From Kribbella amoyensis (GTDB lineage: Bacteria; Actinomycetota; Actinomycetes; Propionibacteriales; Kribbellaceae): a stretch of DNA of 64,000 bases. Below are positions 1 through 64,000 of the stretch, in pieces. The stretch spans positions 6,448,001-6,512,000 of the forward strand of contig NZ_VIVK01000001.1 of assembly GCF_007828865.1 (NCBI RefSeq), read 5' to 3'. Under the pieces are notes generated by a model that saw nothing but the letters and a program-made list of their open reading frames with translations, searched no databases and was not told the origin of the DNA. Position 1 is the first letter of the stretch; each line of letters opens with the position of its first letter. The position numbers and the translations under genes are program-made.

Positions 1-47
1 ACGCCGACCGCGGTACCGATGACGAACCAGAGGATCCGCCTGATCAC
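1..47 (-). CDS. DUF6167-like membrane protein, N-terminal fragment (runs off window)
   Basis: Only the first 15 codons are present, beginning with GTG at 47 on the minus strand and reading MIRRILWFVIGTAVG. A short basic start followed by a hydrophobic stretch fits the small membrane protein (DUF6167) usually found between the DUF948 gene and alaS in actinobacteria. The start overlaps the stop of the upstream DUF948 gene (GTGA), implying translational coupling. The assignment rests on context and a few residues, so it is tentative. Confidence 0.6.
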   Translation of the reverse strand, partial: MIRRILWFVIGTAVG

Positions 48-463
48 AGGTCACCCCGCTTGCGGGCCTTGCGCTCGGCCTTCATCTCGTCCTTCACCCG
101 GCGGGACACGTCCCGGCGCTGGCTCTCGCCGAGCGCCCGGCGCACGCCGTACGTGAACGCGGCCGCCTTCACCAGCGGACCACCCGCGGTCGCCGCGAAC
201 AAGGACGCCAGCGCCGCCGCGTTGGTGGTCACGGTGGTCGCGTTGTCGGTGATGGTGTCCACCTTCGCCAACTGCGCGTTGGTCGTCGACACGGTCTCGG
301 TCACCTCGCCGAGCAGCGGGATACTGGAGTCGGAGACGCCCTTGACCATGATCCGGGTCTCGTCCAGCACCTTGCCCAGCTTCAGGATCGGATAGGCCAG
401 CAGGCCTACCAGGATGAGCAGCGCGCAGGCCGCTATCAGCCCCGCGACTTCACCGACGCTCAT
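44..463 (-). CDS. DUF948 domain-containing membrane-anchored protein
   Basis: This 139-aa protein starts MSVGEVAGLIAACALLILVG, a single N-terminal membrane segment (about residues 5-28). A polar, Thr/Val/Ala-rich helical region follows (about 30-100), then a strongly basic tail ending RKARKRGDL. That layout is typical of DUF948, a family of unknown function resembling the extracellular part of YtxG. In actinobacteria this gene regularly lies between rarA and alaS, as it does here (rarA is 157 bp upstream). Its stop overlaps the next gene by 4 nt. The molecular role is unknown; a structural or coiled-coil membrane role is only a guess. Confidence 0.85.
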   Translation of the reverse strand: MSVGEVAGLIAACALLILVGLLAYPILKLGKVLDETRIMVKGVSDSSIPLLGEVTETVSTTNAQLAKVDTITDNATTVTTNAAALASLFAATAGGPLVKAAAFTYGVRRALGESQRRDVSRRVKDEMKAERKARKRGDL

Positions 464-620
464 GGAAACGATCCACCTTCCCGTTGCGACCTCGTGGACC
501 GCACGACCCTATCGCGCGCCCTTACCAGGCCCAGCTTCAGGACACCATCCCCCACATCACAGTCCCTCACCAAGTCGAACCACCGGCCTCACCCTGAGTA
601 CTCGTGATCCGTGGTCCGGT

Positions 621-2006
621 TCAGTCCCGGTCGCGGAGGATCTTGCGGAGAGCGTCCACGCGATCGGCGTACGACGCCTCGCCACCGCGCCGGGTCGGCC
701 GGTAGTAGTCGGTCCGGTCCACGACGTCGGGCGCGTACTGCTGCGGGACGACGCCGCGCGGATCGTTGTGCGAGTACTGGTAGGTCGATCCGTGGCCGAT
801 CTTCTTCGCGCCGGCGTAGTGGGCGTCGCGCAGATGCGGTGGAACCGGGCCGACCTTGCCCGCCTTCACGTCGGCGATGGCGGCGTCGATCGCGGTGATG
901 ACGGCGTTCGACTTCGGCGCCAGGGCGAGTGCGACGACGGCCTGCGCGAGGTTGATCCGGGCCTCCGGCATCCCGATGAACTGCACCGCCTCGGCCGCGG
1001 CCACCGCGACCCCGAGTGCGGTCGGGTCCCCCATCCCGATGTCCTCGCTGGCCGAGATGACGAGCCGGCGAGCGATGAACCGCGGATCCTCCCCCGCCTC
1101 GATCATCCTTGCCAGGTAGTGCATCGCCGCGTCGACATCCGAACCGCGGATCGACTTGATCAACGCGGATGCGACGTCGTAGTGCTGATCCCCGGCCCGG
1201 TCGTACCGAACGGCCGCTCGGTCGACCGCGGTCTCTAGCGTCTTCAGGTCGATCTCGGCCGGGCCGTCGCCGTCCTCGGTGAGCTTTGCCTTCGCACCAC
1301 CGGCCGCGGCCTCGAGATACGTCAGCGCCCGGCGCGCGTCCCCACCGGCCATCCGGAGCAGGTGATCCTTGGCGTCCGGGGCGAGCGCGAACTCCCCCGC
1401 GAGGCCGCGTTCGTCGGCGAGCGCGCGGTCGAGCAGTACGGCGATGTCGTCGTCGGTGAGCGACTCCAGCGTCAGCAGGAGGGATCGCGAGAGCAACGGG
1501 GAGATCACCGAGAAGAACGGATTCTCGGTGGTGGCGGCGACGAGGGTGACCCAGCGATTCTCGACCCCGGGGAGCAATGCGTCCTGCTGCGCCTTGGTGA
1601 AGCGGTGCACCTCGTCGATGAACAGCACGGTCTCGCTCGTCCCGCCCGACCGGTTGAGCGCGTGCCGTGCCCCGTCGATCACCTGGCGTACGTCCTTGAC
1701 GCCGGCGGTGACGGCGGAGAGCTCGACGAACTTGCGGTTGGTCTGATGCGAGACGACGGCCGCGATCGTGGTCTTGCCGGTCCCGGGAGGCCCCCAGAGC
1801 AACAGGGACATCGGCTGATCACCCTCTACCAACCGGCGCAACGGAGATCCAGGAGCCAGCAGGTGCTGCTGGCCGACCAGCTCGTCGAGGCTCCGGGGCC
1901 GCATCCGCACCGCCAACGGAGCGGCGGTGTGGTCCATGTCGGCCAAGCTCCCGCCCCCACGAGCAGGAGCGGATGCCCCAGGAAGATCGAACAAGCCTTC
2001 GGTCAC
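621..2006 (-). CDS. rarA: Replication-associated recombination protein A (RarA/MgsA AAA+ ATPase)
   Basis: RarA is a clamp-loader-like AAA+ ATPase that acts at stalled replication forks and helps resolve gaps and recombination intermediates in the cytoplasm. The 461-aa product has Walker [10 protein letters not shown] (about residues 72-80), Walker B LFIDEVHR (about 128-135), the sensor-1 region [10 protein letters not shown], and the C-terminal tetramerisation region with [12 protein letters not shown], all family hallmarks; length is normal. The start is GTG at 2006 ([10 protein letters not shown]). A TAGGCT -10-like box ends 6 nt upstream, so the mRNA may be leaderless. It sits between aspS (far upstream) and DUF948, the usual actinobacterial neighbourhood, although about 18 kb of accessory genes now separate it from aspS. 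Confidence 0.95.
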
Positions 2007-2012
2007 AGCTAG

Positions 2013-2018
2013 AGCCTA
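2013..2018 (-). promoter_or_regulatory. -10-like box of rarA
   Basis: TAGGCT (minus strand) matches the actinobacterial TAnnnT -10 pattern and lies 6 nt before the rarA GTG. This would place transcription start at or next to the start codon. No convincing -35 box is visible. Confidence 0.35.
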
Positions 2019-2156
2019 CCTACGAACGCCGACATCTCCTTTGCGGAGGTGCAGGGGCCCTCGTGGCCGTCTGCCTCAACAGGCAACGACCTGCGGCCTG
2101 GTCGAGCCCTGGGAATGGGATGCCCTTGTGGGTAAGGGATCCTGTGGATAGCGGAT

Positions 2157-2185
2157 TTGCCGGGGTTCGGTTCTGGATCTACAGT
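2157..2185 (+). promoter_or_regulatory. Promoter of the DUF222/HNH gene (leaderless)
   Basis: TTGCCG (2157-2162) and TACAGT (2180-2185) are separated by exactly 17 nt, a good sigma-70-type pair. The -10 ends 7 nt before the ATG at 2193, so the transcript probably begins at the start codon. The last T of the -10 is also the first base of the LexA box. Confidence 0.7.
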
Positions 2186-2200
2186 CGAACACATGTTCGA
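2185..2200 (+). promoter_or_regulatory. LexA (SOS) box over -10 and start codon
   Basis: TCGAACACATGTTCGA is a perfect match to the actinobacterial/mycobacterial SOS box TCGAAC-N4-GTTCGA. It overlaps the end of the -10 box and the ATG (2193-2195), an ideal position for LexA repression of the HNH gene. Confidence 0.85.
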
Positions 2201-3863
2201 TGGAGATGTTGCCGAGCTCGACGCGACCGAGGTGCTTGCCTCGGCCGCGGAGCACCGTGCCGAACGGGATCGGATCGAGGCACGTCTCCTTCTGCACGCT
2301 CAGCACTTCGCCGATCTCCACGCTGTGGACGGTCTGCCTGGTGGAGATGGTCGTGGTGGTCGAGAGCGAGGGGTTGTGTACGGCGGGGCAGGGTGTCCGG
2401 CGATCGCGGAGTTCGCACCTGCCGAGTTCGGTGCGCTGCTCGGGACGTCGGCGGGGTCGGCGGCGGCGTACATCGGGCAGGCCTTGGCATTGCGGCATCG
2501 GTTGCCGCGGATCTGGGCCACTGTGCTCGCCGGCGAGGCGACACCGTGGAAGGCCTGCAAGGTCGCGACTGCTTGCCTGGAGTTGTCCGAGGAGGCCGCC
2601 GCGATCGTCGACGAGAATGTATGTGGGCTGCTCGACACCATCACCCCGATCCGGCTGGGCAAGATCGTCACGGCCGCTCGGTATCAGGCCGATCAGGACG
2701 CGGCCCGGTCCGCGGCGGAACGGAAAGCTCGTGAGCGGGGTGTGTATGTGGGGCGGGTGGATGATCACGGGACCAAGTCGGTCTGGATTCTCGCCGCGAC
2801 CGGTGACGTGCTGCGGTTCGATGCGACCATCGACGCACTCGCGGAAGCTTTGAAAACCCTCGGGGATCCGGATCCGCTGCGGCTTCGACGCGCGCGGGCG
2901 TTGGGCATTCTCGCCGATCCTGCGCATGCCCAAGCCATCTTGAACGCCGGTCGCACTGGGATCGTGGGGCAGGCGGCGCCTGCTGATCCGACTGTCGCTG
3001 CTTCCGTGCCTGCTTCTGGTCGGGCTGCGTCCGGGCATCCGACCGGGTCGCAGGGCGGCGTTGGCGAGCCCGGTCTGGGCGGAGTGGATGCGGCGCGGGC
3101 TGATCGTCCTCGGCTTGAGCTTGTCCCGCCCGACTTGGCGCCTCCGCCGTCGGTGGGGCCGGACGCCGTGGAAGCGGGCGCGGTGGAAGCGGGCGCCGCC
3201 GTTGGGGCATCGGCCGCGAGCGAGGCAGAGGTGGAGCCGTGGGACACCTCGGCCGATCCTGAGCAGACGCCGGTGGACTCTGGCTCTCCCACGCGCCAGT
3301 TCGTCAACGGTGACCTGGCTCAGCTCGACGGGGTCGCCGGCTCGCGCACCAGCCGCACGATGGTCTACGTGCACCTCACCGACCACACCCTGGCGACCGG
3401 TTCCGGCGTCGCTCGGGTCGAAGGCTGCGGGCCGCTTCTCGCCGCGCAGTTGACCGAGTTGATCGGCCACCGCCCCTACTCGGTCCGGCCGGTGATCGAC
3501 CTCAACGACAAGATCAGCGTCGATTCCTATGAGATTCCCCGGCGCTTGCGGGAACAGCTCAAGCTGATTCACCCCGTCGAGCAGTTCCCTTACGGGACCG
3601 CGGAGACAACCCTGGCGACCGATCTCGATCACGTTCAGCCGTACGACCCAAACGGTCCACCGGGTCAGACCAGCACGACCAGCCTCATCCCGCTACGGCG
3701 CTTCAGCCATCGGGTCAAAACCCACGGCCAGTGGACGGTCGATCGCGCGACCGATGGTGCCTTGGAATGGACGAGCCCTCACGGCTTCACCTTCCAGGTC
3801 GATCACACCGGCACGCACCGCCGTCCGGGTTTGCCCAGCGGAACCGATCCTCGCCCGGGTTGA
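2193..3863 (+). CDS. DUF222 / 13E12-type HNH endonuclease-like protein, SOS-controlled
   Basis: The 556-aa protein starts at ATG 2193 (MFDGDVAELDATEVL), chosen because the -10 box and the LexA box end there. Residues about 20-250 form the helical DUF222 domain. A Pro/Ala/Gly-rich low-complexity linker (about 265-370) follows, then a second conserved part and a C-terminal HNH-like region with DLDHVQPYDPNGPPGQ and a terminal SHRVKTHG. In typical 13E12 proteins this region also carries zinc-binding Cys residues (CRFPGC, CDLDH, LCRRHH). Here those positions read FPYG, TDLDH and RRFSH, so the zinc site is lost while the DH and final His remain. The family is DNA-damage-inducible in mycobacteria; its function is not settled. 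Convergent with secA2. Confidence 0.85.
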   Translation: MFDGDVAELDATEVLASAAEHRAERDRIEARLLLHAQHFADLHAVDGLPGGDGRGGRERGVVYGGAGCPAIAEFAPAEFGALLGTSAGSAAAYIGQALALRHRLPRIWATVLAGEATPWKACKVATACLELSEEAAAIVDENVCGLLDTITPIRLGKIVTAARYQADQDAARSAAERKARERGVYVGRVDDHGTKSVWILAATGDVLRFDATIDALAEALKTLGDPDPLRLRRARALGILADPAHAQAILNAGRTGIVGQAAPADPTVAASVPASGRAASGHPTGSQGGVGEPGLGGVDAARADRPRLELVPPDLAPPPSVGPDAVEAGAVEAGAAVGASAASEAEVEPWDTSADPEQTPVDSGSPTRQFVNGDLAQLDGVAGSRTSRTMVYVHLTDHTLATGSGVARVEGCGPLLAAQLTELIGHRPYSVRPVIDLNDKISVDSYEIPRRLREQLKLIHPVEQFPYGTAETTLATDLDHVQPYDPNGPPGQTSTTSLIPLRRFSHRVKTHGQWTVDRATDGALEWTSPHGFTFQVDHTGTHRRPGLPSGTDPRPG

Positions 3864-3875
3864 GACCGGGCGAGG
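3849..3875 (+). terminator. Hairpin at the end of the HNH gene
   Basis: CCTCGCCCGG and CCGGGCGAGG form a perfect 10-bp stem with a 7-nt loop that contains the HNH stop codon. There is no U-tract, which is common in high-GC actinobacteria. Confidence 0.5.
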
Positions 3876-3886
3876 CGGCGGACATT

Positions 3887-3915
3887 CCTGCTGACCGGGG
3901 ACGCCGGTCAGCAGG
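3887..3915. terminator. Bidirectional terminator between the HNH gene and secA2
   Basis: CCTGCTGACCGG and CCGGTCAGCAGG form a perfect 12-bp stem with a 5-nt loop, centred between two convergent genes. It can serve both strands. No clear U-run. Confidence 0.7.
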
Positions 3916-3931
3916 GCAGCCAGGTGGGGCT

Positions 3932-6433
3932 TTACTTCTTGCCTCGCTCGTCCTTGTCCGCGTCGTCGTCCGCGTCGGCATCCGTGTCGTCGTCGGCGTC
4001 CCCGCGGAGTTCTTCCGGCAGGTCTTCGTCGTCGTCGAGGTCGCGGAGTTCTTCGGGGATGTCGTCCTCGGCGAGTTCGACCGGCTCGTCGTCCTCGACC
4101 GTCACGAGTTCCTCGCCCTTGATCGCGTTGCGCAGCCGGCCGAGGATCCGGTCCGCCTCGGTGCCGAACGGGTTGTCGTTGACCAGGTAGGTCCAGGTCG
4201 CCGTCGGGCGCGGTACACCGGACGCCTCCTCGTCCAGCCCCTCCGCACCGATCTCCGCCTCGTCGAAGGTTTCCTTCGCGTCCTTCCAGGCGTCGTCGAT
4301 GAGCGTGTTGAAGGAGGCGATCGCGACCTTGTTGAACTCGTCGATCGGCTTCTGGTGCACGATGCCGCCGGCCAGCGACCGCAGGTGGATCCCCTCGCGC
4401 AGATCGGCGAGATACGCCAGGTGGTCAGTCCAGCGCCGGTCGAGGTGGTGCAGCGCGATCCGCCGGGCCGCGTCCTTCACCACGTCCTCGCCAACGGAGT
4501 CGACCAGTTCCTCGTACCGCTCCTTGGCCGTCTCCGCGAGCTTCTCCGCGGCAACGTCCTCGGCCAGGATCTTCTCCCGCGTCGACAGGACGATCGCGCG
4601 CTGCTGTTCGGTCAGGCGGCTGTACGACCAGGTGGTCCGCAGCAGCTCAGCGTTCGCGCCATCGGCAACGCGCTGAGCGTGTTCCAGCATCCCGAGCGCC
4701 TTGCGATCGGTCAGCCGGCCCTTGTCATCAGGCGACGGCCGCAGCCCCGAAGTGATCGAGTACCGCGTCACGAGCTCGTCGCCCAAGCTCGCGAAGAACA
4801 GCGACCCACCCGGGTCACCCTGACGCCCCGCGCGACCACGAAGCTGGTCGTCCAACCGCCGCGACGCGTGCAGCCCTGTACCGACTACGTACAGCCCACC
4901 CAGCTCGGCCGCCTTGTCCTTACCCTTCGAGCCGTCACGCCCACCCAGCCGGATGTCCGTACCCCGGCCGGCCATCTGCGTGGAGACAGTCACCGTCTCC
5001 GGCACACCAGCCTCGGCCACAATCCCGGCTTCCTCGGCGTCGTTCTTCGCATTCAGAACGACATGCCGAACCTCGGCCGCCTCGAGCAGATCGCTGAGCT
5101 GCTCGGACTCCTCCACGCTCTGCGTCCCGATCAGGATCGGCCGCCCGGTCTCGTGGATCTCCTGGATGTGCTCCACCAACGCGGTGTTCTTCTGCGCAAC
5201 AGTCAGGTAGAGCCGATCCGGCTCGTCCACCCGGATGTTCGGCTTGTTCGGCGGCACCACGGCCACCTCGACGTCGTAGAACTCCTGCAGCTGCTCCCCG
5301 ACGACAACAGCCGTACCCGTCATGCCGCACAGCTTCGGGTACCGCTTGATCAGCGCCTGCACCGTGATCGAGTCGAGCACCTCGCCGCTCTCGCTGACCG
5401 GCACGGCCTCCTTCGCCTCGACGGCGGCCTGCAGACCGTCGGGCCAGCGCTGCAGCTTCGCGATCCGGCCGCGGTTGTTGTTGATCAGGCTGACCTTGCC
5501 GTCGCGGACCAGGTAGTCGACGTCCTTGCGCAGCAGCACCTCCGCGTGCAGCGCGACGTTGACCTGGGTCATCTTCTCCAGGTTCTCGTCGGCGTACAGG
5601 TCGATACCGCCGAGGTGCTCCTCGACGAAGTCGGTGCCCTTGTCGGTCAGCGCGACGGTCCGGCCGTCACCGTCGATCTCGTAGTCGACGCCCGCGCGCA
5701 GGGTGCGGACCAGCTGGACCACGTCGTCGTCGATCTCCTCCGACCGGGTCGCGCCGGCCAGGACCAGCGGCACCCGTGCCTCGTCGATCAGGACCGAGTC
5801 CGCCTCGTCGACCAGGGCCACGTCCGGCTCGGCGGAGACGCGGTCGGCGGCGTCGCCGACCAGCCGGTCCCGCAGGACGTCGAAGCCGACCTCGCTCACC
5901 GGCGCGTAGCAGACCTCGGCCTGGTACGCCGCGCGCCGCTCCTCCGGCGTGGACGCCTGCCCGACGTGGGCGACGCTGACTCCGAGCAGGGCGTAGATCG
6001 GGCCCATCCACTCGGCGTCGCGCTGGGCCAGGTAGTCGTTCACCGCGAGCACGTGCACCTTGCGGCCGCCGATCGCGTACCCGGCGGCGGCGAACGCCCC
6101 GGCCAGGGTCTTGCCCTCACCGGTCGCCATCTCGACGATCCGGCCGCGCAGCAGGGCCAGCGCGCCGACGATCTGGCCGTCGAAGGCCCGCTCGTCGATG
6201 GCCCGCCGGCCGGCCTCCCGGGCGAGCGCGAGGAACTCGATCAGGTTGTCCTCGTCCAGCCCGTCGGTCGTGCGCATCTCGGCGACGACCTCGGTGAGCT
6301 CCTCGTCGCTGAGCGACTGGACGGACTCCTCCGCCTCGCCGACCGCGGTGGTCAGCTTCTCGTACGGTCCGAGGTCGATCGAGCCGGGTCGTTGGAGCAG
6401 CCGGCGGAAGCGTGAGGTGAGTTTCAGGCCCAT
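3932..6433 (-). CDS. secA2: Accessory Sec translocase ATPase SecA2
   Basis: SecA2 is an ATP-driven motor that exports a subset of proteins through SecYEG, working beside the housekeeping SecA1. The 833-aa product has nucleotide-binding motifs MATGEGKT (about 102-109), VDEADSVLIDEAR (about 205-217), GMTGTA and MAGRGTDI. It lacks the C-terminal Cys-rich zinc/SecB-binding tail of SecA1, and its length matches actinobacterial SecA2 (about 770-830 aa). Start ATG 6433 (MGLKLTSRFRRLL) is preceded by GGAGA. The reading frame stays open further upstream but there it opposes the DUF2975 gene and looks non-coding. The last about 55 residues are a very acidic tail rich in Asp/Glu (DDDTDADADDDADKDE), which is unusual. 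Monocistronic, convergent with the HNH gene. Confidence 0.93.
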   Translation of the reverse strand: MGLKLTSRFRRLLQRPGSIDLGPYEKLTTAVGEAEESVQSLSDEELTEVVAEMRTTDGLDEDNLIEFLALAREAGRRAIDERAFDGQIVGALALLRGRIVEMATGEGKTLAGAFAAAGYAIGGRKVHVLAVNDYLAQRDAEWMGPIYALLGVSVAHVGQASTPEERRAAYQAEVCYAPVSEVGFDVLRDRLVGDAADRVSAEPDVALVDEADSVLIDEARVPLVLAGATRSEEIDDDVVQLVRTLRAGVDYEIDGDGRTVALTDKGTDFVEEHLGGIDLYADENLEKMTQVNVALHAEVLLRKDVDYLVRDGKVSLINNNRGRIAKLQRWPDGLQAAVEAKEAVPVSESGEVLDSITVQALIKRYPKLCGMTGTAVVVGEQLQEFYDVEVAVVPPNKPNIRVDEPDRLYLTVAQKNTALVEHIQEIHETGRPILIGTQSVEESEQLSDLLEAAEVRHVVLNAKNDAEEAGIVAEAGVPETVTVSTQMAGRGTDIRLGGRDGSKGKDKAAELGGLYVVGTGLHASRRLDDQLRGRAGRQGDPGGSLFFASLGDELVTRYSITSGLRPSPDDKGRLTDRKALGMLEHAQRVADGANAELLRTTWSYSRLTEQQRAIVLSTREKILAEDVAAEKLAETAKERYEELVDSVGEDVVKDAARRIALHHLDRRWTDHLAYLADLREGIHLRSLAGGIVHQKPIDEFNKVAIASFNTLIDDAWKDAKETFDEAEIGAEGLDEEASGVPRPTATWTYLVNDNPFGTEADRILGRLRNAIKGEELVTVEDDEPVELAEDDIPEELRDLDDDEDLPEELRGDADDDTDADADDDADKDERGKK

Positions 6434-6545
6434 GGTCTCCGCAACGTACAACGTCGCGTCCCGGTTCCGTACGCCGCCCCGCGGGTTACCGCCGGTGATC
6501 GGACGGCCGATGACCAACCAGGATGCCGACACCCCCGAGCGTCGA

Positions 6546-6574
6546 TTGACAGTCGATAGGTTGCGAGCGATTCT
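6546..6574 (+). promoter_or_regulatory. Promoter of the DUF2975-XRE operon (leaderless)
   Basis: A consensus -35 TTGACA (6546-6551), a 17-nt spacer and a weak -10 GATTCT (6569-6574) end 6 nt before the GTG at 6581. The transcript would begin at the start codon; no Shine-Dalgarno sequence is present. Confidence 0.55.
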
Positions 6575-6580
6575 CGATGG

Positions 6581-7060
6581 GTGATTTCGGAACATCGCGC
6601 CGTGTTCGCGCTCAGGGTCTTCCTCGTCGTGCTGTTCGGCGTCCTCGTCGTCTTCCAGACGCTGTCGCTGCCGGGCCAGTTCGCGCACTTGGCCGAGGAG
6701 TCGCCCGAGGACGCGTACCTGCGCTGGCCGGCGACCGCGGTGACGGTGTTCTGGGTGCTGTGCGTCCAGGTGGTGATCGTCTGCACCTGGAAGCTGCTCA
6801 CCCTGGTGAAGGACGACCGCATCTTCACCGACGCCGCGATGAAGTGGGTGAACGGCATCGTCTGGGCGATCGGGGCCGCCTGGCTGGTCCTGCTCGGTGT
6901 CTTCCTCTTCGTCGGGTTCAAGGCATCGGATCCCGCCGGACCACTGCTGCTCTTCCTGCTCCTCACCGGCGTCACCGTCCTCGGGCTGCTGATGATCGTG
7001 ATGCGCGCACTGCTGCGGCGGGCCACGACGCTGCACACCGACATGCAAGCGGTGATCTGA
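6581..7060 (+). CDS. DUF2975 membrane protein
   Basis: This 159-aa protein has four predicted membrane segments (about residues 8-28, 48-70, 88-112 and 120-145). The pattern is DUF2975: a short loop with KLLTLVKDDRIFTDAAMKWVNGI between helices 2 and 3. Start GTG 6581 is chosen from the promoter position. The gene is followed by a tiny XRE regulator with a 1-nt overlap (TGATG). This pairing recurs widely in bacteria (for example yoaS/yozG in Bacillus) but has no established function. The gene diverges from secA2. Confidence 0.85.
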   Translation: MISEHRAVFALRVFLVVLFGVLVVFQTLSLPGQFAHLAEESPEDAYLRWPATAVTVFWVLCVQVVIVCTWKLLTLVKDDRIFTDAAMKWVNGIVWAIGAAWLVLLGVFLFVGFKASDPAGPLLLFLLLTGVTVLGLLMIVMRALLRRATTLHTDMQAVI

Positions 7061-7269
7061 TGCCGATCGTCGTACGCATCGACGTCGAGCTCGCCAAACG
7101 CAAGATGAGCGTCGGCGAGTTCGCCGAGAAGGTCGGCCTGACCCCGGCCAACGTCGCGGTCCTGAAGAACGGCCGGGCCAAGGCGGTCCGTTTCAGCACC
7201 CTCGAAGCCATGTGCCGCGTCCTCGACTGCCAACCCGGCGACCTCCTCGAATGGGTCGAGGACAGCTAG
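7060..7269 (+). CDS. Small XRE/Cro-family DNA-binding protein (YozG type)
   Basis: The 69-aa protein consists of one helix-turn-helix domain: MSVGEFAEKVGLTPANVAVL followed by KNGRAKAVRFSTLEAMCRVL and the CQPGDLLEW end typical of Cro/C1-type HTH_26 proteins. The start ATG overlaps the DUF2975 stop (TGATG), so the two are almost certainly co-translated. Proteins of this type beside DUF2975 are thought to regulate their partner or their own operon; that is inference here. The stop codon overlaps the stop of the convergent GNAT gene by 4 nt (CTAG). Confidence 0.88.
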   Translation: MPIVVRIDVELAKRKMSVGEFAEKVGLTPANVAVLKNGRAKAVRFSTLEAMCRVLDCQPGDLLEWVEDS

Positions 7270-8093
7270 ACCAACAGCGTGTACGGCGTAGTCGTCGTCA
7301 CCGCATGCAGCCCCAGCTTCGCCAAGATCGGCCGCGAGTCCTCGGAAGCGTCCACCCGCAGATACGAGTACCCTCGCGCCTTCGCCAACCGAGCGCGGTG
7401 GACCAGGATCGCGGAGTACAACCCCTTCCGCCGCCACTCCGGCAACGTCCCGCCGCCCCACAACCCGGCGAACCCCGTTCCCGGATGGAACCGGATCCAG
7501 GCCGCCGTCAACGCGGGACCGTCGGGCCCCTTCAATGCCTCCTCGATCATCGTCACGATCAACCGATCCGGGAACATCCGCGCCTCGGCGGCCAGCTGCT
7601 CCTCGATCCGCTCCAGCCCGTTGTGCCACAAGGTGTCCATCAGCACCGCGATCCGATGAAAGTCGCCCGCCTCCGAGACGTCGCGCAACACCACCTTCGA
7701 CGGCAGCACGACCGGCCGGCGCAGGATCACGTCGACCTCCCCGAGGATCAACGTCTCCGGCTCCCCCGCGACGAACCCGTGCCGCACCAGCCGATCGGCC
7801 AGGTCCGCCGGTTCGTCGTACGCGTACGTCTTCCACTCGAACGGCAGCCCCCGTTGACGAAAGAACTCGATCTGCGACGCGATCACCGCATCCGGATCGG
7901 TCCCAAGACCGCGCGGCGCCTCGACGAACCCACCCCCGCCGGGACCCTCGGCGTACGAGCGGTGGACGGGACCGTCGTGCTCCTGCTTCCAGCCCGGGAT
8001 CGCGTCCGCGTCGGGCAGCCGGATCCGGCGATGGAAGAGGTCGAGCAGTTCCTCGGGCGTCATCCCCACATCGTCCTCCGGCCACCGGCTCAC
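7266..8093 (-). CDS. GNAT family N-acetyltransferase
   Basis: The 275-aa protein has a C-terminal GNAT fold. TAAWIRFHPGTGFAGLWGGG gives strands 4 and 5, PEWRRKGLYSAIL is the acetyl-CoA-binding R-x-x-G/A loop, and the end is ARLAKARGYSYLRVDASEDSRPILAKLGL. The N-terminal about 150 residues (with IPGWKQEHDGPVHRSY) are conserved in similar actinobacterial enzymes but may be a degenerate second GNAT half. The substrate is unknown. The start at 8093 (MSRWPEDDVG) has an alternative Met 11 residues in. Convergent with the XRE gene, sharing a CTAG. Confidence 0.85.
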   Translation of the reverse strand: MSRWPEDDVGMTPEELLDLFHRRIRLPDADAIPGWKQEHDGPVHRSYAEGPGGGGFVEAPRGLGTDPDAVIASQIEFFRQRGLPFEWKTYAYDEPADLADRLVRHGFVAGEPETLILGEVDVILRRPVVLPSKVVLRDVSEAGDFHRIAVLMDTLWHNGLERIEEQLAAEARMFPDRLIVTMIEEALKGPDGPALTAAWIRFHPGTGFAGLWGGGTLPEWRRKGLYSAILVHRARLAKARGYSYLRVDASEDSRPILAKLGLHAVTTTTPYTLLV

Positions 8094-8166
8094 AGCGTTC
8101 GAGGGGTAGATGGCATGCGGCTCACCGTCTCCGTCGCCCTACCCGCCGGGCACAACAGCTGAATGT

Positions 8167-8220
8167 CTACCGTCCAGGTAGTAATACAGGCGGTCGCGGC
8201 CATTCGTCACGTGCCATGAT
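8167..8220 (+). promoter_or_regulatory. Inverted repeat and -10 box upstream of the leader peptide
   Basis: CTACC-N5-GGTAG (8167-8181) is a short inverted repeat that could bind a dimeric regulator. CATGAT (8215-8220) is a -10-like box ending 6 nt before the leader GTG, again predicting a leaderless transcript. No good -35 is seen at 17 nt, so an activator may be needed. Weak evidence. Confidence 0.35.
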
Positions 8221-8226
8221 CCTGGA

Positions 8227-8298
8227 GTGAACGCGACCGTTCGGTTGGTGAGTCGACTCCACGTCGACCTGATGCGTACCTGCAGCGCCGGCTGTTAG
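8227..8298 (+). CDS. Cysteine-ended conserved leader peptide
   Basis: This 23-codon ORF reads MNATVRLVSRLHVDLMRTCS then AGC-stop. It carries the core of the actinobacterial 'putative leader peptide' family (S-R-x-H-V-D-L-x-R-x-x-S-A-x-C), in which one or more Cys codons come just before the stop and the following gene often belongs to sulfur metabolism. Two Cys codons (positions 19 and 23) precede TAG. A plausible role is cysteine-dependent attenuation or coupling control of the next gene, 86 bp downstream. The family match is from memory of the motif; the regulatory role here is inference. Confidence 0.7.
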   Translation: MNATVRLVSRLHVDLMRTCSAGC

Positions 8299-8332
8299 CC
8301 CGCGCACCCCTCACTCCCTTCCTTTCACAGCA

Positions 8333-8351
8333 CCGTACGCCGAGCGTGCGG
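8333..8351 (+). promoter_or_regulatory. Hairpin between leader peptide and haloperoxidase gene
   Basis: CCGTACGC and GCGTGCGG can pair (8 bp, one G-U) around a 3-nt loop. The hairpin lies 34 nt after the leader stop and 33 nt before the ATG of the next gene, where an attenuator or RBS-masking element would be expected. It has no U-run. Confidence 0.35.
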
Positions 8352-8384
8352 CGCTGCCCTCACCTGTCATCCCAGGAGTTCGTC

Positions 8385-9605
8385 ATGCGCAAATCCCTTG
8401 CCCTGGCAGCCATACCCGCCCTCATCGTCTCCGCGGTCGCCGGTACGCCCGCGGTCGCGGAGACCCAGCAGGCGCCGGTCGACGTCGCCCTCGAGTGGTA
8501 CGACGTCACCGCCGCCACCATCACCGCGGCCGGTGCGCCGACCCAGGTCACCAACAACCGCACCTGGGCGATCGGCTGGCTGGCCGCCGCCCGTGCCCTG
8601 ACCGGTACGCCGAACAGTGACGCCGCGTTCGGCGACGCAGCGTTGTCCGGCGCGATCCACGAAACGCTCGTCACCCTGATCCCCGCGCGCAAGCCGGAGC
8701 TGGACCAGTCCCTCGCCGCGACCCTGGCCCGGATCCCGGACGGTACGGCCGAGACTGCGGGAGTCGCGGCAGGTCGCCGCGAGGCGAGGACGGTGCTGGC
8801 GGCCCGGACCGGCGACGGCCTCGATCCCGCCTCGGTGAACGCGCCCTTCACGCCGCCGTCGGCCGACCCGGGCATCTGGCGTCCGACCCCGCCAACCTTC
8901 AGCCCGGCCACGCAGTACGGGAACCGGCTGGCAAAGCCGTTCGTCCTCCAGCGCCCGGACCAGTTCCGGCTCGCGCCGCCGCCGAAGCTCGGCTCGCCTC
9001 GGTACAACCGTGACCTCGCCGAGGTCAAGGCCGATGGTGCCGCGAACAGCACGACGCGGACCCAGACGCAGACCGACACCGCCACCTTCTGGCTCGGTTC
9101 GTCGTACGTGCTCTACACCGCACCGCTGCGGGTGGCGGTGGATGAGGCTGCCCGGCGTCCGTTGTCCGAGCGGGCCAAGCTGGTCGCGTTGTTCCACGTC
9201 GCTTCGGTGGACACCCAGATCGCCACGTCGGACACGAAGTACGCGTACCTACGCTGGCGCCCCGTCACCGCGATCCAGGCCGCCGGTACGGCCGACTGGT
9301 CGCCGTTGCACAACACGCCCGCGCACCCGGATTACCCGAGCGGCCACAACACCTACTCGGGTGCGGCGGAGCAGGTGCTGACGACACTCGTCGGCGCGCG
9401 CACCGCCAAGCCGTACACGATCGGCAGCCCGTCGGCTCCCGGCGCGACCCGCACCTACAGCAACTGGCGCCAGCTGACTCTGGAGAACGTCGACGCCCGG
9501 GTCTGGTCCGGCATCCACACCCGAACGGCCGACACCGCCGGGGTCACTCTCGGCCGGCAGGTCGCTGCGTACGCACTGCAGAACGCGGACCGCTTGTTCC
9601 GATGA
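8385..9605 (+). CDS. Secreted vanadium-dependent haloperoxidase / PAP2-like protein
   Basis: The 406-aa protein starts at ATG 8385 (MRKSLALAAIPALIVSAVAG) with AGGAG 6 nt upstream. It has a Sec signal peptide ending near PAVAE. The C-terminal half shows the PAP2/vanadium haloperoxidase active-site motifs in order: YLRWRPVTAIQ (K/R-x-x-R-P box), HPDYPSGHNTYSGAAEQ (PSGH box, acid-base His) and GIHTRTADTAGVTLGRQ (GxxxH-R box with the vanadate/phosphate-binding His). It therefore probably uses vanadate as a haloperoxidase or acts as an acid phosphatase on a phosphate ester outside the cell. Which of the two cannot be told from sequence. It is downstream of a cysteine-ended leader peptide and convergent with the GxGYxYP gene. 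Confidence 0.85.
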   Translation: MRKSLALAAIPALIVSAVAGTPAVAETQQAPVDVALEWYDVTAATITAAGAPTQVTNNRTWAIGWLAAARALTGTPNSDAAFGDAALSGAIHETLVTLIPARKPELDQSLAATLARIPDGTAETAGVAAGRREARTVLAARTGDGLDPASVNAPFTPPSADPGIWRPTPPTFSPATQYGNRLAKPFVLQRPDQFRLAPPPKLGSPRYNRDLAEVKADGAANSTTRTQTQTDTATFWLGSSYVLYTAPLRVAVDEAARRPLSERAKLVALFHVASVDTQIATSDTKYAYLRWRPVTAIQAAGTADWSPLHNTPAHPDYPSGHNTYSGAAEQVLTTLVGARTAKPYTIGSPSAPGATRTYSNWRQLTLENVDARVWSGIHTRTADTAGVTLGRQVAAYALQNADRLFR

Positions 9606-9616
9606 ACCCTTGGTCC

Positions 9617-9643
9617 GGCGGGAGGAGGCGGAAACCTCCCGCC
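9617..9643. terminator. Bidirectional terminator
   Basis: GGCGGGAGG and CCTCCCGCC form a perfect 9-bp stem with a 9-nt loop. The hairpin is centred between the convergent haloperoxidase and GxGYxYP genes. Confidence 0.65.
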
Positions 9644-9655
9644 GAACCACGGGGG

Positions 9656-11680
9656 TCAGTCCAGCGTCCGGTTGAGCAGGTCGAAGAAGACGTTGCCGAG
9701 GACCAGGACGTAGTTCCCGGTCAGCAGCTTCGCCAGTTCGGCCACGTCGGTCGGCGTCCACGACCAGGCGTTGACTCCCCCGGCGATGAAGACCGGCGCG
9801 TCACCCGTCCAGTCCTTCGTGTGGGCGTCGAGCGCGGCCTTGTACTCGGCGGCCTTCCCGGGCGGGGAGAAGTTGCCGATGATCGGCAGGCCGCCCCGGC
9901 GGACCAGCAGGTCCCCGCCTTCCCAGGACTGGATGATGCCGCGCGACGGGGTGTTCTCGGCGTACGAGCGGCCGAGCTCCTCCGAGAACGGCACCCACTT
10001 GTCGTTCTCCCGGTGGTTGTACGCGTAGACCAGATCCATCCCGGTCTGCCGCATGAACCGGCCCGACAACTCCATGTACCGATCGACCTGGTCGGCCGGC
10101 CACGCCCCCGGGTAGCTGTACCCGGCACCGGACGGACCGCAGATCAGCAGGTCGTTCGGCGTCGCCGTGCGCTGGTAGTGGCCGAGGATCCCCGGACCGA
10201 TCTCGGCGAGCAACGGACTCACCGTCCAGTTCACCGGCGCCTCACCGCGGCGCGGGTCGTCCCACAGGTCCCGCATGTGCCGCTGGCAGTACTGCACGTT
10301 GTCGCCCTCGCCGAAAGTCAGCGTCACGTAGATCTTGTTCTGCGGCTTCACCGGCGTGAACCGGCGGACCTTGTCGCTGATCGGCGCCGTCACTCCGGAG
10401 TGAACCGTGCCGTTCATGTAGAAGTCGGCCGGGATCACCTCGGACCCGCCCTGCGCGGCCAGGTCGACCCCGCTCCACTCACCCGCGACGTCGTTCGAGA
10501 ACCAGCCCGCGTACGGCGTGGTCGGGGGCACCGCGTCGAAGTGGGCGGTGAGAAGCTCGCCGGTCGGCCCGTTCGGCGGCAGCCAGCTGACCAGGGACTT
10601 GGTCGCCACCACGTAGTCCCGGAAGTACGGGAACGGCTCGACCCGGGTCGGGGCCGTGTCGGTCACGCTGACCACGTACTGGTTCCACATCTCCACCGTG
10701 ACGGTCAGCGAGGTGGTCCCGGCCGGCGGCGTGAACTTGTAGATGAAGTACCCGCCACCATCGCTGAACCGGTTGCCCTCGCCGCCGATCGACGAGTTCA
10801 GCCCGTCGAACAGGTACGGCTCCTCGGCCGCCGTCCCGGGCTTGAAGTTCGCCAGTTCGGCGCCGTTCGCCTTCACCAGGACCGATGCGACCGACGCACC
10901 CCACCCGTCGTCGCGGAACGAGTCCGCGAACCGGACGTACACGTCCTCCGCACCGAGCGCGGGCGAGACGTCGAGGGTGTAGGTGTCCCGGTTCGACGAG
11001 TCCCGGATCTGCCGGGTCTCGCGGGCGATCTCGGTCCAGGTGATGTTCTCGGCCTGGACCACCATCGTCGGCGGCAGACCCGCCAGCAGCTTGTGCGAAC
11101 ACCGCGGGAACAGGTTGTCCAGCTGCCAGCGGTACGTCTTGACCCGGTCCTCGTCGAAGACACCACGCAGGTCCTTGACGATCCGCAGTCCGTGCGCGCT
11201 CGCCTGCTCCGCGGTCGCGACCACCGCGTTCTCCAGGCCCGCCAGCGTCGTCGCGACGTTGAGCGAGTCCGGGATCGCCGGGTCGTGGACGATCGCCCCA
11301 CGGATCCGGCTCTTGTACCGCGCGACCAGCTCGAGCGGATCGGCGTACCGGGTCGTCGGCAGGCCGGTGTTGCGCAGCCACCGGGCGTCGGGGCCGTCCG
11401 GGCCGCCCGGGTTGAAGAGGAAGTACAGCTCGGGCCGGGTGCGGTTCACCACACCCTGCAGGGTGGTGAGCAGCGTCTGGTCGCCGCCGCTCAGCTTGCT
11501 CACATCGCCGTAGTGCAACCGCCGGGGCCGCTCGAAGGCCGGCAGCAACCGCTGCCCGGCCGGGGCCGCGCCCGCACTGCTCACCTGTCCGGAGGCAGCG
11601 GCCGCGGTGGTCTGGAACCAGCCCATCCCACCTGCCGCCACCACGCCGGAACCCGCCAGGAACGTTCGTCTCGACACCAT
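9656..11680 (-). CDS. Tat-exported GxGYxYP-domain protein (putative glycoside hydrolase)
   Basis: The 674-aa protein begins MVSRRTFLAGSGVVAAGGMG, a twin-arginine signal (SRRTFLAG). It contains the signature GPSGAGYSYPG (about residues 513-523) of the GxGYxYP family, proposed to be carbohydrate-active, with the family N-terminal domain before it (about 55-250). An Ig/lectin-like insert sits in the middle (TYTLDVSPALGAEDVYVRFA through WNQYVVSVTDTAPTRV). The start ATG 11680 was preferred over GTG 11689 because AGGGGAG lies 8 nt upstream of the ATG. The gene has its own promoter and a perfect LacI-like palindrome just upstream. A role in extracellular glycan breakdown is likely, but no substrate is established. 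Confidence 0.82.
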   Translation of the reverse strand: MVSRRTFLAGSGVVAAGGMGWFQTTAAAASGQVSSAGAAPAGQRLLPAFERPRRLHYGDVSKLSGGDQTLLTTLQGVVNRTRPELYFLFNPGGPDGPDARWLRNTGLPTTRYADPLELVARYKSRIRGAIVHDPAIPDSLNVATTLAGLENAVVATAEQASAHGLRIVKDLRGVFDEDRVKTYRWQLDNLFPRCSHKLLAGLPPTMVVQAENITWTEIARETRQIRDSSNRDTYTLDVSPALGAEDVYVRFADSFRDDGWGASVASVLVKANGAELANFKPGTAAEEPYLFDGLNSSIGGEGNRFSDGGGYFIYKFTPPAGTTSLTVTVEMWNQYVVSVTDTAPTRVEPFPYFRDYVVATKSLVSWLPPNGPTGELLTAHFDAVPPTTPYAGWFSNDVAGEWSGVDLAAQGGSEVIPADFYMNGTVHSGVTAPISDKVRRFTPVKPQNKIYVTLTFGEGDNVQYCQRHMRDLWDDPRRGEAPVNWTVSPLLAEIGPGILGHYQRTATPNDLLICGPSGAGYSYPGAWPADQVDRYMELSGRFMRQTGMDLVYAYNHRENDKWVPFSEELGRSYAENTPSRGIIQSWEGGDLLVRRGGLPIIGNFSPPGKAAEYKAALDAHTKDWTGDAPVFIAGGVNAWSWTPTDVAELAKLLTGNYVLVLGNVFFDLLNRTLD

Positions 11681-11724
11681 CGTGACCACTCCCCTGTCGC
11701 TGACATCGCTGTCAAATGACGGTG

Positions 11725-11753
11725 AGGCTAATCCCGGTCACACCCCGTGTAAA
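11725..11753 (-). promoter_or_regulatory. Promoter of the GxGYxYP gene
   Basis: On the minus strand TTTACA (11748-11753) and TAGCCT (11725-11730) are 17 nt apart, a near-consensus pair. The expected mRNA start near 11718 leaves a leader of about 40 nt before the ATG at 11680. Confidence 0.65.
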
Positions 11754-11760
11754 TAGCTCA

Positions 11761-11772
11761 GACAACGTTGTC
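11761..11772. promoter_or_regulatory. LacI-type palindromic operator
   Basis: GACAACGTTGTC is a perfect 12-bp palindrome with the central CG typical of LacI/GalR operators. It ends 7 nt before the -35 box of the GxGYxYP promoter. Its sequence differs from the sites assigned to the LacI gene at 39612, so another regulator is expected to bind. Confidence 0.6.
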
Positions 11773-11816
11773 CGCGAGCAATCTGGAATCGTTTCCGTCC
11801 GGCCTGGTCCGGCCGG

Positions 11817-12173
11817 TCACCAGGCGTCGTGCAACATCCGGGTCGCCTCGGCCAGCGAAAGGTGCGCCCGCCGCGCCGCCCGGGCCAAGGCGTCCGCGGC
11901 GGCCAGCGTCGCCTCGTCGTCGGTCTCGCTCCGGGCCGCGCGGACGAACGTTCCGTTCCGGCCGCGGGTCTCGATCAGCCGTTCGGCCTCGAGCTCCTTG
12001 TAGGTCCGAGCGACCGTGTTGACCGCGAGCCCGAGCTCACCGGCCAGTTGCCGCACTGTCGGCAAGCGCGTCCCCCGGGCCAGCTCCCCACTCCGGATCA
12101 GCTGCTCGATCTGCGTCGCCACCTGCTCGTACGGCGGCTGCGCGGCCGCCGGATCCACGTTGATGTCCATCAC
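11817..12173 (-). CDS. GntR family transcriptional regulator, YtrA subfamily
   Basis: The 118-aa protein has an N-terminal winged helix: PPYEQVATQIEQLIRSGELA, then RLPTVRQLAGELGLAVNTVA and RTYKELEAERLIETRGRNG. The short helical C-terminus (about 85-118) has no ligand-binding FCD/UTRA domain, which defines the YtrA group. YtrA proteins normally repress a linked ABC transporter, but none is beside it here. Start could be GTG 12173 or ATG 12170; a TACAGT -10 box 5 nt before the GTG suggests a leaderless mRNA. Confidence 0.88.
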   Translation of the reverse strand: MMDINVDPAAAQPPYEQVATQIEQLIRSGELARGTRLPTVRQLAGELGLAVNTVARTYKELEAERLIETRGRNGTFVRAARSETDDEATLAAADALARAARRAHLSLAEATRMLHDAW

Positions 12174-12178
12174 GCCAC

Positions 12179-12184
12179 ACTGTA
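12179..12184 (-). promoter_or_regulatory. -10-like box of the YtrA-type regulator
   Basis: TACAGT on the minus strand, 5 nt before GTG 12173 and 8 nt before ATG 12170, is the same hexamer as in the HNH promoter. No clear -35 box. Confidence 0.35.
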
Positions 12185-12203
12185 GGGCGCCCCCGGGACC
12201 CGC

Positions 12204-12632
12204 CTAGGCGAAGTCCTCCGCGGCATACGGCTTCTGCTCGACCAGGACCAGCCAGTTGCCGGCGTTGTCGCGCAGTACCGCCTCCACGCCGTACGGGCGG
12301 TCGGACGGCTCCTGGATGTACTCGACACCCTTCGCGACCAGTTCGTCGAAGGTCTTGCGGCAGTCGTCGGTGGCCAGGCCGACTCCGTGCATCGTGCCCT
12401 TGGCCATGATCCGGCGGATCGCGCCGGCCGACTCCTCGTCCATCGGCGGCCCGGGCAGCATCAGCGCGAGCCGGAGCTCCGGGTGCTCGGGCTGGTAGAC
12501 CGTGCACCAGCGGAAGTCCGGGCCGACGGTGATGTCCTCCGCGAGCTTGAACCCGAGTTTCTCGGTGTAGAAGGCCTTCGACGCGTCGATGTCCGTCACG
12601 TAGACGGTGACCAGGCTGACGTTGGTGATCAC
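12204..12632 (-). CDS. VOC family protein (glyoxalase/bleomycin-resistance fold)
   Basis: This 142-aa protein starts at GTG 12632, preceded by GGAGGA 4 nt away (VITNVSLVTVYVTDIDASKA). The paired beta-alpha-beta-beta-beta units of the VOC fold are visible: VTVYVTDIDASKAFYTEKLG in the first half, and GVGLATDDCRKTFDELVAKG with AVLRDNAGNWLVLVEQ in the second. It is probably a metal-dependent lyase/dioxygenase-type or binding protein; the substrate is unknown. It is third in a minus-strand run GntR-AraC-VOC, 29 nt after the AraC stop, so it may be the operon's effector gene. Confidence 0.88.
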   Translation of the reverse strand: MITNVSLVTVYVTDIDASKAFYTEKLGFKLAEDITVGPDFRWCTVYQPEHPELRLALMLPGPPMDEESAGAIRRIMAKGTMHGVGLATDDCRKTFDELVAKGVEYIQEPSDRPYGVEAVLRDNAGNWLVLVEQKPYAAEDFA

Positions 12633-12661
12633 GGTTCCTCCTTCGTGGCTTGGTCCAGACG

Positions 12662-13105
12662 CTACGGGCTCGGCGGCCCGGCCGGCTTCTCCGGAATTGC
12701 GGAGTTCAGCCCGAGCATGAACAGGAAGCAGCCCGGCACCCGCGGCCCGAGTTGGGTCCGCTGGTACTCCGAGGGACTGACCCCGACCAGTTCGGTGAAG
12801 CGCCGGGAGAACGTCCCGAGCCCCGCGTACCCGACCATCGCGCAGACCTCCGTCACGGTCAGGTTGGTGGAACGAAGCAGGTCGGCCGCGCGCTCGATCC
12901 GGCGCCGAGTGACGTACTGCATCGGAGTCTCGCCGTACGCCGCCGCGAAGCACCGCAGGAAGTGGTACTTCGAGACTCCGGCCGCCTCCGCCAGCCCTGC
13001 CAGGTCGAGTGGTTCCGCGTAGTTGCGGTCGGCAACGTCTCGGGCGCGGCGCAGGTGCGGCAGCAGGGCGAGCGGGACCTGGACGTCGGCCGGGCTCCGG
13101 CTCAT
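12662..13105 (-). CDS. AraC family transcriptional regulator
   Basis: The 147-aa protein is little more than the double helix-turn-helix AraC DNA-binding domain: LDLAGLAEAAGVSKYHFLRC, FAAAYGETPMQYVTRRRIER, then LTVTEVCAMVGYAGLGTFSR and FTELVGVSPSEYQR. It has no separate ligand-binding domain; the N-terminus is only about 25 residues. The ATG at 13105 overlaps the stop of the upstream GntR gene (ATGA), so the two regulators are translationally coupled. Proteins of this short type often control an adjacent VOC gene, as here. Confidence 0.9.
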   Translation of the reverse strand: MSRSPADVQVPLALLPHLRRARDVADRNYAEPLDLAGLAEAAGVSKYHFLRCFAAAYGETPMQYVTRRRIERAADLLRSTNLTVTEVCAMVGYAGLGTFSRRFTELVGVSPSEYQRTQLGPRVPGCFLFMLGLNSAIPEKPAGPPSP

Positions 13106-13782
13106 GCCGGGCGGAGCCGGGGCATCAGGCCGCGGCGCACGCTGAGTACGTGGTGCCGCGCGGCCGCCTCGGCCAGGTCGGCGTCGCCTTCCTCGATGGC
13201 GGTGATCAGGCCGTCGTGTTGCGCCCAGGCGGCCGGCTTCTGCAACGGCGCGCTCTGCCGCAACAGCCATTGGCCGCGCTTGACCATCGGGATCGCGATC
13301 GCGATGAGATAGCTGTTCCTGGTCATCTCGAAGATCAGCGAGTGCAGTTCGGTGTGCAGGTTCGACAAGGTGTCCAGGTCCTGCTCGGGTCCGGACTCCT
13401 TCACCAGTTCGAGAATCGCCCAGCACCGCGCGACCAGTGTCTCGTCGCGGTCCTCGACCGACGCGGCCAGCCGGGCACCGAGTGGTTCGAGCGCGAGCCG
13501 GACGTGGAAGAGGTCCTCCGCCTGTTGCGCCGACAGAATCGCCACGAACGCACCGCGCCGGGCCGTGACGTCGAGGAATCCCTCCGCCTCGAGCACCCGC
13601 ATCGCCTCGCGGATCGGGTTGCGGGAGACGCCGAGGAGTTGCGCGAGCCGGTCCTCGACCAGCCGCTCCCCCGGCCGCAGCGTGCCGTCGAGGATGAGCC
13701 GCCGCAGTTCCGCGGCCACCACGTCCCGCAAGGGCTGGTGCCCGTCCCCCACCAGCACGTGATTCGCTGTCACCCCGTACAT
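13102..13782 (-). CDS. GntR family regulator, FadR/FCD subfamily
   Basis: The 226-aa protein has an N-terminal winged helix (PLRDVVAAELRRLILDGTLR, RLVEDRLAQLLGVSRNPIRE, AMRVLEAEGFLDVTARRGAF) and a C-terminal all-helical FCD domain (about 90-220). The FCD domain shows the metal-binding pattern: RLALEP, then HTELHSLI, QHDGLITAI and AARHHVLSV. FCD regulators usually sense small acids or sugars. Start ATG 13782 (MYGVTANHVLVG) fits family length; longer frames upstream run into the divergent methyltransferase region. A palindrome overlaps the start codon, suggesting autoregulation. It is first gene of GntR-AraC-VOC. Confidence 0.88.
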   Translation of the reverse strand: MYGVTANHVLVGDGHQPLRDVVAAELRRLILDGTLRPGERLVEDRLAQLLGVSRNPIREAMRVLEAEGFLDVTARRGAFVAILSAQQAEDLFHVRLALEPLGARLAASVEDRDETLVARCWAILELVKESGPEQDLDTLSNLHTELHSLIFEMTRNSYLIAIAIPMVKRGQWLLRQSAPLQKPAAWAQHDGLITAIEEGDADLAEAAARHHVLSVRRGLMPRLRPA

Positions 13783-13791
13783 CGTATACGA
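13782..13791. promoter_or_regulatory. Palindrome at the GntR start codon
   Basis: TCGTATACGA is a perfect 10-bp palindrome sharing one base with the GntR ATG. GTATAC-type palindromes are common operators of FCD-type GntR proteins, so this may be the autoregulatory site in the GntR/methyltransferase divergent region. Confidence 0.45.
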
Positions 13792-13877
13792 GCACACCTT
13801 GCCGCCAAGGCGCACGCAAGTTTCGGAATCACCCGAATCTCTGGACGCTGCCGCCCGCGTCGGCCAGGCTCGGCCGC

Positions 13878-14588
13878 ATGGTCGAATCCAAGCCGACGGC
13901 ACCCGGCACGATCCGCAAGAGCGCGGGCCAGAGCGGGACCGGTCCAGGCCCCATCACCCCGGACGGCAGCCCGGTCGAGCTCTACATCGAGTCGGACGCG
14001 CACGGCGAGGACCAGGTGATCCACGCCGCGATCCCACCCGCCAGCAGCATCCTCGAACTCGGCTGCGGCACCGGCCGGATCACCCGTCCCCTGCTCGCCC
14101 TCGGTCACCGGATCGTCGCCGTCGACGAGTCCCCGGACATGGTCGCCCGGATCCCCGAGACCGAGACCGTCTGCTCCACGATCGAGGCGCTCCGGCTGGA
14201 CCGGCGGTTCGACGTGGTGCTGATGATGTCGTTCCTCGTGAACGTCCCCGACGACGAAGCCCGGCATGCCTTGCTGACGACCTGCGCGTACCACGTCCGG
14301 CCGGGCGGCACGGTGATTCTCCAGCAGCACGACCGGGAGTCGTTCGCCCGTCCCCGTGTCCTCGAACGCGACGACCACCGCCTGGTCATCGACGAGGTCG
14401 AGCACCTCTCCGGCGACCGCGACGCCGCGACCATGACCCACACCCTCGGCGACCGGACCTGGTCCCAGCGCATCGTCGTCCAGAACCTTACCGAGCAACA
14501 ACTGACCGGCAATCTCGCAGCCGCCGGCCTCCGCTTCGTCGAACATCTCAGCCCCGACAAGACCTGGGTCCGCGCGACTCCTCGGTAA
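13878..14588 (+). CDS. Class I SAM-dependent methyltransferase
   Basis: The 236-aa protein has motif I ILELGCGTGRITRPLL (about residues 58-73), an acidic residue ending strand 2 (IVAVDESPDMV), motif IV region FDVVLMMSFLVNVPD, and the post-motif HVRPGGTVILQQHD. It is a typical small-molecule methyltransferase fold of normal length. The first about 45 residues are polar and probably disordered. The acceptor is unknown. The gene diverges from the GntR-AraC-VOC operon (95-bp gap) and ends 13 nt before the convergent GH19 gene. Confidence 0.87.
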   Translation: MVESKPTAPGTIRKSAGQSGTGPGPITPDGSPVELYIESDAHGEDQVIHAAIPPASSILELGCGTGRITRPLLALGHRIVAVDESPDMVARIPETETVCSTIEALRLDRRFDVVLMMSFLVNVPDDEARHALLTTCAYHVRPGGTVILQQHDRESFARPRVLERDDHRLVIDEVEHLSGDRDAATMTHTLGDRTWSQRIVVQNLTEQQLTGNLAAAGLRFVEHLSPDKTWVRATPR

Positions 14589-14601
14589 GAAGCTCCAGCG
14601 G

Positions 14602-15561
14602 TCAGCCGAGGCCGCCGCCGACCTTGCCGAGGGCATCGAACTGTGCCCTGGTCAGCTTCGAGGTGTCCCCGGCGTACGCCTTCGACCGGGTGCAGACGAT
14701 GCCGCCCGGGACGGAGCCGGTGAGGTACCGGATCGCGTTCGCGAACGAGTCGCACCGGCGCTGGTCCTCGGCACCGGCCGGGTACCCGATCGCCGCGTTC
14801 ACCTTGCCCATGTTCAGCTGGTCCGCGAACGGATTGATGTTGCGGGCAACGGTCCAGTACCACCGCGCGATCGGCGCCGACCACTGCAACGACATCGCCA
14901 GGTCCGGGTTCCCCAGCAGATCGATCCCGAAGTACTGCCCGGCCGGGCCGTAGTTGAAGTCACCGGTCAGCTGGATATACCCACGACCCCCGTACGGACG
15001 GGTGTCGCCGATCTCGCGGATGTTGTACTCCAGCCGCGACTCGTGAACCAGCGTGGCCAGGAACGCGGCCTTCCGGTACGGGGTGTTGATCTGGGCATCG
15101 CGCATCGCCTGATTCAGCGACGGCAACCCGGTCTCCACCAATGCCGGGTTCGCGATCCGGCTGCCGAACATCGCCTGCACGTCGGCCAGGGTGATGTCGC
15201 CGGTCGGCGGTTCGGGATCGCCGCCGCCACAGACGGGGACGCCGGGGAGCTTGTCCTCCGGGATCGCGACGTACGCGACGGTGACGTATCCGCCGAGCGC
15301 GGGGACGTGCGCCCACCAGCGGCTGGATCCGCCGGAGACGGTGACCAGGTCGCCTTCCTTCTGGCAGTCCACGTCGATCGAGGTCGGGCCGGACAGGGTC
15401 CGCACCACGGCCGAGGACAGGAACGCGTCGGCGCGGACGTTGACGCCTGTGCCGTAGGTCTGGAACACGGCGGCGTGCGCGGGTGCGGCGGCGACCAGAC
15501 CGGCCGCGGTGAGGCCGACCAGTGACAGGACGGCGGTGAGGGTACGGCGAAGTCGGTGCAT
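14602..15561 (-). CDS. Secreted GH19-like chitinase/lysozyme with SH3-like domain (copy A)
   Basis: The 319-aa protein has a Sec signal peptide (1-30, ending PAHA). An SH3b-like domain follows (about 32-110: NVRADAFLSSAVVRTLSGPT and GYVTVAYV), then a linker and a GH19-type domain (about 122-319). The catalytic region reads LVHESRLEYNIREIGDTRPY (E174, likely acid; E178) followed by GGRGYIQLTGDFNYG, as in putative chitinases and phage-type endolysins. It probably cleaves chitin or peptidoglycan outside the cell. It is a close paralogue of the gene at 19665-20615. RBS AGGAG lies 5 nt upstream of ATG 15561. A strong hairpin lies 30 nt upstream of the start. Confidence 0.87.
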   Translation of the reverse strand: MHRLRRTLTAVLSLVGLTAAGLVAAAPAHAAVFQTYGTGVNVRADAFLSSAVVRTLSGPTSIDVDCQKEGDLVTVSGGSSRWWAHVPALGGYVTVAYVAIPEDKLPGVPVCGGGDPEPPTGDITLADVQAMFGSRIANPALVETGLPSLNQAMRDAQINTPYRKAAFLATLVHESRLEYNIREIGDTRPYGGRGYIQLTGDFNYGPAGQYFGIDLLGNPDLAMSLQWSAPIARWYWTVARNINPFADQLNMGKVNAAIGYPAGAEDQRRCDSFANAIRYLTGSVPGGIVCTRSKAYAGDTSKLTRAQFDALGKVGGGLG

Positions 15562-15591
15562 GGCATCTCCTGGGGGCGGGTGGAGAGGGCG

Positions 15592-15623
15592 GTGCCGGAG
15601 CAGGAGGCGTCCTGCCCCGGCAC
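15592..15623. promoter_or_regulatory. Hairpin 30 nt upstream of chitinase copy A
   Basis: GTGCCGG-A-GCAGGA pairs with TCCTGC-C-CCGGCAC around a 4-nt loop, a 13-bp stem with one mismatch. It could end transcription from upstream, or be a 5'-UTR hairpin of the chitinase mRNA. The second chitinase has a different hairpin at the same distance. Confidence 0.5.
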
Positions 15624-15633
15624 ACGCTAGGCG

Positions 15634-15738
15634 TCAGCCGACCGTGCCGGGAGCCTTTCCAAGAGCGTCGAATGCGGCCCGGGTCAGCTCGCCGGTGTCC
15701 CCGGACCACCCCTTCGACCGGGGACGGACGACGCCGGA
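15634..15738 (-). pseudogene. 3' remnant of a third GH19-like chitinase gene
   Basis: On the minus strand this fragment encodes SKGWSGDTGELTRAAFDALG then KAPGTVG-stop, matching the C-terminus of copy B (SKAYSGDTSELTRAEFDALG KAPGTVG). About the last 43 nt, including the stop and the bases just after it, are identical to copy B. The similarity fades near 15738, so the rest of the gene is gone and no start remains. Bases 15739-15910, up to the sialidase, hold no other recognisable gene. Confidence 0.8.
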
Positions 15739-15910
15739 CTCCGGGCCGTGGAGCGGCAGAATTTCCTGCCGCTCTTCCGCCGGTCTCCCGCCTCGCACCG
15801 CACTCTTTCCGCCTCCACACTGATCTCGGCGGCGCCGCGTGAACGGCATCGTCCACCCTGCCGGATCGCTCCGGTCCGGCATCTCCTACGAGGTCTGTGA
15901 GGGATCGATC

Positions 15911-17173
15911 ATGCCTCTGTCGCGTCGAACTTTCTTGGGTGGAGCAGCCGGTGTGGCTGCGGTCGGGATCACGGGTTCGGGGGTGGCGTTCCCGCAGCGG
16001 GCGTTCGCTCTCGATGCCGACGGCATGGAGAGCAAGATGCTCTTCGGCGATGCCGGAGCGGGAGCCGCGGCCATTCCCAAGCCGAGCGGGAACGGCAACT
16101 ACCACTCCTGCCGCGGGGGCGCGATCCTCGCGATCCCGGGGACGAGCGTCGTCGTGGCGGTCGCGGGCGGCAGACCGAACGGCGTCGCCGACGCGAGCGG
16201 AAACTTCAACCTGTTGATGCGCAGGTCGACCGACTCCGGGCTGACCTGGAGCACCGCGACCGGGCTTGCCGGAGCGACCCTCTACAGCTGGGGGAACGAA
16301 ACCCTGGTTCACGACCGGACCACGGGCCGGCTGTACTGCTTCATGCTGCGCCGGCAGCCCGGAGAACTGCACGACAAGGACCCCAAGGTGTACATCGCGA
16401 CGTCGGACGACAACGGGGCCACCTGGACCGACCCGGTGGTGCGCAACGACCTGAACCGGCGATCCGACGACGGCACCCCCACCAACGACTTCATCGGACC
16501 CGGCAACGGGATCCAGCGCGCCGACGGCACCCTCGTGATCCCGGCCCGCGGCCGCCTGATCATCAAGGAGCCGGGCGGCGACTGGGTCGGTGAGCGCCTA
16601 CCCAACGGACTGGCCAACCTGCCGTACGGCGAGGGCACCGTCGCGGAGCGCTCGGACGGGCAGCTGATCCTGAACTACCGCGCCCTGAACCACGAGATCA
16701 AGGAAGGCGACTACCCCCACACCCGCCGCGTCGCGATCGGAAATCCGGGCAACTGGCAGCAGTTCGGCGAGGAGTACTGGCGGGCGCAGATCATCGACCC
16801 CGGCTGCCACGGCGCGCAGATCTCGCACACGGTCAACGGCGCCCACTTCCTGATCCACCTCAACTCCGCCAGCCAGACGCTCGACAACCGCTATGCGATG
16901 ACGCTGCGCGCGAGTGCCGACAACGGCGAAACGTGGGCGACATACCGGAAGCCGCTGAGTGTCGACCCGCTGGCCCACGAAGGAAACCAGGCCGGAAACC
17001 TCCGCGAAGGCGGCTACTCGGCGTTGACCTCGACCGGTAGCGGCATCATCCTCGCCCTGGTCGAGGCCCGCCGGGTGCTGACCGACAACCCGACGCAGGA
17101 CGAGCTGAATTACGAGTCCCCCTGTGCTGTGGTGCTCCGCCGGTTCGTCCCGAGCTGGATCATTCCCGCCTAA
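15911..17173 (+). CDS. Tat-exported exo-alpha-sialidase (BNR repeat, GH33-like)
   Basis: The 420-aa protein starts at ATG 15911 with GTGAGGGA upstream. It has a twin-arginine signal (MPLSRRTFLGGAAGVAAVGI). Three Asp boxes of the sialidase beta-propeller are visible: STDSGLTW (about 106-113), TSDDNGATW (about 164-172) and SADNGETW (about 340). Likely catalytic features include Arg-rich strands and GEGTVAERSDGQLILNYRAL. Sialidases release sialic acids from glycoconjugates; related propellers act on other sugars, so specificity is uncertain. No clear N-terminal RIP motif is seen. The stop overlaps the convergent STAND regulator by 14 nt. The neighbouring GH19 genes suggest a glycan-foraging group. 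Confidence 0.83.
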   Translation: MPLSRRTFLGGAAGVAAVGITGSGVAFPQRAFALDADGMESKMLFGDAGAGAAAIPKPSGNGNYHSCRGGAILAIPGTSVVVAVAGGRPNGVADASGNFNLLMRRSTDSGLTWSTATGLAGATLYSWGNETLVHDRTTGRLYCFMLRRQPGELHDKDPKVYIATSDDNGATWTDPVVRNDLNRRSDDGTPTNDFIGPGNGIQRADGTLVIPARGRLIIKEPGGDWVGERLPNGLANLPYGEGTVAERSDGQLILNYRALNHEIKEGDYPHTRRVAIGNPGNWQQFGEEYWRAQIIDPGCHGAQISHTVNGAHFLIHLNSASQTLDNRYAMTLRASADNGETWATYRKPLSVDPLAHEGNQAGNLREGGYSALTSTGSGIILALVEARRVLTDNPTQDELNYESPCAVVLRRFVPSWIIPA

Positions 17174-19622
17174 CCGGACTCACGGCGGCGCGCTCCAGTC
17201 GCTCGGTGATCACGCCGCTGAGAGGTACGCCGCAGGCCGCGTACCCCTCGGCGGCGTGGCGCAGGTGTCGTCGTTCGGCGGCTTCGTCGCCCTGCCTGCC
17301 GTAGGCGTCGGCGAGACCGTGATGGGCCCGCGCGAGTTCGTAGGCGTCCTGATGGGACTGGGCGAAGGCCGCCGCCTGCTCGTGCTGACCAACAGCCTCC
17401 TCAGCACGGCCTGCGGCGGTGAGCGCGCGACCGAGGTCGTTCCTGGCCGACCGTTCGAGCGAGGCGTACGCCAGCTCCGCCGCGTGCTCGACGGCCTGCT
17501 TCAGGTAGGTGACGGCCTCGGCGCCGCGCCCCAGGCGCAGGAGGTCCTCGCCGAGTTCGATGAGCACCGGGGTGAACCCTCCCAGGAACCCCTCGCGCCG
17601 GCACCGCTCGAGGCACGCGGTGTGGATCGACAGGGCGGTGACCGGGTCGCCCTGCTCACGGGCAAAGGTCCCTCGGAAGTTCTCGATGCGGCTGATGGTG
17701 TAGCTGTCGCCGGCATCCAGTCGCCGTTCGGCCTCCACCAGGCATCGTCCGGCGTCCGCCGCGCGCCCGAGCCGGAGCAGTGGGACGAACATGTTCACGC
17801 TGATGTGCATGATGGCCGTGCCGTCGGAAGCGGCTTCGGCCAGCTCCAGCGCCGTGCGATAGACGTCGAGTGCTTCCTGGAATCGTCCGGACTGGCGGTG
17901 CAGGATGCCGATGTTCCTGAGCGCCAACGTCGCGCCACCGAGGTCGCCGAGCTGCTGTTTGAGGGTAGCGGCCCTGCTCAGGCATCCGATGGCCTCGTCG
18001 CGCCGGCCCGCGAAGGTGAGATGGCGTCCCCGGTCTGCCAGCGAGTGGGCTTCCTTGCGCGCATCGCCGAGCCGGCGGGCGATGTCCAGCGCCGTTCGGT
18101 TGATGACGAGGTGCTGCTCGCCGTCGCGGTCGTGCATCCGGAACGCGCTGAAAGCGGTCGCCAGGAGCCAGGCTGATTCGAGCTGCCCGGCCTGGTGCGC
18201 CGCGATGACGGTGGCCGCGAGGTTGTCGCGTTCGGCCTGGAACCACGCAACGGCGCTCTCCCGGTCGGCGAAGCCGGGCAGCCCCAGGTCGAGCGCGGTC
18301 GCTTCCCCGGTGAGCAGCCGCTGAGACGGCGATGCCACGTGGACTGCCGCCTTGTAGCTGTAGTGCAGGAAGACGCCGAGCAGGCGGCGAAAGACCTTGT
18401 CCACTTCGGCTTCGGCCTCTTCGGCTCGCGCGAGCCTGGTCGCGAACAGGCGGACCAGGTCGTGCAGCCGGTACCGTCCCGTCGAGCGGGTCTCCGCGAG
18501 ATGCACGTCCACCAGGGATTCCATCATTGCCGTGGCCCGCTCCTCGGTCACCTCGCACAGGGCGGCCGCTGTCCGGGCGTCCAGGTCGTCACCGGGAACA
18601 AGGCCGAGTCGTCGCAGCAGGCGCCGGTGCGAACCGTCGAGTTCGAGGTACGAGGCACGGAACGCCGCTGAGACGCCTCGGTGACCCAGGTCGAGCTCGT
18701 CCAGCAACCAGTCCTCGTCGTCGAGTCGCGCCAGCAGATCCTCGACCCGCCAGAGTGGACGGCTGCGCAAGCGGGCCGAGGCCAGGCCCATCGCCAGCGG
18801 AAGTCGCCCGCAGCGCTCCGCGACGGCGACGGCCTCCTCCTCGGTGATCCGGTCGACGGCGGCGGTGAGCATCGCCACGGCGTCGCGCAGCGGCGGTGGT
18901 TCGAGCAGGAGCGAGTACGCCCCGGGGAGCGGCGACAGGTCGTGCCGGCTCGTCGCCACCGTCAGACTGTCCGATGTCCCCGGCAACAACGCCTCCACCT
19001 GCGCCGCGCTCTCCGCATCGTCGAGCACCAGAAGAAGCCGACGCCCGGCGAGGACGCTGCGGTAGCGAACCGCGAGTTCGTCCACGTCCACCGGCAGGTC
19101 CCGGTCGTCCACACCGAGACTGCGCAACGCCCGCGTCAACAGCGAATCAAGGCCCGCCCGGGGTCCGACGGAAGCGGTGAATCCGTGCAGATCCAAGAAC
19201 AGCTGGCCGTCGGGATACCTGGCAGCGAGGGCGTGGCCGATCGACACCGCCAGCGAGGTCTTCCCCACTCCGGCCATGCCGTGCACCGCGACGACGGCGG
19301 CGCCGCCATCGACCGCGGCGAGCAGTTCCTCCAGATGCCGTTCCCGGCCGGCGAACCCGGCGAGCGCCCGCGGCAGCTCACGAGGCACCACGGCGTCCCG
19401 GCGCGACGACCCCGTGAGCAGGGCCCGATCTGCCTCCGAAAGCCGCAACGCCTCGACGAGCAGGCGTAACGTCCTCGGCTGCGGCCGCACCCTTCCGGCC
19501 TCGATGTCGCGGATCGTGCGAATCCCGACGCCTGCCTGGAAAGCGAGCTCCGCCTGCGTCAGCATCGCCCGCAGTCGCAGTGACCGCAGACTGCCGCCGG
19601 CGTCGGGTGCGAGGTCAGCCAT
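17160..19622 (-). CDS. XRE-STAND-TPR regulator (NB-ARC ATPase with TPR repeats)
   Basis: The 820-aa protein joins an N-terminal XRE helix-turn-helix (about 10-65: LRLRAMLTQAELAFQAGVGI, RTIRDIEAGRVRPQPRTL) to an NB-ARC/STAND ATPase. Walker A is VHGMAGVGKTSLA (about 113-125), Walker B is LLLVLDDAES, and GRLPLAMGLA is the GLPL motif. A TPR array follows from about 480 to 800 (AAATLKQQLGDLGGATLALR and similar). This is the common actinobacterial regulator that lacks the SARP domain. It probably senses a ligand through the TPRs and controls nearby genes, perhaps the sialidase or chitinases; that link is context only. Start ATG 19622 has a -10 box 5 nt away. The gene overlaps the sialidase stop by 14 nt. 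Confidence 0.9.
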   Translation of the reverse strand: MADLAPDAGGSLRSLRLRAMLTQAELAFQAGVGIRTIRDIEAGRVRPQPRTLRLLVEALRLSEADRALLTGSSRRDAVVPRELPRALAGFAGRERHLEELLAAVDGGAAVVAVHGMAGVGKTSLAVSIGHALAARYPDGQLFLDLHGFTASVGPRAGLDSLLTRALRSLGVDDRDLPVDVDELAVRYRSVLAGRRLLLVLDDAESAAQVEALLPGTSDSLTVATSRHDLSPLPGAYSLLLEPPPLRDAVAMLTAAVDRITEEEAVAVAERCGRLPLAMGLASARLRSRPLWRVEDLLARLDDEDWLLDELDLGHRGVSAAFRASYLELDGSHRRLLRRLGLVPGDDLDARTAAALCEVTEERATAMMESLVDVHLAETRSTGRYRLHDLVRLFATRLARAEEAEAEVDKVFRRLLGVFLHYSYKAAVHVASPSQRLLTGEATALDLGLPGFADRESAVAWFQAERDNLAATVIAAHQAGQLESAWLLATAFSAFRMHDRDGEQHLVINRTALDIARRLGDARKEAHSLADRGRHLTFAGRRDEAIGCLSRAATLKQQLGDLGGATLALRNIGILHRQSGRFQEALDVYRTALELAEAASDGTAIMHISVNMFVPLLRLGRAADAGRCLVEAERRLDAGDSYTISRIENFRGTFAREQGDPVTALSIHTACLERCRREGFLGGFTPVLIELGEDLLRLGRGAEAVTYLKQAVEHAAELAYASLERSARNDLGRALTAAGRAEEAVGQHEQAAAFAQSHQDAYELARAHHGLADAYGRQGDEAAERRHLRHAAEGYAACGVPLSGVITERLERAAVSPVRRE

Positions 19623-19627
19623 GCCCT

Positions 19628-19633
19628 AGGCTA
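19628..19633 (-). promoter_or_regulatory. -10-like box of the STAND regulator
   Basis: TAGCCT (minus strand) ends 5 nt before ATG 19622, the same hexamer as in the GxGYxYP promoter. It implies a leaderless transcript. No convincing -35 box. Confidence 0.4.
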
Positions 19634-19664
19634 GAACGGCCGGAGTCCCCGCACCCGACCTGCG

Positions 19665-20615
19665 TCAGCCGACCGTGCCGGGAGCCTTTCCAAGAGCGTC
19701 GAACTCGGCCCGGGTGAGCTCGCTGGTGTCCCCGGAGTACGCCTTCGACCGGGTGCAGACGATGCCGGACGGGACCGAGCCGGTGAGGTAGCGCAGCGCG
19801 TTCTTGAAGGAATCACAGCGCCGCTGGTCCTCCGCGCCGGCCGGGTACCCGATCGCCGCGTTCACCTTGCCCATGTTCAGCTGGTCCGCGAACGGATTGA
19901 TGTTGCGGGCAACGGTCCAGTACCAGCGCGCGATCGGCGCCGACCACTGCAACGACATTGCCAGGTCCGGGTTGTTCAGCAGATCGATGCCGAAGTACTT
20001 GCCGGCCGGGCCGTAGTTGAAGTCGCCGGTGAGCTGGATGTACCCGCGACCGCCGTACTTCCGGGTGTCGCCGATCTCGCGGATGTTGTACTCCAGCCGC
20101 GACTCGTGCACGAGCGTCGCGAGGAACGCGGCCTGCCGTCGTGGCGTGTTGATCTGGGCGTCCCGCATCGCCTGGTTCAGCGACGGCAGCCCGGTCTGGA
20201 CGAGGGACGGGTTCGCGATCCGGCTGCCGAACATCGCCTGCACGTCGGCGAGCGTGATGTCCTCGATCGGCGGATCCGGGTTCACCGTGCACTCGGGGAC
20301 GCCGGGCAGCTTGGTCTCGGGAGTGTTCAGGTACGCCACGGTCGCGTACCCGTTGTGGGCGGGCAGATGCGCCCACCAGGTCGTGGTCCGGCTGCCGACG
20401 GTGACCGAGTCGCCCGCCTTCTGGCAGTCCACCTCGACCGGGGTGGGACCGGACAACACCTTGACGACGGACGCGGACAGGTACGCGTCGGAGCGGATGT
20501 TGAGGGCGCTGGCGGTGGTCTGGTAGGTGGCGGCGTGGGCCGGGGTGGCGGCGATCAGGCCGGCGGTCCCGGCCAGAGCGATCGCGAGGGCGGCGCGCAG
20601 TACGCGGTGGAGCAT
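19665..20615 (-). CDS. Secreted GH19-like chitinase/lysozyme with SH3-like domain (copy B)
   Basis: The 316-aa paralogue of the gene at 14602 has the same order: signal peptide (1-28, ending PAHA), SH3b-like domain (LNIRSDAYLSASVVKVLSGP), linker, and GH19-like domain. The catalytic segment is LVHESRLEYNIREIGDTRKY. The GH19 halves of A and B are almost identical in protein and largely in DNA, while the SH3 and signal regions have diverged. This points to recent duplication or gene conversion of the catalytic end. It lies upstream of a STAND regulator gene on the same strand. A 38-nt near-perfect palindrome lies 30 nt upstream of ATG 20615. Confidence 0.87.
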   Translation of the reverse strand: MLHRVLRAALAIALAGTAGLIAATPAHAATYQTTASALNIRSDAYLSASVVKVLSGPTPVEVDCQKAGDSVTVGSRTTTWWAHLPAHNGYATVAYLNTPETKLPGVPECTVNPDPPIEDITLADVQAMFGSRIANPSLVQTGLPSLNQAMRDAQINTPRRQAAFLATLVHESRLEYNIREIGDTRKYGGRGYIQLTGDFNYGPAGKYFGIDLLNNPDLAMSLQWSAPIARWYWTVARNINPFADQLNMGKVNAAIGYPAGAEDQRRCDSFKNALRYLTGSVPSGIVCTRSKAYSGDTSELTRAEFDALGKAPGTVG

Positions 20616-20645
20616 GTCGTCTCCCGGGGCGGAGGAGGAACGGGC

Positions 20646-20683
20646 GATGCCGTGACCATCTGTCGCCAGATCGTCACGGCATC
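20646..20683. terminator. Long hairpin between aspS and chitinase copy B
   Basis: GATGCCGTGAC pairs with GTCACGGCATC (11 bp). After one C-C mismatch, ATCTG pairs with CAGAT around the 4-nt loop TCGC. It is well placed to terminate the MBL-hisS-aspS operon (aspS ends 56 nt upstream). It could equally be an operator or 5'-UTR hairpin of the chitinase gene, which starts 30 nt further on. Confidence 0.55.
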
Positions 20684-20738
20684 GTCACTGTGGCACTGCT
20701 TCGCCCCGGTTGCTCAAGTACGCAACGGGCCCCGCGAA

Positions 20739-22541
20739 CTACTGCTGGGCTTCGGCCTTCGCGTCCGGCTTGCCCTTCGGCTCCGGCTTCGCGTCGACGC
20801 CGGCCTCCTTGCGCTGCTCCGGGGTGATCGCCGCCGGCGCCGCGGTCAGCGGGTCGAACCCACCGCCGGACTTCGGGAACGCGATCACGTCGCGGATCGA
20901 CTCGCTGCCGGACAGCAGCGCGGTGATCCGGTCCCAGCCGAACGCGATCCCGCCGTGCGGCGGCGCGCCGAACTTGAACGCCTCGAGCAGGAAGCCGAAC
21001 TTCTCGCTCGCCTCCTCGTCGGTCAGGCCCATCACCTTGAACACGCGCTTCTGCACGTCCTCGCGGTGGATACGGATCGACCCGCCACCGATCTCGTTGC
21101 CGTTGCAGACGATGTCGTACGCGTACGCCAGCGCGTTGCCCGGATCGGTGTCGAAGGTGTCCACCGACTCCGGCTTCGGCGAGGTGAACGCGTGGTGCAC
21201 CGCGGTCCACGCACCCGACCCGACGGCCACGTCACCGGCCGCGGTGGCGTCGTCGGCCGGCTCGAACAGCGGCGCGTCGACGACCCACAGGAACGACCAG
21301 GCCGACTCGTCGATCAGACCGGCGCGCCGGCCGATCTCCAGCCGGGCCGCCCCGAGCAACGCCCGCGACGACTTGACCGGACCGGCCGCGAAGAAGACGC
21401 AGTCACCCGGCTTCGCCCCGACGTGGTCGGCGATCCCGGCGCGCTCTTGTTCGGACAGGTTCTTCGCGACCGGACCACCGAGCTCGCCGTCCTGCCCGAC
21501 GAGCACGTACGCCAGGCCCTTCGCGCCACGCTGCTTGGCCCAGTCCTGCCACGCGTCCAGCTGCTTGCGCGGCTGGTCGGCCCCACCCGGCATCACCACG
21601 GCACCGACGTACGGCGCCTGGAAGACCCGGAACGGGGTGTCCTTGAAGTACTCGGTGCACTCGACCAGTTCCAGGCCCATTCGCAGGTCGGGCTTGTCGG
21701 TCCCGAACCGGGCCATCGCCTCGGCGTAGGTCATCCGCGGGATCGGGGTCTGGATCTCGTACCCGATCAGCTTCCACAGCCCGGCCAGCACCTCCTCGGC
21801 CAGCGCGATCACGTCGTCCTGGTCGACGAAGCTCATCTCGATGTCGAGCTGGGTGAACTCCGGCTGCCGGTCGGCGCGGAAGTCCTCGTCCCGGTAACAG
21901 CGGGCGATCTGGTAGTACCGCTCCATCCCGGCCACCATCAGCAGCTGCTTGAACAGCTGCGGCGACTGCGGCAGGGCGTACCAGGACCCGGGCTGCAGGC
22001 GGGCCGGGACCAGGAAGTCGCGGGCGCCCTCGGGCGTGGACCGGGTCAGCGTCGGCGTCTCGATCTCGACGAAGTCGTGCCGGCCGAGCACCTCGCGGGC
22101 GGCCTTGTTCACCTCGCTGCGCAACCGCAGCGCGGCGCCCGGGCCCTGCCGGCGCAGGTCGAGGTACCGGTACTTGAGCCGGATCTCCTCGTTCACCGGC
22201 GTCGCGTGGTGCTCCTCGACCGGGAACGGCAGCGGCGCGGCCTCGTTCAGTACCTCGACCTCGGTCGCGGTGACCTCGATCTCGCCGGTCGGCAGGTTCG
22301 GGTTCGCGTTGCCCTCCGGGCGGGCGCCGACCTCGCCGACGATCTTCAGGCAGAACTCGGCCCGCAGCGGGTGCGCGACCTCCTCGTCCCGGATGACGAC
22401 CTGGACTGTGCCGCTGGCGTCCCGCAGGTCGATGAACGCCACGCCGCCGTGATCGCGCCGCCGCGCCACCCAGCCCGCCAGCGTGACGGTCTGCCCGGTG
22501 TGCTCGGCTCGCAGCGAGCCGGCGGGATGGGTACGGATCAC
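20739..22541 (-). CDS. aspS: Aspartate--tRNA(Asp/Asn) ligase
   Basis: This class II aminoacyl-tRNA synthetase charges tRNA-Asp and, in organisms lacking AsnRS, often tRNA-Asn. The 600-aa bacterial-type protein has an OB-fold anticodon domain ([20 protein letters not shown]), class II motif 1 and motif 2 ([20 protein letters not shown]), the bacterial GAD insert (about 290-420) and motif 3 ([21 protein letters not shown]). A Lys/Ala/Pro-rich tail of about 20 residues ([20 protein letters not shown]) extends beyond the usual end. The GTG start overlaps the hisS stop (GTGA), so it is third in the MBL-hisS-aspS operon. Confidence 0.97.
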
Positions 22542-23875
22542 GAGTTCTCCTCAAGTGCTTCGATCTGGGGTCGTACGTCTTCGCCGGGCGGCGTCCAGGT
22601 GGCCGGGTCGGCCGGAACCTGCTCGCCGCTGCGGATGTCCTTCACCTCGGGACCGTTGTCCGTGCTGAACCACACGAACGGGATGCCGCGCCGGTCCGCG
22701 AACTTGATCTGCTTGCCGAACTTCGCCGCGGCGGGGGCCACCTCGACCGGGATCCCCCGCTGCCGAAGCGCGGCCGCGGTCCGCATCGCCTCGGCCCGGT
22801 CCTCCTCGGCGGTGAGCGCGATGAGCACCGCGGTCGGCGTACTGCGGCTGCCCTTGAGCAGGCCCAGGCTGATCAGCCGGTGCACCAACCGGGACACGCC
22901 GATCGAGATCCCGACCCCGGGGTACGTCGTCCTGCCATCGCTGGCCAGCGCGTCGTACCGGCCACCGCCGCCGACGGACCCGAACGACTCCTGGCCGACC
23001 AGGTAGATCTCGTACACGGCGCCGGTGTAGTAGTCCAGGCCGCGCGCGATCCGCAGGTCCGCCATCAGCAATCCGGGCGCGTGCTCGGCGGCCGCGGCCA
23101 TCACGGCGCCGAGCTGCTCGAGGCCCTCGTCCAGCGTCGGGTGCTCGACCCCGAGCGCCCGGACCTGCTCCACGAACGACGTGTCCGTGCTGGAGATGTC
23201 GGCCAGCTGGACGGCCAGCTTCGCCTGCTTGTCGGTGGCGCCGGCCTCGACCAGCCGCTCGACCACCTTGTCCGGGCCGATCTTGTCGATCTTGTCGACG
23301 ATCCGCAGCACCGTGGTCACGTCGTCCAGGCCGAGCCCCCGGTAGAACCCCTCGGGGATCTTGCGGTTGTTGACCTTGATGACGAACTCCGGCACCGGCA
23401 GCTTGCGCAGCGCGTCCGCGATCACCAGCGGCAGCTCGACCTCGTAGTGGTTCGGCAGCTCGCCGCTGTCGACGATGTCGATGTCGGCCTGGGTGAACTC
23501 GCGGTACCGGCCCTCCTGCGGGCGTTCACCGCGCCACACCTTCTGGATCTGGTAGCGCCGGAACGGGAACGCCAGCTTGCCGCTGTGCTCCAGCACGTAC
23601 CGCGCGAACGGCACGGTCAGGTCGAAGTGCAGGCCGAGGTTCGCGCCGCTGTCGTCGTCGGCGGTCGCGGCCAGCCGGCGGATCCCGTAGATCTCCTTGT
23701 CCGCGTCCTCGCCCTGGTTGGACAGCCGCTCGACCGGCTCCACGGCGCGGGTCTCGATCGAGGCGAACCCGTGCAGCTCGAACGTCTCCCGGATCACGTC
23801 GAGGAAGTGCTGCTCGACGATCCGGTCCGACGGGAGGAACTCGGGGAACCCGCTGATCGGGTTGATCTTGCTCAC
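22538..23875 (-). CDS. hisS: Histidine--tRNA ligase
   Basis: The 445-aa class II synthetase charges tRNA-His. It starts [20 protein letters not shown]. Class II motif 2 region ([20 protein letters not shown]), the histidine-specific box [11 protein letters not shown], motif 3 ([10 protein letters not shown] with [14 protein letters not shown]) and the C-terminal anticodon-binding domain (about 355-445) are all present. The GTG at 23875 overlaps the stop of the upstream MBL gene, and the stop overlaps the aspS start, both as GTGA. The hisS-aspS pairing is conserved in actinobacteria. Confidence 0.97.
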
Positions 23876-24561
23876 GATGTCGATGTCTCCAGGTCCTGCA
23901 GGTAGGGGTTGGTCGCCTTCTCCCGGCCGATCGTGGTCTGGCCACCATGACCCGGGAGCACGACGATCTCGTCGCGCATCGGCAGGATCTTGGTGGCCAA
24001 CGTATGCAGCATCGCCGGATGGTCCCCACCGGGGAGATCCGTCCGGCCGATCGACCCGGCGAACAACACGTCACCGGAGAACAGCAGCGCGGGCACGTCC
24101 TCCGGCCCGTCGTACGGCGTGGTGAAGGTGACCGAGCCACGGGTGTGCCCCGGGGTGTGGTCGACGGTGAACGACAGCCCGGCGAGCTCGAGGCTCTGCC
24201 CGTCGGTCAGTTCCGCGACGTCGTCGGGCTCGGCGAACTTGTGGTCGCCGCCGAGCAGCATCCGTGCGGACTCGGGGCTGATCCCGGCCATCGGGTCGCT
24301 CAGCAGGTGCCGGTCGTCCGCGTGGATCCAGGCGGTGCTGTCGTACGTACCGCAGACCGGGAGAACCGAGAACATGTGGTCGATGTGACCGTGCGTGAGC
24401 AGGACGGCGACGGGCTTGAGCCTGTTCTCCCGGACCACCTGCTCGACGCCGGCGGTCGCGTCCTGGCCCGGATCGATCACCAGGCACTCCGCGCCCTGGC
24501 CGGTGGCGACGACGTAGCAGTTCGTACCCCACGACCCCGCGGGGAACCCGGCGATGAGCAC
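23872..24561 (-). CDS. MBL-fold metallo-hydrolase (glyoxalase II-like)
   Basis: The 229-aa protein contains the metallo-beta-lactamase signature THGHIDHM (about residues 66-73). Further metal ligands are in VDHTPGHTRGS, FSGDVLFAGSIGRTDL and VLPGHGGQTT. This makes it a dinuclear-metal thioesterase-like hydrolase of the glyoxalase II group. The GTG at 24561 (VLIAGFPAGSWGTNCYVV) is preferred to the upstream GTG 24591 because AGGAAGG lies 6 nt before it and the domain begins there. Leading the MBL-hisS-aspS operon is its standard place in actinobacteria. The physiological substrate is unknown. Confidence 0.92.
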   Translation of the reverse strand: MLIAGFPAGSWGTNCYVVATGQGAECLVIDPGQDATAGVEQVVRENRLKPVAVLLTHGHIDHMFSVLPVCGTYDSTAWIHADDRHLLSDPMAGISPESARMLLGGDHKFAEPDDVAELTDGQSLELAGLSFTVDHTPGHTRGSVTFTTPYDGPEDVPALLFSGDVLFAGSIGRTDLPGGDHPAMLHTLATKILPMRDEIVVLPGHGGQTTIGREKATNPYLQDLETSTS

Positions 24562-24819
24562 GACAGACCTTCCTGGACGAATCGGGACCACCCAAGGCTA
24601 CCGGTCGCCGCCGGGCGGGAACGAACCGGATTCGGGCTTGCGGATCTGAGCCTGATTGTGATGGAACCCCGTTGCGTAGTGGCGGGGAGTTTGTGATTGT
24701 TCAGGGATAAGCGTCGGGACAGGTCCCGACGCGCCCGGGCGGACCCTGTACCGAAGGTTGGACCAGGGGCCTACCACAATGGGCACGAGCGCAGTACATA
24801 CCGCCGGAAGGGGCGAGTT

Positions 24820-26046
24820 GTGGCCGAGGAGAGCTGGGGCCGGGTAGCGGAAGACGGAACGGTGTTCGTCCGGACCAAGGACGGCGAACGGGCGGTCGGC
24901 CAGTGGCCGGACGCGAACCCGGAGGAGGCCCTCGCCTTCTACACCCGCCGGTACGACGCGCTGGCGTTCGAGGTGGAGCTGCTGGAGAAGCGGGTCCAGG
25001 CCGGCACGGTGTCGCCCGACGACGCCCGCGCCGCGGTGAAGAAGGTGACCAGCTCGATCGAGGAGGCCCAGGCGGTCGGCGACCTCGACGGCCTGCGGAG
25101 CCGGCTCGAGGCGCTCACCCCGCTGGTCGCCCAGCAGCGGGAGAAGCGCAAGGCCGAACGCGCCGCCCGGGTCGAGGAGGCCCGCGAGGCGAAGACCAAG
25201 ATCGCCACCGAGGCCGAGGCGATCGCCGCCGGCACCGACTGGCGGCACGGCGTCACCCGGCTGCGCGAACTGCTGGAGGAGTGGAAGGCGCTGCCGCGGC
25301 TGGACAAGTCCAGCGACGACGAGCTGTGGCACCGGTTCTCCTCCGCCCGCACCACCTACACCCGGCACCGCAAGCAGCACTTCTCCGAGCTGTCGTCCAA
25401 GCGCGAGGAGGCGGCCAAGATCAAGGACCGGCTCGCCGCCGAGGCCGAGACGCTCGCCGACTCGACCGAATGGGGCCCGACGTCCGGCCGGTTCCGCGAC
25501 CTGATGCGGCAGTGGAAGGCGGCCGGCCCGGCCCCGCGCGAGGTCGACGACAAGCTGTGGGCCCGGTTCCGCAGCGCCCAGGACACCTTCTTCGGCGCCC
25601 GCGACGCGGTCCAGGCCGAAGAGAACGTCGAGCAGCAGGCCAACCTGCAGGCGAAGGAAGCCCTGCTGGTCGAGATCGAGGCGATCCTCCCGGTCGACGA
25701 CGCCAAGGCGGCCCGCGAGCAGCTCCGCGACCTGCTCGACCGCTGGGACCAGATCGGCAAGGTCCCGCGGGACGCGATGCGCTCGATCGACTCCCGGCTG
25801 CGCGCGGTGGAACAAGCCGTCAAGACCGCCGAGGACGAGGTCTGGAACCGCAGCAACCCCGAGGCCCGCGCCCGCGCCGAGGCCACGGTCAAGCAGCTCC
25901 AGTCCCTGATCGCCGATCTGGAGAAGCAGGCCGCCAAGGCCGAGTCCCAGGGCAACACCCGCAAGGCCAACGAAGCCCGCGAAGCCATCGCCGCCCGCCG
26001 CGAATGGCTCACCCAAGCCCAGAACGCCCTCACCGACTTCAGCTGA
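24820..26046 (+). CDS. DUF349 repeat protein
   Basis: The 408-aa protein starts at GTG 24820 (VAEESWGRVAEDGTVFVRTK), with GGAAGGGG 7 nt upstream. The first about 60 residues form a small beta region. The rest is charged alpha-helix with about three DUF349 units. Each carries an L-x-x-x-x-W-K-A/x-pattern and an E-L/K-W-x-R-F segment: LLEEWKALPRLDKSSDDELW, LMRQWKAAGPAPREVDDKLW and LLDRWDQIGKVPRDAMRSID. The C-terminus is coiled-coil. DUF349 proteins are abundant cytoplasmic proteins of unknown function in actinobacteria, usually near rel/hisS as here. Divergent from the MBL operon; a strong terminator follows. Confidence 0.9.
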   Translation: MAEESWGRVAEDGTVFVRTKDGERAVGQWPDANPEEALAFYTRRYDALAFEVELLEKRVQAGTVSPDDARAAVKKVTSSIEEAQAVGDLDGLRSRLEALTPLVAQQREKRKAERAARVEEAREAKTKIATEAEAIAAGTDWRHGVTRLRELLEEWKALPRLDKSSDDELWHRFSSARTTYTRHRKQHFSELSSKREEAAKIKDRLAAEAETLADSTEWGPTSGRFRDLMRQWKAAGPAPREVDDKLWARFRSAQDTFFGARDAVQAEENVEQQANLQAKEALLVEIEAILPVDDAKAAREQLRDLLDRWDQIGKVPRDAMRSIDSRLRAVEQAVKTAEDEVWNRSNPEARARAEATVKQLQSLIADLEKQAAKAESQGNTRKANEAREAIAARREWLTQAQNALTDFS

Positions 26047-26054
26047 TATCGCTG

Positions 26055-26090
26055 ACTGCTCGCCGTGGCCTGTGGACAACGGCGAGCAGT
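26055..26090 (+). terminator. Terminator after the DUF349 gene
   Basis: ACTGCTCGCCGT and ACGGCGAGCAGT form a perfect 12-bp stem with a 12-nt loop. The hairpin starts 8 nt after the stop codon. No U-run. Confidence 0.7.
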
Positions 26091-26119
26091 GATCGCGCCT
26101 TCTCGGCGATCATGCCGGG

Positions 26120-27046
26120 ATGTTTCCTTGTGACCTCCCGCTGTACTTCGCCGGGCTGCCCTTCACCAAGCGCCAGATAGGCAGCAAGCTGCCGTGGTTG
26201 CTGGGCGCCGGCGAGATCCGCCGCGTCGTCGGCGACGTGTACGTCGACACCCGCGTCCCCGACTCCCCAGCCCTCCGCGCCGCGGCCGCCGCGAAGGCGA
26301 TCCCGGCCGGCGCTGTCGCCTGCGGCGAACTCGCTGCCTGGGTGCACGGCATCGACACCACAGCGCTGGGCAGGTCCTCATCCGCCCGCGGCCGCTCGTC
26401 GGCTGGACGCAGCCCTCGTCGTGAACCGCCTGCCGACGCCGATGCTGTCCGTCTTGAGTTCGTGCGGGAGGGCGCGGACGTTGTGGACCTTGGGGATTTG
26501 CGGGTCAGCAGTCCTGTGGCTACCGGGGTGCAGCTTGCTATGCAGCTTCCTCGGCCGTTTGCGTTGTCGGCGGTGGACGCGATGCTTCGGGCGGGGACCG
26601 TGGATCGGTGGGCGCTTCGGGCGGCTTCCGCGGCGTACGACGGGCAGCCGGGGATTCGGCAGGCCCGGGAGATCTTGCGGTACGCGGATCGGCGGGCTGC
26701 TTCGCCGGGTGAGTCCTGGCTCCGGCTCCGGTTGATCGACGCCGGCTTCGGTCGGCCCGAGGCGCAGTACCGGGTGGCCGGCGCCAGGCGGGAGTACCGG
26801 ATCGACCTCGCGTACCCCGAGCCGGTCGACGACGGACAGCAGCTCGGGTTGGAGTACGACAGCGACGCCTGGCACTCGCGCGATCGCGATCAGCAACGCG
26901 ACGACCTCCGCCGCCAGGAGCTGGAGGAGCTCGGCTGGCACCTCCTCTCCGTCCGCCGCCCCGACCTCTGGGGCAGCTACCCCGCTCTCGAACTGGCCGT
27001 CGGCTCCTTCCTCGGCCGTCATCCCCGTCTCCCCCGGCGCTGGTGA
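26120..27046 (+). CDS. AbiEi-antitoxin-like / DUF559 nuclease-fold protein
   Basis: The 308-aa protein appears to have an N-terminal winged-helix AbiEi-like part (FTKRQIGSKLPWLLGAGEIR, RVVGDVYVDTRVPDSPALRA). The C-terminal half resembles DUF559/Vsr-type restriction-fold proteins: GESWLRLRLIDAGFGRPEAQ, then RIDLAYPE, LGLEYDSDAWHS and LEELGWHLLSVRR, giving an E-x-D...LEYD-type active-site pattern. Such solo proteins are very common in actinobacteria and often called AbiEi antitoxin homologues. No AbiEii toxin is next to it. Whether it cleaves DNA or regulates is unknown. A Ser/Arg/Pro-rich stretch (about 88-105) interrupts the middle. Confidence 0.7.
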   Translation: MFPCDLPLYFAGLPFTKRQIGSKLPWLLGAGEIRRVVGDVYVDTRVPDSPALRAAAAAKAIPAGAVACGELAAWVHGIDTTALGRSSSARGRSSAGRSPRREPPADADAVRLEFVREGADVVDLGDLRVSSPVATGVQLAMQLPRPFALSAVDAMLRAGTVDRWALRAASAAYDGQPGIRQAREILRYADRRAASPGESWLRLRLIDAGFGRPEAQYRVAGARREYRIDLAYPEPVDDGQQLGLEYDSDAWHSRDRDQQRDDLRRQELEELGWHLLSVRRPDLWGSYPALELAVGSFLGRHPRLPRRW

Positions 27047-27057
27047 ATCGACGCTTC

Positions 27058-27085
27058 CAATAGTTAACGATCCGTGCAACTATTG
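27058..27085 (+). promoter_or_regulatory. ArsR operator/promoter
   Basis: CAATAGTT (27058-27065) and AACTATTG (27078-27085) are perfect 8-bp inverted arms 12 nt apart, ending 1 nt before the ArsR start. AACTAT within the right arm could be the -10, giving a leaderless mRNA. A dimeric ArsR bound here would block its own transcription. Confidence 0.6.
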
Positions 27086-27086
27086 C

Positions 27087-27425
27087 GTGATGGTGGACGT
27101 ATCGGTCGATCGGGTCTTCGAGGTTCTGGCGGATCCGACCCGACGGCAGGTGGTTCAGCTGTTGGGAGCGGGACCGCGGCGAGCCGGGGAGTTGGCCTCG
27201 GCCGCCGGGGTCTCGCCACCCGCCATGAGCCGGCATCTGCGGATCCTGCTCTCGGCACAGGTGATCGCCGACGAGCGGGTGCCTGACGACGCGCGCGTCC
27301 GGGTGTTCCGGCTGCGGCCCGAGCCCGTCGTCGCCGTGCAGGCCTGGCTCGATCAGGTCCAGGCGCACTGGCAGGAGCAACTGGGAGCGTTCAAGCAGCA
27401 CGTCGAGCAGAGGGAGTCATCGTGA
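27087..27425 (+). CDS. ArsR family transcriptional regulator
   Basis: The 112-aa winged-helix protein has VDRVFEVLADPTRRQVVQLL, then ELASAAGVSPPAMSRHLRIL as recognition helix and VRVFRLRPEPVVAVQAWLDQ. It is the ArsR subtype usually paired with SRPBCC/AHSA1 proteins and has no visible metal-binding Cys cluster. Start is GTG 27087 or ATG 27090; the operator geometry cannot distinguish them. It overlaps the next gene by GTGA. An inverted repeat directly in front indicates autoregulation. Confidence 0.9.
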   Translation: MMVDVSVDRVFEVLADPTRRQVVQLLGAGPRRAGELASAAGVSPPAMSRHLRILLSAQVIADERVPDDARVRVFRLRPEPVVAVQAWLDQVQAHWQEQLGAFKQHVEQRESS

Positions 27426-28243
27426 CCAAGCAGTCCGCGTCCGCGACCGTCGAGGTCGCCGCCGAACCGGGCACCGCGTTCCACGTCTTCACCGCGGAGA
27501 TCGACCTGTGGTGGGTCCGCGGTCCGATCAACTTCTTCGACGCCGGCCGCGCGATCGGCATGCAGATCGAACCGGGCGTCGGCGGCCGCATCCTCGAGGT
27601 GTACCGCCGCGCCGCCGGCGACACCGGCGAGGACGTCCTCGAACTCGGCCGCATCACCGTCTGGGAACCAGGCGCGCGCTTCGCGTACCGGAGCTCGGTC
27701 GACGACACCGAGACCGACATCCGCTTCGAACCGTGCGAAGCCGGCACCCGGGTGAGCGTCGAGCAGACGCTGCTACCTGGTGGCGACAAGGCGTTCTACT
27801 TCTGGCCGAACGTGATCCCGTGGCTCGTCACCTGGACAGCGCGCCGCGGCTCAGGCATGTCCAAGCCGGGCGAACTCGGCCGGCTGAGCATCGCGCTGTA
27901 CTACGCGAACCCGGTCGCCGCGGCCGAGTGGCTGCAGAAGGTGTACGGACTCGAGCCGAGCCTGGAAGTCCCCGACGAGGACGGCCATCCGTCCTGGATC
28001 GAGTTCCGCATCGGCTCCTCGGCCATCCTGCTCTTCCCGCAGACCGACTCGACCGACGCCCCGCGCAACGACCATGAGGTGTGGGTCTACGTCGACGACC
28101 TCGACGCCCACTTCGCTCACAGCACCGACCAGGGCGCCACGATCACCACGCCGATCCAGCAGCACGGATACCGGGCGTACCAGACCACCGACCTCGAGGG
28201 CCACCACTGGACCTTCGCCCAAGCCACCCCCACCACGGAGTAG
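27422..28243 (+). CDS. SRPBCC (AHSA1-like) and VOC domain fusion protein
   Basis: The 273-aa protein joins two ligand-binding folds. Residues 1-about 150 are an AHSA1-type SRPBCC domain (TVEVAAEPGTAFHVFTAEID, WWVRGPINFF, GGRILEVYRR, EPGARFAYRS). Residues about 158-273 are a VOC domain (LSIALYYANPVAAAEWLQKV, IEFRIGSSAILLFP, EVWVYVDDLDAHFAHSTDQG, GYRAYQTTDLEGHHWTFAQA). It is translated from a GTG that overlaps the ArsR stop (GTGA). The ArsR-SRPBCC pairing is widespread, but the fusion with a VOC domain is less usual. The substrate is unknown; resistance or detoxification is a guess. Confidence 0.88.
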   Translation: MTKQSASATVEVAAEPGTAFHVFTAEIDLWWVRGPINFFDAGRAIGMQIEPGVGGRILEVYRRAAGDTGEDVLELGRITVWEPGARFAYRSSVDDTETDIRFEPCEAGTRVSVEQTLLPGGDKAFYFWPNVIPWLVTWTARRGSGMSKPGELGRLSIALYYANPVAAAEWLQKVYGLEPSLEVPDEDGHPSWIEFRIGSSAILLFPQTDSTDAPRNDHEVWVYVDDLDAHFAHSTDQGATITTPIQQHGYRAYQTTDLEGHHWTFAQATPTTE

Positions 28244-28259
28244 CGCCCACCCGGGTCGG

Positions 28260-30650
<2,391 letters not shown>

Positions 30651-30821
30651 GTGTAAAACCCTTCCGCCGACAGACCACCAGTCTAGGGGGTCGCCACCAA
30701 CGCCGTGGACCGGCCTGTGGACAACACGCCGCACCGCCACGTGATCGACGACGGACAGTGATGAATCCCTCACCGATCGATGCCGACGGCCCCCAACCGG
30801 GCGCCGCGCGTCAGCGGGAGC

Positions 30822-31361
30822 TCAGACCGTCAGCAGAGCGCTGACCTGCTCCCCCTCGAGCCGCTTACGGCCCGGGAGGAACGACAGCTCGATCAGCACG
30901 GTCGTCCCGGCGACCTCGGCGCCGCACCGGCGGATCAGCTTCAGGCAGGCCTCGACCGTACCGCCGGTCGCGAGCACGTCGTCGATGACGAGCACCCGCT
31001 CACCGGGGACGAACGCGTCCTGGTGCACCTCGATGGTCGCCTCGCCGTACTCCAGCGCGTACGACTCCTCGTACGTCGCGGCCGGCAGCTTGCCCTTCTT
31101 CCGGACCGGGACGAACCCGGCCCCGAGGGCGAGCGCGACCGGGGCGGCCAGGATGAAGCCGCGGGCCTCGATCCCGACCACCTTGTCCACCACCGGCCGG
31201 CCGTCGTCGTCCTTGCCGAACGCGGCCAGCGCCTCGACGACGTGGCCGAACCCGGTGTGGTCGGCCAACAGCGGGGTGATGTCCTTGAACACCACGCCCG
31301 CCTGCGGGTAGTCCGGGATGTCGCGGATGCCGTCCGTCAGTACCTCTTGCAGCGAACGCAT
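30822..31361 (-). CDS. apt: Adenine phosphoribosyltransferase
   Basis: This 179-aa salvage enzyme converts adenine and PRPP to AMP in the cytoplasm. It shows the PRPP-binding loop VLVIDDVLATGGTVEACLKL (about residues 120-139), the N-terminal DIPDYPQAGVVFKDITPLLA and the base-contacting GIEARGFILAAPVALALGAG. Normal length; ATG 31361. It lies between secF (42-nt gap) and rel (171-nt gap) on the same strand, a conserved arrangement. Confidence 0.96.
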   Translation of the reverse strand: MRSLQEVLTDGIRDIPDYPQAGVVFKDITPLLADHTGFGHVVEALAAFGKDDDGRPVVDKVVGIEARGFILAAPVALALGAGFVPVRKKGKLPAATYEESYALEYGEATIEVHQDAFVPGERVLVIDDVLATGGTVEACLKLIRRCGAEVAGTTVLIELSFLPGRKRLEGEQVSALLTV

Positions 31362-31403
31362 GTCAGCAGTCGGCCCCGATCCGTGCCTTGGTCACCGGTG
31401 TTG

Positions 31404-32597
31404 TCACTTGCCGCGCTTCGAGCGCGGTTTGCGGGTCGGCTGCGGCCGTCCCGCCGCGGCCGAGGACTTCGGCCGGCTGGACGCCACCGGCGTACCACCG
31501 GAGCGGGGGCGGTCCTGCGGACGGTCCGGTCGCTCGGCGACCGCGGTACCACCGCCGCCGGCCGTGGCCGCCGCGGCGGCGGCCGGGACCGGCATCCCGG
31601 AGGCGTTGGTGACGGCCCCGCCGCGCTTGGCGAGCACCCGGCGACGCAGCGCCTGCATGCCCGGCTCGCGCTCCTTGAAGGTGGCCAGCAGCGCCGGGGC
31701 GATGAAGACCGAGGAGTACGCACCGACCGCGATACCGATGAACAGCGCCAGCGACAGGTCCTTCAGCGGACCGGTCCCGAGCACCGCCGTACCGACGACC
31801 AGGATCGAGCCGACCGGGAGCAGCGCGATCACCGTCGTGTTGATCGACCGCACCACGGTCTGGTTGACGGCCAGGTTCGCCGCGTCGCTGTAGGTGAAGC
31901 GGTTCGAGCCGGTGATCCCGCGGGTGTTCTCACGCACCTTGTCGAACACCACGACGGTGTCGTACAGCGAGTACCCGAGGATGGTGAGGACGCCGATCAC
32001 GGTCGCCGGCGTGACGTCGAACCCGATCAGCGCGTAGACGCCGACCGTGATCAGGACGTCGTGCACCAGCGCGATGATCGCCGCCGCCGAGGCCTTCGGT
32101 TCCCGGAAGTAGATCCAGATCACCAGGAAGACCAGCACCAGGAACACGATCAGGGCCAGGACCGCCTTGTGCGCGATCTGGTCACCCCAGGAGGCGCCGA
32201 TCTGCGACGTACTCACCTGGTTGGGCTGGACACCGGCCTCGGTGGCGATCGCGGTCCGGACCTTGGCGATGTCGTCCTGGTCCAGCGGCCGGGTCTGGAT
32301 CCGCACCTTGTCGGTACCGATCGTGGTGACCACCGGGTCGCCGAGGTCCTGGGCGTTGGTCGCCTTCACCGCGTCGGTGAAGTCGGCGACGCTGTTGTCG
32401 GTGACGCGCACGTTCGCCTGGTACTCGACGCCGCCCTTGAACTCGATCCCGAGCGCGAGGCCGCGGGCGAACAGGCCGACCAGAGAGACGACGACGAGGG
32501 CGAGGGAGACGCCGAACCAGATCTTGCGGTGACCGATGAAGTCGTAGGAGACCTCACCGCGGTGCAACCGGGCACCGATGTTGCCGAGCTTCGACAT
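31404..32597 (-). CDS. secF: Protein translocase subunit SecF
   Basis: SecF and SecD form a membrane complex that uses the proton gradient to pull exported proteins out of the SecYEG channel. The 397-aa protein has six membrane segments, the SecF signature YDFIGHRKIWFGVSLALVVV near the N-terminus, and LGIEFKGGVEYQ. Later come VHDVLITVGVYALIGFDVTP, the SecD/SecF motif with TVIGVLTILGYSLYDTVVVF, and SINTTVIALLPVGSILVVG. A basic, Pro/Arg/Ser-rich tail of about 60 residues extends into the cytoplasm (ending KPRSKRGK). ATG 32597 overlaps the secD stop by one base. Confidence 0.96.
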   Translation of the reverse strand: MSKLGNIGARLHRGEVSYDFIGHRKIWFGVSLALVVVSLVGLFARGLALGIEFKGGVEYQANVRVTDNSVADFTDAVKATNAQDLGDPVVTTIGTDKVRIQTRPLDQDDIAKVRTAIATEAGVQPNQVSTSQIGASWGDQIAHKAVLALIVFLVLVFLVIWIYFREPKASAAAIIALVHDVLITVGVYALIGFDVTPATVIGVLTILGYSLYDTVVVFDKVRENTRGITGSNRFTYSDAANLAVNQTVVRSINTTVIALLPVGSILVVGTAVLGTGPLKDLSLALFIGIAVGAYSSVFIAPALLATFKEREPGMQALRRRVLAKRGGAVTNASGMPVPAAAAAATAGGGGTAVAERPDRPQDRPRSGGTPVASSRPKSSAAAGRPQPTRKPRSKRGK

Positions 32598-34336
32598 CAG
32601 ACCTCCCCTCCCACGGGCTTGCGCGTCGACGGCCGGGACTTCTTGGTCGCCGGGCGGGCCGGACCGGCCTGGCCGGGCAGCCGTTCGACACCCAGATGCT
32701 CGGGATCGAGGCCGGACAGTTTGTGGCCGTGACCGAAGAAGTCGGTCCGGGCCAGCAGGGTGACCAGCGGCTTGGTGAAGATGAACACCACCAGCAGGTC
32801 GATCAGCGTGGTCAGGCCGAGGGTGAACGCGAAGCCCTTCACACCGCCGACCGCGAGGATGTACAGCACCACCGCGGCGAGCAGCGAGATCGAGTCCGCC
32901 GCGATGATCGTGTGCTTGGCGCGGGCCCAGCCGGTCTCCACCGAGGAGCGCAGGCTGCGGCCCTCCCGGACCTCGTCCCGGAGCCGCTCGAAGTAGATGA
33001 CGAACGAGTCCGCGGTGATACCGATCGCCACGATCAGACCCGCGATCCCGGCCAGCGTCAGGGTGAACCCGATCGCCTTGCCGAGCAGCACCACCGACGC
33101 GTACGTGAGCAGCGCCGCCACCGCGAGCGAGGCGACCACCACGATGCCGAGGCCGCGGTAGTACAGGAACGAGAACAGGATCACCAGCGCCAGCCCGATC
33201 AGACCGGCCATGATGCCGGCCGACAGCTGGTCACCGCCGAGCTGCGGCGAGATCGTCTCGACCGAGGAGATGTCGAACGAGACCGGCAGCGCGCCGAACT
33301 TCAGCACGTTCGCCAGGTCGCGCGCGTCGGCCTCGGTGAAGGTTCCGGTGATCTGCGCCTGGCCGCCCGGGATCGGGCCGCTCACGCTCGGCGTCGAGAT
33401 GGTCTCGCCGTCGAGCACGATCGCGAACAGGTTCTGGCCCTCGCCGCGCTGCGCGATCGCGGTCGTCGCCTTGAGGAACTTGTCGCCGCCCTCGTTGTTG
33501 AAGTTCAGGTTGACCTGCCACTGGAACCCGCCCTGCGGGATGCCCGCGCTGGCGCCGGACAGGTCGGTGCCCTTGATGATCGCCGGGCCGAGCAGGTACT
33601 TGGTGGCCTTGTCCCGGCTGCAGGAGATCAGCGGCTTGTCCGGGTCGTCCACCGGCGCCGGCTGGTCACAGGTGTACTTGGCGAACGCCTCCTGGCTCGC
33701 CGCGTCCGGCGTCCAGGCGAGCGGGTCGCCGTTGTTCGCGGCCGGCGTCGACGGGGTCGCGGCCGGGGTGCTCGGCTGGGCCGACGGGGTCGGCGTCGGC
33801 GTCGCGTCCTTGCCCAGCGCGCTGCTCCAGGCCCGGCCCTTCGGCGTCGCCGACGGGGTCGCCGACGGCTTGATCGTGGTCGACGGTTTCGGCGTGGCCG
33901 ACGGCTTCGGCGTCGTCGTCGGCTGAGCCGACGGCGTCGTGGTGGGCACCGGCGTCCCGGCCTGGGCGTCGTACACGACCCGGAAGTACAGCAACGCCGT
34001 CTGCCCGACCTGCTTGATCAGGCTGTCCTGGCTGGCTCCCGGCACCGCCACATTGATGTGGTTCGAGCCGGCCGTGGTGATCTCGGCCTCGCCGACACCC
34101 GCCCCGTTCACCCGCTGAGAGATGATGTTCTTCGCCTCGGCCAGCTGCTCGGCCGTCACCGAACCGCCACCCGCGAGCGACTTCGCGGTGAGCGTGATGG
34201 TGGTGCCACCGCGCAGGTCCAGCCCGAGCTTGGGCCCCCAGGACTTGGTCAGCCCCATGATCCCGAACAGCAGGACCAGGATGACCGCCAAGACGATCAG
34301 GAGCCGCCCAGGGCGGGTAGTCGTCGTTGTTGCCAC
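32597..34336 (-). CDS. secD: Protein translocase subunit SecD
   Basis: The 579-aa partner of SecF has a first membrane segment (about 10-28), GLDLRGGTTITL at the start of the extracytoplasmic P1 region, and the C-terminal five-helix domain (LIVAIGITADSFVIYFERLR, EVREGRSLRSSVETGWARAK). The extracytoplasmic domain is interrupted at about residues 120-190 by a long Thr/Pro/Ser/Ala-rich low-complexity insert (for example TTTPSAQPTTTPKPSATPKP). The family has a variable site here, but this insert is large. GTG 34336 start. It is preceded by yajC and followed by secF (yajC-secD-secF order). Confidence 0.96.
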   Translation of the reverse strand: MATTTTTRPGRLLIVLAVILVLLFGIMGLTKSWGPKLGLDLRGGTTITLTAKSLAGGGSVTAEQLAEAKNIISQRVNGAGVGEAEITTAGSNHINVAVPGASQDSLIKQVGQTALLYFRVVYDAQAGTPVPTTTPSAQPTTTPKPSATPKPSTTIKPSATPSATPKGRAWSSALGKDATPTPTPSAQPSTPAATPSTPAANNGDPLAWTPDAASQEAFAKYTCDQPAPVDDPDKPLISCSRDKATKYLLGPAIIKGTDLSGASAGIPQGGFQWQVNLNFNNEGGDKFLKATTAIAQRGEGQNLFAIVLDGETISTPSVSGPIPGGQAQITGTFTEADARDLANVLKFGALPVSFDISSVETISPQLGGDQLSAGIMAGLIGLALVILFSFLYYRGLGIVVVASLAVAALLTYASVVLLGKAIGFTLTLAGIAGLIVAIGITADSFVIYFERLRDEVREGRSLRSSVETGWARAKHTIIAADSISLLAAVVLYILAVGGVKGFAFTLGLTTLIDLLVVFIFTKPLVTLLARTDFFGHGHKLSGLDPEHLGVERLPGQAGPARPATKKSRPSTRKPVGGEV

Positions 34337-34417
34337 GTCTGTTTCAACCTTTGCGCTACTGGGCGCGCCGGACCGTCGTCAGGACGCTCGGGAGCCGTAC
34401 GCCATTCAGAAGAAGGG

Positions 34418-34906
34418 TCAGTTCTCGGTGTGCGTCGGCGGCAGCTTCTTGTCCTGCGCCTTGGCGTCGCCCGTCTCCGGTACGTCGACCGTGTCCCGCG
34501 GCTCGTCCACGACCTTCGGCTCGGTGCTCTTCGGCTCGGCGTCGTCGGCCTCGTCCAGCTTCGCGGCCGGCTCGTCGGTCACCTCGGCCGGCTCGTCGGC
34601 GGCGGCCTCGTCCTCCGGAATGACCCGGCCGATCGCGGCCTTCACGAACTGCACCAGCATGCCGTCGGAGACCTCGAGCGTCACGTACTCGTCGTCGACC
34701 TCCTCCACGATGCCGACCATGCCGCTGGTGGTGACCACCTTGGTGCCCGGCGTCAGCGCGGCGACCGTGTCGGCCTGCCGCTGGCGCTGCTTGCGCTGGG
34801 TGCGGCTCATGAACCAGATCATTCCGACGATCAGGATCAGCGGGAGCAGGAGCGTGATGCCCGAGCCACCCCCGGAGGAGGCCATCGGTACGGCGATCAG
34901 TTCCAT
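34418..34906 (-). CDS. yajC: Preprotein translocase subunit YajC
   Basis: The 162-aa protein has the one N-terminal membrane segment of YajC (TLLLPLILIVGMIWFMSRTQ), the family motif RKQRQRQADTVAALTPGTKV, and a small beta domain (VVTTSGMVGIVEEVDDEYVT, LEVSDGMLVQFVKAAIGRVI). The C-terminal about 70 residues are acidic and Ala/Pro-rich, longer than in Escherichia coli YajC (110 aa) but usual for actinobacteria. It associates with SecDF at the membrane. ATG 34906; Met-8 is an alternative start. Confidence 0.94.
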   Translation of the reverse strand: MELIAVPMASSGGGSGITLLLPLILIVGMIWFMSRTQRKQRQRQADTVAALTPGTKVVTTSGMVGIVEEVDDEYVTLEVSDGMLVQFVKAAIGRVIPEDEAAADEPAEVTDEPAAKLDEADDAEPKSTEPKVVDEPRDTVDVPETGDAKAQDKKLPPTHTEN

Positions 34907-35070
34907 CGGGATTCAAAATCCTTCGGTCGAGAAGTACGGGCGCCCGGCACGCTCTGCTCAAGCGCGCAGGTCGCAACGGGATGGCCTGAGGTCAGGCCAC
35001 CGGGGAGTCTAACCCTGAGGCCCAACAAGCGCCTCATGACACCGGGTCACGTTTGCGTTACTCGTTCCCT

Positions 35071-36123
35071 TTATTCGTTGTCGGTGTCGAAGAGGGTGTC
35101 CGCGAAGCCGGCCCCCTTCGGCACGTTCAGCCCGAGATGCCGCCAGGCCGCGGGTGTCGCGACACGCCCCCGCGGCGTCCGGGCCAGGTAGCCCGACCGG
35201 ACCAGGAACGGTTCGGCCACCTCCTCCACGGTCTCACGTTCTTCGCCCACCGCAACCGCGAGTGTGGAAAGACCGACCGGGCCGCCCCCGAACCGGCGGC
35301 AGAGCGCGTCCAGGACGGACCGGTCCAGCCGGTCCAGGCCCATCCGGTCCACCTCATACAGCTCCAGGGCCGCCTTCGACAGCGCGAGCGTGATGATGCC
35401 GTCGGCCCGGACCTCGGCGTAGTCGCGGACCCGGCGCAGCAGCCGGTTCGCGATCCGGGGCGTACCGCGGGACCGGGAGGCGATCTCGGCCGCGCCCTCC
35501 GGGGTGATGTCGACCTCGAGCAGATCGGCCGACCGGTTGACGATCTTCTCCAGCTCGGGGGCGTCGTAGAACTCCAGGTGCCCGGTGAACCCGAACCGGT
35601 CCCGCAGCGGCCCCGGCAGCAACCCGGCCCGGGTGGTCGCGCCGACCAGCGTGAACGGCGGGATCTCCAGCGGGATCGCGGTCGCGCCGGGCCCCTTGCC
35701 GACGATCACGTCGACCCGGAAGTCCTCCATCGCCATGTACAACAGTTCCTCGGCCGGTCGCGACATCCGGTGGATCTCGTCGAGGAACAGCACCTCGCCC
35801 TCGCTCAGCCCGGACAGGATCGCGGCCAGGTCACCGGCGTGCTGGATCGCGGGACCACTGGTCACCCGCAACGGCGCCGACATCTCGCTGGCGATGATCA
35901 TCGCGAGCGTGGTCTTGCCGAGCCCGGGCGGACCGGACAGCAGTACGTGGTCGGGGGCGCGGTTCCGGCCGCGGGCCGCGTGCAGGACGAGCTCGAGCTG
36001 CTCGCTCACCCGGCGCTGCCCACCGAACTCGGCCAGTGTCCTCGGCCGGAGCGCGGACTCGATCTTCCGCTCCTCCAGGTCCACGGCGTCGCCGGACACC
36101 AGGGGTCTGACGTTCTCGTCCAT
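35071..36123 (-). CDS. ruvB: Holliday junction branch-migration helicase RuvB
   Basis: The 350-aa AAA+ motor works with RuvA to move Holliday junctions. Motifs: [12 protein letters not shown], Walker [15 protein letters not shown] (about 58-71), Walker [11 protein letters not shown] (about 110-119), sensor 1 [12 protein letters not shown], sensor 2 [20 protein letters not shown], and the C-terminal winged helix ([20 protein letters not shown]). Length is normal. It lies 31 nt downstream of ruvA and is the last gene of ruvC-ruvA-ruvB. The 163 nt between ruvB and yajC hold an 8-bp-arm hairpin (34982-34999) and no gene. Confidence 0.97.
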
Positions 36124-36154
36124 CGGTTACGTCTCCACCTCCTGGAAGTACGGA

Positions 36155-36754
36155 TCAGGCTTTGGACAGCACGCGGAGCGCGGCGCGCAGCAGGTCCGGG
36201 ACCGAAGGCTCACCCTCGGCGGCCAGCGGGGACACCGCGACCACGGCGTCGTCGGCATCGCGAGCCGACCAGCCGAGCCCGACGAGACCCGCGTGCACCT
36301 GCTCCTTCCACGCCTCGGTGACCTGGAGCGGACGGCCCGTGACCGTCTTGGCGGGCGCACCGATCTTGTCCTTCAGCTCCAGCACGATGCGCTGGGCCCC
36401 CTTCTTCCCGATCCCCGGCACCTTCACCAGCATCGCCAGGTCCTCGGTCGCGACAGCCTGCCGCAGCTGCTCCGGGCTCAGCACGGCCAACGCCGCCTGC
36501 GCGAGCTTGGGCCCGACCCCCGAAGCGGTCTGCAGCAGCTCGAACAAGCTCTTCTCGTCGTCGTCGGCGAACCCGTACAGCGTGAGCGAGTCCTCCCGCA
36601 CCACCATCGAGGTCGAAACCCGCGCCTCCTGCCCAGGCCGAAGCCCGGCGAGCGTCCCGGGATGACAGAAGACCTGCAACCCCACTCCCCCGACCTCGAT
36701 GACCGCACTGTCCACCCCAATGGCAGCAACCGGCCCCCGAACAAAAGCAATCAT
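36155..36754 (-). CDS. ruvA: Holliday junction-binding protein RuvA
   Basis: The 199-aa protein binds four-way junctions and recruits RuvB. It has the OB-fold N-domain (MIAFVRGPVAAIGVDSAVIE), helix-hairpin-helix motifs (LLQTASGVGPKLAQAALAVL, LVKVPGIGKKGAQRIVLELK) and the C-terminal RuvB-binding domain (about 150-199). ATG 36754 is preferred over TTG 36760 because GGGAGG sits 6 nt upstream. About 200 nt separate it from ruvC; that gap carries a copy of a 40-bp repeat. Confidence 0.96.
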   Translation of the reverse strand: MIAFVRGPVAAIGVDSAVIEVGGVGLQVFCHPGTLAGLRPGQEARVSTSMVVREDSLTLYGFADDDEKSLFELLQTASGVGPKLAQAALAVLSPEQLRQAVATEDLAMLVKVPGIGKKGAQRIVLELKDKIGAPAKTVTGRPLQVTEAWKEQVHAGLVGLGWSARDADDAVVAVSPLAAEGEPSVPDLLRAALRVLSKA

Positions 36755-36830
36755 CGCCAACCTCCCGACACCCCAGAACCCGAACCAACCAGCCGCCCAA
36801 CAGCCGGACCCGCACCAATCCCCCGGCCTT

Positions 36831-36870
36831 GGTCCAGCTGCTTCCGCGAGGAAGCTACCCCGAGGGGCAG
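36831..36870 (+). repeat. 40-bp interspersed repeat, copy 1 (between ruvC and ruvA)
   Basis: The sequence includes CAGCTGCTTCCGCGAGGAAG and then CTACCCCGAGGGGCAG. It matches 37727-37766 in reverse orientation with about seven differences over 40 nt. Inside it, GCTTCC and GGAAGC can form a hairpin. The two copies bracket ruvC. Confidence 0.7.
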
Positions 36871-36956
36871 TGCCGCCTGCTGTTGCCGCGGGGTCCAGGG
36901 GGCAGGTACGGCGTGCTTCACAGCGATCAGCTCTTCACGCACGCCGCCCACGACCG

Positions 36957-37553
36957 TCATTTCCGGCCCTCCTGCGCCGCCACCGCAGCCCGAAGACGCG
37001 CCAGCTGGAGACGGGACTGAGCTTGGGCCGCGGCTTCCAGGTTGGTACGGGTCGCGGCGGCCTCGGCGAGCTTGTTGGCGACCCCACCCCGCCAGACCTG
37101 ACAGATCGCGAGCGCCAACGCGTCCGCGGCGTCCGCCGGCGTCGGCCGCTCGGGCAGGCTGAGGATCCGGGTGACCATCGTCGTCACCTGCTCCTTGTCC
37201 GCCCGCCCCGAACCGGTGACGGCCGCCTTCACCTCACTCGGCGTATGCAGCGCGACCGGCAACCCACGGCGAGCGGCGACGACCATCGCGACACCCGAGG
37301 CCTGCGCCGTACCCATCACCGTGCGGACGTTGTTCTGCGCGAAGACGCGCTCGACGGCGACCGAGTCGGGGCGGTGTTCGGCGATCCACTCGTCGATGCC
37401 CTGCTCGATACGGACCAGGCGCTTGGCGACGTCCAGGTCGGTCGGCGTCCGGATCACCCCGACGGCGACCAGCTTCGGCGGCCGGCCGGGAGCACCCTCG
37501 ACGATGCCGAGCCCGCACCGGGTCAACCCGGGGTCGACGCCGAGCACCCGCAC
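36957..37553 (-). CDS. ruvC: Holliday junction endonuclease RuvC
   Basis: The 198-aa RNase H-fold resolvase cuts junctions bound by RuvAB. It begins [20 protein letters not shown] with the first catalytic Asp (D7). The second acidic residue is in [17 protein letters not shown], and the C-terminal acidic pair is in [19 protein letters not shown] 37553 is preferred to TTG 37559 because it aligns with the usual M-R-V-L start and GGAGG lies 9 nt upstream. A near-perfect LexA box lies 13 nt before the start. First gene of ruvCAB. Confidence 0.96.
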
Positions 37554-37565
37554 TCCCAACCACCT

Positions 37566-37581
37566 CCGAACGTTTGTTCGA
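37566..37581 (-). promoter_or_regulatory. LexA (SOS) box of ruvC
   Basis: On the minus strand TCGAACAAACGTTCGG matches the actinobacterial SOS box TCGAAC-N4-GTTCGA at 11 of 12 defined positions. It lies 13 nt upstream of the ruvC start, so ruvCAB is probably DNA-damage inducible, as in mycobacteria. Confidence 0.8.
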
Positions 37582-37726
37582 CAACCCTAAACAGCCCCTC
37601 TCCCCACCACGAAATCGACGCGCCGAAACAGGCAGTACGCGGTTGCCGCCGGGTGGTGCTGAGGTGGGGTCCGGGCTGGGGGTACTGAGCATGCGCCGCC
37701 TGAGCCCGGCGCAGTTGCCCGACGGG

Positions 37727-37766
37727 CTGCCCCTCGAAGTAGCTTCCTGCCGGAAGCAGCTGGGTC
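37727..37766 (-). repeat. 40-bp interspersed repeat, copy 2 (upstream of ruvC)
   Basis: Inverted relative to copy 1: on the minus strand it reads CAGCTGCTTCCGGCAGGAAG then CTACTTCGAGGGGCAG, with the same internal GCTTCC/GGAAGC hairpin. It lies in the 240-nt gap between the Eis-like gene and ruvC, which otherwise holds only the SOS box. Confidence 0.7.
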
Positions 37767-37799
37767 GCTGCAGTAGGAAGCGCGTCCGGAGATTTGCTC

Positions 37800-38969
37800 T
37801 TAGAAGTAGTCGAGCATGTAGGGCGTGGGGCCCGTGAAGGCTGTCTGCAAGAGGTTGTCCTGGGTTGGGTTTCCGCCGGTTGCCTGGCCTGTTGTTCGGA
37901 GGGTTTTGAGGGGGGTGCCGGCGTAGAGGGCGGCCAGGGCCCGGGGGGTGAGGCGGGTTGCTTCGCCTGAGGTCTCGGTGGGGGTGAGGGTGCCTTGGGA
38001 GTTGCTGATGCTCAGGTGCCAGCGGCCGTTGTTGGCGGGGACTTCGGGGTCCTGGAGGTCGAGGTCCACGTCGACCTCGACGCCGGGGGCGTAACCGCGG
38101 GCGGCGATGGCGGCCGGGGCGTCCAGGAGACGGAGCATCCAGCGTTGGACCTGGGCCTGCTTGTCGGCTTCGTGTTCGGCCAGGTAGTGGATGGGGTCGT
38201 GGGGTGAGACGTACGCCTGCACCGTGCTGGCGATGGACGAGCCGGAGCCGACGGTCGACCAGAGGGCGCGGGCGGTCGCCTCGGAGTGGGCGATGAGTTC
38301 GTCGACGCTGAGGTTGCGGTGGTCCCAGTTGTAGACCACGAAGCCGTCGTCGGCGAGGTAGGCGAAGTTGGACTCGTCCTCGAGCCATTCGGCGACCTTC
38401 GACTCGGGCCAGACCAGCAGGCCGCTGGCGTGCCCGGACTGGTGCGCCTCGGCCACCAGTTCGAGCACGCGGGCCGCGTCGGCGGGACCGGCCCGGCGGA
38501 CGGTGACCTCCTTGCCGCCGAGGCTGCGCAGGTCGGCCGCCTGGAAGTCGAAGCGGTACCGCCCACCGCCGTACTCGTACCCGAGATGCCGGTAGATCAC
38601 CGTGGTCGCCGGGTACAGCGCGGTGAGCGGGAACCCCTTGTCCAGCGAGCGTTGCAGGACACCGCGCATCAGCAGGCTGCCGACCCCACGCCCCCGGTAC
38701 TCCGGGGAGACGACCACGCCGGCGACTCCCGCCATCGGGACCCGGCGGCCGCCCCACCACTGCTGGAAGTCCCAGATCCGGGCCGCCGCGACCACCTCGT
38801 CGCCGTCGGCCACGCCGAGGTACCGGCCGTCGCGGAGGAACTCCACCGCGTCCTTGGTCCACCGCTCGTGATCACCCGGAGCCAGCGGGCCGAACGAGCG
38901 GGCGCGAACCCGTACGACCGCGTCCAGGTGGTCCTCGGTGATGTCGACGAGTCGCAGCGCATCAGTCAC
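37800..38969 (-). CDS. Eis-like GNAT N-acetyltransferase
   Basis: The 389-aa protein has the Eis architecture. An N-terminal GNAT domain carries the acetyl-CoA-binding VAGVVVSPEYRGRGVGSLLM (about 83-102) and YPATTVIYRHLGYEYGG. A second GNAT half follows (about 160-290), then an SCP2-like C-terminal domain (WHLSISNSQGTLTPT, RLTPRALAALYAGT). The C-terminus ends MLDYF; in Eis enzymes the terminal carboxylate takes part in catalysis. Eis proteins acetylate aminoglycosides or other amines at several positions, but the natural substrate here is unknown. Length (Mycobacterium Eis about 400) is normal. Confidence 0.9.
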   Translation of the reverse strand: MTDALRLVDITEDHLDAVVRVRARSFGPLAPGDHERWTKDAVEFLRDGRYLGVADGDEVVAAARIWDFQQWWGGRRVPMAGVAGVVVSPEYRGRGVGSLLMRGVLQRSLDKGFPLTALYPATTVIYRHLGYEYGGGRYRFDFQAADLRSLGGKEVTVRRAGPADAARVLELVAEAHQSGHASGLLVWPESKVAEWLEDESNFAYLADDGFVVYNWDHRNLSVDELIAHSEATARALWSTVGSGSSIASTVQAYVSPHDPIHYLAEHEADKQAQVQRWMLRLLDAPAAIAARGYAPGVEVDVDLDLQDPEVPANNGRWHLSISNSQGTLTPTETSGEATRLTPRALAALYAGTPLKTLRTTGQATGGNPTQDNLLQTAFTGPTPYMLDYF

Positions 38970-39024
38970 GCGCCGACCCTACGCCCGCCGCCCACGCCCC
39001 GGCGACAGCAATAAAGGCATCCGC

Positions 39025-39504
39025 CTACTTCTTGTCGGTGACCCAGAGGTTGATCGCGCCCTCGACCACCACGGTGCCGTCGGACCGGGTCGCCTTGACC
39101 CGCACCGGGACGTCGGGGCCCGCGGTCCACGCGTCCGGGTCGGTCTCGGCCGAGCAAGTCAGGTCGCTGGTCGCCTTCGCCAGGTACGCGACCTCCATCC
39201 CCTTCGGCAGCCAGCGCTTGCCGGCCGGGATCGTCGCCTCCGCGAGAGCGCCCATCGCCGCTTCGAGACCGTTGCAGACGGCAATCGCATGGACGGTACC
39301 GATGTGGTTGTGCACGGCGCGGCGCTTCGGCAGCACCAGCGCCGCGTAGTTCGGGCTGATCTGGACGAAGCGCGGCCGGACCGAACGGAAGTACGGAGCC
39401 TTCCGGGTGAAGGCGTACGAGAACAGCCGGTCGCCGCCGGGAAGGGACCGCATCCGCTGCCACATCGGCAGCACCTGGTTCGCCATGCCGATGATGTTAC
39501 CCAC
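39025..39504 (-). CDS. Hotdog-fold DUF4442 protein
   Basis: The 159-aa protein is a single hotdog domain of the DUF4442 / YiiD-like thioesterase type. The helix PNYAALVLPKRRAVHNHIGT, then VHAIAVCNGLEAAMGALAEA, and strands MEVAYLAKATSDLTCSAE and VVVEGAINLWVTDKK fit that fold. It may hydrolyse or bind acyl-CoA thioesters; this is family inference. Start is GTG 39504 or ATG 39486; neither has a clear RBS. It lies between the Eis-like gene and the divergent LacI gene. Confidence 0.8.
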   Translation of the reverse strand: MGNIIGMANQVLPMWQRMRSLPGGDRLFSYAFTRKAPYFRSVRPRFVQISPNYAALVLPKRRAVHNHIGTVHAIAVCNGLEAAMGALAEATIPAGKRWLPKGMEVAYLAKATSDLTCSAETDPDAWTAGPDVPVRVKATRSDGTVVVEGAINLWVTDKK

Positions 39505-39542
39505 GAGTCACTTATTCGTCGAGGACGCGTTGAGCAGGGATC

Positions 39543-39575
39543 GGTTCAACCCGATTCAACCCGCCCCGATAAACT
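39543..39575 (+). promoter_or_regulatory. lacI promoter with tandem half-sites
   Basis: GGTTCAACCC and GATTCAACCC are adjacent near-identical 10-mers (39543-39562). They overlap the region before TAAACT (39570-39575), a likely -10 box. The second contains CGATTCAAC (39552-39560), exactly the right half of the site at the DUF624/transporter promoter. This suggests the LacI protein represses its own gene. Confidence 0.55.
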
Positions 39576-39611
39576 GACCATCCTGTCCGCGGCGACCGCT
39601 CACGAGGGACG

Positions 39612-40622
39612 ATGGCCACGCCCAGCATCAAAGAGGTCGCCCAGCGCGCCGGCGTCTCGGTCGGCACGGTGAGCAACGTCCTCAACCGGCCCTGGATCGT
39701 GGCACCCACCACCCGGCAGCGGGTCCAGGACAGCATTCGCGCGCTCGGCTTCGTCCGCAACGAGGCGGCCCGGCATCTGCGCGCCGGCCACAGCCGGACC
39801 GTCGGCCTGGTCGTGCTCGACGTGGCGAACCCGTTCTTCACCGACCTCGCCGAGGGCGCCGAGTCGCTCGCGCAGGACCACGACACCGTGGTGATGCTCT
39901 GCAACAGCAAGACGGACCCGGTGCGCGAGGGCCGCCACCTCGACCAGCTCGAGCAGCAGCGGGTCCGCGGCGTCCTCATCACCCCCTGCGACAGTACGGA
40001 TCCGCGGTTGAGCGAGCTGGCCGCGAAGGGTACGCCGGTCGTCCTGGTCGATCGCGCCGCGGACGGCGGGCACTGCTCGGTGTCGGTGGACGACCGGCTC
40101 GGCGGTCGGCTGGCGGGTGAGCACCTGATCGGATCCGGGCATCGCCGCATCGCTTTCATCGGCGGGCCGCTCACCATGCAACAGGTCGCCGATCGGCTGA
40201 CCGGGTTCACCGCCACTGTCGAGCAGGCCGAGGGCGTCGCCCTGCGCACCGTGGAGGTCGACGTGATGGGCGTCAAGCAGGGCCGCGCCGTCGGTGAGCG
40301 GATCGCCAAGCTGGGCAAGAAGTCCCGGCCGACCGCGGTGTTCTGCGCGAACGACCTGCTGGCGCTGGGATTCCTGCAGGCGATGGCCGTGGCCGGCCTG
40401 CGGGTCCCGGAGGAGATGGCGATCGTGGGGTACGACGACATCGACTTCGCCGCCGCGGCCGCGGTGCCGTTGTCGTCGGTCCACCAACCGGCCGAGCTGC
40501 TCGGCCGGACCGCGATGGAGCTGCTGCAGGAGGAGGTCGACGCGGCCGACCAGCATCGGCATCGCCAGGTGATCTTCCAGCCTGACCTGATCGTCCGCGC
40601 GTCGAGCGACGTCACCCGCTGA
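39612..40622 (+). CDS. LacI family transcriptional regulator of the rhamnogalacturonan locus
   Basis: The 336-aa protein has an N-terminal LacI helix-turn-helix (SIKEVAQRAGVSVGTVSNVL), a hinge helix (NEAARHLRAGHSRTVGLVVL) and a periplasmic-binding-protein-like sensor domain (about 60-336: GEHLIGSGHRRIAFIGGP, VFCANDLLALGFLQAM, EEMAIVGYDDIDFAAAAAVP). RBS GAGGGAC precedes ATG 39612. It is followed after 49 nt by the DUF1961 gene and lies just before the transporter operon. The shared CGATTCAAC half-site at both promoters supports local control, with a pectin-derived sugar as the likely inducer (inference). Confidence 0.92.
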   Translation: MATPSIKEVAQRAGVSVGTVSNVLNRPWIVAPTTRQRVQDSIRALGFVRNEAARHLRAGHSRTVGLVVLDVANPFFTDLAEGAESLAQDHDTVVMLCNSKTDPVREGRHLDQLEQQRVRGVLITPCDSTDPRLSELAAKGTPVVLVDRAADGGHCSVSVDDRLGGRLAGEHLIGSGHRRIAFIGGPLTMQQVADRLTGFTATVEQAEGVALRTVEVDVMGVKQGRAVGERIAKLGKKSRPTAVFCANDLLALGFLQAMAVAGLRVPEEMAIVGYDDIDFAAAAAVPLSSVHQPAELLGRTAMELLQEEVDAADQHRHRQVIFQPDLIVRASSDVTR

Positions 40623-40671
40623 ACCTACCGAACCCGCTGATCCGAGAACCCCACGGCAGAAGGGCATTCCC

Positions 40672-41313
40672 ATGCTCTACGAGAACCCGCTGACCTCCCC
40701 CGCCGACCTCGAAGGCTTCCGGCTCGAAGGCGACGGCGCCGTGTCCTTCCCGCTCGGCCGGCTCCGGCTGGAAAGCGTCCGCCCGCCGGCCGACGGGCAA
40801 GCGGCGAACGTGGTGCTCTGGTGCCCCGAGGACTTCCCCGCCGACGTGGTGATCGAGTGGGACTTCTGGCCGATCCGCGAACCAGGGCTGTGCATCCTCT
40901 TCTTCCACGCCGCCGGCCACCACGGGACGGACCTGTTCGAGCTGGCCCCGCGGACCGGGCCGTACGAGCAGTACCACCACGGCGACCTGGACACGTACCA
41001 CGTGTCGTACTTCCGGCGGCGCTGGCCCGAGGAACGCAAGCTGCACACCTGCAACCTGCGCAAGAGCTACGGCTTCCACCTCGTCGCGCAAGGCCCGGAT
41101 CCGCTGCCCGCGGTCCAGGACGCGGAGGGCCCGTACGCCCTGCGCCTGGTCGCGTCCGGCGGCCGGATCACCTTCTCCGTGGACGATCTGGTCGCGTTCT
41201 CCTGGACCGACGCCTCCCCCTTGCCCGGCGGCAAGCTCGGCTTCCGGCAGATGGCGCCGATGATCGGTGAGTACGCGAACCTGCGCGTCAGCCACCCCAC
41301 ACCGCAGCCCTGA
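40672..41313 (+). CDS. DUF1961 family protein (YesU-like)
   Basis: The 213-aa protein is a concanavalin-like beta-sandwich of the DUF1961 family. It contains VVIEWDFWPIREPGLCILFF, HAAGHHGTDLFELAPRTGPY, QYHHGDLDTYHVSYFRRRWP and a C-terminal GGKLGFRQMAPMIGEYANLR. Bacillus subtilis YesU, from the yes rhamnogalacturonan cluster, belongs to this family; its function is unproven. There is no signal peptide, so it acts in the cytoplasm. RBS AGAAGGG lies 7 nt before ATG 40672. It is probably co-transcribed with lacI and ends before a hairpin. Confidence 0.85.
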   Translation: MLYENPLTSPADLEGFRLEGDGAVSFPLGRLRLESVRPPADGQAANVVLWCPEDFPADVVIEWDFWPIREPGLCILFFHAAGHHGTDLFELAPRTGPYEQYHHGDLDTYHVSYFRRRWPEERKLHTCNLRKSYGFHLVAQGPDPLPAVQDAEGPYALRLVASGGRITFSVDDLVAFSWTDASPLPGGKLGFRQMAPMIGEYANLRVSHPTPQP

Positions 41314-41364
41314 CACCAGCGCCCCCAGGCAGCGGACACCACCTCGCACACCAGGCTCACAGCA

Positions 41365-41388
41365 GCCGTGGCCGGTTCCGGTCACGGC
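41365..41388 (+). terminator. Hairpin after lacI-DUF1961
   Basis: GCCGTGGCCGG and CCGGTCACGGC pair over 11 positions (one G-U) around a very short loop. It is located between the DUF1961 stop and the DUF624 promoter, so it probably insulates the two transcripts. Confidence 0.45.
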
Positions 41389-41411
41389 CCTGACAAACGC
41401 TTTCCCAGGCG

Positions 41412-41441
41412 TTGACGGTTGAGACGATTCAACTCTACGCT
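41412..41441 (+). promoter_or_regulatory. Promoter and LacI operator of the rhamnogalacturonan transport/lyase operon
   Basis: TTGACG (41412-41417) and TACGCT (41436-41441) are 18 nt apart. The spacer is filled by GTTGAGACGATTCAAC (41418-41433), an imperfect palindrome (arms GTTGA/TCAAC, central CG) whose right half CGATTCAAC recurs at the lacI promoter. A repressor bound between the two promoter boxes would block the operon. A second inverted pair, AACGC...GCGTT (41396-41413), lies just upstream. Confidence 0.65.
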
Positions 41442-41488
41442 CACAACACTTTTCGCCCGTGTCGCCTGGTCGCAAGGCAGGTAAGCCC

Positions 41489-41542
41489 ATGATTTCTCGT
41501 CCGTTCTCGTCGTGCCGGCCGCGCCGGTTTCGGCCCAGATGA
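41489..41542 (+). CDS. 17-codon upstream ORF coupled to the DUF624 gene
   Basis: ATG 41489, preceded by AGGCAGG 6 nt away, opens a small Arg/Ser/Pro-rich frame (MISRPFSSCRPRRFRPR). Its TGA overlaps the ATG of the DUF624 gene (ATGA). The DUF624 ATG itself has no good RBS, so translation may start here and pass on by coupling. It could also be chance. No function is claimed. Confidence 0.4.
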   Translation: MISRPFSSCRPRRFRPR

Positions 41543-42168
41543 GCATGTCTGGTTGGTCTCTGCGGTTGTACGAGGTCGCGGACGAGCTGATCTGGACGGC
41601 CAAGTTGAACGCCGCCTGGATCGGGTTCACCCTGCTCGGCGGCGTCGCGCTCGGTATCGGTCCGGCCACGCTCGCCGCCTATGACCTGGCCAGACGGCGG
41701 GTCAGTCATGAATCGTTTCATGTCCTGCCCGCGTTCCAGACGGCGTTCCGGCGCGAGTTCCGGCGCGGCACAGTCGTCGTCCTGCCGTTGCTGGTGGCCG
41801 GGATCGTTCTCATCGGCAACTACCTGTACTTCGCCGCGCTGGGGAGCTCCGCGTCGCTCCCCCGGCTGGCCTGTTTCGTGGCGTTCTTCGGCCTCGCCGT
41901 GATCTCGGCGTGGCTGCTGCCGATGGCCGTGCACTACGACCTGCGGCTGCGCGATCTGTTGCCGAAGGCATCGCTGGTCGCGCTGGCGCGGCCGGCCTCG
42001 TCCGTCGTCCTGCTCTTCGTCCTCGTCGCCGTCGGCTTCGTGGCCGGCACCGTGCCCGTCCTCGGGTTGCTGCTCGCCGTCGGCGGCTGGATCCAGCTCG
42101 ACTCCTGGCTCTGTCAGCGCTTCTTCGCCGAGAACGAGGCGCGCCTGCATCTGAAAGGGAACTCATGA
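41539..42168 (+). CDS. DUF624 (YesL-type) membrane protein
   Basis: The 209-aa integral membrane protein has about five hydrophobic segments (for example IGFTLLGGVALGIGPATLAA, VVVLPLLVAGIVLIGNYLYF, LACFVAFFGLAVISAWLLPM, VLLFVLVAVGFVAGTVPVLG). It matches DUF624/YesL, proteins routinely encoded beside lplABC-type sugar ABC transporters, with unknown function. ATG 41539 is chosen because the upstream small ORF ends over it (ATGA); an in-frame GTG at 41512 is possible. Its stop overlaps the binding-protein start (ATGA). Confidence 0.85.
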   Translation: MSMSGWSLRLYEVADELIWTAKLNAAWIGFTLLGGVALGIGPATLAAYDLARRRVSHESFHVLPAFQTAFRREFRRGTVVVLPLLVAGIVLIGNYLYFAALGSSASLPRLACFVAFFGLAVISAWLLPMAVHYDLRLRDLLPKASLVALARPASSVVLLFVLVAVGFVAGTVPVLGLLLAVGGWIQLDSWLCQRFFAENEARLHLKGNS

Positions 42169-43706
42169 CAATCCTCTCCCGCCGGCGGCTCGCCGTCGCC
42201 GTGGCGCTCTCGACGGCGCTGCTCGTCTCCGCCTGTTCGGGCGGCGACGGCAAGGAACAGGCGTCGGCCGACGAGCTGACCGTGATGGCGCCGTTGTTCG
42301 GTACCGCGCCGGATCCGAACGGCGAGCTCCAACAGGCCGTCGAGAAGCAGGTCGGCACGAAGCTCAAGATCACCTGGGTCCCGAACGCCGAGTACGGCGA
42401 CAAGACCAACGTCACGCTCGCCTCGGACAGCATCCCCGACCTGATGGTGGTGAACGAGAAGAGCCCGGCGTTCGTCAAGGCCGCCGAGGCCGGCGCGTTC
42501 TGGGACCTGACCGGCAAGCTGGACAAGTACCCGAACCTCAAGCCCGCCGACGAGCAGACCGCGAAGAACTCGATGGTCAACGGCAAGACGTACGGCGTGT
42601 ACCGGGTCCGGCCGTTGCTGCGGTCCGGGATCGTGATCCGCAAGGACTGGCTGGCCAAGCTCGGCCTGCAGGAGCCGCGGACGGTCGAGGACCTGTACAC
42701 CGTCGCGAAGGCGTTCACCGAGCGGGACCCGGACGGCAACGGCAAGAAGGACACTTACGGCCTGATCATCCCGAAGTGGCCCGGCGGGTACGGCAGCGCC
42801 AGCCCGTACGACGTGGTCGAGACCTGGTTCGGCGCGCCGAACGGGTGGGGTGAGCGGGACGGCAAGCTGGTTCCCGGCTTCGACACCCCGGAGTTCCTGG
42901 CCGCGAACCGCTGGCTGAAGACGTGGATCCAGCAGGGCCTGGTGAACCCGGACTTCGCCACCCTGGACAGCGGCAACTGGAACGACCCGTTCGTGCAGGG
43001 CAAGGGCGGGATGATCATCGACGTCAACGTCCGGGCCACCCAGTTGCTCGACCTGTTCAAGGAGAAGAACCCGAAGGACTTCGACAAGGTCACCCTGGTC
43101 GGCAACCTGCAGCGCGCCGACGGGCAGAAGTTCTCCTACCCGTTCACCGGGTACTCCAGCGTGATCGCGGTCTCCAAGCAGCACATCCGCAGTGAGGACC
43201 AGCTCGACCAGGTCCTGCAGGCGCTGGACAAGCTGGAGTCCAAGGAGGGCTCGATCCTGCTCACGAACGGGATCGAGGGCCGCAACTTCAAGGCCGACGG
43301 CAAGTTCGCGGTGCCGGTCAACCAGGACGACCCGAAGGTCAAGGCGATCCAGAACGACGTGGACAAGGCCTTCATCCAGCTCGGTACCCGGGCCAGCGTC
43401 GGGCTCGGCGCGTACCAGCTGCGGCCGGCCGACCCGGCCAGCCGGGCGATGCGGGAGAAGTTCGACGTGCTGATGGCCGAGGACCTGAAGACCGCGGTGT
43501 TCAACCCGGCCCTCGGGGTGATCGCGCCGACCCAGGTCAGCAAGGGCCAGACGCTGGAGAACATCGTCCCGGACGCGCGGATCAAGTACCTGTCCGGGAC
43601 CATCACCGAGGACCAGCTGAAGGCGCAGATCAAGCGCTGGTATGACGCCGGCGGTACCCAGATCGCGCAGGAGGTCAACGACCTCGCCGCCAAGGCCGGC
43701 GGCTGA
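42165..43706 (+). CDS. Sugar ABC transporter substrate-binding lipoprotein (LplA type)
   Basis: The 513-aa protein starts MTILSRRRLAVAVALSTALL and has a lipobox VSAC (Cys24), so it is anchored to the outer face of the membrane. It belongs to the large family-1 extracellular binding proteins that go with LplB/YtcP permeases (Bacillus LplA/YtcQ): LTVMAPLFGTAPDPNGELQQ, DLMVVNEKSPAFVKAAEAGA, and FTERDPDGNGKKDTYGL, a calcium-loop-like feature. It probably binds unsaturated rhamnogalacturonan oligosaccharides, judged from its neighbours. RBS AAAGGGA; the start overlaps the DUF624 stop. Confidence 0.9.
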   Translation: MTILSRRRLAVAVALSTALLVSACSGGDGKEQASADELTVMAPLFGTAPDPNGELQQAVEKQVGTKLKITWVPNAEYGDKTNVTLASDSIPDLMVVNEKSPAFVKAAEAGAFWDLTGKLDKYPNLKPADEQTAKNSMVNGKTYGVYRVRPLLRSGIVIRKDWLAKLGLQEPRTVEDLYTVAKAFTERDPDGNGKKDTYGLIIPKWPGGYGSASPYDVVETWFGAPNGWGERDGKLVPGFDTPEFLAANRWLKTWIQQGLVNPDFATLDSGNWNDPFVQGKGGMIIDVNVRATQLLDLFKEKNPKDFDKVTLVGNLQRADGQKFSYPFTGYSSVIAVSKQHIRSEDQLDQVLQALDKLESKEGSILLTNGIEGRNFKADGKFAVPVNQDDPKVKAIQNDVDKAFIQLGTRASVGLGAYQLRPADPASRAMREKFDVLMAEDLKTAVFNPALGVIAPTQVSKGQTLENIVPDARIKYLSGTITEDQLKAQIKRWYDAGGTQIAQEVNDLAAKAGG

Positions 43707-43709
43707 TCG

Positions 43710-44708
43710 ATGGCCACCGATCTGGTGCCGGAGGTGGTGCAGCCTGCCGCGGGGTCCTCGCGGCAGGCGTCCCCTCCGAAGCGCAAGCGGCCGCGCCGGC
43801 CGGTCCCGTTGTGGCGGGAGCTGTTCCGCTACCGCTGGCTGTACCTGTTGCTGTTGCCCGGCCTGGTGTACTTCGTCGTCTTCAAGTACCTGCCGATGTA
43901 CGGGCTGAGCATCGCGTTCAAGGACTACGTGCCGTTCCTCGGCTACTCGGGCAGCCAGTGGGTCGGGCTGGAGCATTTCCGCGAGTTGTTCACCGGGCCG
44001 GACTTCGGCCGGTTGATGTTCAACACGTTGCTGCTGGCGTTGCTGACGATCGTGTTCGTCTTCCCGGCGCCGATCGTGGTCGCGCTGCTGCTGAACGAGC
44101 TCCGGGTGAACGTGCTGAAGCGGTCGGTGCAGTCGCTGATCTACATCCCGCACTTCCTGTCCTGGACGATTGTTGCCTCACTCACCTATCTGCTGTTCTC
44201 GGTCGACTTCGGCGTGATCGCGAACTGGATCCACGGCCTGGTCGGCGGGCAGAAGGTCGACTACGTCGCGCAGGCGGACTGGTTCCGGCCGTTGATCGTG
44301 CTGCAGCTGCTCTGGAAGCAGACCGGCTGGGGCACGATCATCTACCTGGCCGCGCTGGCCGGGGTCGACTCGCAGCTGTACGAGGCGGCCCGGGTGGACG
44401 GGGCGGGCCGGTGGCGGCAGTTCTGGCACATCACCTTGCCGGCGATCCGGCCGACCATCGTGGTGATGGCGATCCTGACCTCCGGGCACCTGATGGACTC
44501 GGGGTTCGAGCAGATCTGGCTGATGACCACGTCGCTGAACCGGGACGTCGCGGACGTGTTCGACACGTTCGTCTACTACATCGGCATCACGCAGGGCGCG
44601 TTCAGCTACGCGACCGCCGTCGGCCTGTTCAAGGGTCTGGTCGGTGTCCTGCTGATCTTCGGCTCGAACTGGCTGGCCAAGCGCCTCGGCCAGCGCGGCC
44701 TGTTCTGA
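43710..44708 (+). CDS. Sugar ABC transporter permease (LplB type)
   Basis: The 332-aa membrane protein has six helices and the cytoplasmic EAA loop YEAARVDGAGRWRQFWHITL (about 229-248), which contacts the ATPase. Its start region FRYRWLYLLLLPGLVYFVVF, then KYLPMYGLSIAFKDY, is typical of the LplB/YtcP group (polygalacturonan or rhamnogalacturonan uptake). A polar, basic N-terminal extension of about 35 residues precedes helix 1. It begins 3 nt after the binding-protein stop, so it is in the same operon. Confidence 0.93.
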   Translation: MATDLVPEVVQPAAGSSRQASPPKRKRPRRPVPLWRELFRYRWLYLLLLPGLVYFVVFKYLPMYGLSIAFKDYVPFLGYSGSQWVGLEHFRELFTGPDFGRLMFNTLLLALLTIVFVFPAPIVVALLLNELRVNVLKRSVQSLIYIPHFLSWTIVASLTYLLFSVDFGVIANWIHGLVGGQKVDYVAQADWFRPLIVLQLLWKQTGWGTIIYLAALAGVDSQLYEAARVDGAGRWRQFWHITLPAIRPTIVVMAILTSGHLMDSGFEQIWLMTTSLNRDVADVFDTFVYYIGITQGAFSYATAVGLFKGLVGVLLIFGSNWLAKRLGQRGLF

Positions 44709-44721
44709 AGGGACCAAGCAC

Positions 44722-45615
44722 ATGCCGAGAACCCCGACCGTGCGGTACTACGACTCGAAAGGCAGCCGCGCCTTCGACATCCTGAACGCCGTCCTGCTGA
44801 TCGGGCTGTCGCTGGTCACCGTGCTGCCGCTGCTGTACGTGCTGGCCGGGTCGTTCGCGACCGAGTCGGAGATCAGCTCCCGGCCGTTCTTCCTCTGGCC
44901 GGAGAAGTTCGTTACCGACACCTACACCTACATCTTCTCCACCGGCACGTTCGTCCGGGCACTGCTGACCACGATCTGCGTGACCGCGGTCGGCACCGTG
45001 ATCCAGCTGCTGCTGACGCTGACGATGGCGTACCCGCTGGCGAAGCGGTACCTGCCGGGCCGCACCCTGGTGCTCAACCTGGTGATCTTCACCCTGGTCT
45101 TCAGCGGCGGGATGATCCCGACGTACCTGGTGGTGCGGGACCTGGGCCTGCTGGACAGCTACTGGGCGCTGATCCTGCCGCTGGCGATCAACCCGTTCTA
45201 CCTGATCGTGGTGAAGAGCTTCTTCCAGGAGTTGCCCGAGGCGCTCGAGGAAGCGGCCCGGATCGACGGCTGCAACGAGCTGAACGTGTTCCTGCGGATC
45301 GTGCTGCCGTTGTCGAAGCCGATCATCGCGACCTTCTCGCTGTTCTACGCGGTCGCGATCTGGAACGACTACATGTCGCCCTTGCTCTACATCGACGACA
45401 GCAAGAAGTGGACCCTGCAAATGATCGTCCGCCAGCTCACCGCGGCGAACGCCGACTCCGCCAACGTCCTGCAGCAACTCGAGACCGTGACGTTCCCCGA
45501 GCAGGGCCTGAAGTTCGCGGTGGTGGTCGTGGCGACGCTGCCGATCCTGCTCTTCTACCCGTTCCTGCAGAAGCACTTCGCCAAGGGCGTCCTGATCGGA
45601 TCGGTGAAGGAATGA
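44722..45615 (+). CDS. Carbohydrate ABC transporter permease (YtcP/LplC type)
   Basis: The 297-aa second permease has six helices and the EAA loop LEEAARIDGCNELNVFLRIV (about 174-193). FDILNAVLLIGLSLVTVLPL and LYVLAGSFATESEISSRPFF are typical of the YesQ/YtcP/LplC group. It lies 13 nt after the first permease, with RBS AAGGGA. The stop overlaps the next ATG (ATGA). No ATP-binding subunit is encoded anywhere in the locus, so a shared MsmX-like ATPase is expected elsewhere in the genome. Confidence 0.93.
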   Translation: MPRTPTVRYYDSKGSRAFDILNAVLLIGLSLVTVLPLLYVLAGSFATESEISSRPFFLWPEKFVTDTYTYIFSTGTFVRALLTTICVTAVGTVIQLLLTLTMAYPLAKRYLPGRTLVLNLVIFTLVFSGGMIPTYLVVRDLGLLDSYWALILPLAINPFYLIVVKSFFQELPEALEEAARIDGCNELNVFLRIVLPLSKPIIATFSLFYAVAIWNDYMSPLLYIDDSKKWTLQMIVRQLTAANADSANVLQQLETVTFPEQGLKFAVVVVATLPILLFYPFLQKHFAKGVLIGSVKE

Positions 45616-48203
45616 CGACACTGCACTGGCTCGACAAGCCGAAGAACCAGGGCGTGACCTGGGGCGTCCCGTGGCGACGCGGCACGGTACCGGCCGGCAC
45701 CCCCTTCGCCATCAAGGACGGCACCCCGGTCCAGAGCTGGACCACGGCAACCTGGCCGGACGGCTCGGTTAAATGGTCGGCGCACGCGATCGGTCCAGGT
45801 GCACCACAGGCCGAGTACGAGCTCGTCCCAGGTGAGACCTCGACCGCACCGGGACAGCCGATCAAGGTGAGCGAGCAGGACGATGGCGTCCAGGTCGGTA
45901 CCGGTGACGTTACCTGGATCCTGACCAAGCCACGACTCATCCAGTCCATCCGGTACGGCGAACGCGAGGTCGTCCGCGATGTCCGGCTGGTCAGCCTCAA
46001 GCAGGACGGGCCCGACGAGGACGGCGACCGGACGAGACGGGAGACGACCGCCGAGGTCGAGCGGATCGTCGTCGAGCAACGGGGACCGGTTCGTGCCGTG
46101 GTTCGGGTCGAGGGACGGCACGGTGACTGGCTGCCGTTCAGCGTGCGGCTGTACTTCTACGCCGGCGCGACCGACGTCCGGATCGTGCACACGTTCGTCT
46201 GGGACGGCGATCCCGACCGGGACTTCCTGGCCGGCCTCGGTCTCAGCGCCGACGTGGTGATGACCGACGAACCGCACAACCGGCACATCCGGCTCGCCGG
46301 TCCCGAGGGGTTCCTCACCGAGGCGGTCCGCGGACTCACCGGTCTACGGCGCGATCCGGGCGAGGAGGTACGCCGGGCGCAGGTGGCGGGCGAGTCCGTC
46401 GGGGAGATCCCGAATCCCGAGGTCTCGCAGCGGCTCCACCTCATCCCGCGGTGGAACGACTACACCCTCGACCAGTCCAGCGCAGACGGGTTCACCCTGC
46501 GGAAGCGGACCGCGCCCGGCCATGGCTGGGTGACGATCCCGGCCGGGACCAGGGCACCCGGGTACGGCTATGTGGGAGGGGCCGGCGGTGGGCTCGGATT
46601 CGGGCTGCGGGACTTCTGGAAGGTGCATCCGACCCGGTTGGACATCCGGCGGGCCGCGACCGATCTGGCCACGGCGACCGTGTGGATGTGGTCGCCGAGC
46701 GCGCCCGCGATGGACCTGCGGTACTGGCACGACGGGATGGGCCAGGACACCTACGCCGAACAGCTCGAAGGCCTGGAGATCACCTACGAGGACTACGAGC
46801 CCGGGTTCGGCACCGCGCACGGGATCGCCCGGACGCACGAGCTGACCTTGCGGGTCCACGAGGCGACGCCGTCGGCCGAGGCGCTGGCCGAGCACGCCGA
46901 GATGCTCAACTTCCCCGCGCAGCTCGCGGCCTCGCCACAACGGCTGCACGAAGCCGGCGTGTTCGGGAGCTGGGGTCTGCCGGATCCGGAGCACCAGGAC
47001 CTGGAGGACAGGCTCGGTTTCCTCTTCGACTACTACGTGCGGCAACGCGAGCAACGCCGGTGGTACGGGTTCTGGGACTACGGCGACGTGATGCACACCT
47101 ACGACCGGGACCGGCACACCTGGCGGTACGACGTCGGCGGGTACGCCTGGGACAACTCGGAGCTCTCCCCCGATCTGTGGCTCTGGTACCAGTTCCTGCG
47201 GACCGGCCGGGCCGATGTGTTCCGGTTCGCCGAGGCGATGACGCGGCACACCGGCGAGGTCGATGTGCACCACCTCGGCCGGTGGAAGGGACTCGGGTCG
47301 CGGCACAACGTGCAGCACTGGGGATGCAGTTGCAAGCAGTTGCGGATCTCCAGCGCGATCTACCGCCGGTTCTTCTACTACCTGACCGCCGACGAACGGA
47401 CCGGCGATCTCCTGGACGAGCTCGCCCAGGCCGAGGAGACCTTCCTGGCCGTCGATCCGCTGCGCAAGGTGCGGACCGACGTCTACACGCCCGACTCGCA
47501 CGCCTTGTCGGTCGGGCTCGGGGTCGACTGGGGTGCGCTGGCCGCCGCCTGGCTGACTCGCTGGGAGCGGCACGGTGACGAGCGGGCCCGGCAACGGCTG
47601 GTCGGCACGATGACCGACATCGCCGCGCTCCCGTACGGCTTCCTCACCGGCAACGCCCTCTTCGACCTGAGCACCGGCCGCTTCGACACCACCCGCGCGA
47701 CCATCTCGGTCTCGCACCTGTCCGCGATCTTCGGCCTGCCCGAGATCTGCGCCGAACTGATCGACCTCGACCTCGACGTGCCCGGCTTCGAGAAGGCGTG
47801 GCTGCAGTACTGCCGGTTGTTCCTCGCCACCCCGGACCAGCAGGCCGCCGAGGTCGGGCAGCCACTGACCGGGATCTCGCTGGTCCAGGCGCACAGCCGG
47901 CTCGCCGCGTACGCCGCCGCGCGGACCGGCGATCCCGAGCTGGCGAAAGTTGCCTGGCGCAAATTCTTCGTCGACGAGGGCGACCAGCTCAACCGCAACG
48001 CCCTGCAACGCGAAACCCACTGGCACCTCACCGCGGTCCGCAGCCCCGGCGTCCTGATGCCGATCGACGAAGCCCCCTTCGTCGGCACCAACGGCGCCGC
48101 GCAGTACGGCCTGGCCGCGATCCAGAACCTTGCCCTCGTCCCCGAACACCGAACCCACCTCGGAGGTGGAACCGCGTGGAGCTCACCCGACGAACCGTCC
48201 TAG
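45612..48203 (+). CDS. Cytoplasmic PcRGLX-type exo-rhamnogalacturonan lyase family protein
   Basis: The 863-aa protein has no signal peptide (MTTLHWLDKPKNQGVTWGVP). It shows the PcRGLX layout: N-terminal RIFT-barrel (about 1-100: TVPAGTPFAIKDGTPVQSWT, WPDGSVKWSAHAIG), a middle beta domain (about 100-400) and a C-terminal alpha/alpha-barrel with GFWDYGDVMHTYDRDRHTW, RYDVGGYAWDNSELSPDLWL and AMTRHTGEVDVHHLGRWKGL. The founding enzyme, from Penicillium, cleaves rhamnogalacturonan I from the end (PL26). Imported oligosaccharides are the likely substrate. ATGA overlap with the permease. Family from motif memory; specificity is inferred. Confidence 0.8.
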   Translation: MTTLHWLDKPKNQGVTWGVPWRRGTVPAGTPFAIKDGTPVQSWTTATWPDGSVKWSAHAIGPGAPQAEYELVPGETSTAPGQPIKVSEQDDGVQVGTGDVTWILTKPRLIQSIRYGEREVVRDVRLVSLKQDGPDEDGDRTRRETTAEVERIVVEQRGPVRAVVRVEGRHGDWLPFSVRLYFYAGATDVRIVHTFVWDGDPDRDFLAGLGLSADVVMTDEPHNRHIRLAGPEGFLTEAVRGLTGLRRDPGEEVRRAQVAGESVGEIPNPEVSQRLHLIPRWNDYTLDQSSADGFTLRKRTAPGHGWVTIPAGTRAPGYGYVGGAGGGLGFGLRDFWKVHPTRLDIRRAATDLATATVWMWSPSAPAMDLRYWHDGMGQDTYAEQLEGLEITYEDYEPGFGTAHGIARTHELTLRVHEATPSAEALAEHAEMLNFPAQLAASPQRLHEAGVFGSWGLPDPEHQDLEDRLGFLFDYYVRQREQRRWYGFWDYGDVMHTYDRDRHTWRYDVGGYAWDNSELSPDLWLWYQFLRTGRADVFRFAEAMTRHTGEVDVHHLGRWKGLGSRHNVQHWGCSCKQLRISSAIYRRFFYYLTADERTGDLLDELAQAEETFLAVDPLRKVRTDVYTPDSHALSVGLGVDWGALAAAWLTRWERHGDERARQRLVGTMTDIAALPYGFLTGNALFDLSTGRFDTTRATISVSHLSAIFGLPEICAELIDLDLDVPGFEKAWLQYCRLFLATPDQQAAEVGQPLTGISLVQAHSRLAAYAAARTGDPELAKVAWRKFFVDEGDQLNRNALQRETHWHLTAVRSPGVLMPIDEAPFVGTNGAAQYGLAAIQNLALVPEHRTHLGGGTAWSSPDEPS

Positions 48204-50881
48204 CCGGTCTGGCCGCTGTCCCCGTGGCCTCGCTGCTGGACCCGCGGACGGCCGCTGCCGTCCCGACCGCCCCCGCCGAAGTCCCCCCGGTCGGCCTGAG
48301 CTGGCTGGAAGGCCGCCCGGGCACCGCTGCCGTCACCACCTGGGGTACCCCGTGGCCGCAAGGCGCGGTCCGCCCCGACCAGACGTTCGAGCTCGCCGCG
48401 GCCGACGGTACCGCGGTCCCGTTGCAGAGCTGGCCCACGGCGTACTGGCCGGACGGCTCGCTGAAGTGGAGCGCGCACGCGGTCACCGCGGCGACGCCGG
48501 CCGAGACGTACACCCTCAAGGCCGGGACGCCGGCCGCACCGAGTACGCCCGTCACGGTGAAGAACGAGAAACAGTTCATCGACGTGGACACCGGCGTGAT
48601 CAGGACCCGGATCCGCAAGGACGGCACCGACCTGATCAGCCAGATCTGGCGCGGCGGCGTCGAGATCGCGCGCAAGGGCACCCTGGTCAACCTTCGGCAG
48701 GACCGGATCGCCGAGGACGAGGAGACCGGAGTCGCCCGCGAGCGGTACGAGAGCTCGATCGAGAAGGTCACCGTCGAACAGTCCGGACCGGTGCGCGCGG
48801 TGGTCCGGATCGACGGTCGGCACGTGAACAAGAAGGGCAAGTCCTGGCTGCCGTTCACGGTCCGGCTCTACTTCTACGCGGGTGCTGAGAACATCCGGAT
48901 GGTGCACACGTTCGTGTACGACAAGGACGGCCAGAACGACTTCCTGGCCGGCCTCGGGGTGCGCTTCCGAGTCCCGCTGCGCGACGCGGCGTACGACCGG
49001 CACGTCCGGTTCGTCGGTGAAGGGCACGGCCTGCTCGCCGAAGCGGTGAAGGGGATCACCGGACTCCGCCGCGATCCTGGTGCCGCGGTTCGCGCTGCCC
49101 AGGTGGCCGGGACGAAGCTGCCGGATCCGTCGACCTGGGACCAGCGGGTCACGACGCGGCTGCAGTACATCCCCGAGTGGGGCGACTACTCGCTCAGCCA
49201 GCTGTCCGCGGACGGGTTCAAGGTGCGGAAGCGGACGAAGAAGGGGTACGGCTGGATCCCGGTCGACCAGGGCGAGCGGGCCGCCGGGCTCGGGTACGTC
49301 GGCGGGGTCGGTGGCGGGCTCGCGTTCGGGTTGCGGGACTTCTGGCAGCGGCACCCGACCCAGCTCGACATCCGCGGCGCGCACACCGAGGAGGCCGAGG
49401 TCACCGTCTGGCTGTGGTCCCCGGAGGCCGGGCCGATGGACCTGCGGTTCTACCACGACGGGATGGGCCAGGATACGTTCCCGGAGCAGCTCGAGGGCCT
49501 CAACATCACCTACGAGGACTACGAGCCGGGCTTCGGCACGCCGTACGGGATCGCGCGGACCAGCGAGCTCACCTTCTGGGCCTTGCCGGCCACGCCGTCG
49601 GCCGAACGGCTCGGCGCGATGGCCGACCAGGTCCGCACACCTCCGCAGCTGGTGAATCCGGTGGACCACCTGATCGGGACCCGGGTGTTCGGCGGCCTGG
49701 TCAGCCCGGTCGACCGGTCGCATCCGGCGAAGCAGGCGATCGAGGACCACCTGGACTTCCTGTTCGACTTCTACCGCGGCCAGGTCGAGCAGCGGCACTG
49801 GTACGGGTTCTGGGACTACGGCGACATCATGCACACGTTCGACGAGGACCGGCTGGTCTGGCGGTACGACGTCGGCGGGTACGCCTGGGACAACTCGGAG
49901 CTGTCACCGGATCTATGGCTCTGGTACGCGTTCCTGCGGTCGGGGCGGGCGGACATCTTCCGGTTCGCGGAGGCGATGACGCGGCACACCGGTGAGGTCG
50001 ACGTGTACCACCTCGGCCAATGGGCCGGGCTCGGGACGCGGCACGGCGTCCAGCACTGGGCCGACAGCGCGAAGCAGCAGCGGATCAGTACGGCGATCTA
50101 CCGGCGCTTCTACTACTTCCTCACCGCGGACGAACGGACCGGCGACCTGCTGTCGGAACTGGTGGACTCCGACCGGACCTTCCTGGTGCTGGATCCGTTG
50201 CGGAAGATCCGGACCGAGCCGTACGAACCGGATCCGCACGCGCTCGCGATCGGGCTCGGGACCGACTGGAGCGGACTGGCCGCGGCCTGGCTGACCGAGT
50301 GGGAGCGACAGGGACCGAAGGCGGCGACCGCGAAGGCGAAGCTGCTCGGCACGATGGAGACGATCGGTGCGATGCCGAACGGGTTCGTCACCGGCGGCGG
50401 GCTGTACGACCTGGACACCGGCCGGTTCGCCCCGGTGACGGAGAAGACGGTCAGCGTGTCCCACCTCAGCGCGATGTTCGGCCAGGTGGAGATCTGCGCC
50501 GAGCTGATCGACCTGGTGGACGTACCCGCGTTCGAGCAGGCGTGGCTGCAGTACTGCCGGCTCTACAACGCGAGCCGCGCCGAGCAGACCGCCGAGTGCG
50601 GGGCCCACTTCGGCAACCTGATCCTGCGGCAGGGCCACGCCCGCCTCACCGCGTACGCCGCGGCCCGGCTCGACCGCGACGACCTGGCCCAGCGGGCGTG
50701 GCGCGAGTTCTACACCGGTGACGGGTACGCCCCGACCCTGCCGTGGACCGCGCAGGACGTCACCTCGACGCTGAACCCGACCAAGGCGGCGACCTGGGTG
50801 TCCACCAACACGACCGCTCTCTACGGCCTGGCCGCGATCCAGACCCTCGCGCTGGCCGGCGACCACATCACCAACCCGTGA
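48176..50881 (+). CDS. Tat-exported PcRGLX-type exo-rhamnogalacturonan lyase family protein
   Basis: The 901-aa paralogue of the preceding gene shares all its blocks (YWPDGSLKWSAHAV; GFWDYGDIMHTFDEDRLVW; RYDVGGYAWDNSELSPDLWL; AMTRHTGEVDVYHLGQWAGL). It starts with a twin-arginine signal: VELTRRTVLAGLAAVPVASL, cleavage near TAAA. GTG 48176 follows GGAGGTGG at 6-8 nt and overlaps the previous gene by 28 nt. It should act outside the cell on longer rhamnogalacturonan, while its sister handles imported pieces. The pair probably arose by tandem duplication followed by gain or loss of the signal. Confidence 0.8.
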   Translation: MELTRRTVLAGLAAVPVASLLDPRTAAAVPTAPAEVPPVGLSWLEGRPGTAAVTTWGTPWPQGAVRPDQTFELAAADGTAVPLQSWPTAYWPDGSLKWSAHAVTAATPAETYTLKAGTPAAPSTPVTVKNEKQFIDVDTGVIRTRIRKDGTDLISQIWRGGVEIARKGTLVNLRQDRIAEDEETGVARERYESSIEKVTVEQSGPVRAVVRIDGRHVNKKGKSWLPFTVRLYFYAGAENIRMVHTFVYDKDGQNDFLAGLGVRFRVPLRDAAYDRHVRFVGEGHGLLAEAVKGITGLRRDPGAAVRAAQVAGTKLPDPSTWDQRVTTRLQYIPEWGDYSLSQLSADGFKVRKRTKKGYGWIPVDQGERAAGLGYVGGVGGGLAFGLRDFWQRHPTQLDIRGAHTEEAEVTVWLWSPEAGPMDLRFYHDGMGQDTFPEQLEGLNITYEDYEPGFGTPYGIARTSELTFWALPATPSAERLGAMADQVRTPPQLVNPVDHLIGTRVFGGLVSPVDRSHPAKQAIEDHLDFLFDFYRGQVEQRHWYGFWDYGDIMHTFDEDRLVWRYDVGGYAWDNSELSPDLWLWYAFLRSGRADIFRFAEAMTRHTGEVDVYHLGQWAGLGTRHGVQHWADSAKQQRISTAIYRRFYYFLTADERTGDLLSELVDSDRTFLVLDPLRKIRTEPYEPDPHALAIGLGTDWSGLAAAWLTEWERQGPKAATAKAKLLGTMETIGAMPNGFVTGGGLYDLDTGRFAPVTEKTVSVSHLSAMFGQVEICAELIDLVDVPAFEQAWLQYCRLYNASRAEQTAECGAHFGNLILRQGHARLTAYAAARLDRDDLAQRAWREFYTGDGYAPTLPWTAQDVTSTLNPTKAATWVSTNTTALYGLAAIQTLALAGDHITNP

Positions 50882-50894
50882 AGGGAGGCGGCGA

Positions 50895-51929
50895 ATGGCA
50901 AGTATCGTCGCGACCGGCCTCGCGTTCGTGATGGCGGGTGGCGGGCTCGGACCGGCTCCGCACCCGGATCCCGGCCTGCTCGCGCAGTGCACGGGGACGG
51001 CACCGATCACCTGCACCTTCGACGTACCGCCGGGGCACTACGACGTAACCGTTGCCCTGGGCAACCGTCAGGAGGCGGCGCGGACCGAGGTACTGGCCGA
51101 GGCTCGCCGGTTGATGGTGCCGGCGACGGACAGTGCCGCGGGTGAGCTGGTCCGGCGGACGTTCACCGTGAACGTACGCGACCCCGAGGGACAGCAGAAC
51201 AGCTTCGCCGGACCCGGGACGCCGGGACTCACCCTGACCTTTACCGGGCCGGCTCCGAAGGTCAGTGGGATCGGCCTCGCTCCTGCGGCTACCCCGCGGC
51301 TGTTCCTGGCCGGGGACTCGACCGTCACGGACCAGGAGACCGCGCCGTACACCGGTTGGGGCCAGCGGTTGCCGCGCTGGTTCCGGCACGGGCTGTCGGT
51401 GGTGAACCACTCGGGCTCCGGCGAGAGTACGGTGTCGTTCCTCGCCGAGCCCGCGATGTGGGCGGCGATGCGGCCGCAGTTGCGGCCGGGCGACGTGGCA
51501 CTCGTGCAGTTCGGCCACAACGACAAGCAGACGACCGCCGAGCAGTTCCGCGCCAACCTGACCGAGATCGTCGACGGCATCCGGGCGACCGGGGCGACGC
51601 CGGTCCTGGTGACGCCGATCGTGCGGCGCTGGTTCACCGGGGACCGGCTGAACGCGACCGGGTTGATCGTGAACGGACTCGGGGTCGACCTGCCCGCGGA
51701 GATGCGCGCGGTCGCGGCGAGCAAGGACGTCAGCTTGATCGACCTCACCGCGCGGTCCCAGGCGGTCGTCGAGGACCTCGGTCCGGAGGCGGCGAAGGCG
51801 CTCTACCTGACCCGGGAGAAGCGGGACGACACGCACACCTCGGAGTACGGCGCGTCGGTCTACTCCGACCTGGTCGCGGCCGGGCTGACCGAGCTCGGCC
51901 TGGTCCCCGACCGGTACTGGAACCGCTGA
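50895..51929 (+). CDS. SGNH/GDSL rhamnogalacturonan acetylesterase-like protein
   Basis: The 344-aa protein has an N-terminal galactose-binding-like beta domain (about 40-130). The SGNH hydrolase follows: FLAGDSTVTDQE (nucleophile Ser about 142), VNHSGSGEST (Gly block), VQFGHNDKQ (Asn block) and DDTHTSEYGASVYSDLVAAG (catalytic Asp/His). The GDST and DxTHxxxxGA pattern fits the rhamnogalacturonan acetylesterases YesT/RhgT. It would remove acetyl groups from rhamnogalacturonan I. A weak Sec signal may exist (SIVATGLAFVMAGG) but lacks basic residues. The start is 13 nt after the upstream stop. Last gene of the operon. Confidence 0.87.
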   Translation: MASIVATGLAFVMAGGGLGPAPHPDPGLLAQCTGTAPITCTFDVPPGHYDVTVALGNRQEAARTEVLAEARRLMVPATDSAAGELVRRTFTVNVRDPEGQQNSFAGPGTPGLTLTFTGPAPKVSGIGLAPAATPRLFLAGDSTVTDQETAPYTGWGQRLPRWFRHGLSVVNHSGSGESTVSFLAEPAMWAAMRPQLRPGDVALVQFGHNDKQTTAEQFRANLTEIVDGIRATGATPVLVTPIVRRWFTGDRLNATGLIVNGLGVDLPAEMRAVAASKDVSLIDLTARSQAVVEDLGPEAAKALYLTREKRDDTHTSEYGASVYSDLVAAGLTELGLVPDRYWNR

Positions 51930-51942
51930 GAACAAGTACCGC

Positions 51943-51976
51943 GGGCCTCGGACAGTCTGAGAGCTGTCCAAGGCCC
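51943..51976. terminator. Bidirectional terminator between the RG operon and yebC
   Basis: GGGCCT-c-GGACAG pairs with CTGTCC-a-AGGCCC around an 8-nt loop, 12 bp with one mismatch. It starts 14 nt after the acetylesterase stop and faces the convergent yebC. Confidence 0.65.
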
Positions 51977-51995
51977 CCGGTGGGTGTTCAAGGCG

Positions 51996-52757
51996 TCAGC
52001 CGACGGATTCCATGACCTCGTCGGAGACGTCGAAGTTGGCGAAGACGTTCTGCACGTCGTCGCTGTCCTCGAGGGCCTCGATCAGCCGGAAGATCTTGCC
52101 GGCGCCGTCGGCGTCCAGCTCGATCGTCATCGACGGGACGAACGACGCGTCGGCCGAGTCGTAGTCGATCCCGGCGTCCTGCAGCGCGGTCCGGGCGCCG
52201 ACCAGGTCGGTCGCCTCGGTGACGACCTCCCAGGACTCGCCGAGGTCGTTCACCTCCTCGGCACCGGCCTCCAGGACGGCCTCCATCACGTCGTCCTCGG
52301 ACAGCGACTTGCCGTCCTGCTCCTTCGCGACGACGATCACGCCCTTGCGGTTGAACAGGTAGGCGACCGAGTTCGGATCCGCCAGCGAGCCGCCGTTGCG
52401 GGTCATCGCGGTCCGCACGTCGGCGGCGGCCCGGTTCCGGTTGTCGGTCAGGCACTCGACCAGCATCGCCACGCCGTTCGGGCCGTAGCCCTCGTACATG
52501 ATCGTCTGGTACTCCGCGCCACCGGCCTCGGCGCCCGAGCCGCGCTTGACCGCGCGGTCGATGTTGTCGTTCGGGACCGAGGACTTCTTCGCCTTCTGGA
52601 TGGCGTCGTAGAGCGTCGGGTTGCCGGCCGGGTCACCCCCGCCCATCCGGGCGGCCACCTCGATGTTCTTGATCAGCTTGGCGAAGAGCTTGCCGCGCTT
52701 CGCGTCGATGACCGCTTTCTTGTGCTTGGTGGTGGCCCATTTCGAATGGCCTGACAT
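51996..52757 (-). CDS. yebC: YebC/PmpR family transcriptional regulator (TACO1-like)
   Basis: The 253-aa protein starts [20 protein letters not shown], the diagnostic YebC N-terminus, followed by [20 protein letters not shown] and [20 protein letters not shown]. The family is described as DNA-binding regulators and as translation factors that relieve proline-rich stalling. ATG 52757 is clearly the start. It follows pdxT by 34 nt and in most actinobacteria is followed by ruvC; here the rhamnogalacturonan and Eis/hotdog block (about 14.5 kb) lies between them. Confidence 0.95.
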
Positions 52758-52791
52758 CGCGAACCCAACCCTTCTACCGCTGTTGCCGAAC

Positions 52792-53391
52792 TCAGAGGTC
52801 ACGCACCAGGTCGGCGAAGTACCCGTGCAGCCTGGCGTCCCCGGTCATCTCCGGGTGGAACGACGTGGCCAGCAGCCGATCATGGCGAACCGCGACGATC
52901 CTACCCGCGGCGGGGCCCGAGCTCACCGTCGACAGTACCTCGACCGCCAAGCCGACCCGCTCGACCCACGGTGCCCGGATGAACACGGCGTGGTACGGCG
53001 TGTCGAACGCGGCGAACTCCAGCTCGGCCTCGAACGAGTCCACCTGGCGCCCGAACGCGTTCCGGCGGACCGTGACGTCGAGGCCGCCGAGCGTCTCCTG
53101 GCCCTCGATCCCGCCGGTGATCTCGTTGGCCAGCATGATCATCCCGGCACAGGTCCCGAACACCGGCAGGCCGTCCGCGATCCGCTTCTGCAACGGCTCG
53201 AACAGCTCGAACGACCGGGCCAGCTTGTCCATCGTGGTCGACTCACCGCCGGGCAGCACCAGCGCGTCCACGGCGGCCAGCTCGGCCGGCCGGCGGACCG
53301 GAACGCCCTCGACGCCGACCTGGGCCAGCATGGCGAGGTGCTCGCGCACGTTGCCCTGCAGCGCGAACACCCCGATGACAGGCTTGCTCAC
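52792..53391 (-). CDS. pdxT: Pyridoxal 5'-phosphate synthase glutaminase subunit PdxT
   Basis: PdxT hydrolyses glutamine and passes ammonia to PdxS for PLP synthesis. The 199-aa class I glutamine amidotransferase shows [18 protein letters not shown], the GGES motif (about 48-51), nucleophile Cys81 in [12 protein letters not shown], and the His-Glu pair in SFHPEMTGD (about 178-180). GTG 53391 has GAGGAG 5 nt upstream. It lies 22 nt after an unknown gene that separates it from pdxS. Confidence 0.96.
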
Positions 53392-53413
53392 TTCGCTCCT
53401 CTTCCAGCGGGTC

Positions 53414-53974
53414 TCACAGCGTCACGCGGCGCTGCCAGTCGACGGTGACCTCGATCCGGCCCTCGTCGAACACGGCCGGCAGGTCCCGCTCCCGCAGCAG
53501 CGTCAGGATGTCCTCCAGCAACGGCTCCCCCGGCGCCACGTTCGCGGTGTCCGGGTGCCACACCTTCAGCTCGAGCATGCCGAAGTCGACGGCGTGCCAG
53601 ACGTCGGTGTCGGTGAAGAACACCAGCCCCTTCGGCTCCGCGGCCGCCTCCAGGACCGCCCGGGCGGCGTGGTGGTCCGACGTGTAGCGGACCACCACGA
53701 GGCCGAGCGACTCCAGCTCGGCGAGAACCGAGTCGAGCCGGTCCGGCCCGGTGACGACGGGCCAGGTGGCAGCGTCCTCGGCGAGGTCGGCCAGCGCCTG
53801 GTCGATCAGATCGGGCACCAGCGTGGCCACCTCGGCCGACGGCGCGTCCTCACGAACGGCTTCCGTCAACGCGGCGGTCACGCCCGCGCGGTCGGCGTAC
53901 CCGGACCGGACGAGCACTCGGGCCAGACCGCGCAGCTCGCGCGCGGTCCGCTCGCCGAGCGCCTGCTCGGTCAC
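53414..53974 (-). CDS. Unknown protein encoded between pdxS and pdxT
   Basis: The 186-aa soluble acidic protein has no recognised catalytic motif. Residues 1-70 are helical ([20 protein letters not shown]). About 80-186 alternate strands and helices: [40 protein letters not shown] and a C-terminal [15 protein letters not shown]. It may belong to the DUF6891 group, but I am unsure. The GTG start overlaps the pdxS stop (GTGA) and pdxT follows after 22 nt, so it is co-expressed with PLP synthase. A role linked to PdxS-PdxT is suggested only by position. Confidence 0.7.
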
Positions 53975-54876
53975 CAGCCCCGCTCGGCGAGTCGGTGCGG
54001 CTGCGGGATCTCGTCGACGTTGATGCCGACCATCGCCTCGCCGAGCCCACGGGAGACCTTGGCCAGCACGTCCGGGTCGTCGTAGAAGGTGGTCGCCTTG
54101 ACGATCGCCTCGGCGCGCTGGGCCGGGTTGCCGGACTTGAAGATGCCGGAGCCGACGAACACGCCCTCGGCGCCGAGCTGCATCATCATCGCGGCGTCGG
54201 CGGGGGTGGCGATCCCGCCGGCGGTGAACAGCACGACCGGCAGCTTGCCCGCCTGGGCGACCTCCTTGACCAGCTCGTACGGCGCCTGCAGTTCCTTCGC
54301 CGCGACGAACAGCTCGTCCTCGGGCAGGTTCTGCAGCTTGCGGAGCTCCTGGCGGATCTGGCGCATGTGGGTGGTCGCGTTGGACACGTCACCGGTCCCG
54401 GCCTCGCCCTTGGAGCGGATCATCGCCGCGCCCTCGGTGATCCGGCGCAGCGCCTCGCCGAGGTTGGTCGCTCCGCAGACGAAGGGAACGGTGAAGTTCC
54501 ACTTGTCGATGTGGTTCGCGTAGTCGGCCGGGGTGAGCACCTCGGACTCGTCGATGTAGTCCACCCCGAGGCTCTGCAGTACCTGGGCCTCGACGAAGTG
54601 ACCGATCCGGGCCTTGGCCATCACCGGGATCGAGACGGCGCCGATGATGCTGTCGATCATGTCCGGGTCGCTCATCCGGGAGACGCCACCCTGGGCGCGG
54701 ATGTCGGCCGGGACCCGCTCGAGCGCCATCACCGCCACGGCGCCGGCGTCCTCGGCGATCTTGGCCTGCTCGGCCGTCACGACGTCCATGATCACGCCGC
54801 CCTTGAGCATCTCCGCCATCCCGCGCTTCACCTTGGCGGTGCCGGTCTGCGGGGTCGTGTTCTGGCTGTCGGTCAC
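53971..54876 (-). CDS. pdxS: Pyridoxal 5'-phosphate synthase lyase subunit PdxS
   Basis: PdxS builds PLP from ribose 5-phosphate, glyceraldehyde 3-phosphate and ammonia from PdxT. The 301-aa (beta/alpha)8 protein has [20 protein letters not shown] (active-site Asp), [20 protein letters not shown] (the Schiff-base Lys of AKARIGH), [20 protein letters not shown] and [23 protein letters not shown] 54876 is chosen because AGGAGG lies 5 nt upstream. It lies downstream of the MocR gene on the same strand, with a paired inverted repeat in the 87-nt gap. Confidence 0.97.
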
Positions 54877-54949
54877 TGCATCCTCCTGGTCAGGGCCGCG
54901 CACATCCTCTGTACGCCGTCCAGCGTAGGGCCAGATCTGCGGCAGGTTT

Positions 54950-54975
54950 CAGTCCACCTCGGATCAAGTGGACTG
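54950..54975. promoter_or_regulatory. Putative PdxR operator upstream of pdxS
   Basis: CAGTCCAC (54950-54957) and GTGGACTG (54968-54975) are perfect inverted 8-mers 10 nt apart. The half AAGTGGACTG resembles the PdxR-binding motif I recall for Corynebacterium glutamicum (AAAGTGG followed by CTA). The right half lies inside the last codons of the MocR gene. On the minus strand, TACGCT downstream is a possible pdxS -10 with a poor -35, fitting activator dependence. It could alternatively be a terminator stem. Confidence 0.6.
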
Positions 54976-56319
54976 AGCCAGCGCGAGGCCCAGCCGGGAC
55001 ACCACGAGCCGCAGTGTCGCGGGCGGCGCGGTGAACGGGATCCGCAGATGCCGCCGGTCCGTACCGTCCGGGGTGAACAGGTCGCCCGCGCCCAGCAGCA
55101 GCCCTTGTTCGCGGGCCGCCTCGAGGACGCGCCGGGCCCGGACCTCGGTCAGCTCCAGCCACAAGGTCATCCCGCCGGTCGGGGTCGACCACGCCACCCC
55201 GGGCAGCGCCTTGAGACCGGATTCGAGGGCGGCCAGGTTCGCCCGGAGGCCGGTCTTGCGGCGCGAGATCACCCGGTCGAGCCGGTCCACGATCGCGAGG
55301 GCGAGCAGGTCGTCCAGCGCACTCGGCGACACCACGCTGAGCTTCGCGGCGGTGTTGATCCGCCGGCGCAACTGACGGCCCGTCCGGACCCAGCCGACCC
55401 GCAGACCACCCCATACGGTCTTGCTGAGCGAGCCCACGCTGACGGTCCGCGGGTACCGGCTGAGCGGATCCGCCTGCTTTCCGCCCGCGAGCCACAGCGG
55501 CCGCATCGTCTCGTCACTGATCAGGGCCGCTCCGTACCGTCGGGCGATCTCGACCACCGCGGTACGCCGGTCCGTGGGAAGGCTGAGGCCGGTCGGGTTG
55601 TGGTTGTCGGCCTGCAGGTAGATCACCTTGGGCTTGTGCCGCCGGCAGAGATGCGCGAGCTGGTCCGTGTCCCACACCCCGGCCGGCCAGCCGACCACGT
55701 CGAGCCGGTGTTTGCGCAACAGGTCGAACGCCGCCGGGTACGTCGGGGTCTCGGTGATCGCGATCCCCGGTCCGAGGTCGAGGCCGGCGAGCGCCGCGTT
55801 CAACCCGGCGGCCGCGCCCACGGTGAGAGTCAGCTGGCCGGGCTCGGTCGGTACGCCCTCTTTGGTGAGTCGCTCGGCGAGCGCGGTCCGCAGTTCGAGC
55901 GACCCACCGGGCGGCGGGCCGTCACCACCCATCGCCTGCGGAAGCCCGTCCGCCACGATCTGCGCGGCCACCTCGGCGACGTCATGCGGAGCAGCCGTCG
56001 TCGCGAACCGCAGATCCAGGACAGGCTGATCCCCCGCCGTCACGGTCGACACCGGCGCGATCGGGTCGAGCAACCGATCAAGCGGCCGCACATGCGTCCC
56101 CGAACCACGACGCGTCTCCAGTACCCCGTCCGCGCGCAGCTGGTCGAGCGCTCGAACGACGGTCACCCGGCTCACCCCGAGGCGCTCGGCCAGTACCCGC
56201 TCCGAAGGCAACCGCGAACCGATCGAAAGATCCCCCCGCTCGATCCGCCGAAGCACCAGCGCCTCGACCTGCTCGGTCTTCGTCCCGTCCGCCGAATCCA
56301 GATCATTCCCCCGCCACAT
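54964..56319 (-). CDS. MocR/PdxR-type regulator (GntR HTH fused to aminotransferase-like domain)
   Basis: The 451-aa protein combines a GntR winged helix (about 15-80: QVEALVLRRIERGDLSIGSR, LPSERVLAERLGVSRVTVVR, ALDQLRADGVLETRRGSGTH) with a fold-type I aminotransferase-like domain (about 100-451). The latter holds the PLP-site motifs NHNPTGLS, ISDETMRPL and SLSKTVWGGLRVGW, with the PLP-binding Lys in SLSK. Proteins of this type next to pdxS are PdxR, PLP-sensing activators of pdxST. Here it lies upstream of pdxS in the same direction, not divergent as in many actinobacteria. Confidence 0.92.
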   Translation of the reverse strand: MWRGNDLDSADGTKTEQVEALVLRRIERGDLSIGSRLPSERVLAERLGVSRVTVVRALDQLRADGVLETRRGSGTHVRPLDRLLDPIAPVSTVTAGDQPVLDLRFATTAAPHDVAEVAAQIVADGLPQAMGGDGPPPGGSLELRTALAERLTKEGVPTEPGQLTLTVGAAAGLNAALAGLDLGPGIAITETPTYPAAFDLLRKHRLDVVGWPAGVWDTDQLAHLCRRHKPKVIYLQADNHNPTGLSLPTDRRTAVVEIARRYGAALISDETMRPLWLAGGKQADPLSRYPRTVSVGSLSKTVWGGLRVGWVRTGRQLRRRINTAAKLSVVSPSALDDLLALAIVDRLDRVISRRKTGLRANLAALESGLKALPGVAWSTPTGGMTLWLELTEVRARRVLEAAREQGLLLGAGDLFTPDGTDRRHLRIPFTAPPATLRLVVSRLGLALAQST

Positions 56320-56380
56320 GAGTCCAGTCTCCCACCATTGGCCTCATCCCCCACCCCCTCTCGTCGCACGCCCCCACCGC

Positions 56381-57150
56381 GTACCCCGGCCACGGTGGCC
56401 GTCCACGCCCACCTTGAGCACGCACCAGCCATCCACGCCGACCTTGGGCACCCACCGACCACCCGCACCCACCACCAACGACCAGCCCGCGCACAAAGTC
56501 GGCCCACCACGGCGTACCACGGCACACCCACCTCGTACCCCGGCGACGGTGACCATCCGCGCCCACCTTGAGCACGCACCAGCCATCCACGCCGACCTTG
56601 GGCACCCACCGACCACCCGCACCCACCACCAACGACCAACCCGCGCACAAAGTCGGCCCACCACGGCGTACCACGGCACACCCACCTCGTACCCCGGCGA
56701 CGGTGACCATCCGCGCCCACCTTGAGCACGCACCAGCCATCCACGCCGACCTTGGGCACCCACCGACCACCCGCACCCACCACCAACGACCAGCCCGCGC
56801 ACAAAGTCGCCCACCACGGCCCAGCCGAGCACCGCAGGGCAGACCAATCGCGCACCCACCGCGTACCCCGGCCACGGTGACCATCCGCGCCCACCTTGAG
56901 CACGCACCAGCCATCCACGCCCACCTTGAGCACGCACCGGCCATCCACGCCGACCTTGGGCACCCAGCGACCACCCGCACCCACCACCAACGACCAGCCC
57001 GCGCACAAAGTCGCCCGCCACGGCCCAGCCGAGCGCCGCGGGGCAGACCAATCGCGCACCCACCACGTACCCCGGCGACGGTGGCCGTCCGCGGGCGAGC
57101 TTGGGCACGCGCCAGCCGACCCCGCGTCGACCTTGGGCACCAACCAACCA
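56381..57150. repeat. Tandem-repeat array (about 4.5 units of 154-204 bp)
   Basis: Units begin at 56381, 56535, 56689, 56863 and 57067, each with GTACCCCGGC. Units 1 and 2 are 154 bp and nearly identical; unit 3 is 174 and unit 4 is 204 because of a different tail and an extra about 30-bp sub-repeat; unit 5 is partial and degenerate. The sub-repeat core is CACCTTGAGCACGCACC / GACCTTGGGCACCCACC. The plus strand is C-rich, so the minus strand carries G-runs (GGTGGTGGGTGCGGGTGG) in each unit. Unit length is not a multiple of three, so it is not coding. It fills most of the 915-nt gap between the MocR and polymerase genes. Confidence 0.92.
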
Positions 57151-57234
57151 CAGCTGCCCGCCGTGGATGGGCGGATCGTGCGCAAAGTGTGGTTGGCGGG
57201 GGCGGGTGTCGGTGGGGGGTGTGAGGATGTCGAG

Positions 57235-58890
57235 GTGGATCTCAGGTGGGCTTTGGCGCCGGTGGTGGGGGGTGGGGCCGAGGTTGTTCCGGTGCGGGCC
57301 GACGGGTCGGCGGCCGGGGAGATCCGGCGGGAGCGGGACCTGGTGGCCGCGGTGGCTTCGCGGCCTGAGGTGAGTCGGTGGATCTGGCGGTCGACGGCCG
57401 AGGTGTACCCGCGGTTGCTGGCGGCCGGGGTCCGGGTGGAGCGGTGCTACGACATGGAGTGCGCCGAGGTCCTGCTGCTCGGGCACGAGGGACGCCTGGG
57501 CGAGCCGCGGTCCGTCGCCGCGGCCTGGGCCCGGTTGACCGGTGCGCCGGTGCCGCCCGATCCGCCGCTGCGGCCCGCCGATCCGAACGAGCAGTCCTCG
57601 TTGTTCGAGGTCGAGGCCGAGCCGGTGCCGTTGCCGACCCTGCTCGCGGTGTACGCCGACCAGCTCACGCGGCATTCCAGAAGCCAGTACCCGGATCGCC
57701 TGCGCCTGCTCACCGCGTCCGAGTCGTCCGGCATGCTGATCGCGGCCGAGATGGACCGGGCCGGGTTGCCGTGGAGTGCCGAGGTCCACCGCGCCCTGCT
57801 GACCGAGTTGCTGGGTGAGCGCTTCGGCGGGACGGGTGAGCCGCGTCGGTTGACCGAGCTGGCCGACCAGGTGTCCGCCGCGTTCGGTCGGCGGGTGCGA
57901 CCGGATCTCCCGGCGGACGTGCTGAAGGCGTTCAAGCAGGCCGGATACCTGCTGCGCTCGACCCGTCGGTGGGAGCTGGAGACCATCGACCATCCCGCGG
58001 TCGCGCCCCTGATCGAGTACAAGAAGCTCTACCGGATCTACACGGCGAACGGGTGGACCTGGTTGCACGACTGGGTGCACGACGGGCGGTTCCGGCCGGG
58101 GTTCGTCCCCGGTGGCACGGTGTCCGGGCGCTGGGTGACCAACGGGGGTGGCGGTCTGCAGATCCCGAAGGTGATTCGCCGGGCGGTGGTCGCGGATCCC
58201 GGCTGGCGGCTCGTGGTCGCGGACGCGTCCCAGCTGGAGCCGCGGGTCCTGGCCGCGATCTCCCGGGACCCCGGGCTGATGGCGGTGTCGGGTGACGCCG
58301 CCGATCTGTACAAGGCGGTGTCGGACACGGCGTTCTCGGGTGACCGGGCGGCCGCCAAGCTGGCTGTGCTCGGCGCCATCTACGGTCAGACCTCCGGCGA
58401 CGGCCTGCAGAATCTGGCGGCCCTGCGGAAGCGGTTCCCCCGTGCGGTGCAGTACGTCGACGACGCGGCGCGCGCGGGTGAGGAGGGGCGGCTGGTGCGG
58501 ACGTGGCTCGGCCGGACCTGCCCGCCGTCCGGCTCGCAGTTGGACGCGCAGATGGTGGAGGACCAGATCGTCGAGGAGCCGCAGGTCGACGAGCGGCAGG
58601 CCCGGGCCCGTGGCCGGTTCACCCGCAACTTCGTCGTCCAGGGCAGCGCGGCCGACTGGGCGTTGCTGATGATGGCGGCGCTGCGGCAGTCGATCGCGGG
58701 ACTCGAAGCGGAGCTGGTGTTCTTCCAGCACGACGAGGTGATCGTGCACTGCCCGGCCGGCGAGGCGGAGCAGGTCGCCACCGCGATCCAGGCCGCCGGC
58801 GATCTCGCGGGCGAGCTCACCTTCGGCAGGACGCCGACCCGGTTCCCGTTCTCCACCGCGATCGTCGAGTCGTACTCCGACGCCAAGTGA
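57235..58890 (+). CDS. Pol I-family bifunctional 3'-5' exonuclease/DNA polymerase
   Basis: The 551-aa protein is a family A polymerase module without the 5' nuclease. An N-terminal degenerate 3'-5' exonuclease-like part spans about 1-170. Polymerase motifs follow: A VVADASQLEPRVLAAIS (about 322-338), B region DRAAAKLAVLGAIYGQTSGD and C VFFQHDEVIVHCP. The substitutions (DASQLEPR for DYSQIELR) are usual for this actinobacterial subfamily. GTG 57235 is chosen because orthologues begin near RWALAP and GAGG lies 8 nt upstream; the open frame extends further into the repeat array. Its cellular role is unknown; DNA repair is plausible. Confidence 0.88.
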   Translation: MDLRWALAPVVGGGAEVVPVRADGSAAGEIRRERDLVAAVASRPEVSRWIWRSTAEVYPRLLAAGVRVERCYDMECAEVLLLGHEGRLGEPRSVAAAWARLTGAPVPPDPPLRPADPNEQSSLFEVEAEPVPLPTLLAVYADQLTRHSRSQYPDRLRLLTASESSGMLIAAEMDRAGLPWSAEVHRALLTELLGERFGGTGEPRRLTELADQVSAAFGRRVRPDLPADVLKAFKQAGYLLRSTRRWELETIDHPAVAPLIEYKKLYRIYTANGWTWLHDWVHDGRFRPGFVPGGTVSGRWVTNGGGGLQIPKVIRRAVVADPGWRLVVADASQLEPRVLAAISRDPGLMAVSGDAADLYKAVSDTAFSGDRAAAKLAVLGAIYGQTSGDGLQNLAALRKRFPRAVQYVDDAARAGEEGRLVRTWLGRTCPPSGSQLDAQMVEDQIVEEPQVDERQARARGRFTRNFVVQGSAADWALLMMAALRQSIAGLEAELVFFQHDEVIVHCPAGEAEQVATAIQAAGDLAGELTFGRTPTRFPFSTAIVESYSDAK

Positions 58891-58896
58891 CCCGGA

Positions 58897-59871
58897 TCAG
58901 GTCAGCTGATCGGGCAACCCGCAAGCCGCGAAGTCGACGCCCTCGAAGGCGGTCAGCTCCGCGATCAACCCACCCTCGATCCGGAACACGTCGAACCCGA
59001 ACGGCAGATACCGCGTACCACCGGGCTCCCGCAGGTACGCCGCGAGCGCGGGCTGCCGGTTGAGCCCCGTGACCAGGAACCGCCAGTCCCCGCGATTGTC
59101 CGGGCCACCCGGGACGAAGTTCGCCGCGAACGACCTCTCCGCCATCTCCCGGCCCGCGAACCAGAACGGGTACGGCGGCATGATGATGCGGACGTCCTCG
59201 TGCATCAACGCGGCCAGCCCGGACGCGTCCTGCCGTTCGAACGCCGCCACGTACTTCGCAAGCAACGCCTGCTCCTCGGTACTGGGGTCTCCGGCCGCCG
59301 CCCACTCGGTCCGCCGGGACGGCAGGTGGTCCCGCAGGACCGGCCGGGCCCGCTGCAGCGCACTGTTGACCGAGGCAACGGTCAGGCCGAGCACGTCGGC
59401 GGTCTCCCGAGCCGGCCAGCCGAGCACGTCGCGGAAGATCAGCACCGCCCGTTGCCGCGCGGGCAGCTGCTGGATCGCGGTGAGGAACGCGAGCTCGATC
59501 GTCTCCCGCCGGATCGCCTGCGCGTCGGGCTCCTCGGCCCGGTCGAGCAGGACATCGGGGATCGGCTGCAGCCACGGCAGGTCGTCCCGGGCAGGCAGCG
59601 CCTCGGCCGGGAACGAGGCCGGCTCGAGCTGGTGCGGCAGGACGCGCCGCGGCCGCCGGGCGTCGTCGATGCACGCGTTGGTCGCGATCCGGTACAGCCA
59701 GGCCCGGAAGCTGGACCGGCCCTCGAACGAGTCGCGGCTGCGCCAGGCCCGCAGGAACGTCTCCTGGACCAGGTCCTCGGCGTCGTCGTACGACCCGAGC
59801 ATCCGGTAGCAGTGCACCCGCAACTCGTGCCGGTACCGCTCGGCCTGCTCCGCGAACGCCTCGTCGGTCAA
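58897..59871 (-). CDS. ECF sigma factor of the SigG/SigJ-like (TIGR02960) type with SnoaL-like C-terminus
   Basis: The 324-aa protein has sigma region 2 (RYRHELRVHCYRMLGSYDDA, EDLVQETFLRAWRSRDSFEG, SSFRAWLYRIATNACIDDAR), the linker DDLPWLQPIPDVLLD, region 4 (ELAFLTAIQQLPARQRAVLI, DVLGLTVASVNSALQRARPV) and an added SnoaL-like domain (about 200-324: LLAKYVAAFERQDASGLAAL, HEDVRIIMPPYPFWFAGREM). Such sigma factors work without an anti-sigma factor and use the C-terminal domain for control. TTG 59871 is the start: GGAGGA lies 6 nt upstream and TTGA overlaps the stop of the preceding gene. Confidence 0.9.
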   Translation of the reverse strand: MTDEAFAEQAERYRHELRVHCYRMLGSYDDAEDLVQETFLRAWRSRDSFEGRSSFRAWLYRIATNACIDDARRPRRVLPHQLEPASFPAEALPARDDLPWLQPIPDVLLDRAEEPDAQAIRRETIELAFLTAIQQLPARQRAVLIFRDVLGWPARETADVLGLTVASVNSALQRARPVLRDHLPSRRTEWAAAGDPSTEEQALLAKYVAAFERQDASGLAALMHEDVRIIMPPYPFWFAGREMAERSFAANFVPGGPDNRGDWRFLVTGLNRQPALAAYLREPGGTRYLPFGFDVFRIEGGLIAELTAFEGVDFAACGLPDQLT

Positions 59872-60353
59872 CTGCCGTCCTCCAGCTCGATGGTGCTCGG
59901 CATCGGGGCGTGCCCGGCCAGCCGGAACCAGGTGACCAGCCGGCGTCTGCGCAACTCCCGCGTCGACACCACGATGTCGTTGTGGAAACGCCGCGCGAGC
60001 TGGACGCGCCGGACAGCGGCCGACAACTCCCCCGACCACGGCTCCACCTCGGTCGAGGTCGCCGTGATCGCGCGGGTCAGGACGGACTCGCACTGCTCCC
60101 GGTCGTCGTCGTCCGCGGCCCGGGCCCGATGCGCGGCGTCCAGCAGCAACAACGAGGACGCCGGGTCGAGCACACCGCTGCCCGCCAGCTCGGCGACGAG
60201 CGCGGAACGGCGGGTCAGCTCGGCGTCCAGGCGTGCGCGAGCGGTCGCGACCCGGTGGTGCAACCGGTCGAGCCGCCCGGCGGTCCAGGTCGCGTACGCG
60301 GCCAGCAGCAACAGCACCACCCCGACCGCCAGCAGGATCCCGGACAACTCCAC
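59868..60353 (-). CDS. LemA-like membrane-anchored protein
   Basis: The 161-aa protein has one N-terminal membrane helix (SGILLAVGVVLLLLAAYATW). A helical cytoplasmic region begins RLDRLHHRVATARARLDAEL and contains ARRFHNDIVVSTRELRRRRL and a short proline-containing end LAGHAPMPSTIE. The helix plus (F/Y)-(H/Y)-N and R-x-x-P pattern recalls LemA proteins, but the fit is loose. Its stop overlaps the TTG start of the ECF sigma gene, so sigma translation depends on it. A regulatory link to the sigma factor is possible but not shown. Confidence 0.7.
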   Translation of the reverse strand: MELSGILLAVGVVLLLLAAYATWTAGRLDRLHHRVATARARLDAELTRRSALVAELAGSGVLDPASSLLLLDAAHRARAADDDDREQCESVLTRAITATSTEVEPWSGELSAAVRRVQLARRFHNDIVVSTRELRRRRLVTWFRLAGHAPMPSTIELEDGS

Positions 60354-60392
60354 GGTCCCATTCGATCACTGATCCTGGAGCGCCGACGCCCC

Positions 60393-60446
60393 GGCCGGGA
60401 CCTCGGACCGGGCCTGATCGTGGTCCCCGACCAGCTCGTCGACCGC
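60393..60446 (+). pseudogene. Possible remnant of an S-methyl-5'-thioadenosine phosphorylase gene
   Basis: In the 311-nt gap between the divergent LemA-like and SARP genes, the plus strand encodes GRDLGPGLIVVPDQLVDR. This closely resembles the conserved segment of MTA phosphorylases (D-x-x-P-G-x-x-V-x-x-D-Q-x-V-D-R). Similarity stops on both sides and there is no start codon or complete domain. It may be a decayed fragment or chance. The rest of the gap shows only the SARP promoter. Confidence 0.35.
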
Positions 60447-60570
60447 CTGGGCGACGTCCGCCACATCAGGGCCTGCAGGCGGCGGCTCGGTGACGACCTC
60501 GGCCGGAAGCCACCCCTACGCTCCGGACCGGGATCGCCGATGTCCTCGGTGGCTGACCGCGCACGCTCGG

Positions 60571-60599
60571 TTGCCACGCAGAGTGAACACCGGCAAGAT
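60571..60599 (+). promoter_or_regulatory. Candidate promoter of the SARP regulator gene
   Basis: TTGCCA (60571-60576) and CAAGAT (60594-60599) are 17 nt apart. Transcription would start near 60606, leaving a leader of about 60 nt before GTG 60665. The -10 is a weak match. Confidence 0.4.
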
Positions 60600-60664
60600 G
60601 AAGGATGCATGTGAGCCGAGCGTCTCAGGGGTCGGGACGCCGGTTGATCGCTGGGGGTGGTCGC

Positions 60665-63600
60665 GTGCGCTTCGCCGTGTTGGGACCGATCGAGGTCGGC
60701 CTCGCCGCTCCGCCCGTGCGGGCAGCCGCCGAGCCCGTCGCCGCACCGGCCGTCGATCCGCCGCACGCGCGCGGTCTGCCACTTCGGGCGCCGATCCTCC
60801 ACCAACTGCTGGGGACCTTGCTCAGCCGGACGAACGAGGTAGTACCGGTCGACACCCTGATCGACGCGCTCTGGTCCGGGCATGCGGTCCGGAGTCCACG
60901 CCAGAAACTCCAGGTGCACGTGCACCGGCTCCGGCAACTGCTCGACGGGCCGGAGCGGATCGTGCACCGCAACGGCGGCTACTTGCTCCGGACCCGGCCC
61001 GGCGAGGTGGACGCCGAGCGCTTCGACACGCTGCTGGACCAGGCTCACCAGGTTGCCGAAGGCAACGACTGGGACCAGTGCGTCGGCCTGATCCGGCAGG
61101 CGCCGGACCTGTGGCGCGGCGAACCGTACGGCGAATTGGCCGGCAACCCGGTGATCCGGCCGGAGGCGGAGCGGCTGGCGGAGCGCAGGTTGTCCGGTCT
61201 GGAGCAGTTGTACGTCGCCGAGCTGGCCCGTGGCCGGCACAGCGCCCTGATCGCGGATCTGTGCCGGACCGCCGACCACCACCCGCTGCGGGAGCGCCTG
61301 CAGGAACTCCGGATTCTGGCCCTCTACCGCGCCGGTCGCCAGGCCGAGGCGCTGGCCGCGCTCCGGCGGACCCGGGAGCAGTTGGTCGAGGAGCTCGGGG
61401 TCGAGCCGGGACCGGCACTGATCGCCTTGCAGAGTTCGATCCTCGCGGCGGATCCGTCCCTGGAGCCGGAGTCCCACAGCGAGACGCCGTCGCAGCTGCC
61501 ACCGGCCGTACCGGACTTCACCGGCCGAGACGAACAGGTCGGGCGACTCCTCGAGCTGTTGTCGTCTCGTGGTCCGCGCTCGGCCCCGGCTGTCGCCGCG
61601 ATCGCCGGACCGGCCGGCGTCGGGAAGACGACCCTCGCCGTGGCGACCGCGCACCGCTTGATCGACCAGTACCCGGACGGCCAGCTGTACGTCGATCTGC
61701 GCGGGGCGGACGCCGGACCGCTCGATCCGACCGAGGCCCTCGGCCGGCTGCTGCGGTCCCTGGGAGTCGCCGGGGCCGCGATCCCGGAGAGCCGAGGCGA
61801 GCGGTCGGCGTTGTTTCGGAGTCGCCTGGCGGGGACGAGGACGCTGATCCTGCTGGACAACGCGGCCGGTGAGCAGCAGGTCCGGCCGCTGTTGCCCGGG
61901 CGTCCGGGATGCGGCGTCCTGGTCACCAGCCGGGCACCGCTGGCCGGGCTCGAGGGCGCGTCGCTGGTGAACCTCGACCTGTTCACCCCCGCGCAGGCGC
62001 TCGACCTGCTCCGGAAGGTGATCGGTGCGGACCGGGTCGCCACCGCTGCGGAGGCCGCCGCCGAGATCGTCCGGCTGTGCGACCAGTTGCCGCTGGCGGT
62101 CCGGATCGCGGCCGCGCGGCTGGCCCGGCGGCCGGACTGGGAGCTGAGCCGGCTGGCCGAGCGGCTGGCCGACCAGCGGCACCGCCTCGACGAGCTCCGG
62201 TCCGGCGATCTCGCCGTGCGCGCGAGCCTGGAGCTCAGCTACCAGGGTCTGGGACCTGCCGCGCAGACCACGTTCCGGCGCCTCGGCCTGCTCGATGTGC
62301 CGCATTTCGCCCCGTGGGTCGCCGCCACGCTCCTCGACACCGAGGCGGACCGAGCCGCCACGGCGTTCGACGAAGAGTCCGACCGCGCCGCAGCCGTGAG
62401 CGCGGTGGCGGCCGACCGCCTGGTCGATGAGCTCGTCGAGGCCCGGCTGGTCGAACCGTTCGGGAGCCCGGGCGAGGACCGCTACCGCTTCCACGACCTG
62501 GTCCGGCTGTACGCCCGGGAGGTCGCGGAGCGCACGGAGTCAGAGGACACCCGGCGCGCGAGTGTCGGACGCGCGCTCGGGGAATGGGCGGCCCGGGCGG
62601 TGCGTGCCAGTCGAGCGATCGACCCGGCCGCATTCCGCCTCGCCGACCCCGGTCCACAGGTTCTTGCCGGGCCTGCCGATCCACTGGGCTGGTTCGACAC
62701 CGAACACCCCTGTCTGGTGGCCGCCGTCGACCAGGCGGCCGAAACCGCCCACCTGGCGATCGCCTGCGAGCTTGCCGACGCGCTGACCGTGTACGTCGAC
62801 ATCCGCACGTACTTCGGGGACTGGCGGCATACCCACGACACAGCGCTGGAGGCCGCGCACCGGCTGGGCTGTCACCGGTCGCAAGGCGTCCTGCTGTCGA
62901 AGCTCGCGTCGCTGGAGCAGATTCTCGACCACTACGACACCGCCGCGGACCTTCTGGTCCGGGCCGATCGTGCTTTCGCGGCCGCGGCCGACGAGAGAGG
63001 TCGCGCGCACGTGCGGTACATGGAGGGCGCCTCGTACCGGTCGCTGGGCGAACCGCTCGCCGCGCGAGGCGTGCTGGCCGACGCGGTCAGTCGGTTCCGC
63101 CGTCTCGGCGACCCCGGCGGCGAGGCGCGGGCGCTGCAGGAACTCGGCGCGACCTATCTCGACCCGTACGACGGCGCGGCCGCGCGCCGCCCGCTGGTCA
63201 TCGCGCTGGCGGCGTTCCGGCAGGTCGGTGATCGCCGGAACGAGGCGCTGACCCTGCGCTGGCTGGGCACAGCCGAGCACTGCGAGCACTCCCTGGACTC
63301 CGCGCTGGCCCTGCACCAGGAGGCCGGCGAGATCTTCGACGAGCTCGGTGACGTGCACAACCAGGCGTACGTGGACGGCAACCTGGGCCGGATCCGGCTG
63401 GACCAGGGCCGGCCCGCCGAAGCCGACACGCTGGTCGCCCGCAGCCTGGCCGCGTTCCGGACCCACGGGGACCGGCACGGTCAGGCTCGCGCGCTGCACG
63501 ACCTCGGCAGGGTTCACCTCGCCCGCGAGAACTTGCCCAAGGCGGCGGCCTGTCTGCGCGGCGCGGTCGAGATCTGGAGCAGCCTGGGGGCTCAGCTGTG

Positions 63601-63715
63601 GCAGGTGCGCTCGCTGGAGTGCCTGGAGGGTACTTATCTGGCGGCGGGCGACCGGCGAGCGGCTCAGGCCGTCGCGGCCAGGCTCGCGGAGTGCGGACGG
63701 TCTCGCACCGCCTGA
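60665..63715 (+). CDS. AfsR/SARP family regulator (SARP-BTAD-NB-ARC-TPR)
   Basis: The 1016-aa protein has an N-terminal OmpR-like SARP DNA-binding domain (VRFAVLGPIEV; LLGTLLSRTNEVVPVDTLID; VHVHRLRQLL). The BTAD region follows (about 115-270: LADLCRTADHHPLRERLQEL in pattern; ALYRAGRQAEALAALRRTRE). Then come the NB-ARC ATPase (Walker A AGPAGVGKTTLA about 314-325; LILLDNAAGEQQV; LCDQLPLAVRIAA) and C-terminal TPRs (about 690-1010). An unusual Ala/Pro-rich insert of about 25 residues lies between the first strand and the helix of the SARP domain. GTG 60665 has GGGGGTGG 5 nt upstream. AfsR-type proteins activate secondary metabolism or adjacent genes; a small lipoprotein follows. Confidence 0.92.
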   Translation: MRFAVLGPIEVGLAAPPVRAAAEPVAAPAVDPPHARGLPLRAPILHQLLGTLLSRTNEVVPVDTLIDALWSGHAVRSPRQKLQVHVHRLRQLLDGPERIVHRNGGYLLRTRPGEVDAERFDTLLDQAHQVAEGNDWDQCVGLIRQAPDLWRGEPYGELAGNPVIRPEAERLAERRLSGLEQLYVAELARGRHSALIADLCRTADHHPLRERLQELRILALYRAGRQAEALAALRRTREQLVEELGVEPGPALIALQSSILAADPSLEPESHSETPSQLPPAVPDFTGRDEQVGRLLELLSSRGPRSAPAVAAIAGPAGVGKTTLAVATAHRLIDQYPDGQLYVDLRGADAGPLDPTEALGRLLRSLGVAGAAIPESRGERSALFRSRLAGTRTLILLDNAAGEQQVRPLLPGRPGCGVLVTSRAPLAGLEGASLVNLDLFTPAQALDLLRKVIGADRVATAAEAAAEIVRLCDQLPLAVRIAAARLARRPDWELSRLAERLADQRHRLDELRSGDLAVRASLELSYQGLGPAAQTTFRRLGLLDVPHFAPWVAATLLDTEADRAATAFDEESDRAAAVSAVAADRLVDELVEARLVEPFGSPGEDRYRFHDLVRLYAREVAERTESEDTRRASVGRALGEWAARAVRASRAIDPAAFRLADPGPQVLAGPADPLGWFDTEHPCLVAAVDQAAETAHLAIACELADALTVYVDIRTYFGDWRHTHDTALEAAHRLGCHRSQGVLLSKLASLEQILDHYDTAADLLVRADRAFAAAADERGRAHVRYMEGASYRSLGEPLAARGVLADAVSRFRRLGDPGGEARALQELGATYLDPYDGAAARRPLVIALAAFRQVGDRRNEALTLRWLGTAEHCEHSLDSALALHQEAGEIFDELGDVHNQAYVDGNLGRIRLDQGRPAEADTLVARSLAAFRTHGDRHGQARALHDLGRVHLARENLPKAAACLRGAVEIWSSLGAQLWQVRSLECLEGTYLAAGDRRAAQAVAARLAECGRSRTA

Positions 63716-63733
63716 GCCGTCCCGGATCAGGGC

Positions 63734-63750
63734 GTTAAGCGACGTTTAAC
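63734..63750. promoter_or_regulatory. Palindrome/direct repeat upstream of the lipoprotein gene
   Basis: GTTAAGCG-A-CGTTTAAC is a 17-bp palindrome with one mismatched pair. It can also be read as direct repeats CGTTAAG and CGTTTAA 10 nt apart, the sort of heptamer spacing SARP proteins use. It lies 34 nt before the lipoprotein ATG and 19 nt after the SARP stop, so it is a candidate target of the upstream regulator. Confidence 0.45.
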
Positions 63751-63783
63751 CACGATCGAAGTGCCGACTGGGACCGTCGATCC

Positions 63784-64000
63784 ATGACGACGATCCCGCT
63801 GGCGATCATCCGGAAAGCAGCCTGCCTGCTGGCTGCGTCCGCTGTCCTGGTCTCCTGCGCGCCGGCACCGCCCGCCGGCGCTCCGGAGCCGAGCGCGACG
63901 CCGACCGTCGACCGTTGGCGGCCGTCTACCGCCGACCAGCGCGTGCTGGAAGCGGCCGAGGACCTCGTGCTCAGCCAGTGCATGAGCCGGGCCGGCTTCA
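63784..64000 (+). CDS. Small lipoprotein, N-terminal part (runs off window)
   Basis: ATG 63784 opens MTTIPLAIIRKAACLLAASA then VLVSCAPAPP, a signal peptide with lipobox LVSC (Cys25), followed by a Pro/Ala-rich linker. The first conserved-looking segment is DQRVLEAAEDLVLSQCMSRA ending GF at the window edge. The C-M-x-x-x-G-F ending recalls small actinobacterial secreted proteins found beside SARP genes, function unknown. 72 codons are visible. Its control by the upstream SARP regulator is suggested by the palindrome between them. Confidence 0.75.
   Translation, partial: MTTIPLAIIRKAACLLAASAVLVSCAPAPPAGAPEPSATPTVDRWRPSTADQRVLEAAEDLVLSQCMSRAGF

Follow-up and report, generated by a model that had tools for sequence, protein, structure and literature searches.

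The DNA analysed here, a 64-kb window (64,000 nucleotides in its entirety) located at 6.45-6.51 Mb in the 8.1-Mb assembly of the soil bacterium Kribbella amoyensis, contains an operon in which genes for a LacI-family regulator, a DUF1961 protein, a DUF624 membrane protein, a solute-binding protein and two ABC permeases precede two adjacent PL26 lyase genes, termed PL26c and PL26t, and the gene of a GDSL acetylesterase, all on the forward strand. The regulator (39612..40622) displays Pfam LacI and Peripla_BP_3 domains and has a syntenic homologue in most of the related cassettes. The DUF1961 protein (40672..41313) is a homologue of Bacillus subtilis YesU (PF09224, E 1e-82; PDB code 1oq1, "Protein yesU", E 4e-62) and is followed by the DUF624 membrane protein (41512..42168; PF04854, E 6e-17). 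The solute-binding lipoprotein (42165..43706; Pfam SBP_bac_1, lipobox VSAC) has AlgQ1 and AlgQ2, which bind alginate oligosaccharides, among its nearest solved relatives. Permeases A (43710..44708) and B (44722..45615) both present the BPD_transp_1 domain, the latter gene sharing its last 4 nt with the 5' end of PL26c. The acetylesterase (50895..51929; Pfam Lipase_GDSL_2), which is of the YxiM / rhamnogalacturonan (RG) acetylesterase type and has a signal-like N-terminus, matches PDB entries 2o14 (YxiM; E 8e-21) and 1deo (RG acetylesterase; E 4.5e-5). The transporter genes upstream and the acetylesterase downstream of the lyases, as described in the original prediction, are thus confirmed.

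A probable LacI operator, the palindrome TTGAGACGATTCAA (41419..41432, forward strand), lies ~80 nt 5' of the DUF624 gene and is the sole match within the window, where 0.05 would be expected. Identical copies occur in Kribbella, Thermoactinospora, Hamadaea and Paractinoplanes cassettes, and most Nonomuraea cassettes carry TTGAGTCGATTCAA, one base off, at a similar distance to the solute-binding gene. In Thermoactinospora rubra, a GH42 gene and a PL11 RG lyase gene flank the same cassette. Taken with the YesU and DUF624 neighbours and the AlgQ-like solute-binding protein, this makes RG-I the likely substrate of the cassette.

The Kribbella operon lies between yebC and the DUF4442, GNAT and ruvC genes. 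The cassette is located within the yebC-ruvCAB block (window positions 36957-52802), and the same site is occupied in most Kribbella examined, including those with the cytosolic copy only. Elsewhere in the window, positions 26120-27046 encode a protein with a REase_MTES_1575 nuclease domain, and positions 58897-60369 a sigma-70 factor with a SnoaL-like domain at its C-terminus.

Two PL26 lyases with and without an export signal

PL26c (protein P0001; 45612..48203, forward strand) comprises 863 residues and presents the motif HNVQHWGCSCKQ, while PL26t (protein P0002; 48176..50881, forward strand) comprises 901 residues and presents the motif HGVQHWADSAKQ. The two genes overlap by exactly 28 nt (48176..48203), and PL26t starts at a GTG codon preceded, 6 nt upstream, by the ribosome site GGAGGTGG. 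Both proteins contain the PcRGLX_1st, PcRGLX_2nd and PcRGLX_3rd Pfam domains, nearly full length and far above cut-off, and both match by sequence the Penicillium chrysogenum lyase PcRGLX (PDB code 5XQ3; E 3.7e-242 for PL26c and 2.2e-271 for PL26t, the fold of the latter being assigned from this match). They share 56% identity across 874 columns. The two PcRGLX-type proteins of 863 and 901 residues with a 28-nt overlap that had been predicted are therefore present as described. An AlphaFold model of PL26c superposes on 5XQ3 with TM-scores of 0.88/0.85 (E 1e-71). Of the structural comparison originally proposed, the fold of PL26c consequently stands (TM 0.88), but the active-site loops of the models, built from shallow alignments, display pLDDT values <50, and the models were used for the overall fold only.

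In 5XQO, the PcRGLX entry with bound tetrameric substrate, a tyrosine within the motif EITYED is changed to phenylalanine relative to the other PcRGLX entries. The corresponding residue, Y392 in PL26c and Y446 in PL26t, is present in all 125 aligned proteins. By homology, PL26c and PL26t are full-length PL26 (PcRGLX) lyases; their predicted exo-lyase activity on RG-I, EC 4.2.2.24, is assigned by relation to the single characterised enzyme of the family. A chance occurrence or a mis-called start of PL26t was ruled out by the ribosome site, the overlap and conservation, and chance pairing is excluded because both copies adjoin in 17 of 38 Kribbella species genomes.

The N-terminus of PL26t (VELTRRTVLAGLAAVPVASLLDPRTAAA; 48176..48259, forward strand) consists of a twin arginine, a hydrophobic stretch and an A-x-A end, with the cleavage site probably following residue 28. 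In 17/17 Kribbella copies of the Tat lineage that adjoin a cytosolic copy, both the twin arginine and the hydrophobic stretch are retained, and a TatC gene is present in the K. amoyensis genome. A more divergent, remote Tat-lineage copy in the Kribbella genome G031 has a twin-arginine signal of its own. No signal peptide was found on PL26c, which is predicted to be cytosolic. These calls follow a simple motif and hydrophobicity rule, with doubtful rows judged by eye, rather than a trained predictor. Proteins of the PL26c clade contain a mean of 4.6 cysteines versus 2.5 in the PL26t clade, a difference that fits cytosolic life of the former. The contrast between a signal-less and a twin-arginine copy, on which the original prediction was built, thus holds at the level of sequence, the arginines being conserved in orthologues.

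Origin and distribution of the two lineages

Trees were built with FastTree on 125 extracted PL26 proteins and with IQ-TREE on 44 of those. PL26c falls within a signal-less actinobacterial clade (47 rows, support 99) and PL26t within a clade of Tat proteins (56 rows, support 99) that includes Streptomyces. PL26c is 72-77% identical to proteins of Nonomuraea, Micromonospora and Thermoactinospora, while PL26t is ~81% identical to a Hamadaea protein. As judged from these relationships, PL26c and PL26t are separate old lineages and not products of a recent duplication. The 125-protein tree shows only two changes of signal state, one for the cytosolic clade and one in Sphaerimonospora. The protein of Sphaerimonospora mesophila (L108:10001-12562) is a Tat-lineage PL26, alone in its cassette and signal-less, with a ribosome site before a new ATG, and this loss represents another relocation to the cytosol, independent of the first. 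Another adjacent PL26 pair was observed in the same class (L149:7530-13110); its members are 46% and 65% identical to PL26t and both have Tat-type N-termini.

An alignment of the cytosolic and Tat lineages shows 189 positions with an invariance of at least 98%. In the motif RHxVQHWxxSxKQ, members of the cytosolic clade display N566 (98%) and C572 (100% of 47 proteins), positions that are mostly glycine and aspartate in Tat proteins and likewise in PcRGLX, and several further differences are fixed between the lineages. N566 and C572 may mark a changed subsite in the cytosolic clade.

PL26 is present in 21 of 38 Kribbella species genomes. All 21 possess the cytosolic copy, that of G018 with a stop inside the aligned stretch, and in 17 a Tat copy adjoins it, with the same 28-nt overlap in most pairs measured. 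A Tat-type copy is unlinked, elsewhere in the genome, in G031, and is missing from G003, G018 and G032. No remnant of the Tat gene was identified 3' of PL26c in the cytosolic-only Kribbella loci checked, yebC lying directly 3' of PL26c in G032. The search for paired signal-plus and signal-minus homologues suggested originally also yielded, beyond the 17 Kribbella, adjacent pairs in T. rubra and in a Hamadaea metagenome-assembled genome (MAG). Cytosolic-only cassettes are common (Nonomuraea, Planomonospora, Micromonospora, Auraticoccus), several of the organisms that carry them having an extra PL26 elsewhere in the genome, while cassettes with only the Tat-type gene were found in Paractinoplanes, Sphaerisporangium and Sphaerimonospora. 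In K. rubisoli and Auraticoccus, the genome has no PL26 other than PL26c. In a class-wide sample, 35 of 395 genomes contained PL26, mostly as a single copy. Many actinobacteria share the uptake cassette, in which PL26c is apparently the core member and the Tat gene optional.

Proposed working of the operon and alternative explanations

The locus is probably an RG-I uptake operon in which one enzyme family works on both sides of the membrane. The LacI repressor would control the operon through its one operator. PL26t would fold in the cytosol before export through Tat and, once outside, trim RG-I chains or fragments by exo-type β-elimination, with the acetylesterase stripping acetyl groups. Unsaturated rhamnogalacturonan oligosaccharides would then be imported by the lipoprotein and permeases, and PL26c, the universal core enzyme, would cut these oligomers in the cytosol to ΔGalA-Rha. 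A PL11 RG lyase gene is located in the same genome, unlinked to the operon (G000:C2:142200; L145:8949-11351). As 11 of the 21 PL26-positive Kribbella have no over-threshold PL11 match, PL26t may serve there as the principal RG lyase outside the cell. A counterpoint concerns substrate size, since an exo-acting PL26t that releases disaccharides would leave PL26c with little to cleave if longer oligomers did not enter the cell.

The step following the lyases also counts against this explanation. No GH88/GH105 enzyme for ΔGalA-Rha was found in the K. amoyensis genome, despite its PL26 and PL11 genes; the sole PF07470 match was rejected as it belongs to a GH76 protein. A strong GH88/GH105 match is absent from 16 of the 21 PL26-positive Kribbella, and none at all was detected in T. 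rubra, Sphaerimonospora, Sphaerisporangium, one Micromonospora and one Nonomuraea. No candidate hydrolase was identified beside the cassette in the sampled flanks (Nonomuraea, Auraticoccus, Phytoactinopolyspora, Microbacterium, Paractinoplanes and others). It is conceivable, though doubtful, that the signal-less clade constitutes a PL26 subfamily that has so far escaped recognition, intracellular, with a distinct binding site (N566/C572) and serving a minimal YesU-DUF624-ABC cassette, its product being opened by an enzyme outside GH88/GH105. The pattern exposes a missing step of RG-I breakdown in actinobacteria, the opening of the unsaturated disaccharide without GH88/GH105.

That the two lyases differ in substrate as well as in location, the cytosolic lineage using a changed binding site for another uronide or for substituted (acetylated, galactosylated) or short oligomers, is suggested by the lineage-specific residues N566 and C572, fixed in an otherwise invariant motif, and by several further fixed differences; this is nevertheless unlikely, given that the two lineages have the tyrosine and 189 invariant positions in common and that both occur in an RG-I cassette context. 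Redundancy or gene dosage, with the Tat copy a dispensable extra catalysing the same reaction, would agree with the three Kribbella that lack this copy, with its unlinked position in G031 and with the frequency of single-lyase cassettes. Such an account seems decidedly improbable given that 17 Kribbella species keep the separate lineages adjacent, with conserved twin arginines, and that the overlap is the same in most measured pairs. Overlapping genes and a shared fold would permit a heteromer, through which PL26c bound to PL26t might leave the cell via Tat. Hitch-hiking of this kind is very hard to reconcile with genomes in which PL26c is the only PL26, as in K. rubisoli and Auraticoccus, or with the cysteine-richer composition of PL26c, as expected of a cytosolic protein, and we give it little credence. 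The adjacency of the genes and their 56% identity might evoke a tandem duplication within Kribbella, but PL26c and PL26t each resemble proteins from other families of organisms more than they resemble one another, in two supported clades, and both trees rule out a recent event. The division of one family between the inside and outside of the cell, as originally proposed, is supported by sequence evidence within a probable RG-I uptake operon: the two proteins belong to a single lyase family and the N-terminus of PL26t has the features of a Tat export signal.

Comparison with known systems

PcRGLX (PDB codes 5XQ3, 5XQG, 5XQJ and 5XQO), named an exo-rhamnogalacturonan lyase in its entry titles, which mention a product or a tetrameric substrate, displays the same domains, fold and tyrosine as both Kribbella proteins. 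It has the motif HWxDSAKQ in common with PL26t, whereas PL26c differs in presenting GCSCK with N566 and C572. In contrast with the Kribbella pair, PcRGLX is a single fungal enzyme without a transporter operon. The family, with one characterised enzyme, has been judged to be without subfamilies (PMC10461819). The division into a cytosolic and a Tat lineage with marker residues offers a concrete split that is testable as subfamilies, and the natural pair within one operon allows function to be compared directly.

The yes cluster of B. subtilis (YesOPQ, YesT, YesU, YesV, YesW/YesX) resembles the Kribbella operon in its solute-binding protein, two permeases, RG acetylesterase and YesU and DUF624 families, YesU being encoded between the RG acetylesterase and DUF624 genes (PMC6120924), and also in its two adjacent paralogous RG lyases, YesW and YesX. 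The latter are described as secreted (PMC7596534), whereas one lyase of the Kribbella pair is signal-less. Moreover, the yes lyases belong to PL11 and those of Kribbella to PL26, so that the operon would work like the yes cluster but is not a member of it. A GH105 enzyme (YesR) is present in the yes cluster and none was found in the Kribbella operon, which, unlike the yes cluster, has a LacI regulator.

No published description of an inside/outside PL26 split and no literature on a Kribbella rhamnogalacturonan system were found. The Geobacillus xylanases XynA and XynA2 are both members of GH10. These extracellular and intracellular enzymes are encoded in one cluster and act before and after an ABC importer (PMC4428132). 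Such a split, together with the adjacent PL11 lyases YesW and YesX, argues against the "undescribed catabolic design" put forward in the original prediction, and the Kribbella arrangement is not new in kind. The two systems share the placing of a single activity outside and inside the cell around an ABC importer and differ in chemistry, the Geobacillus enzymes being glycoside hydrolases acting on xylan and the Kribbella proteins predicted lyases of RG-I.
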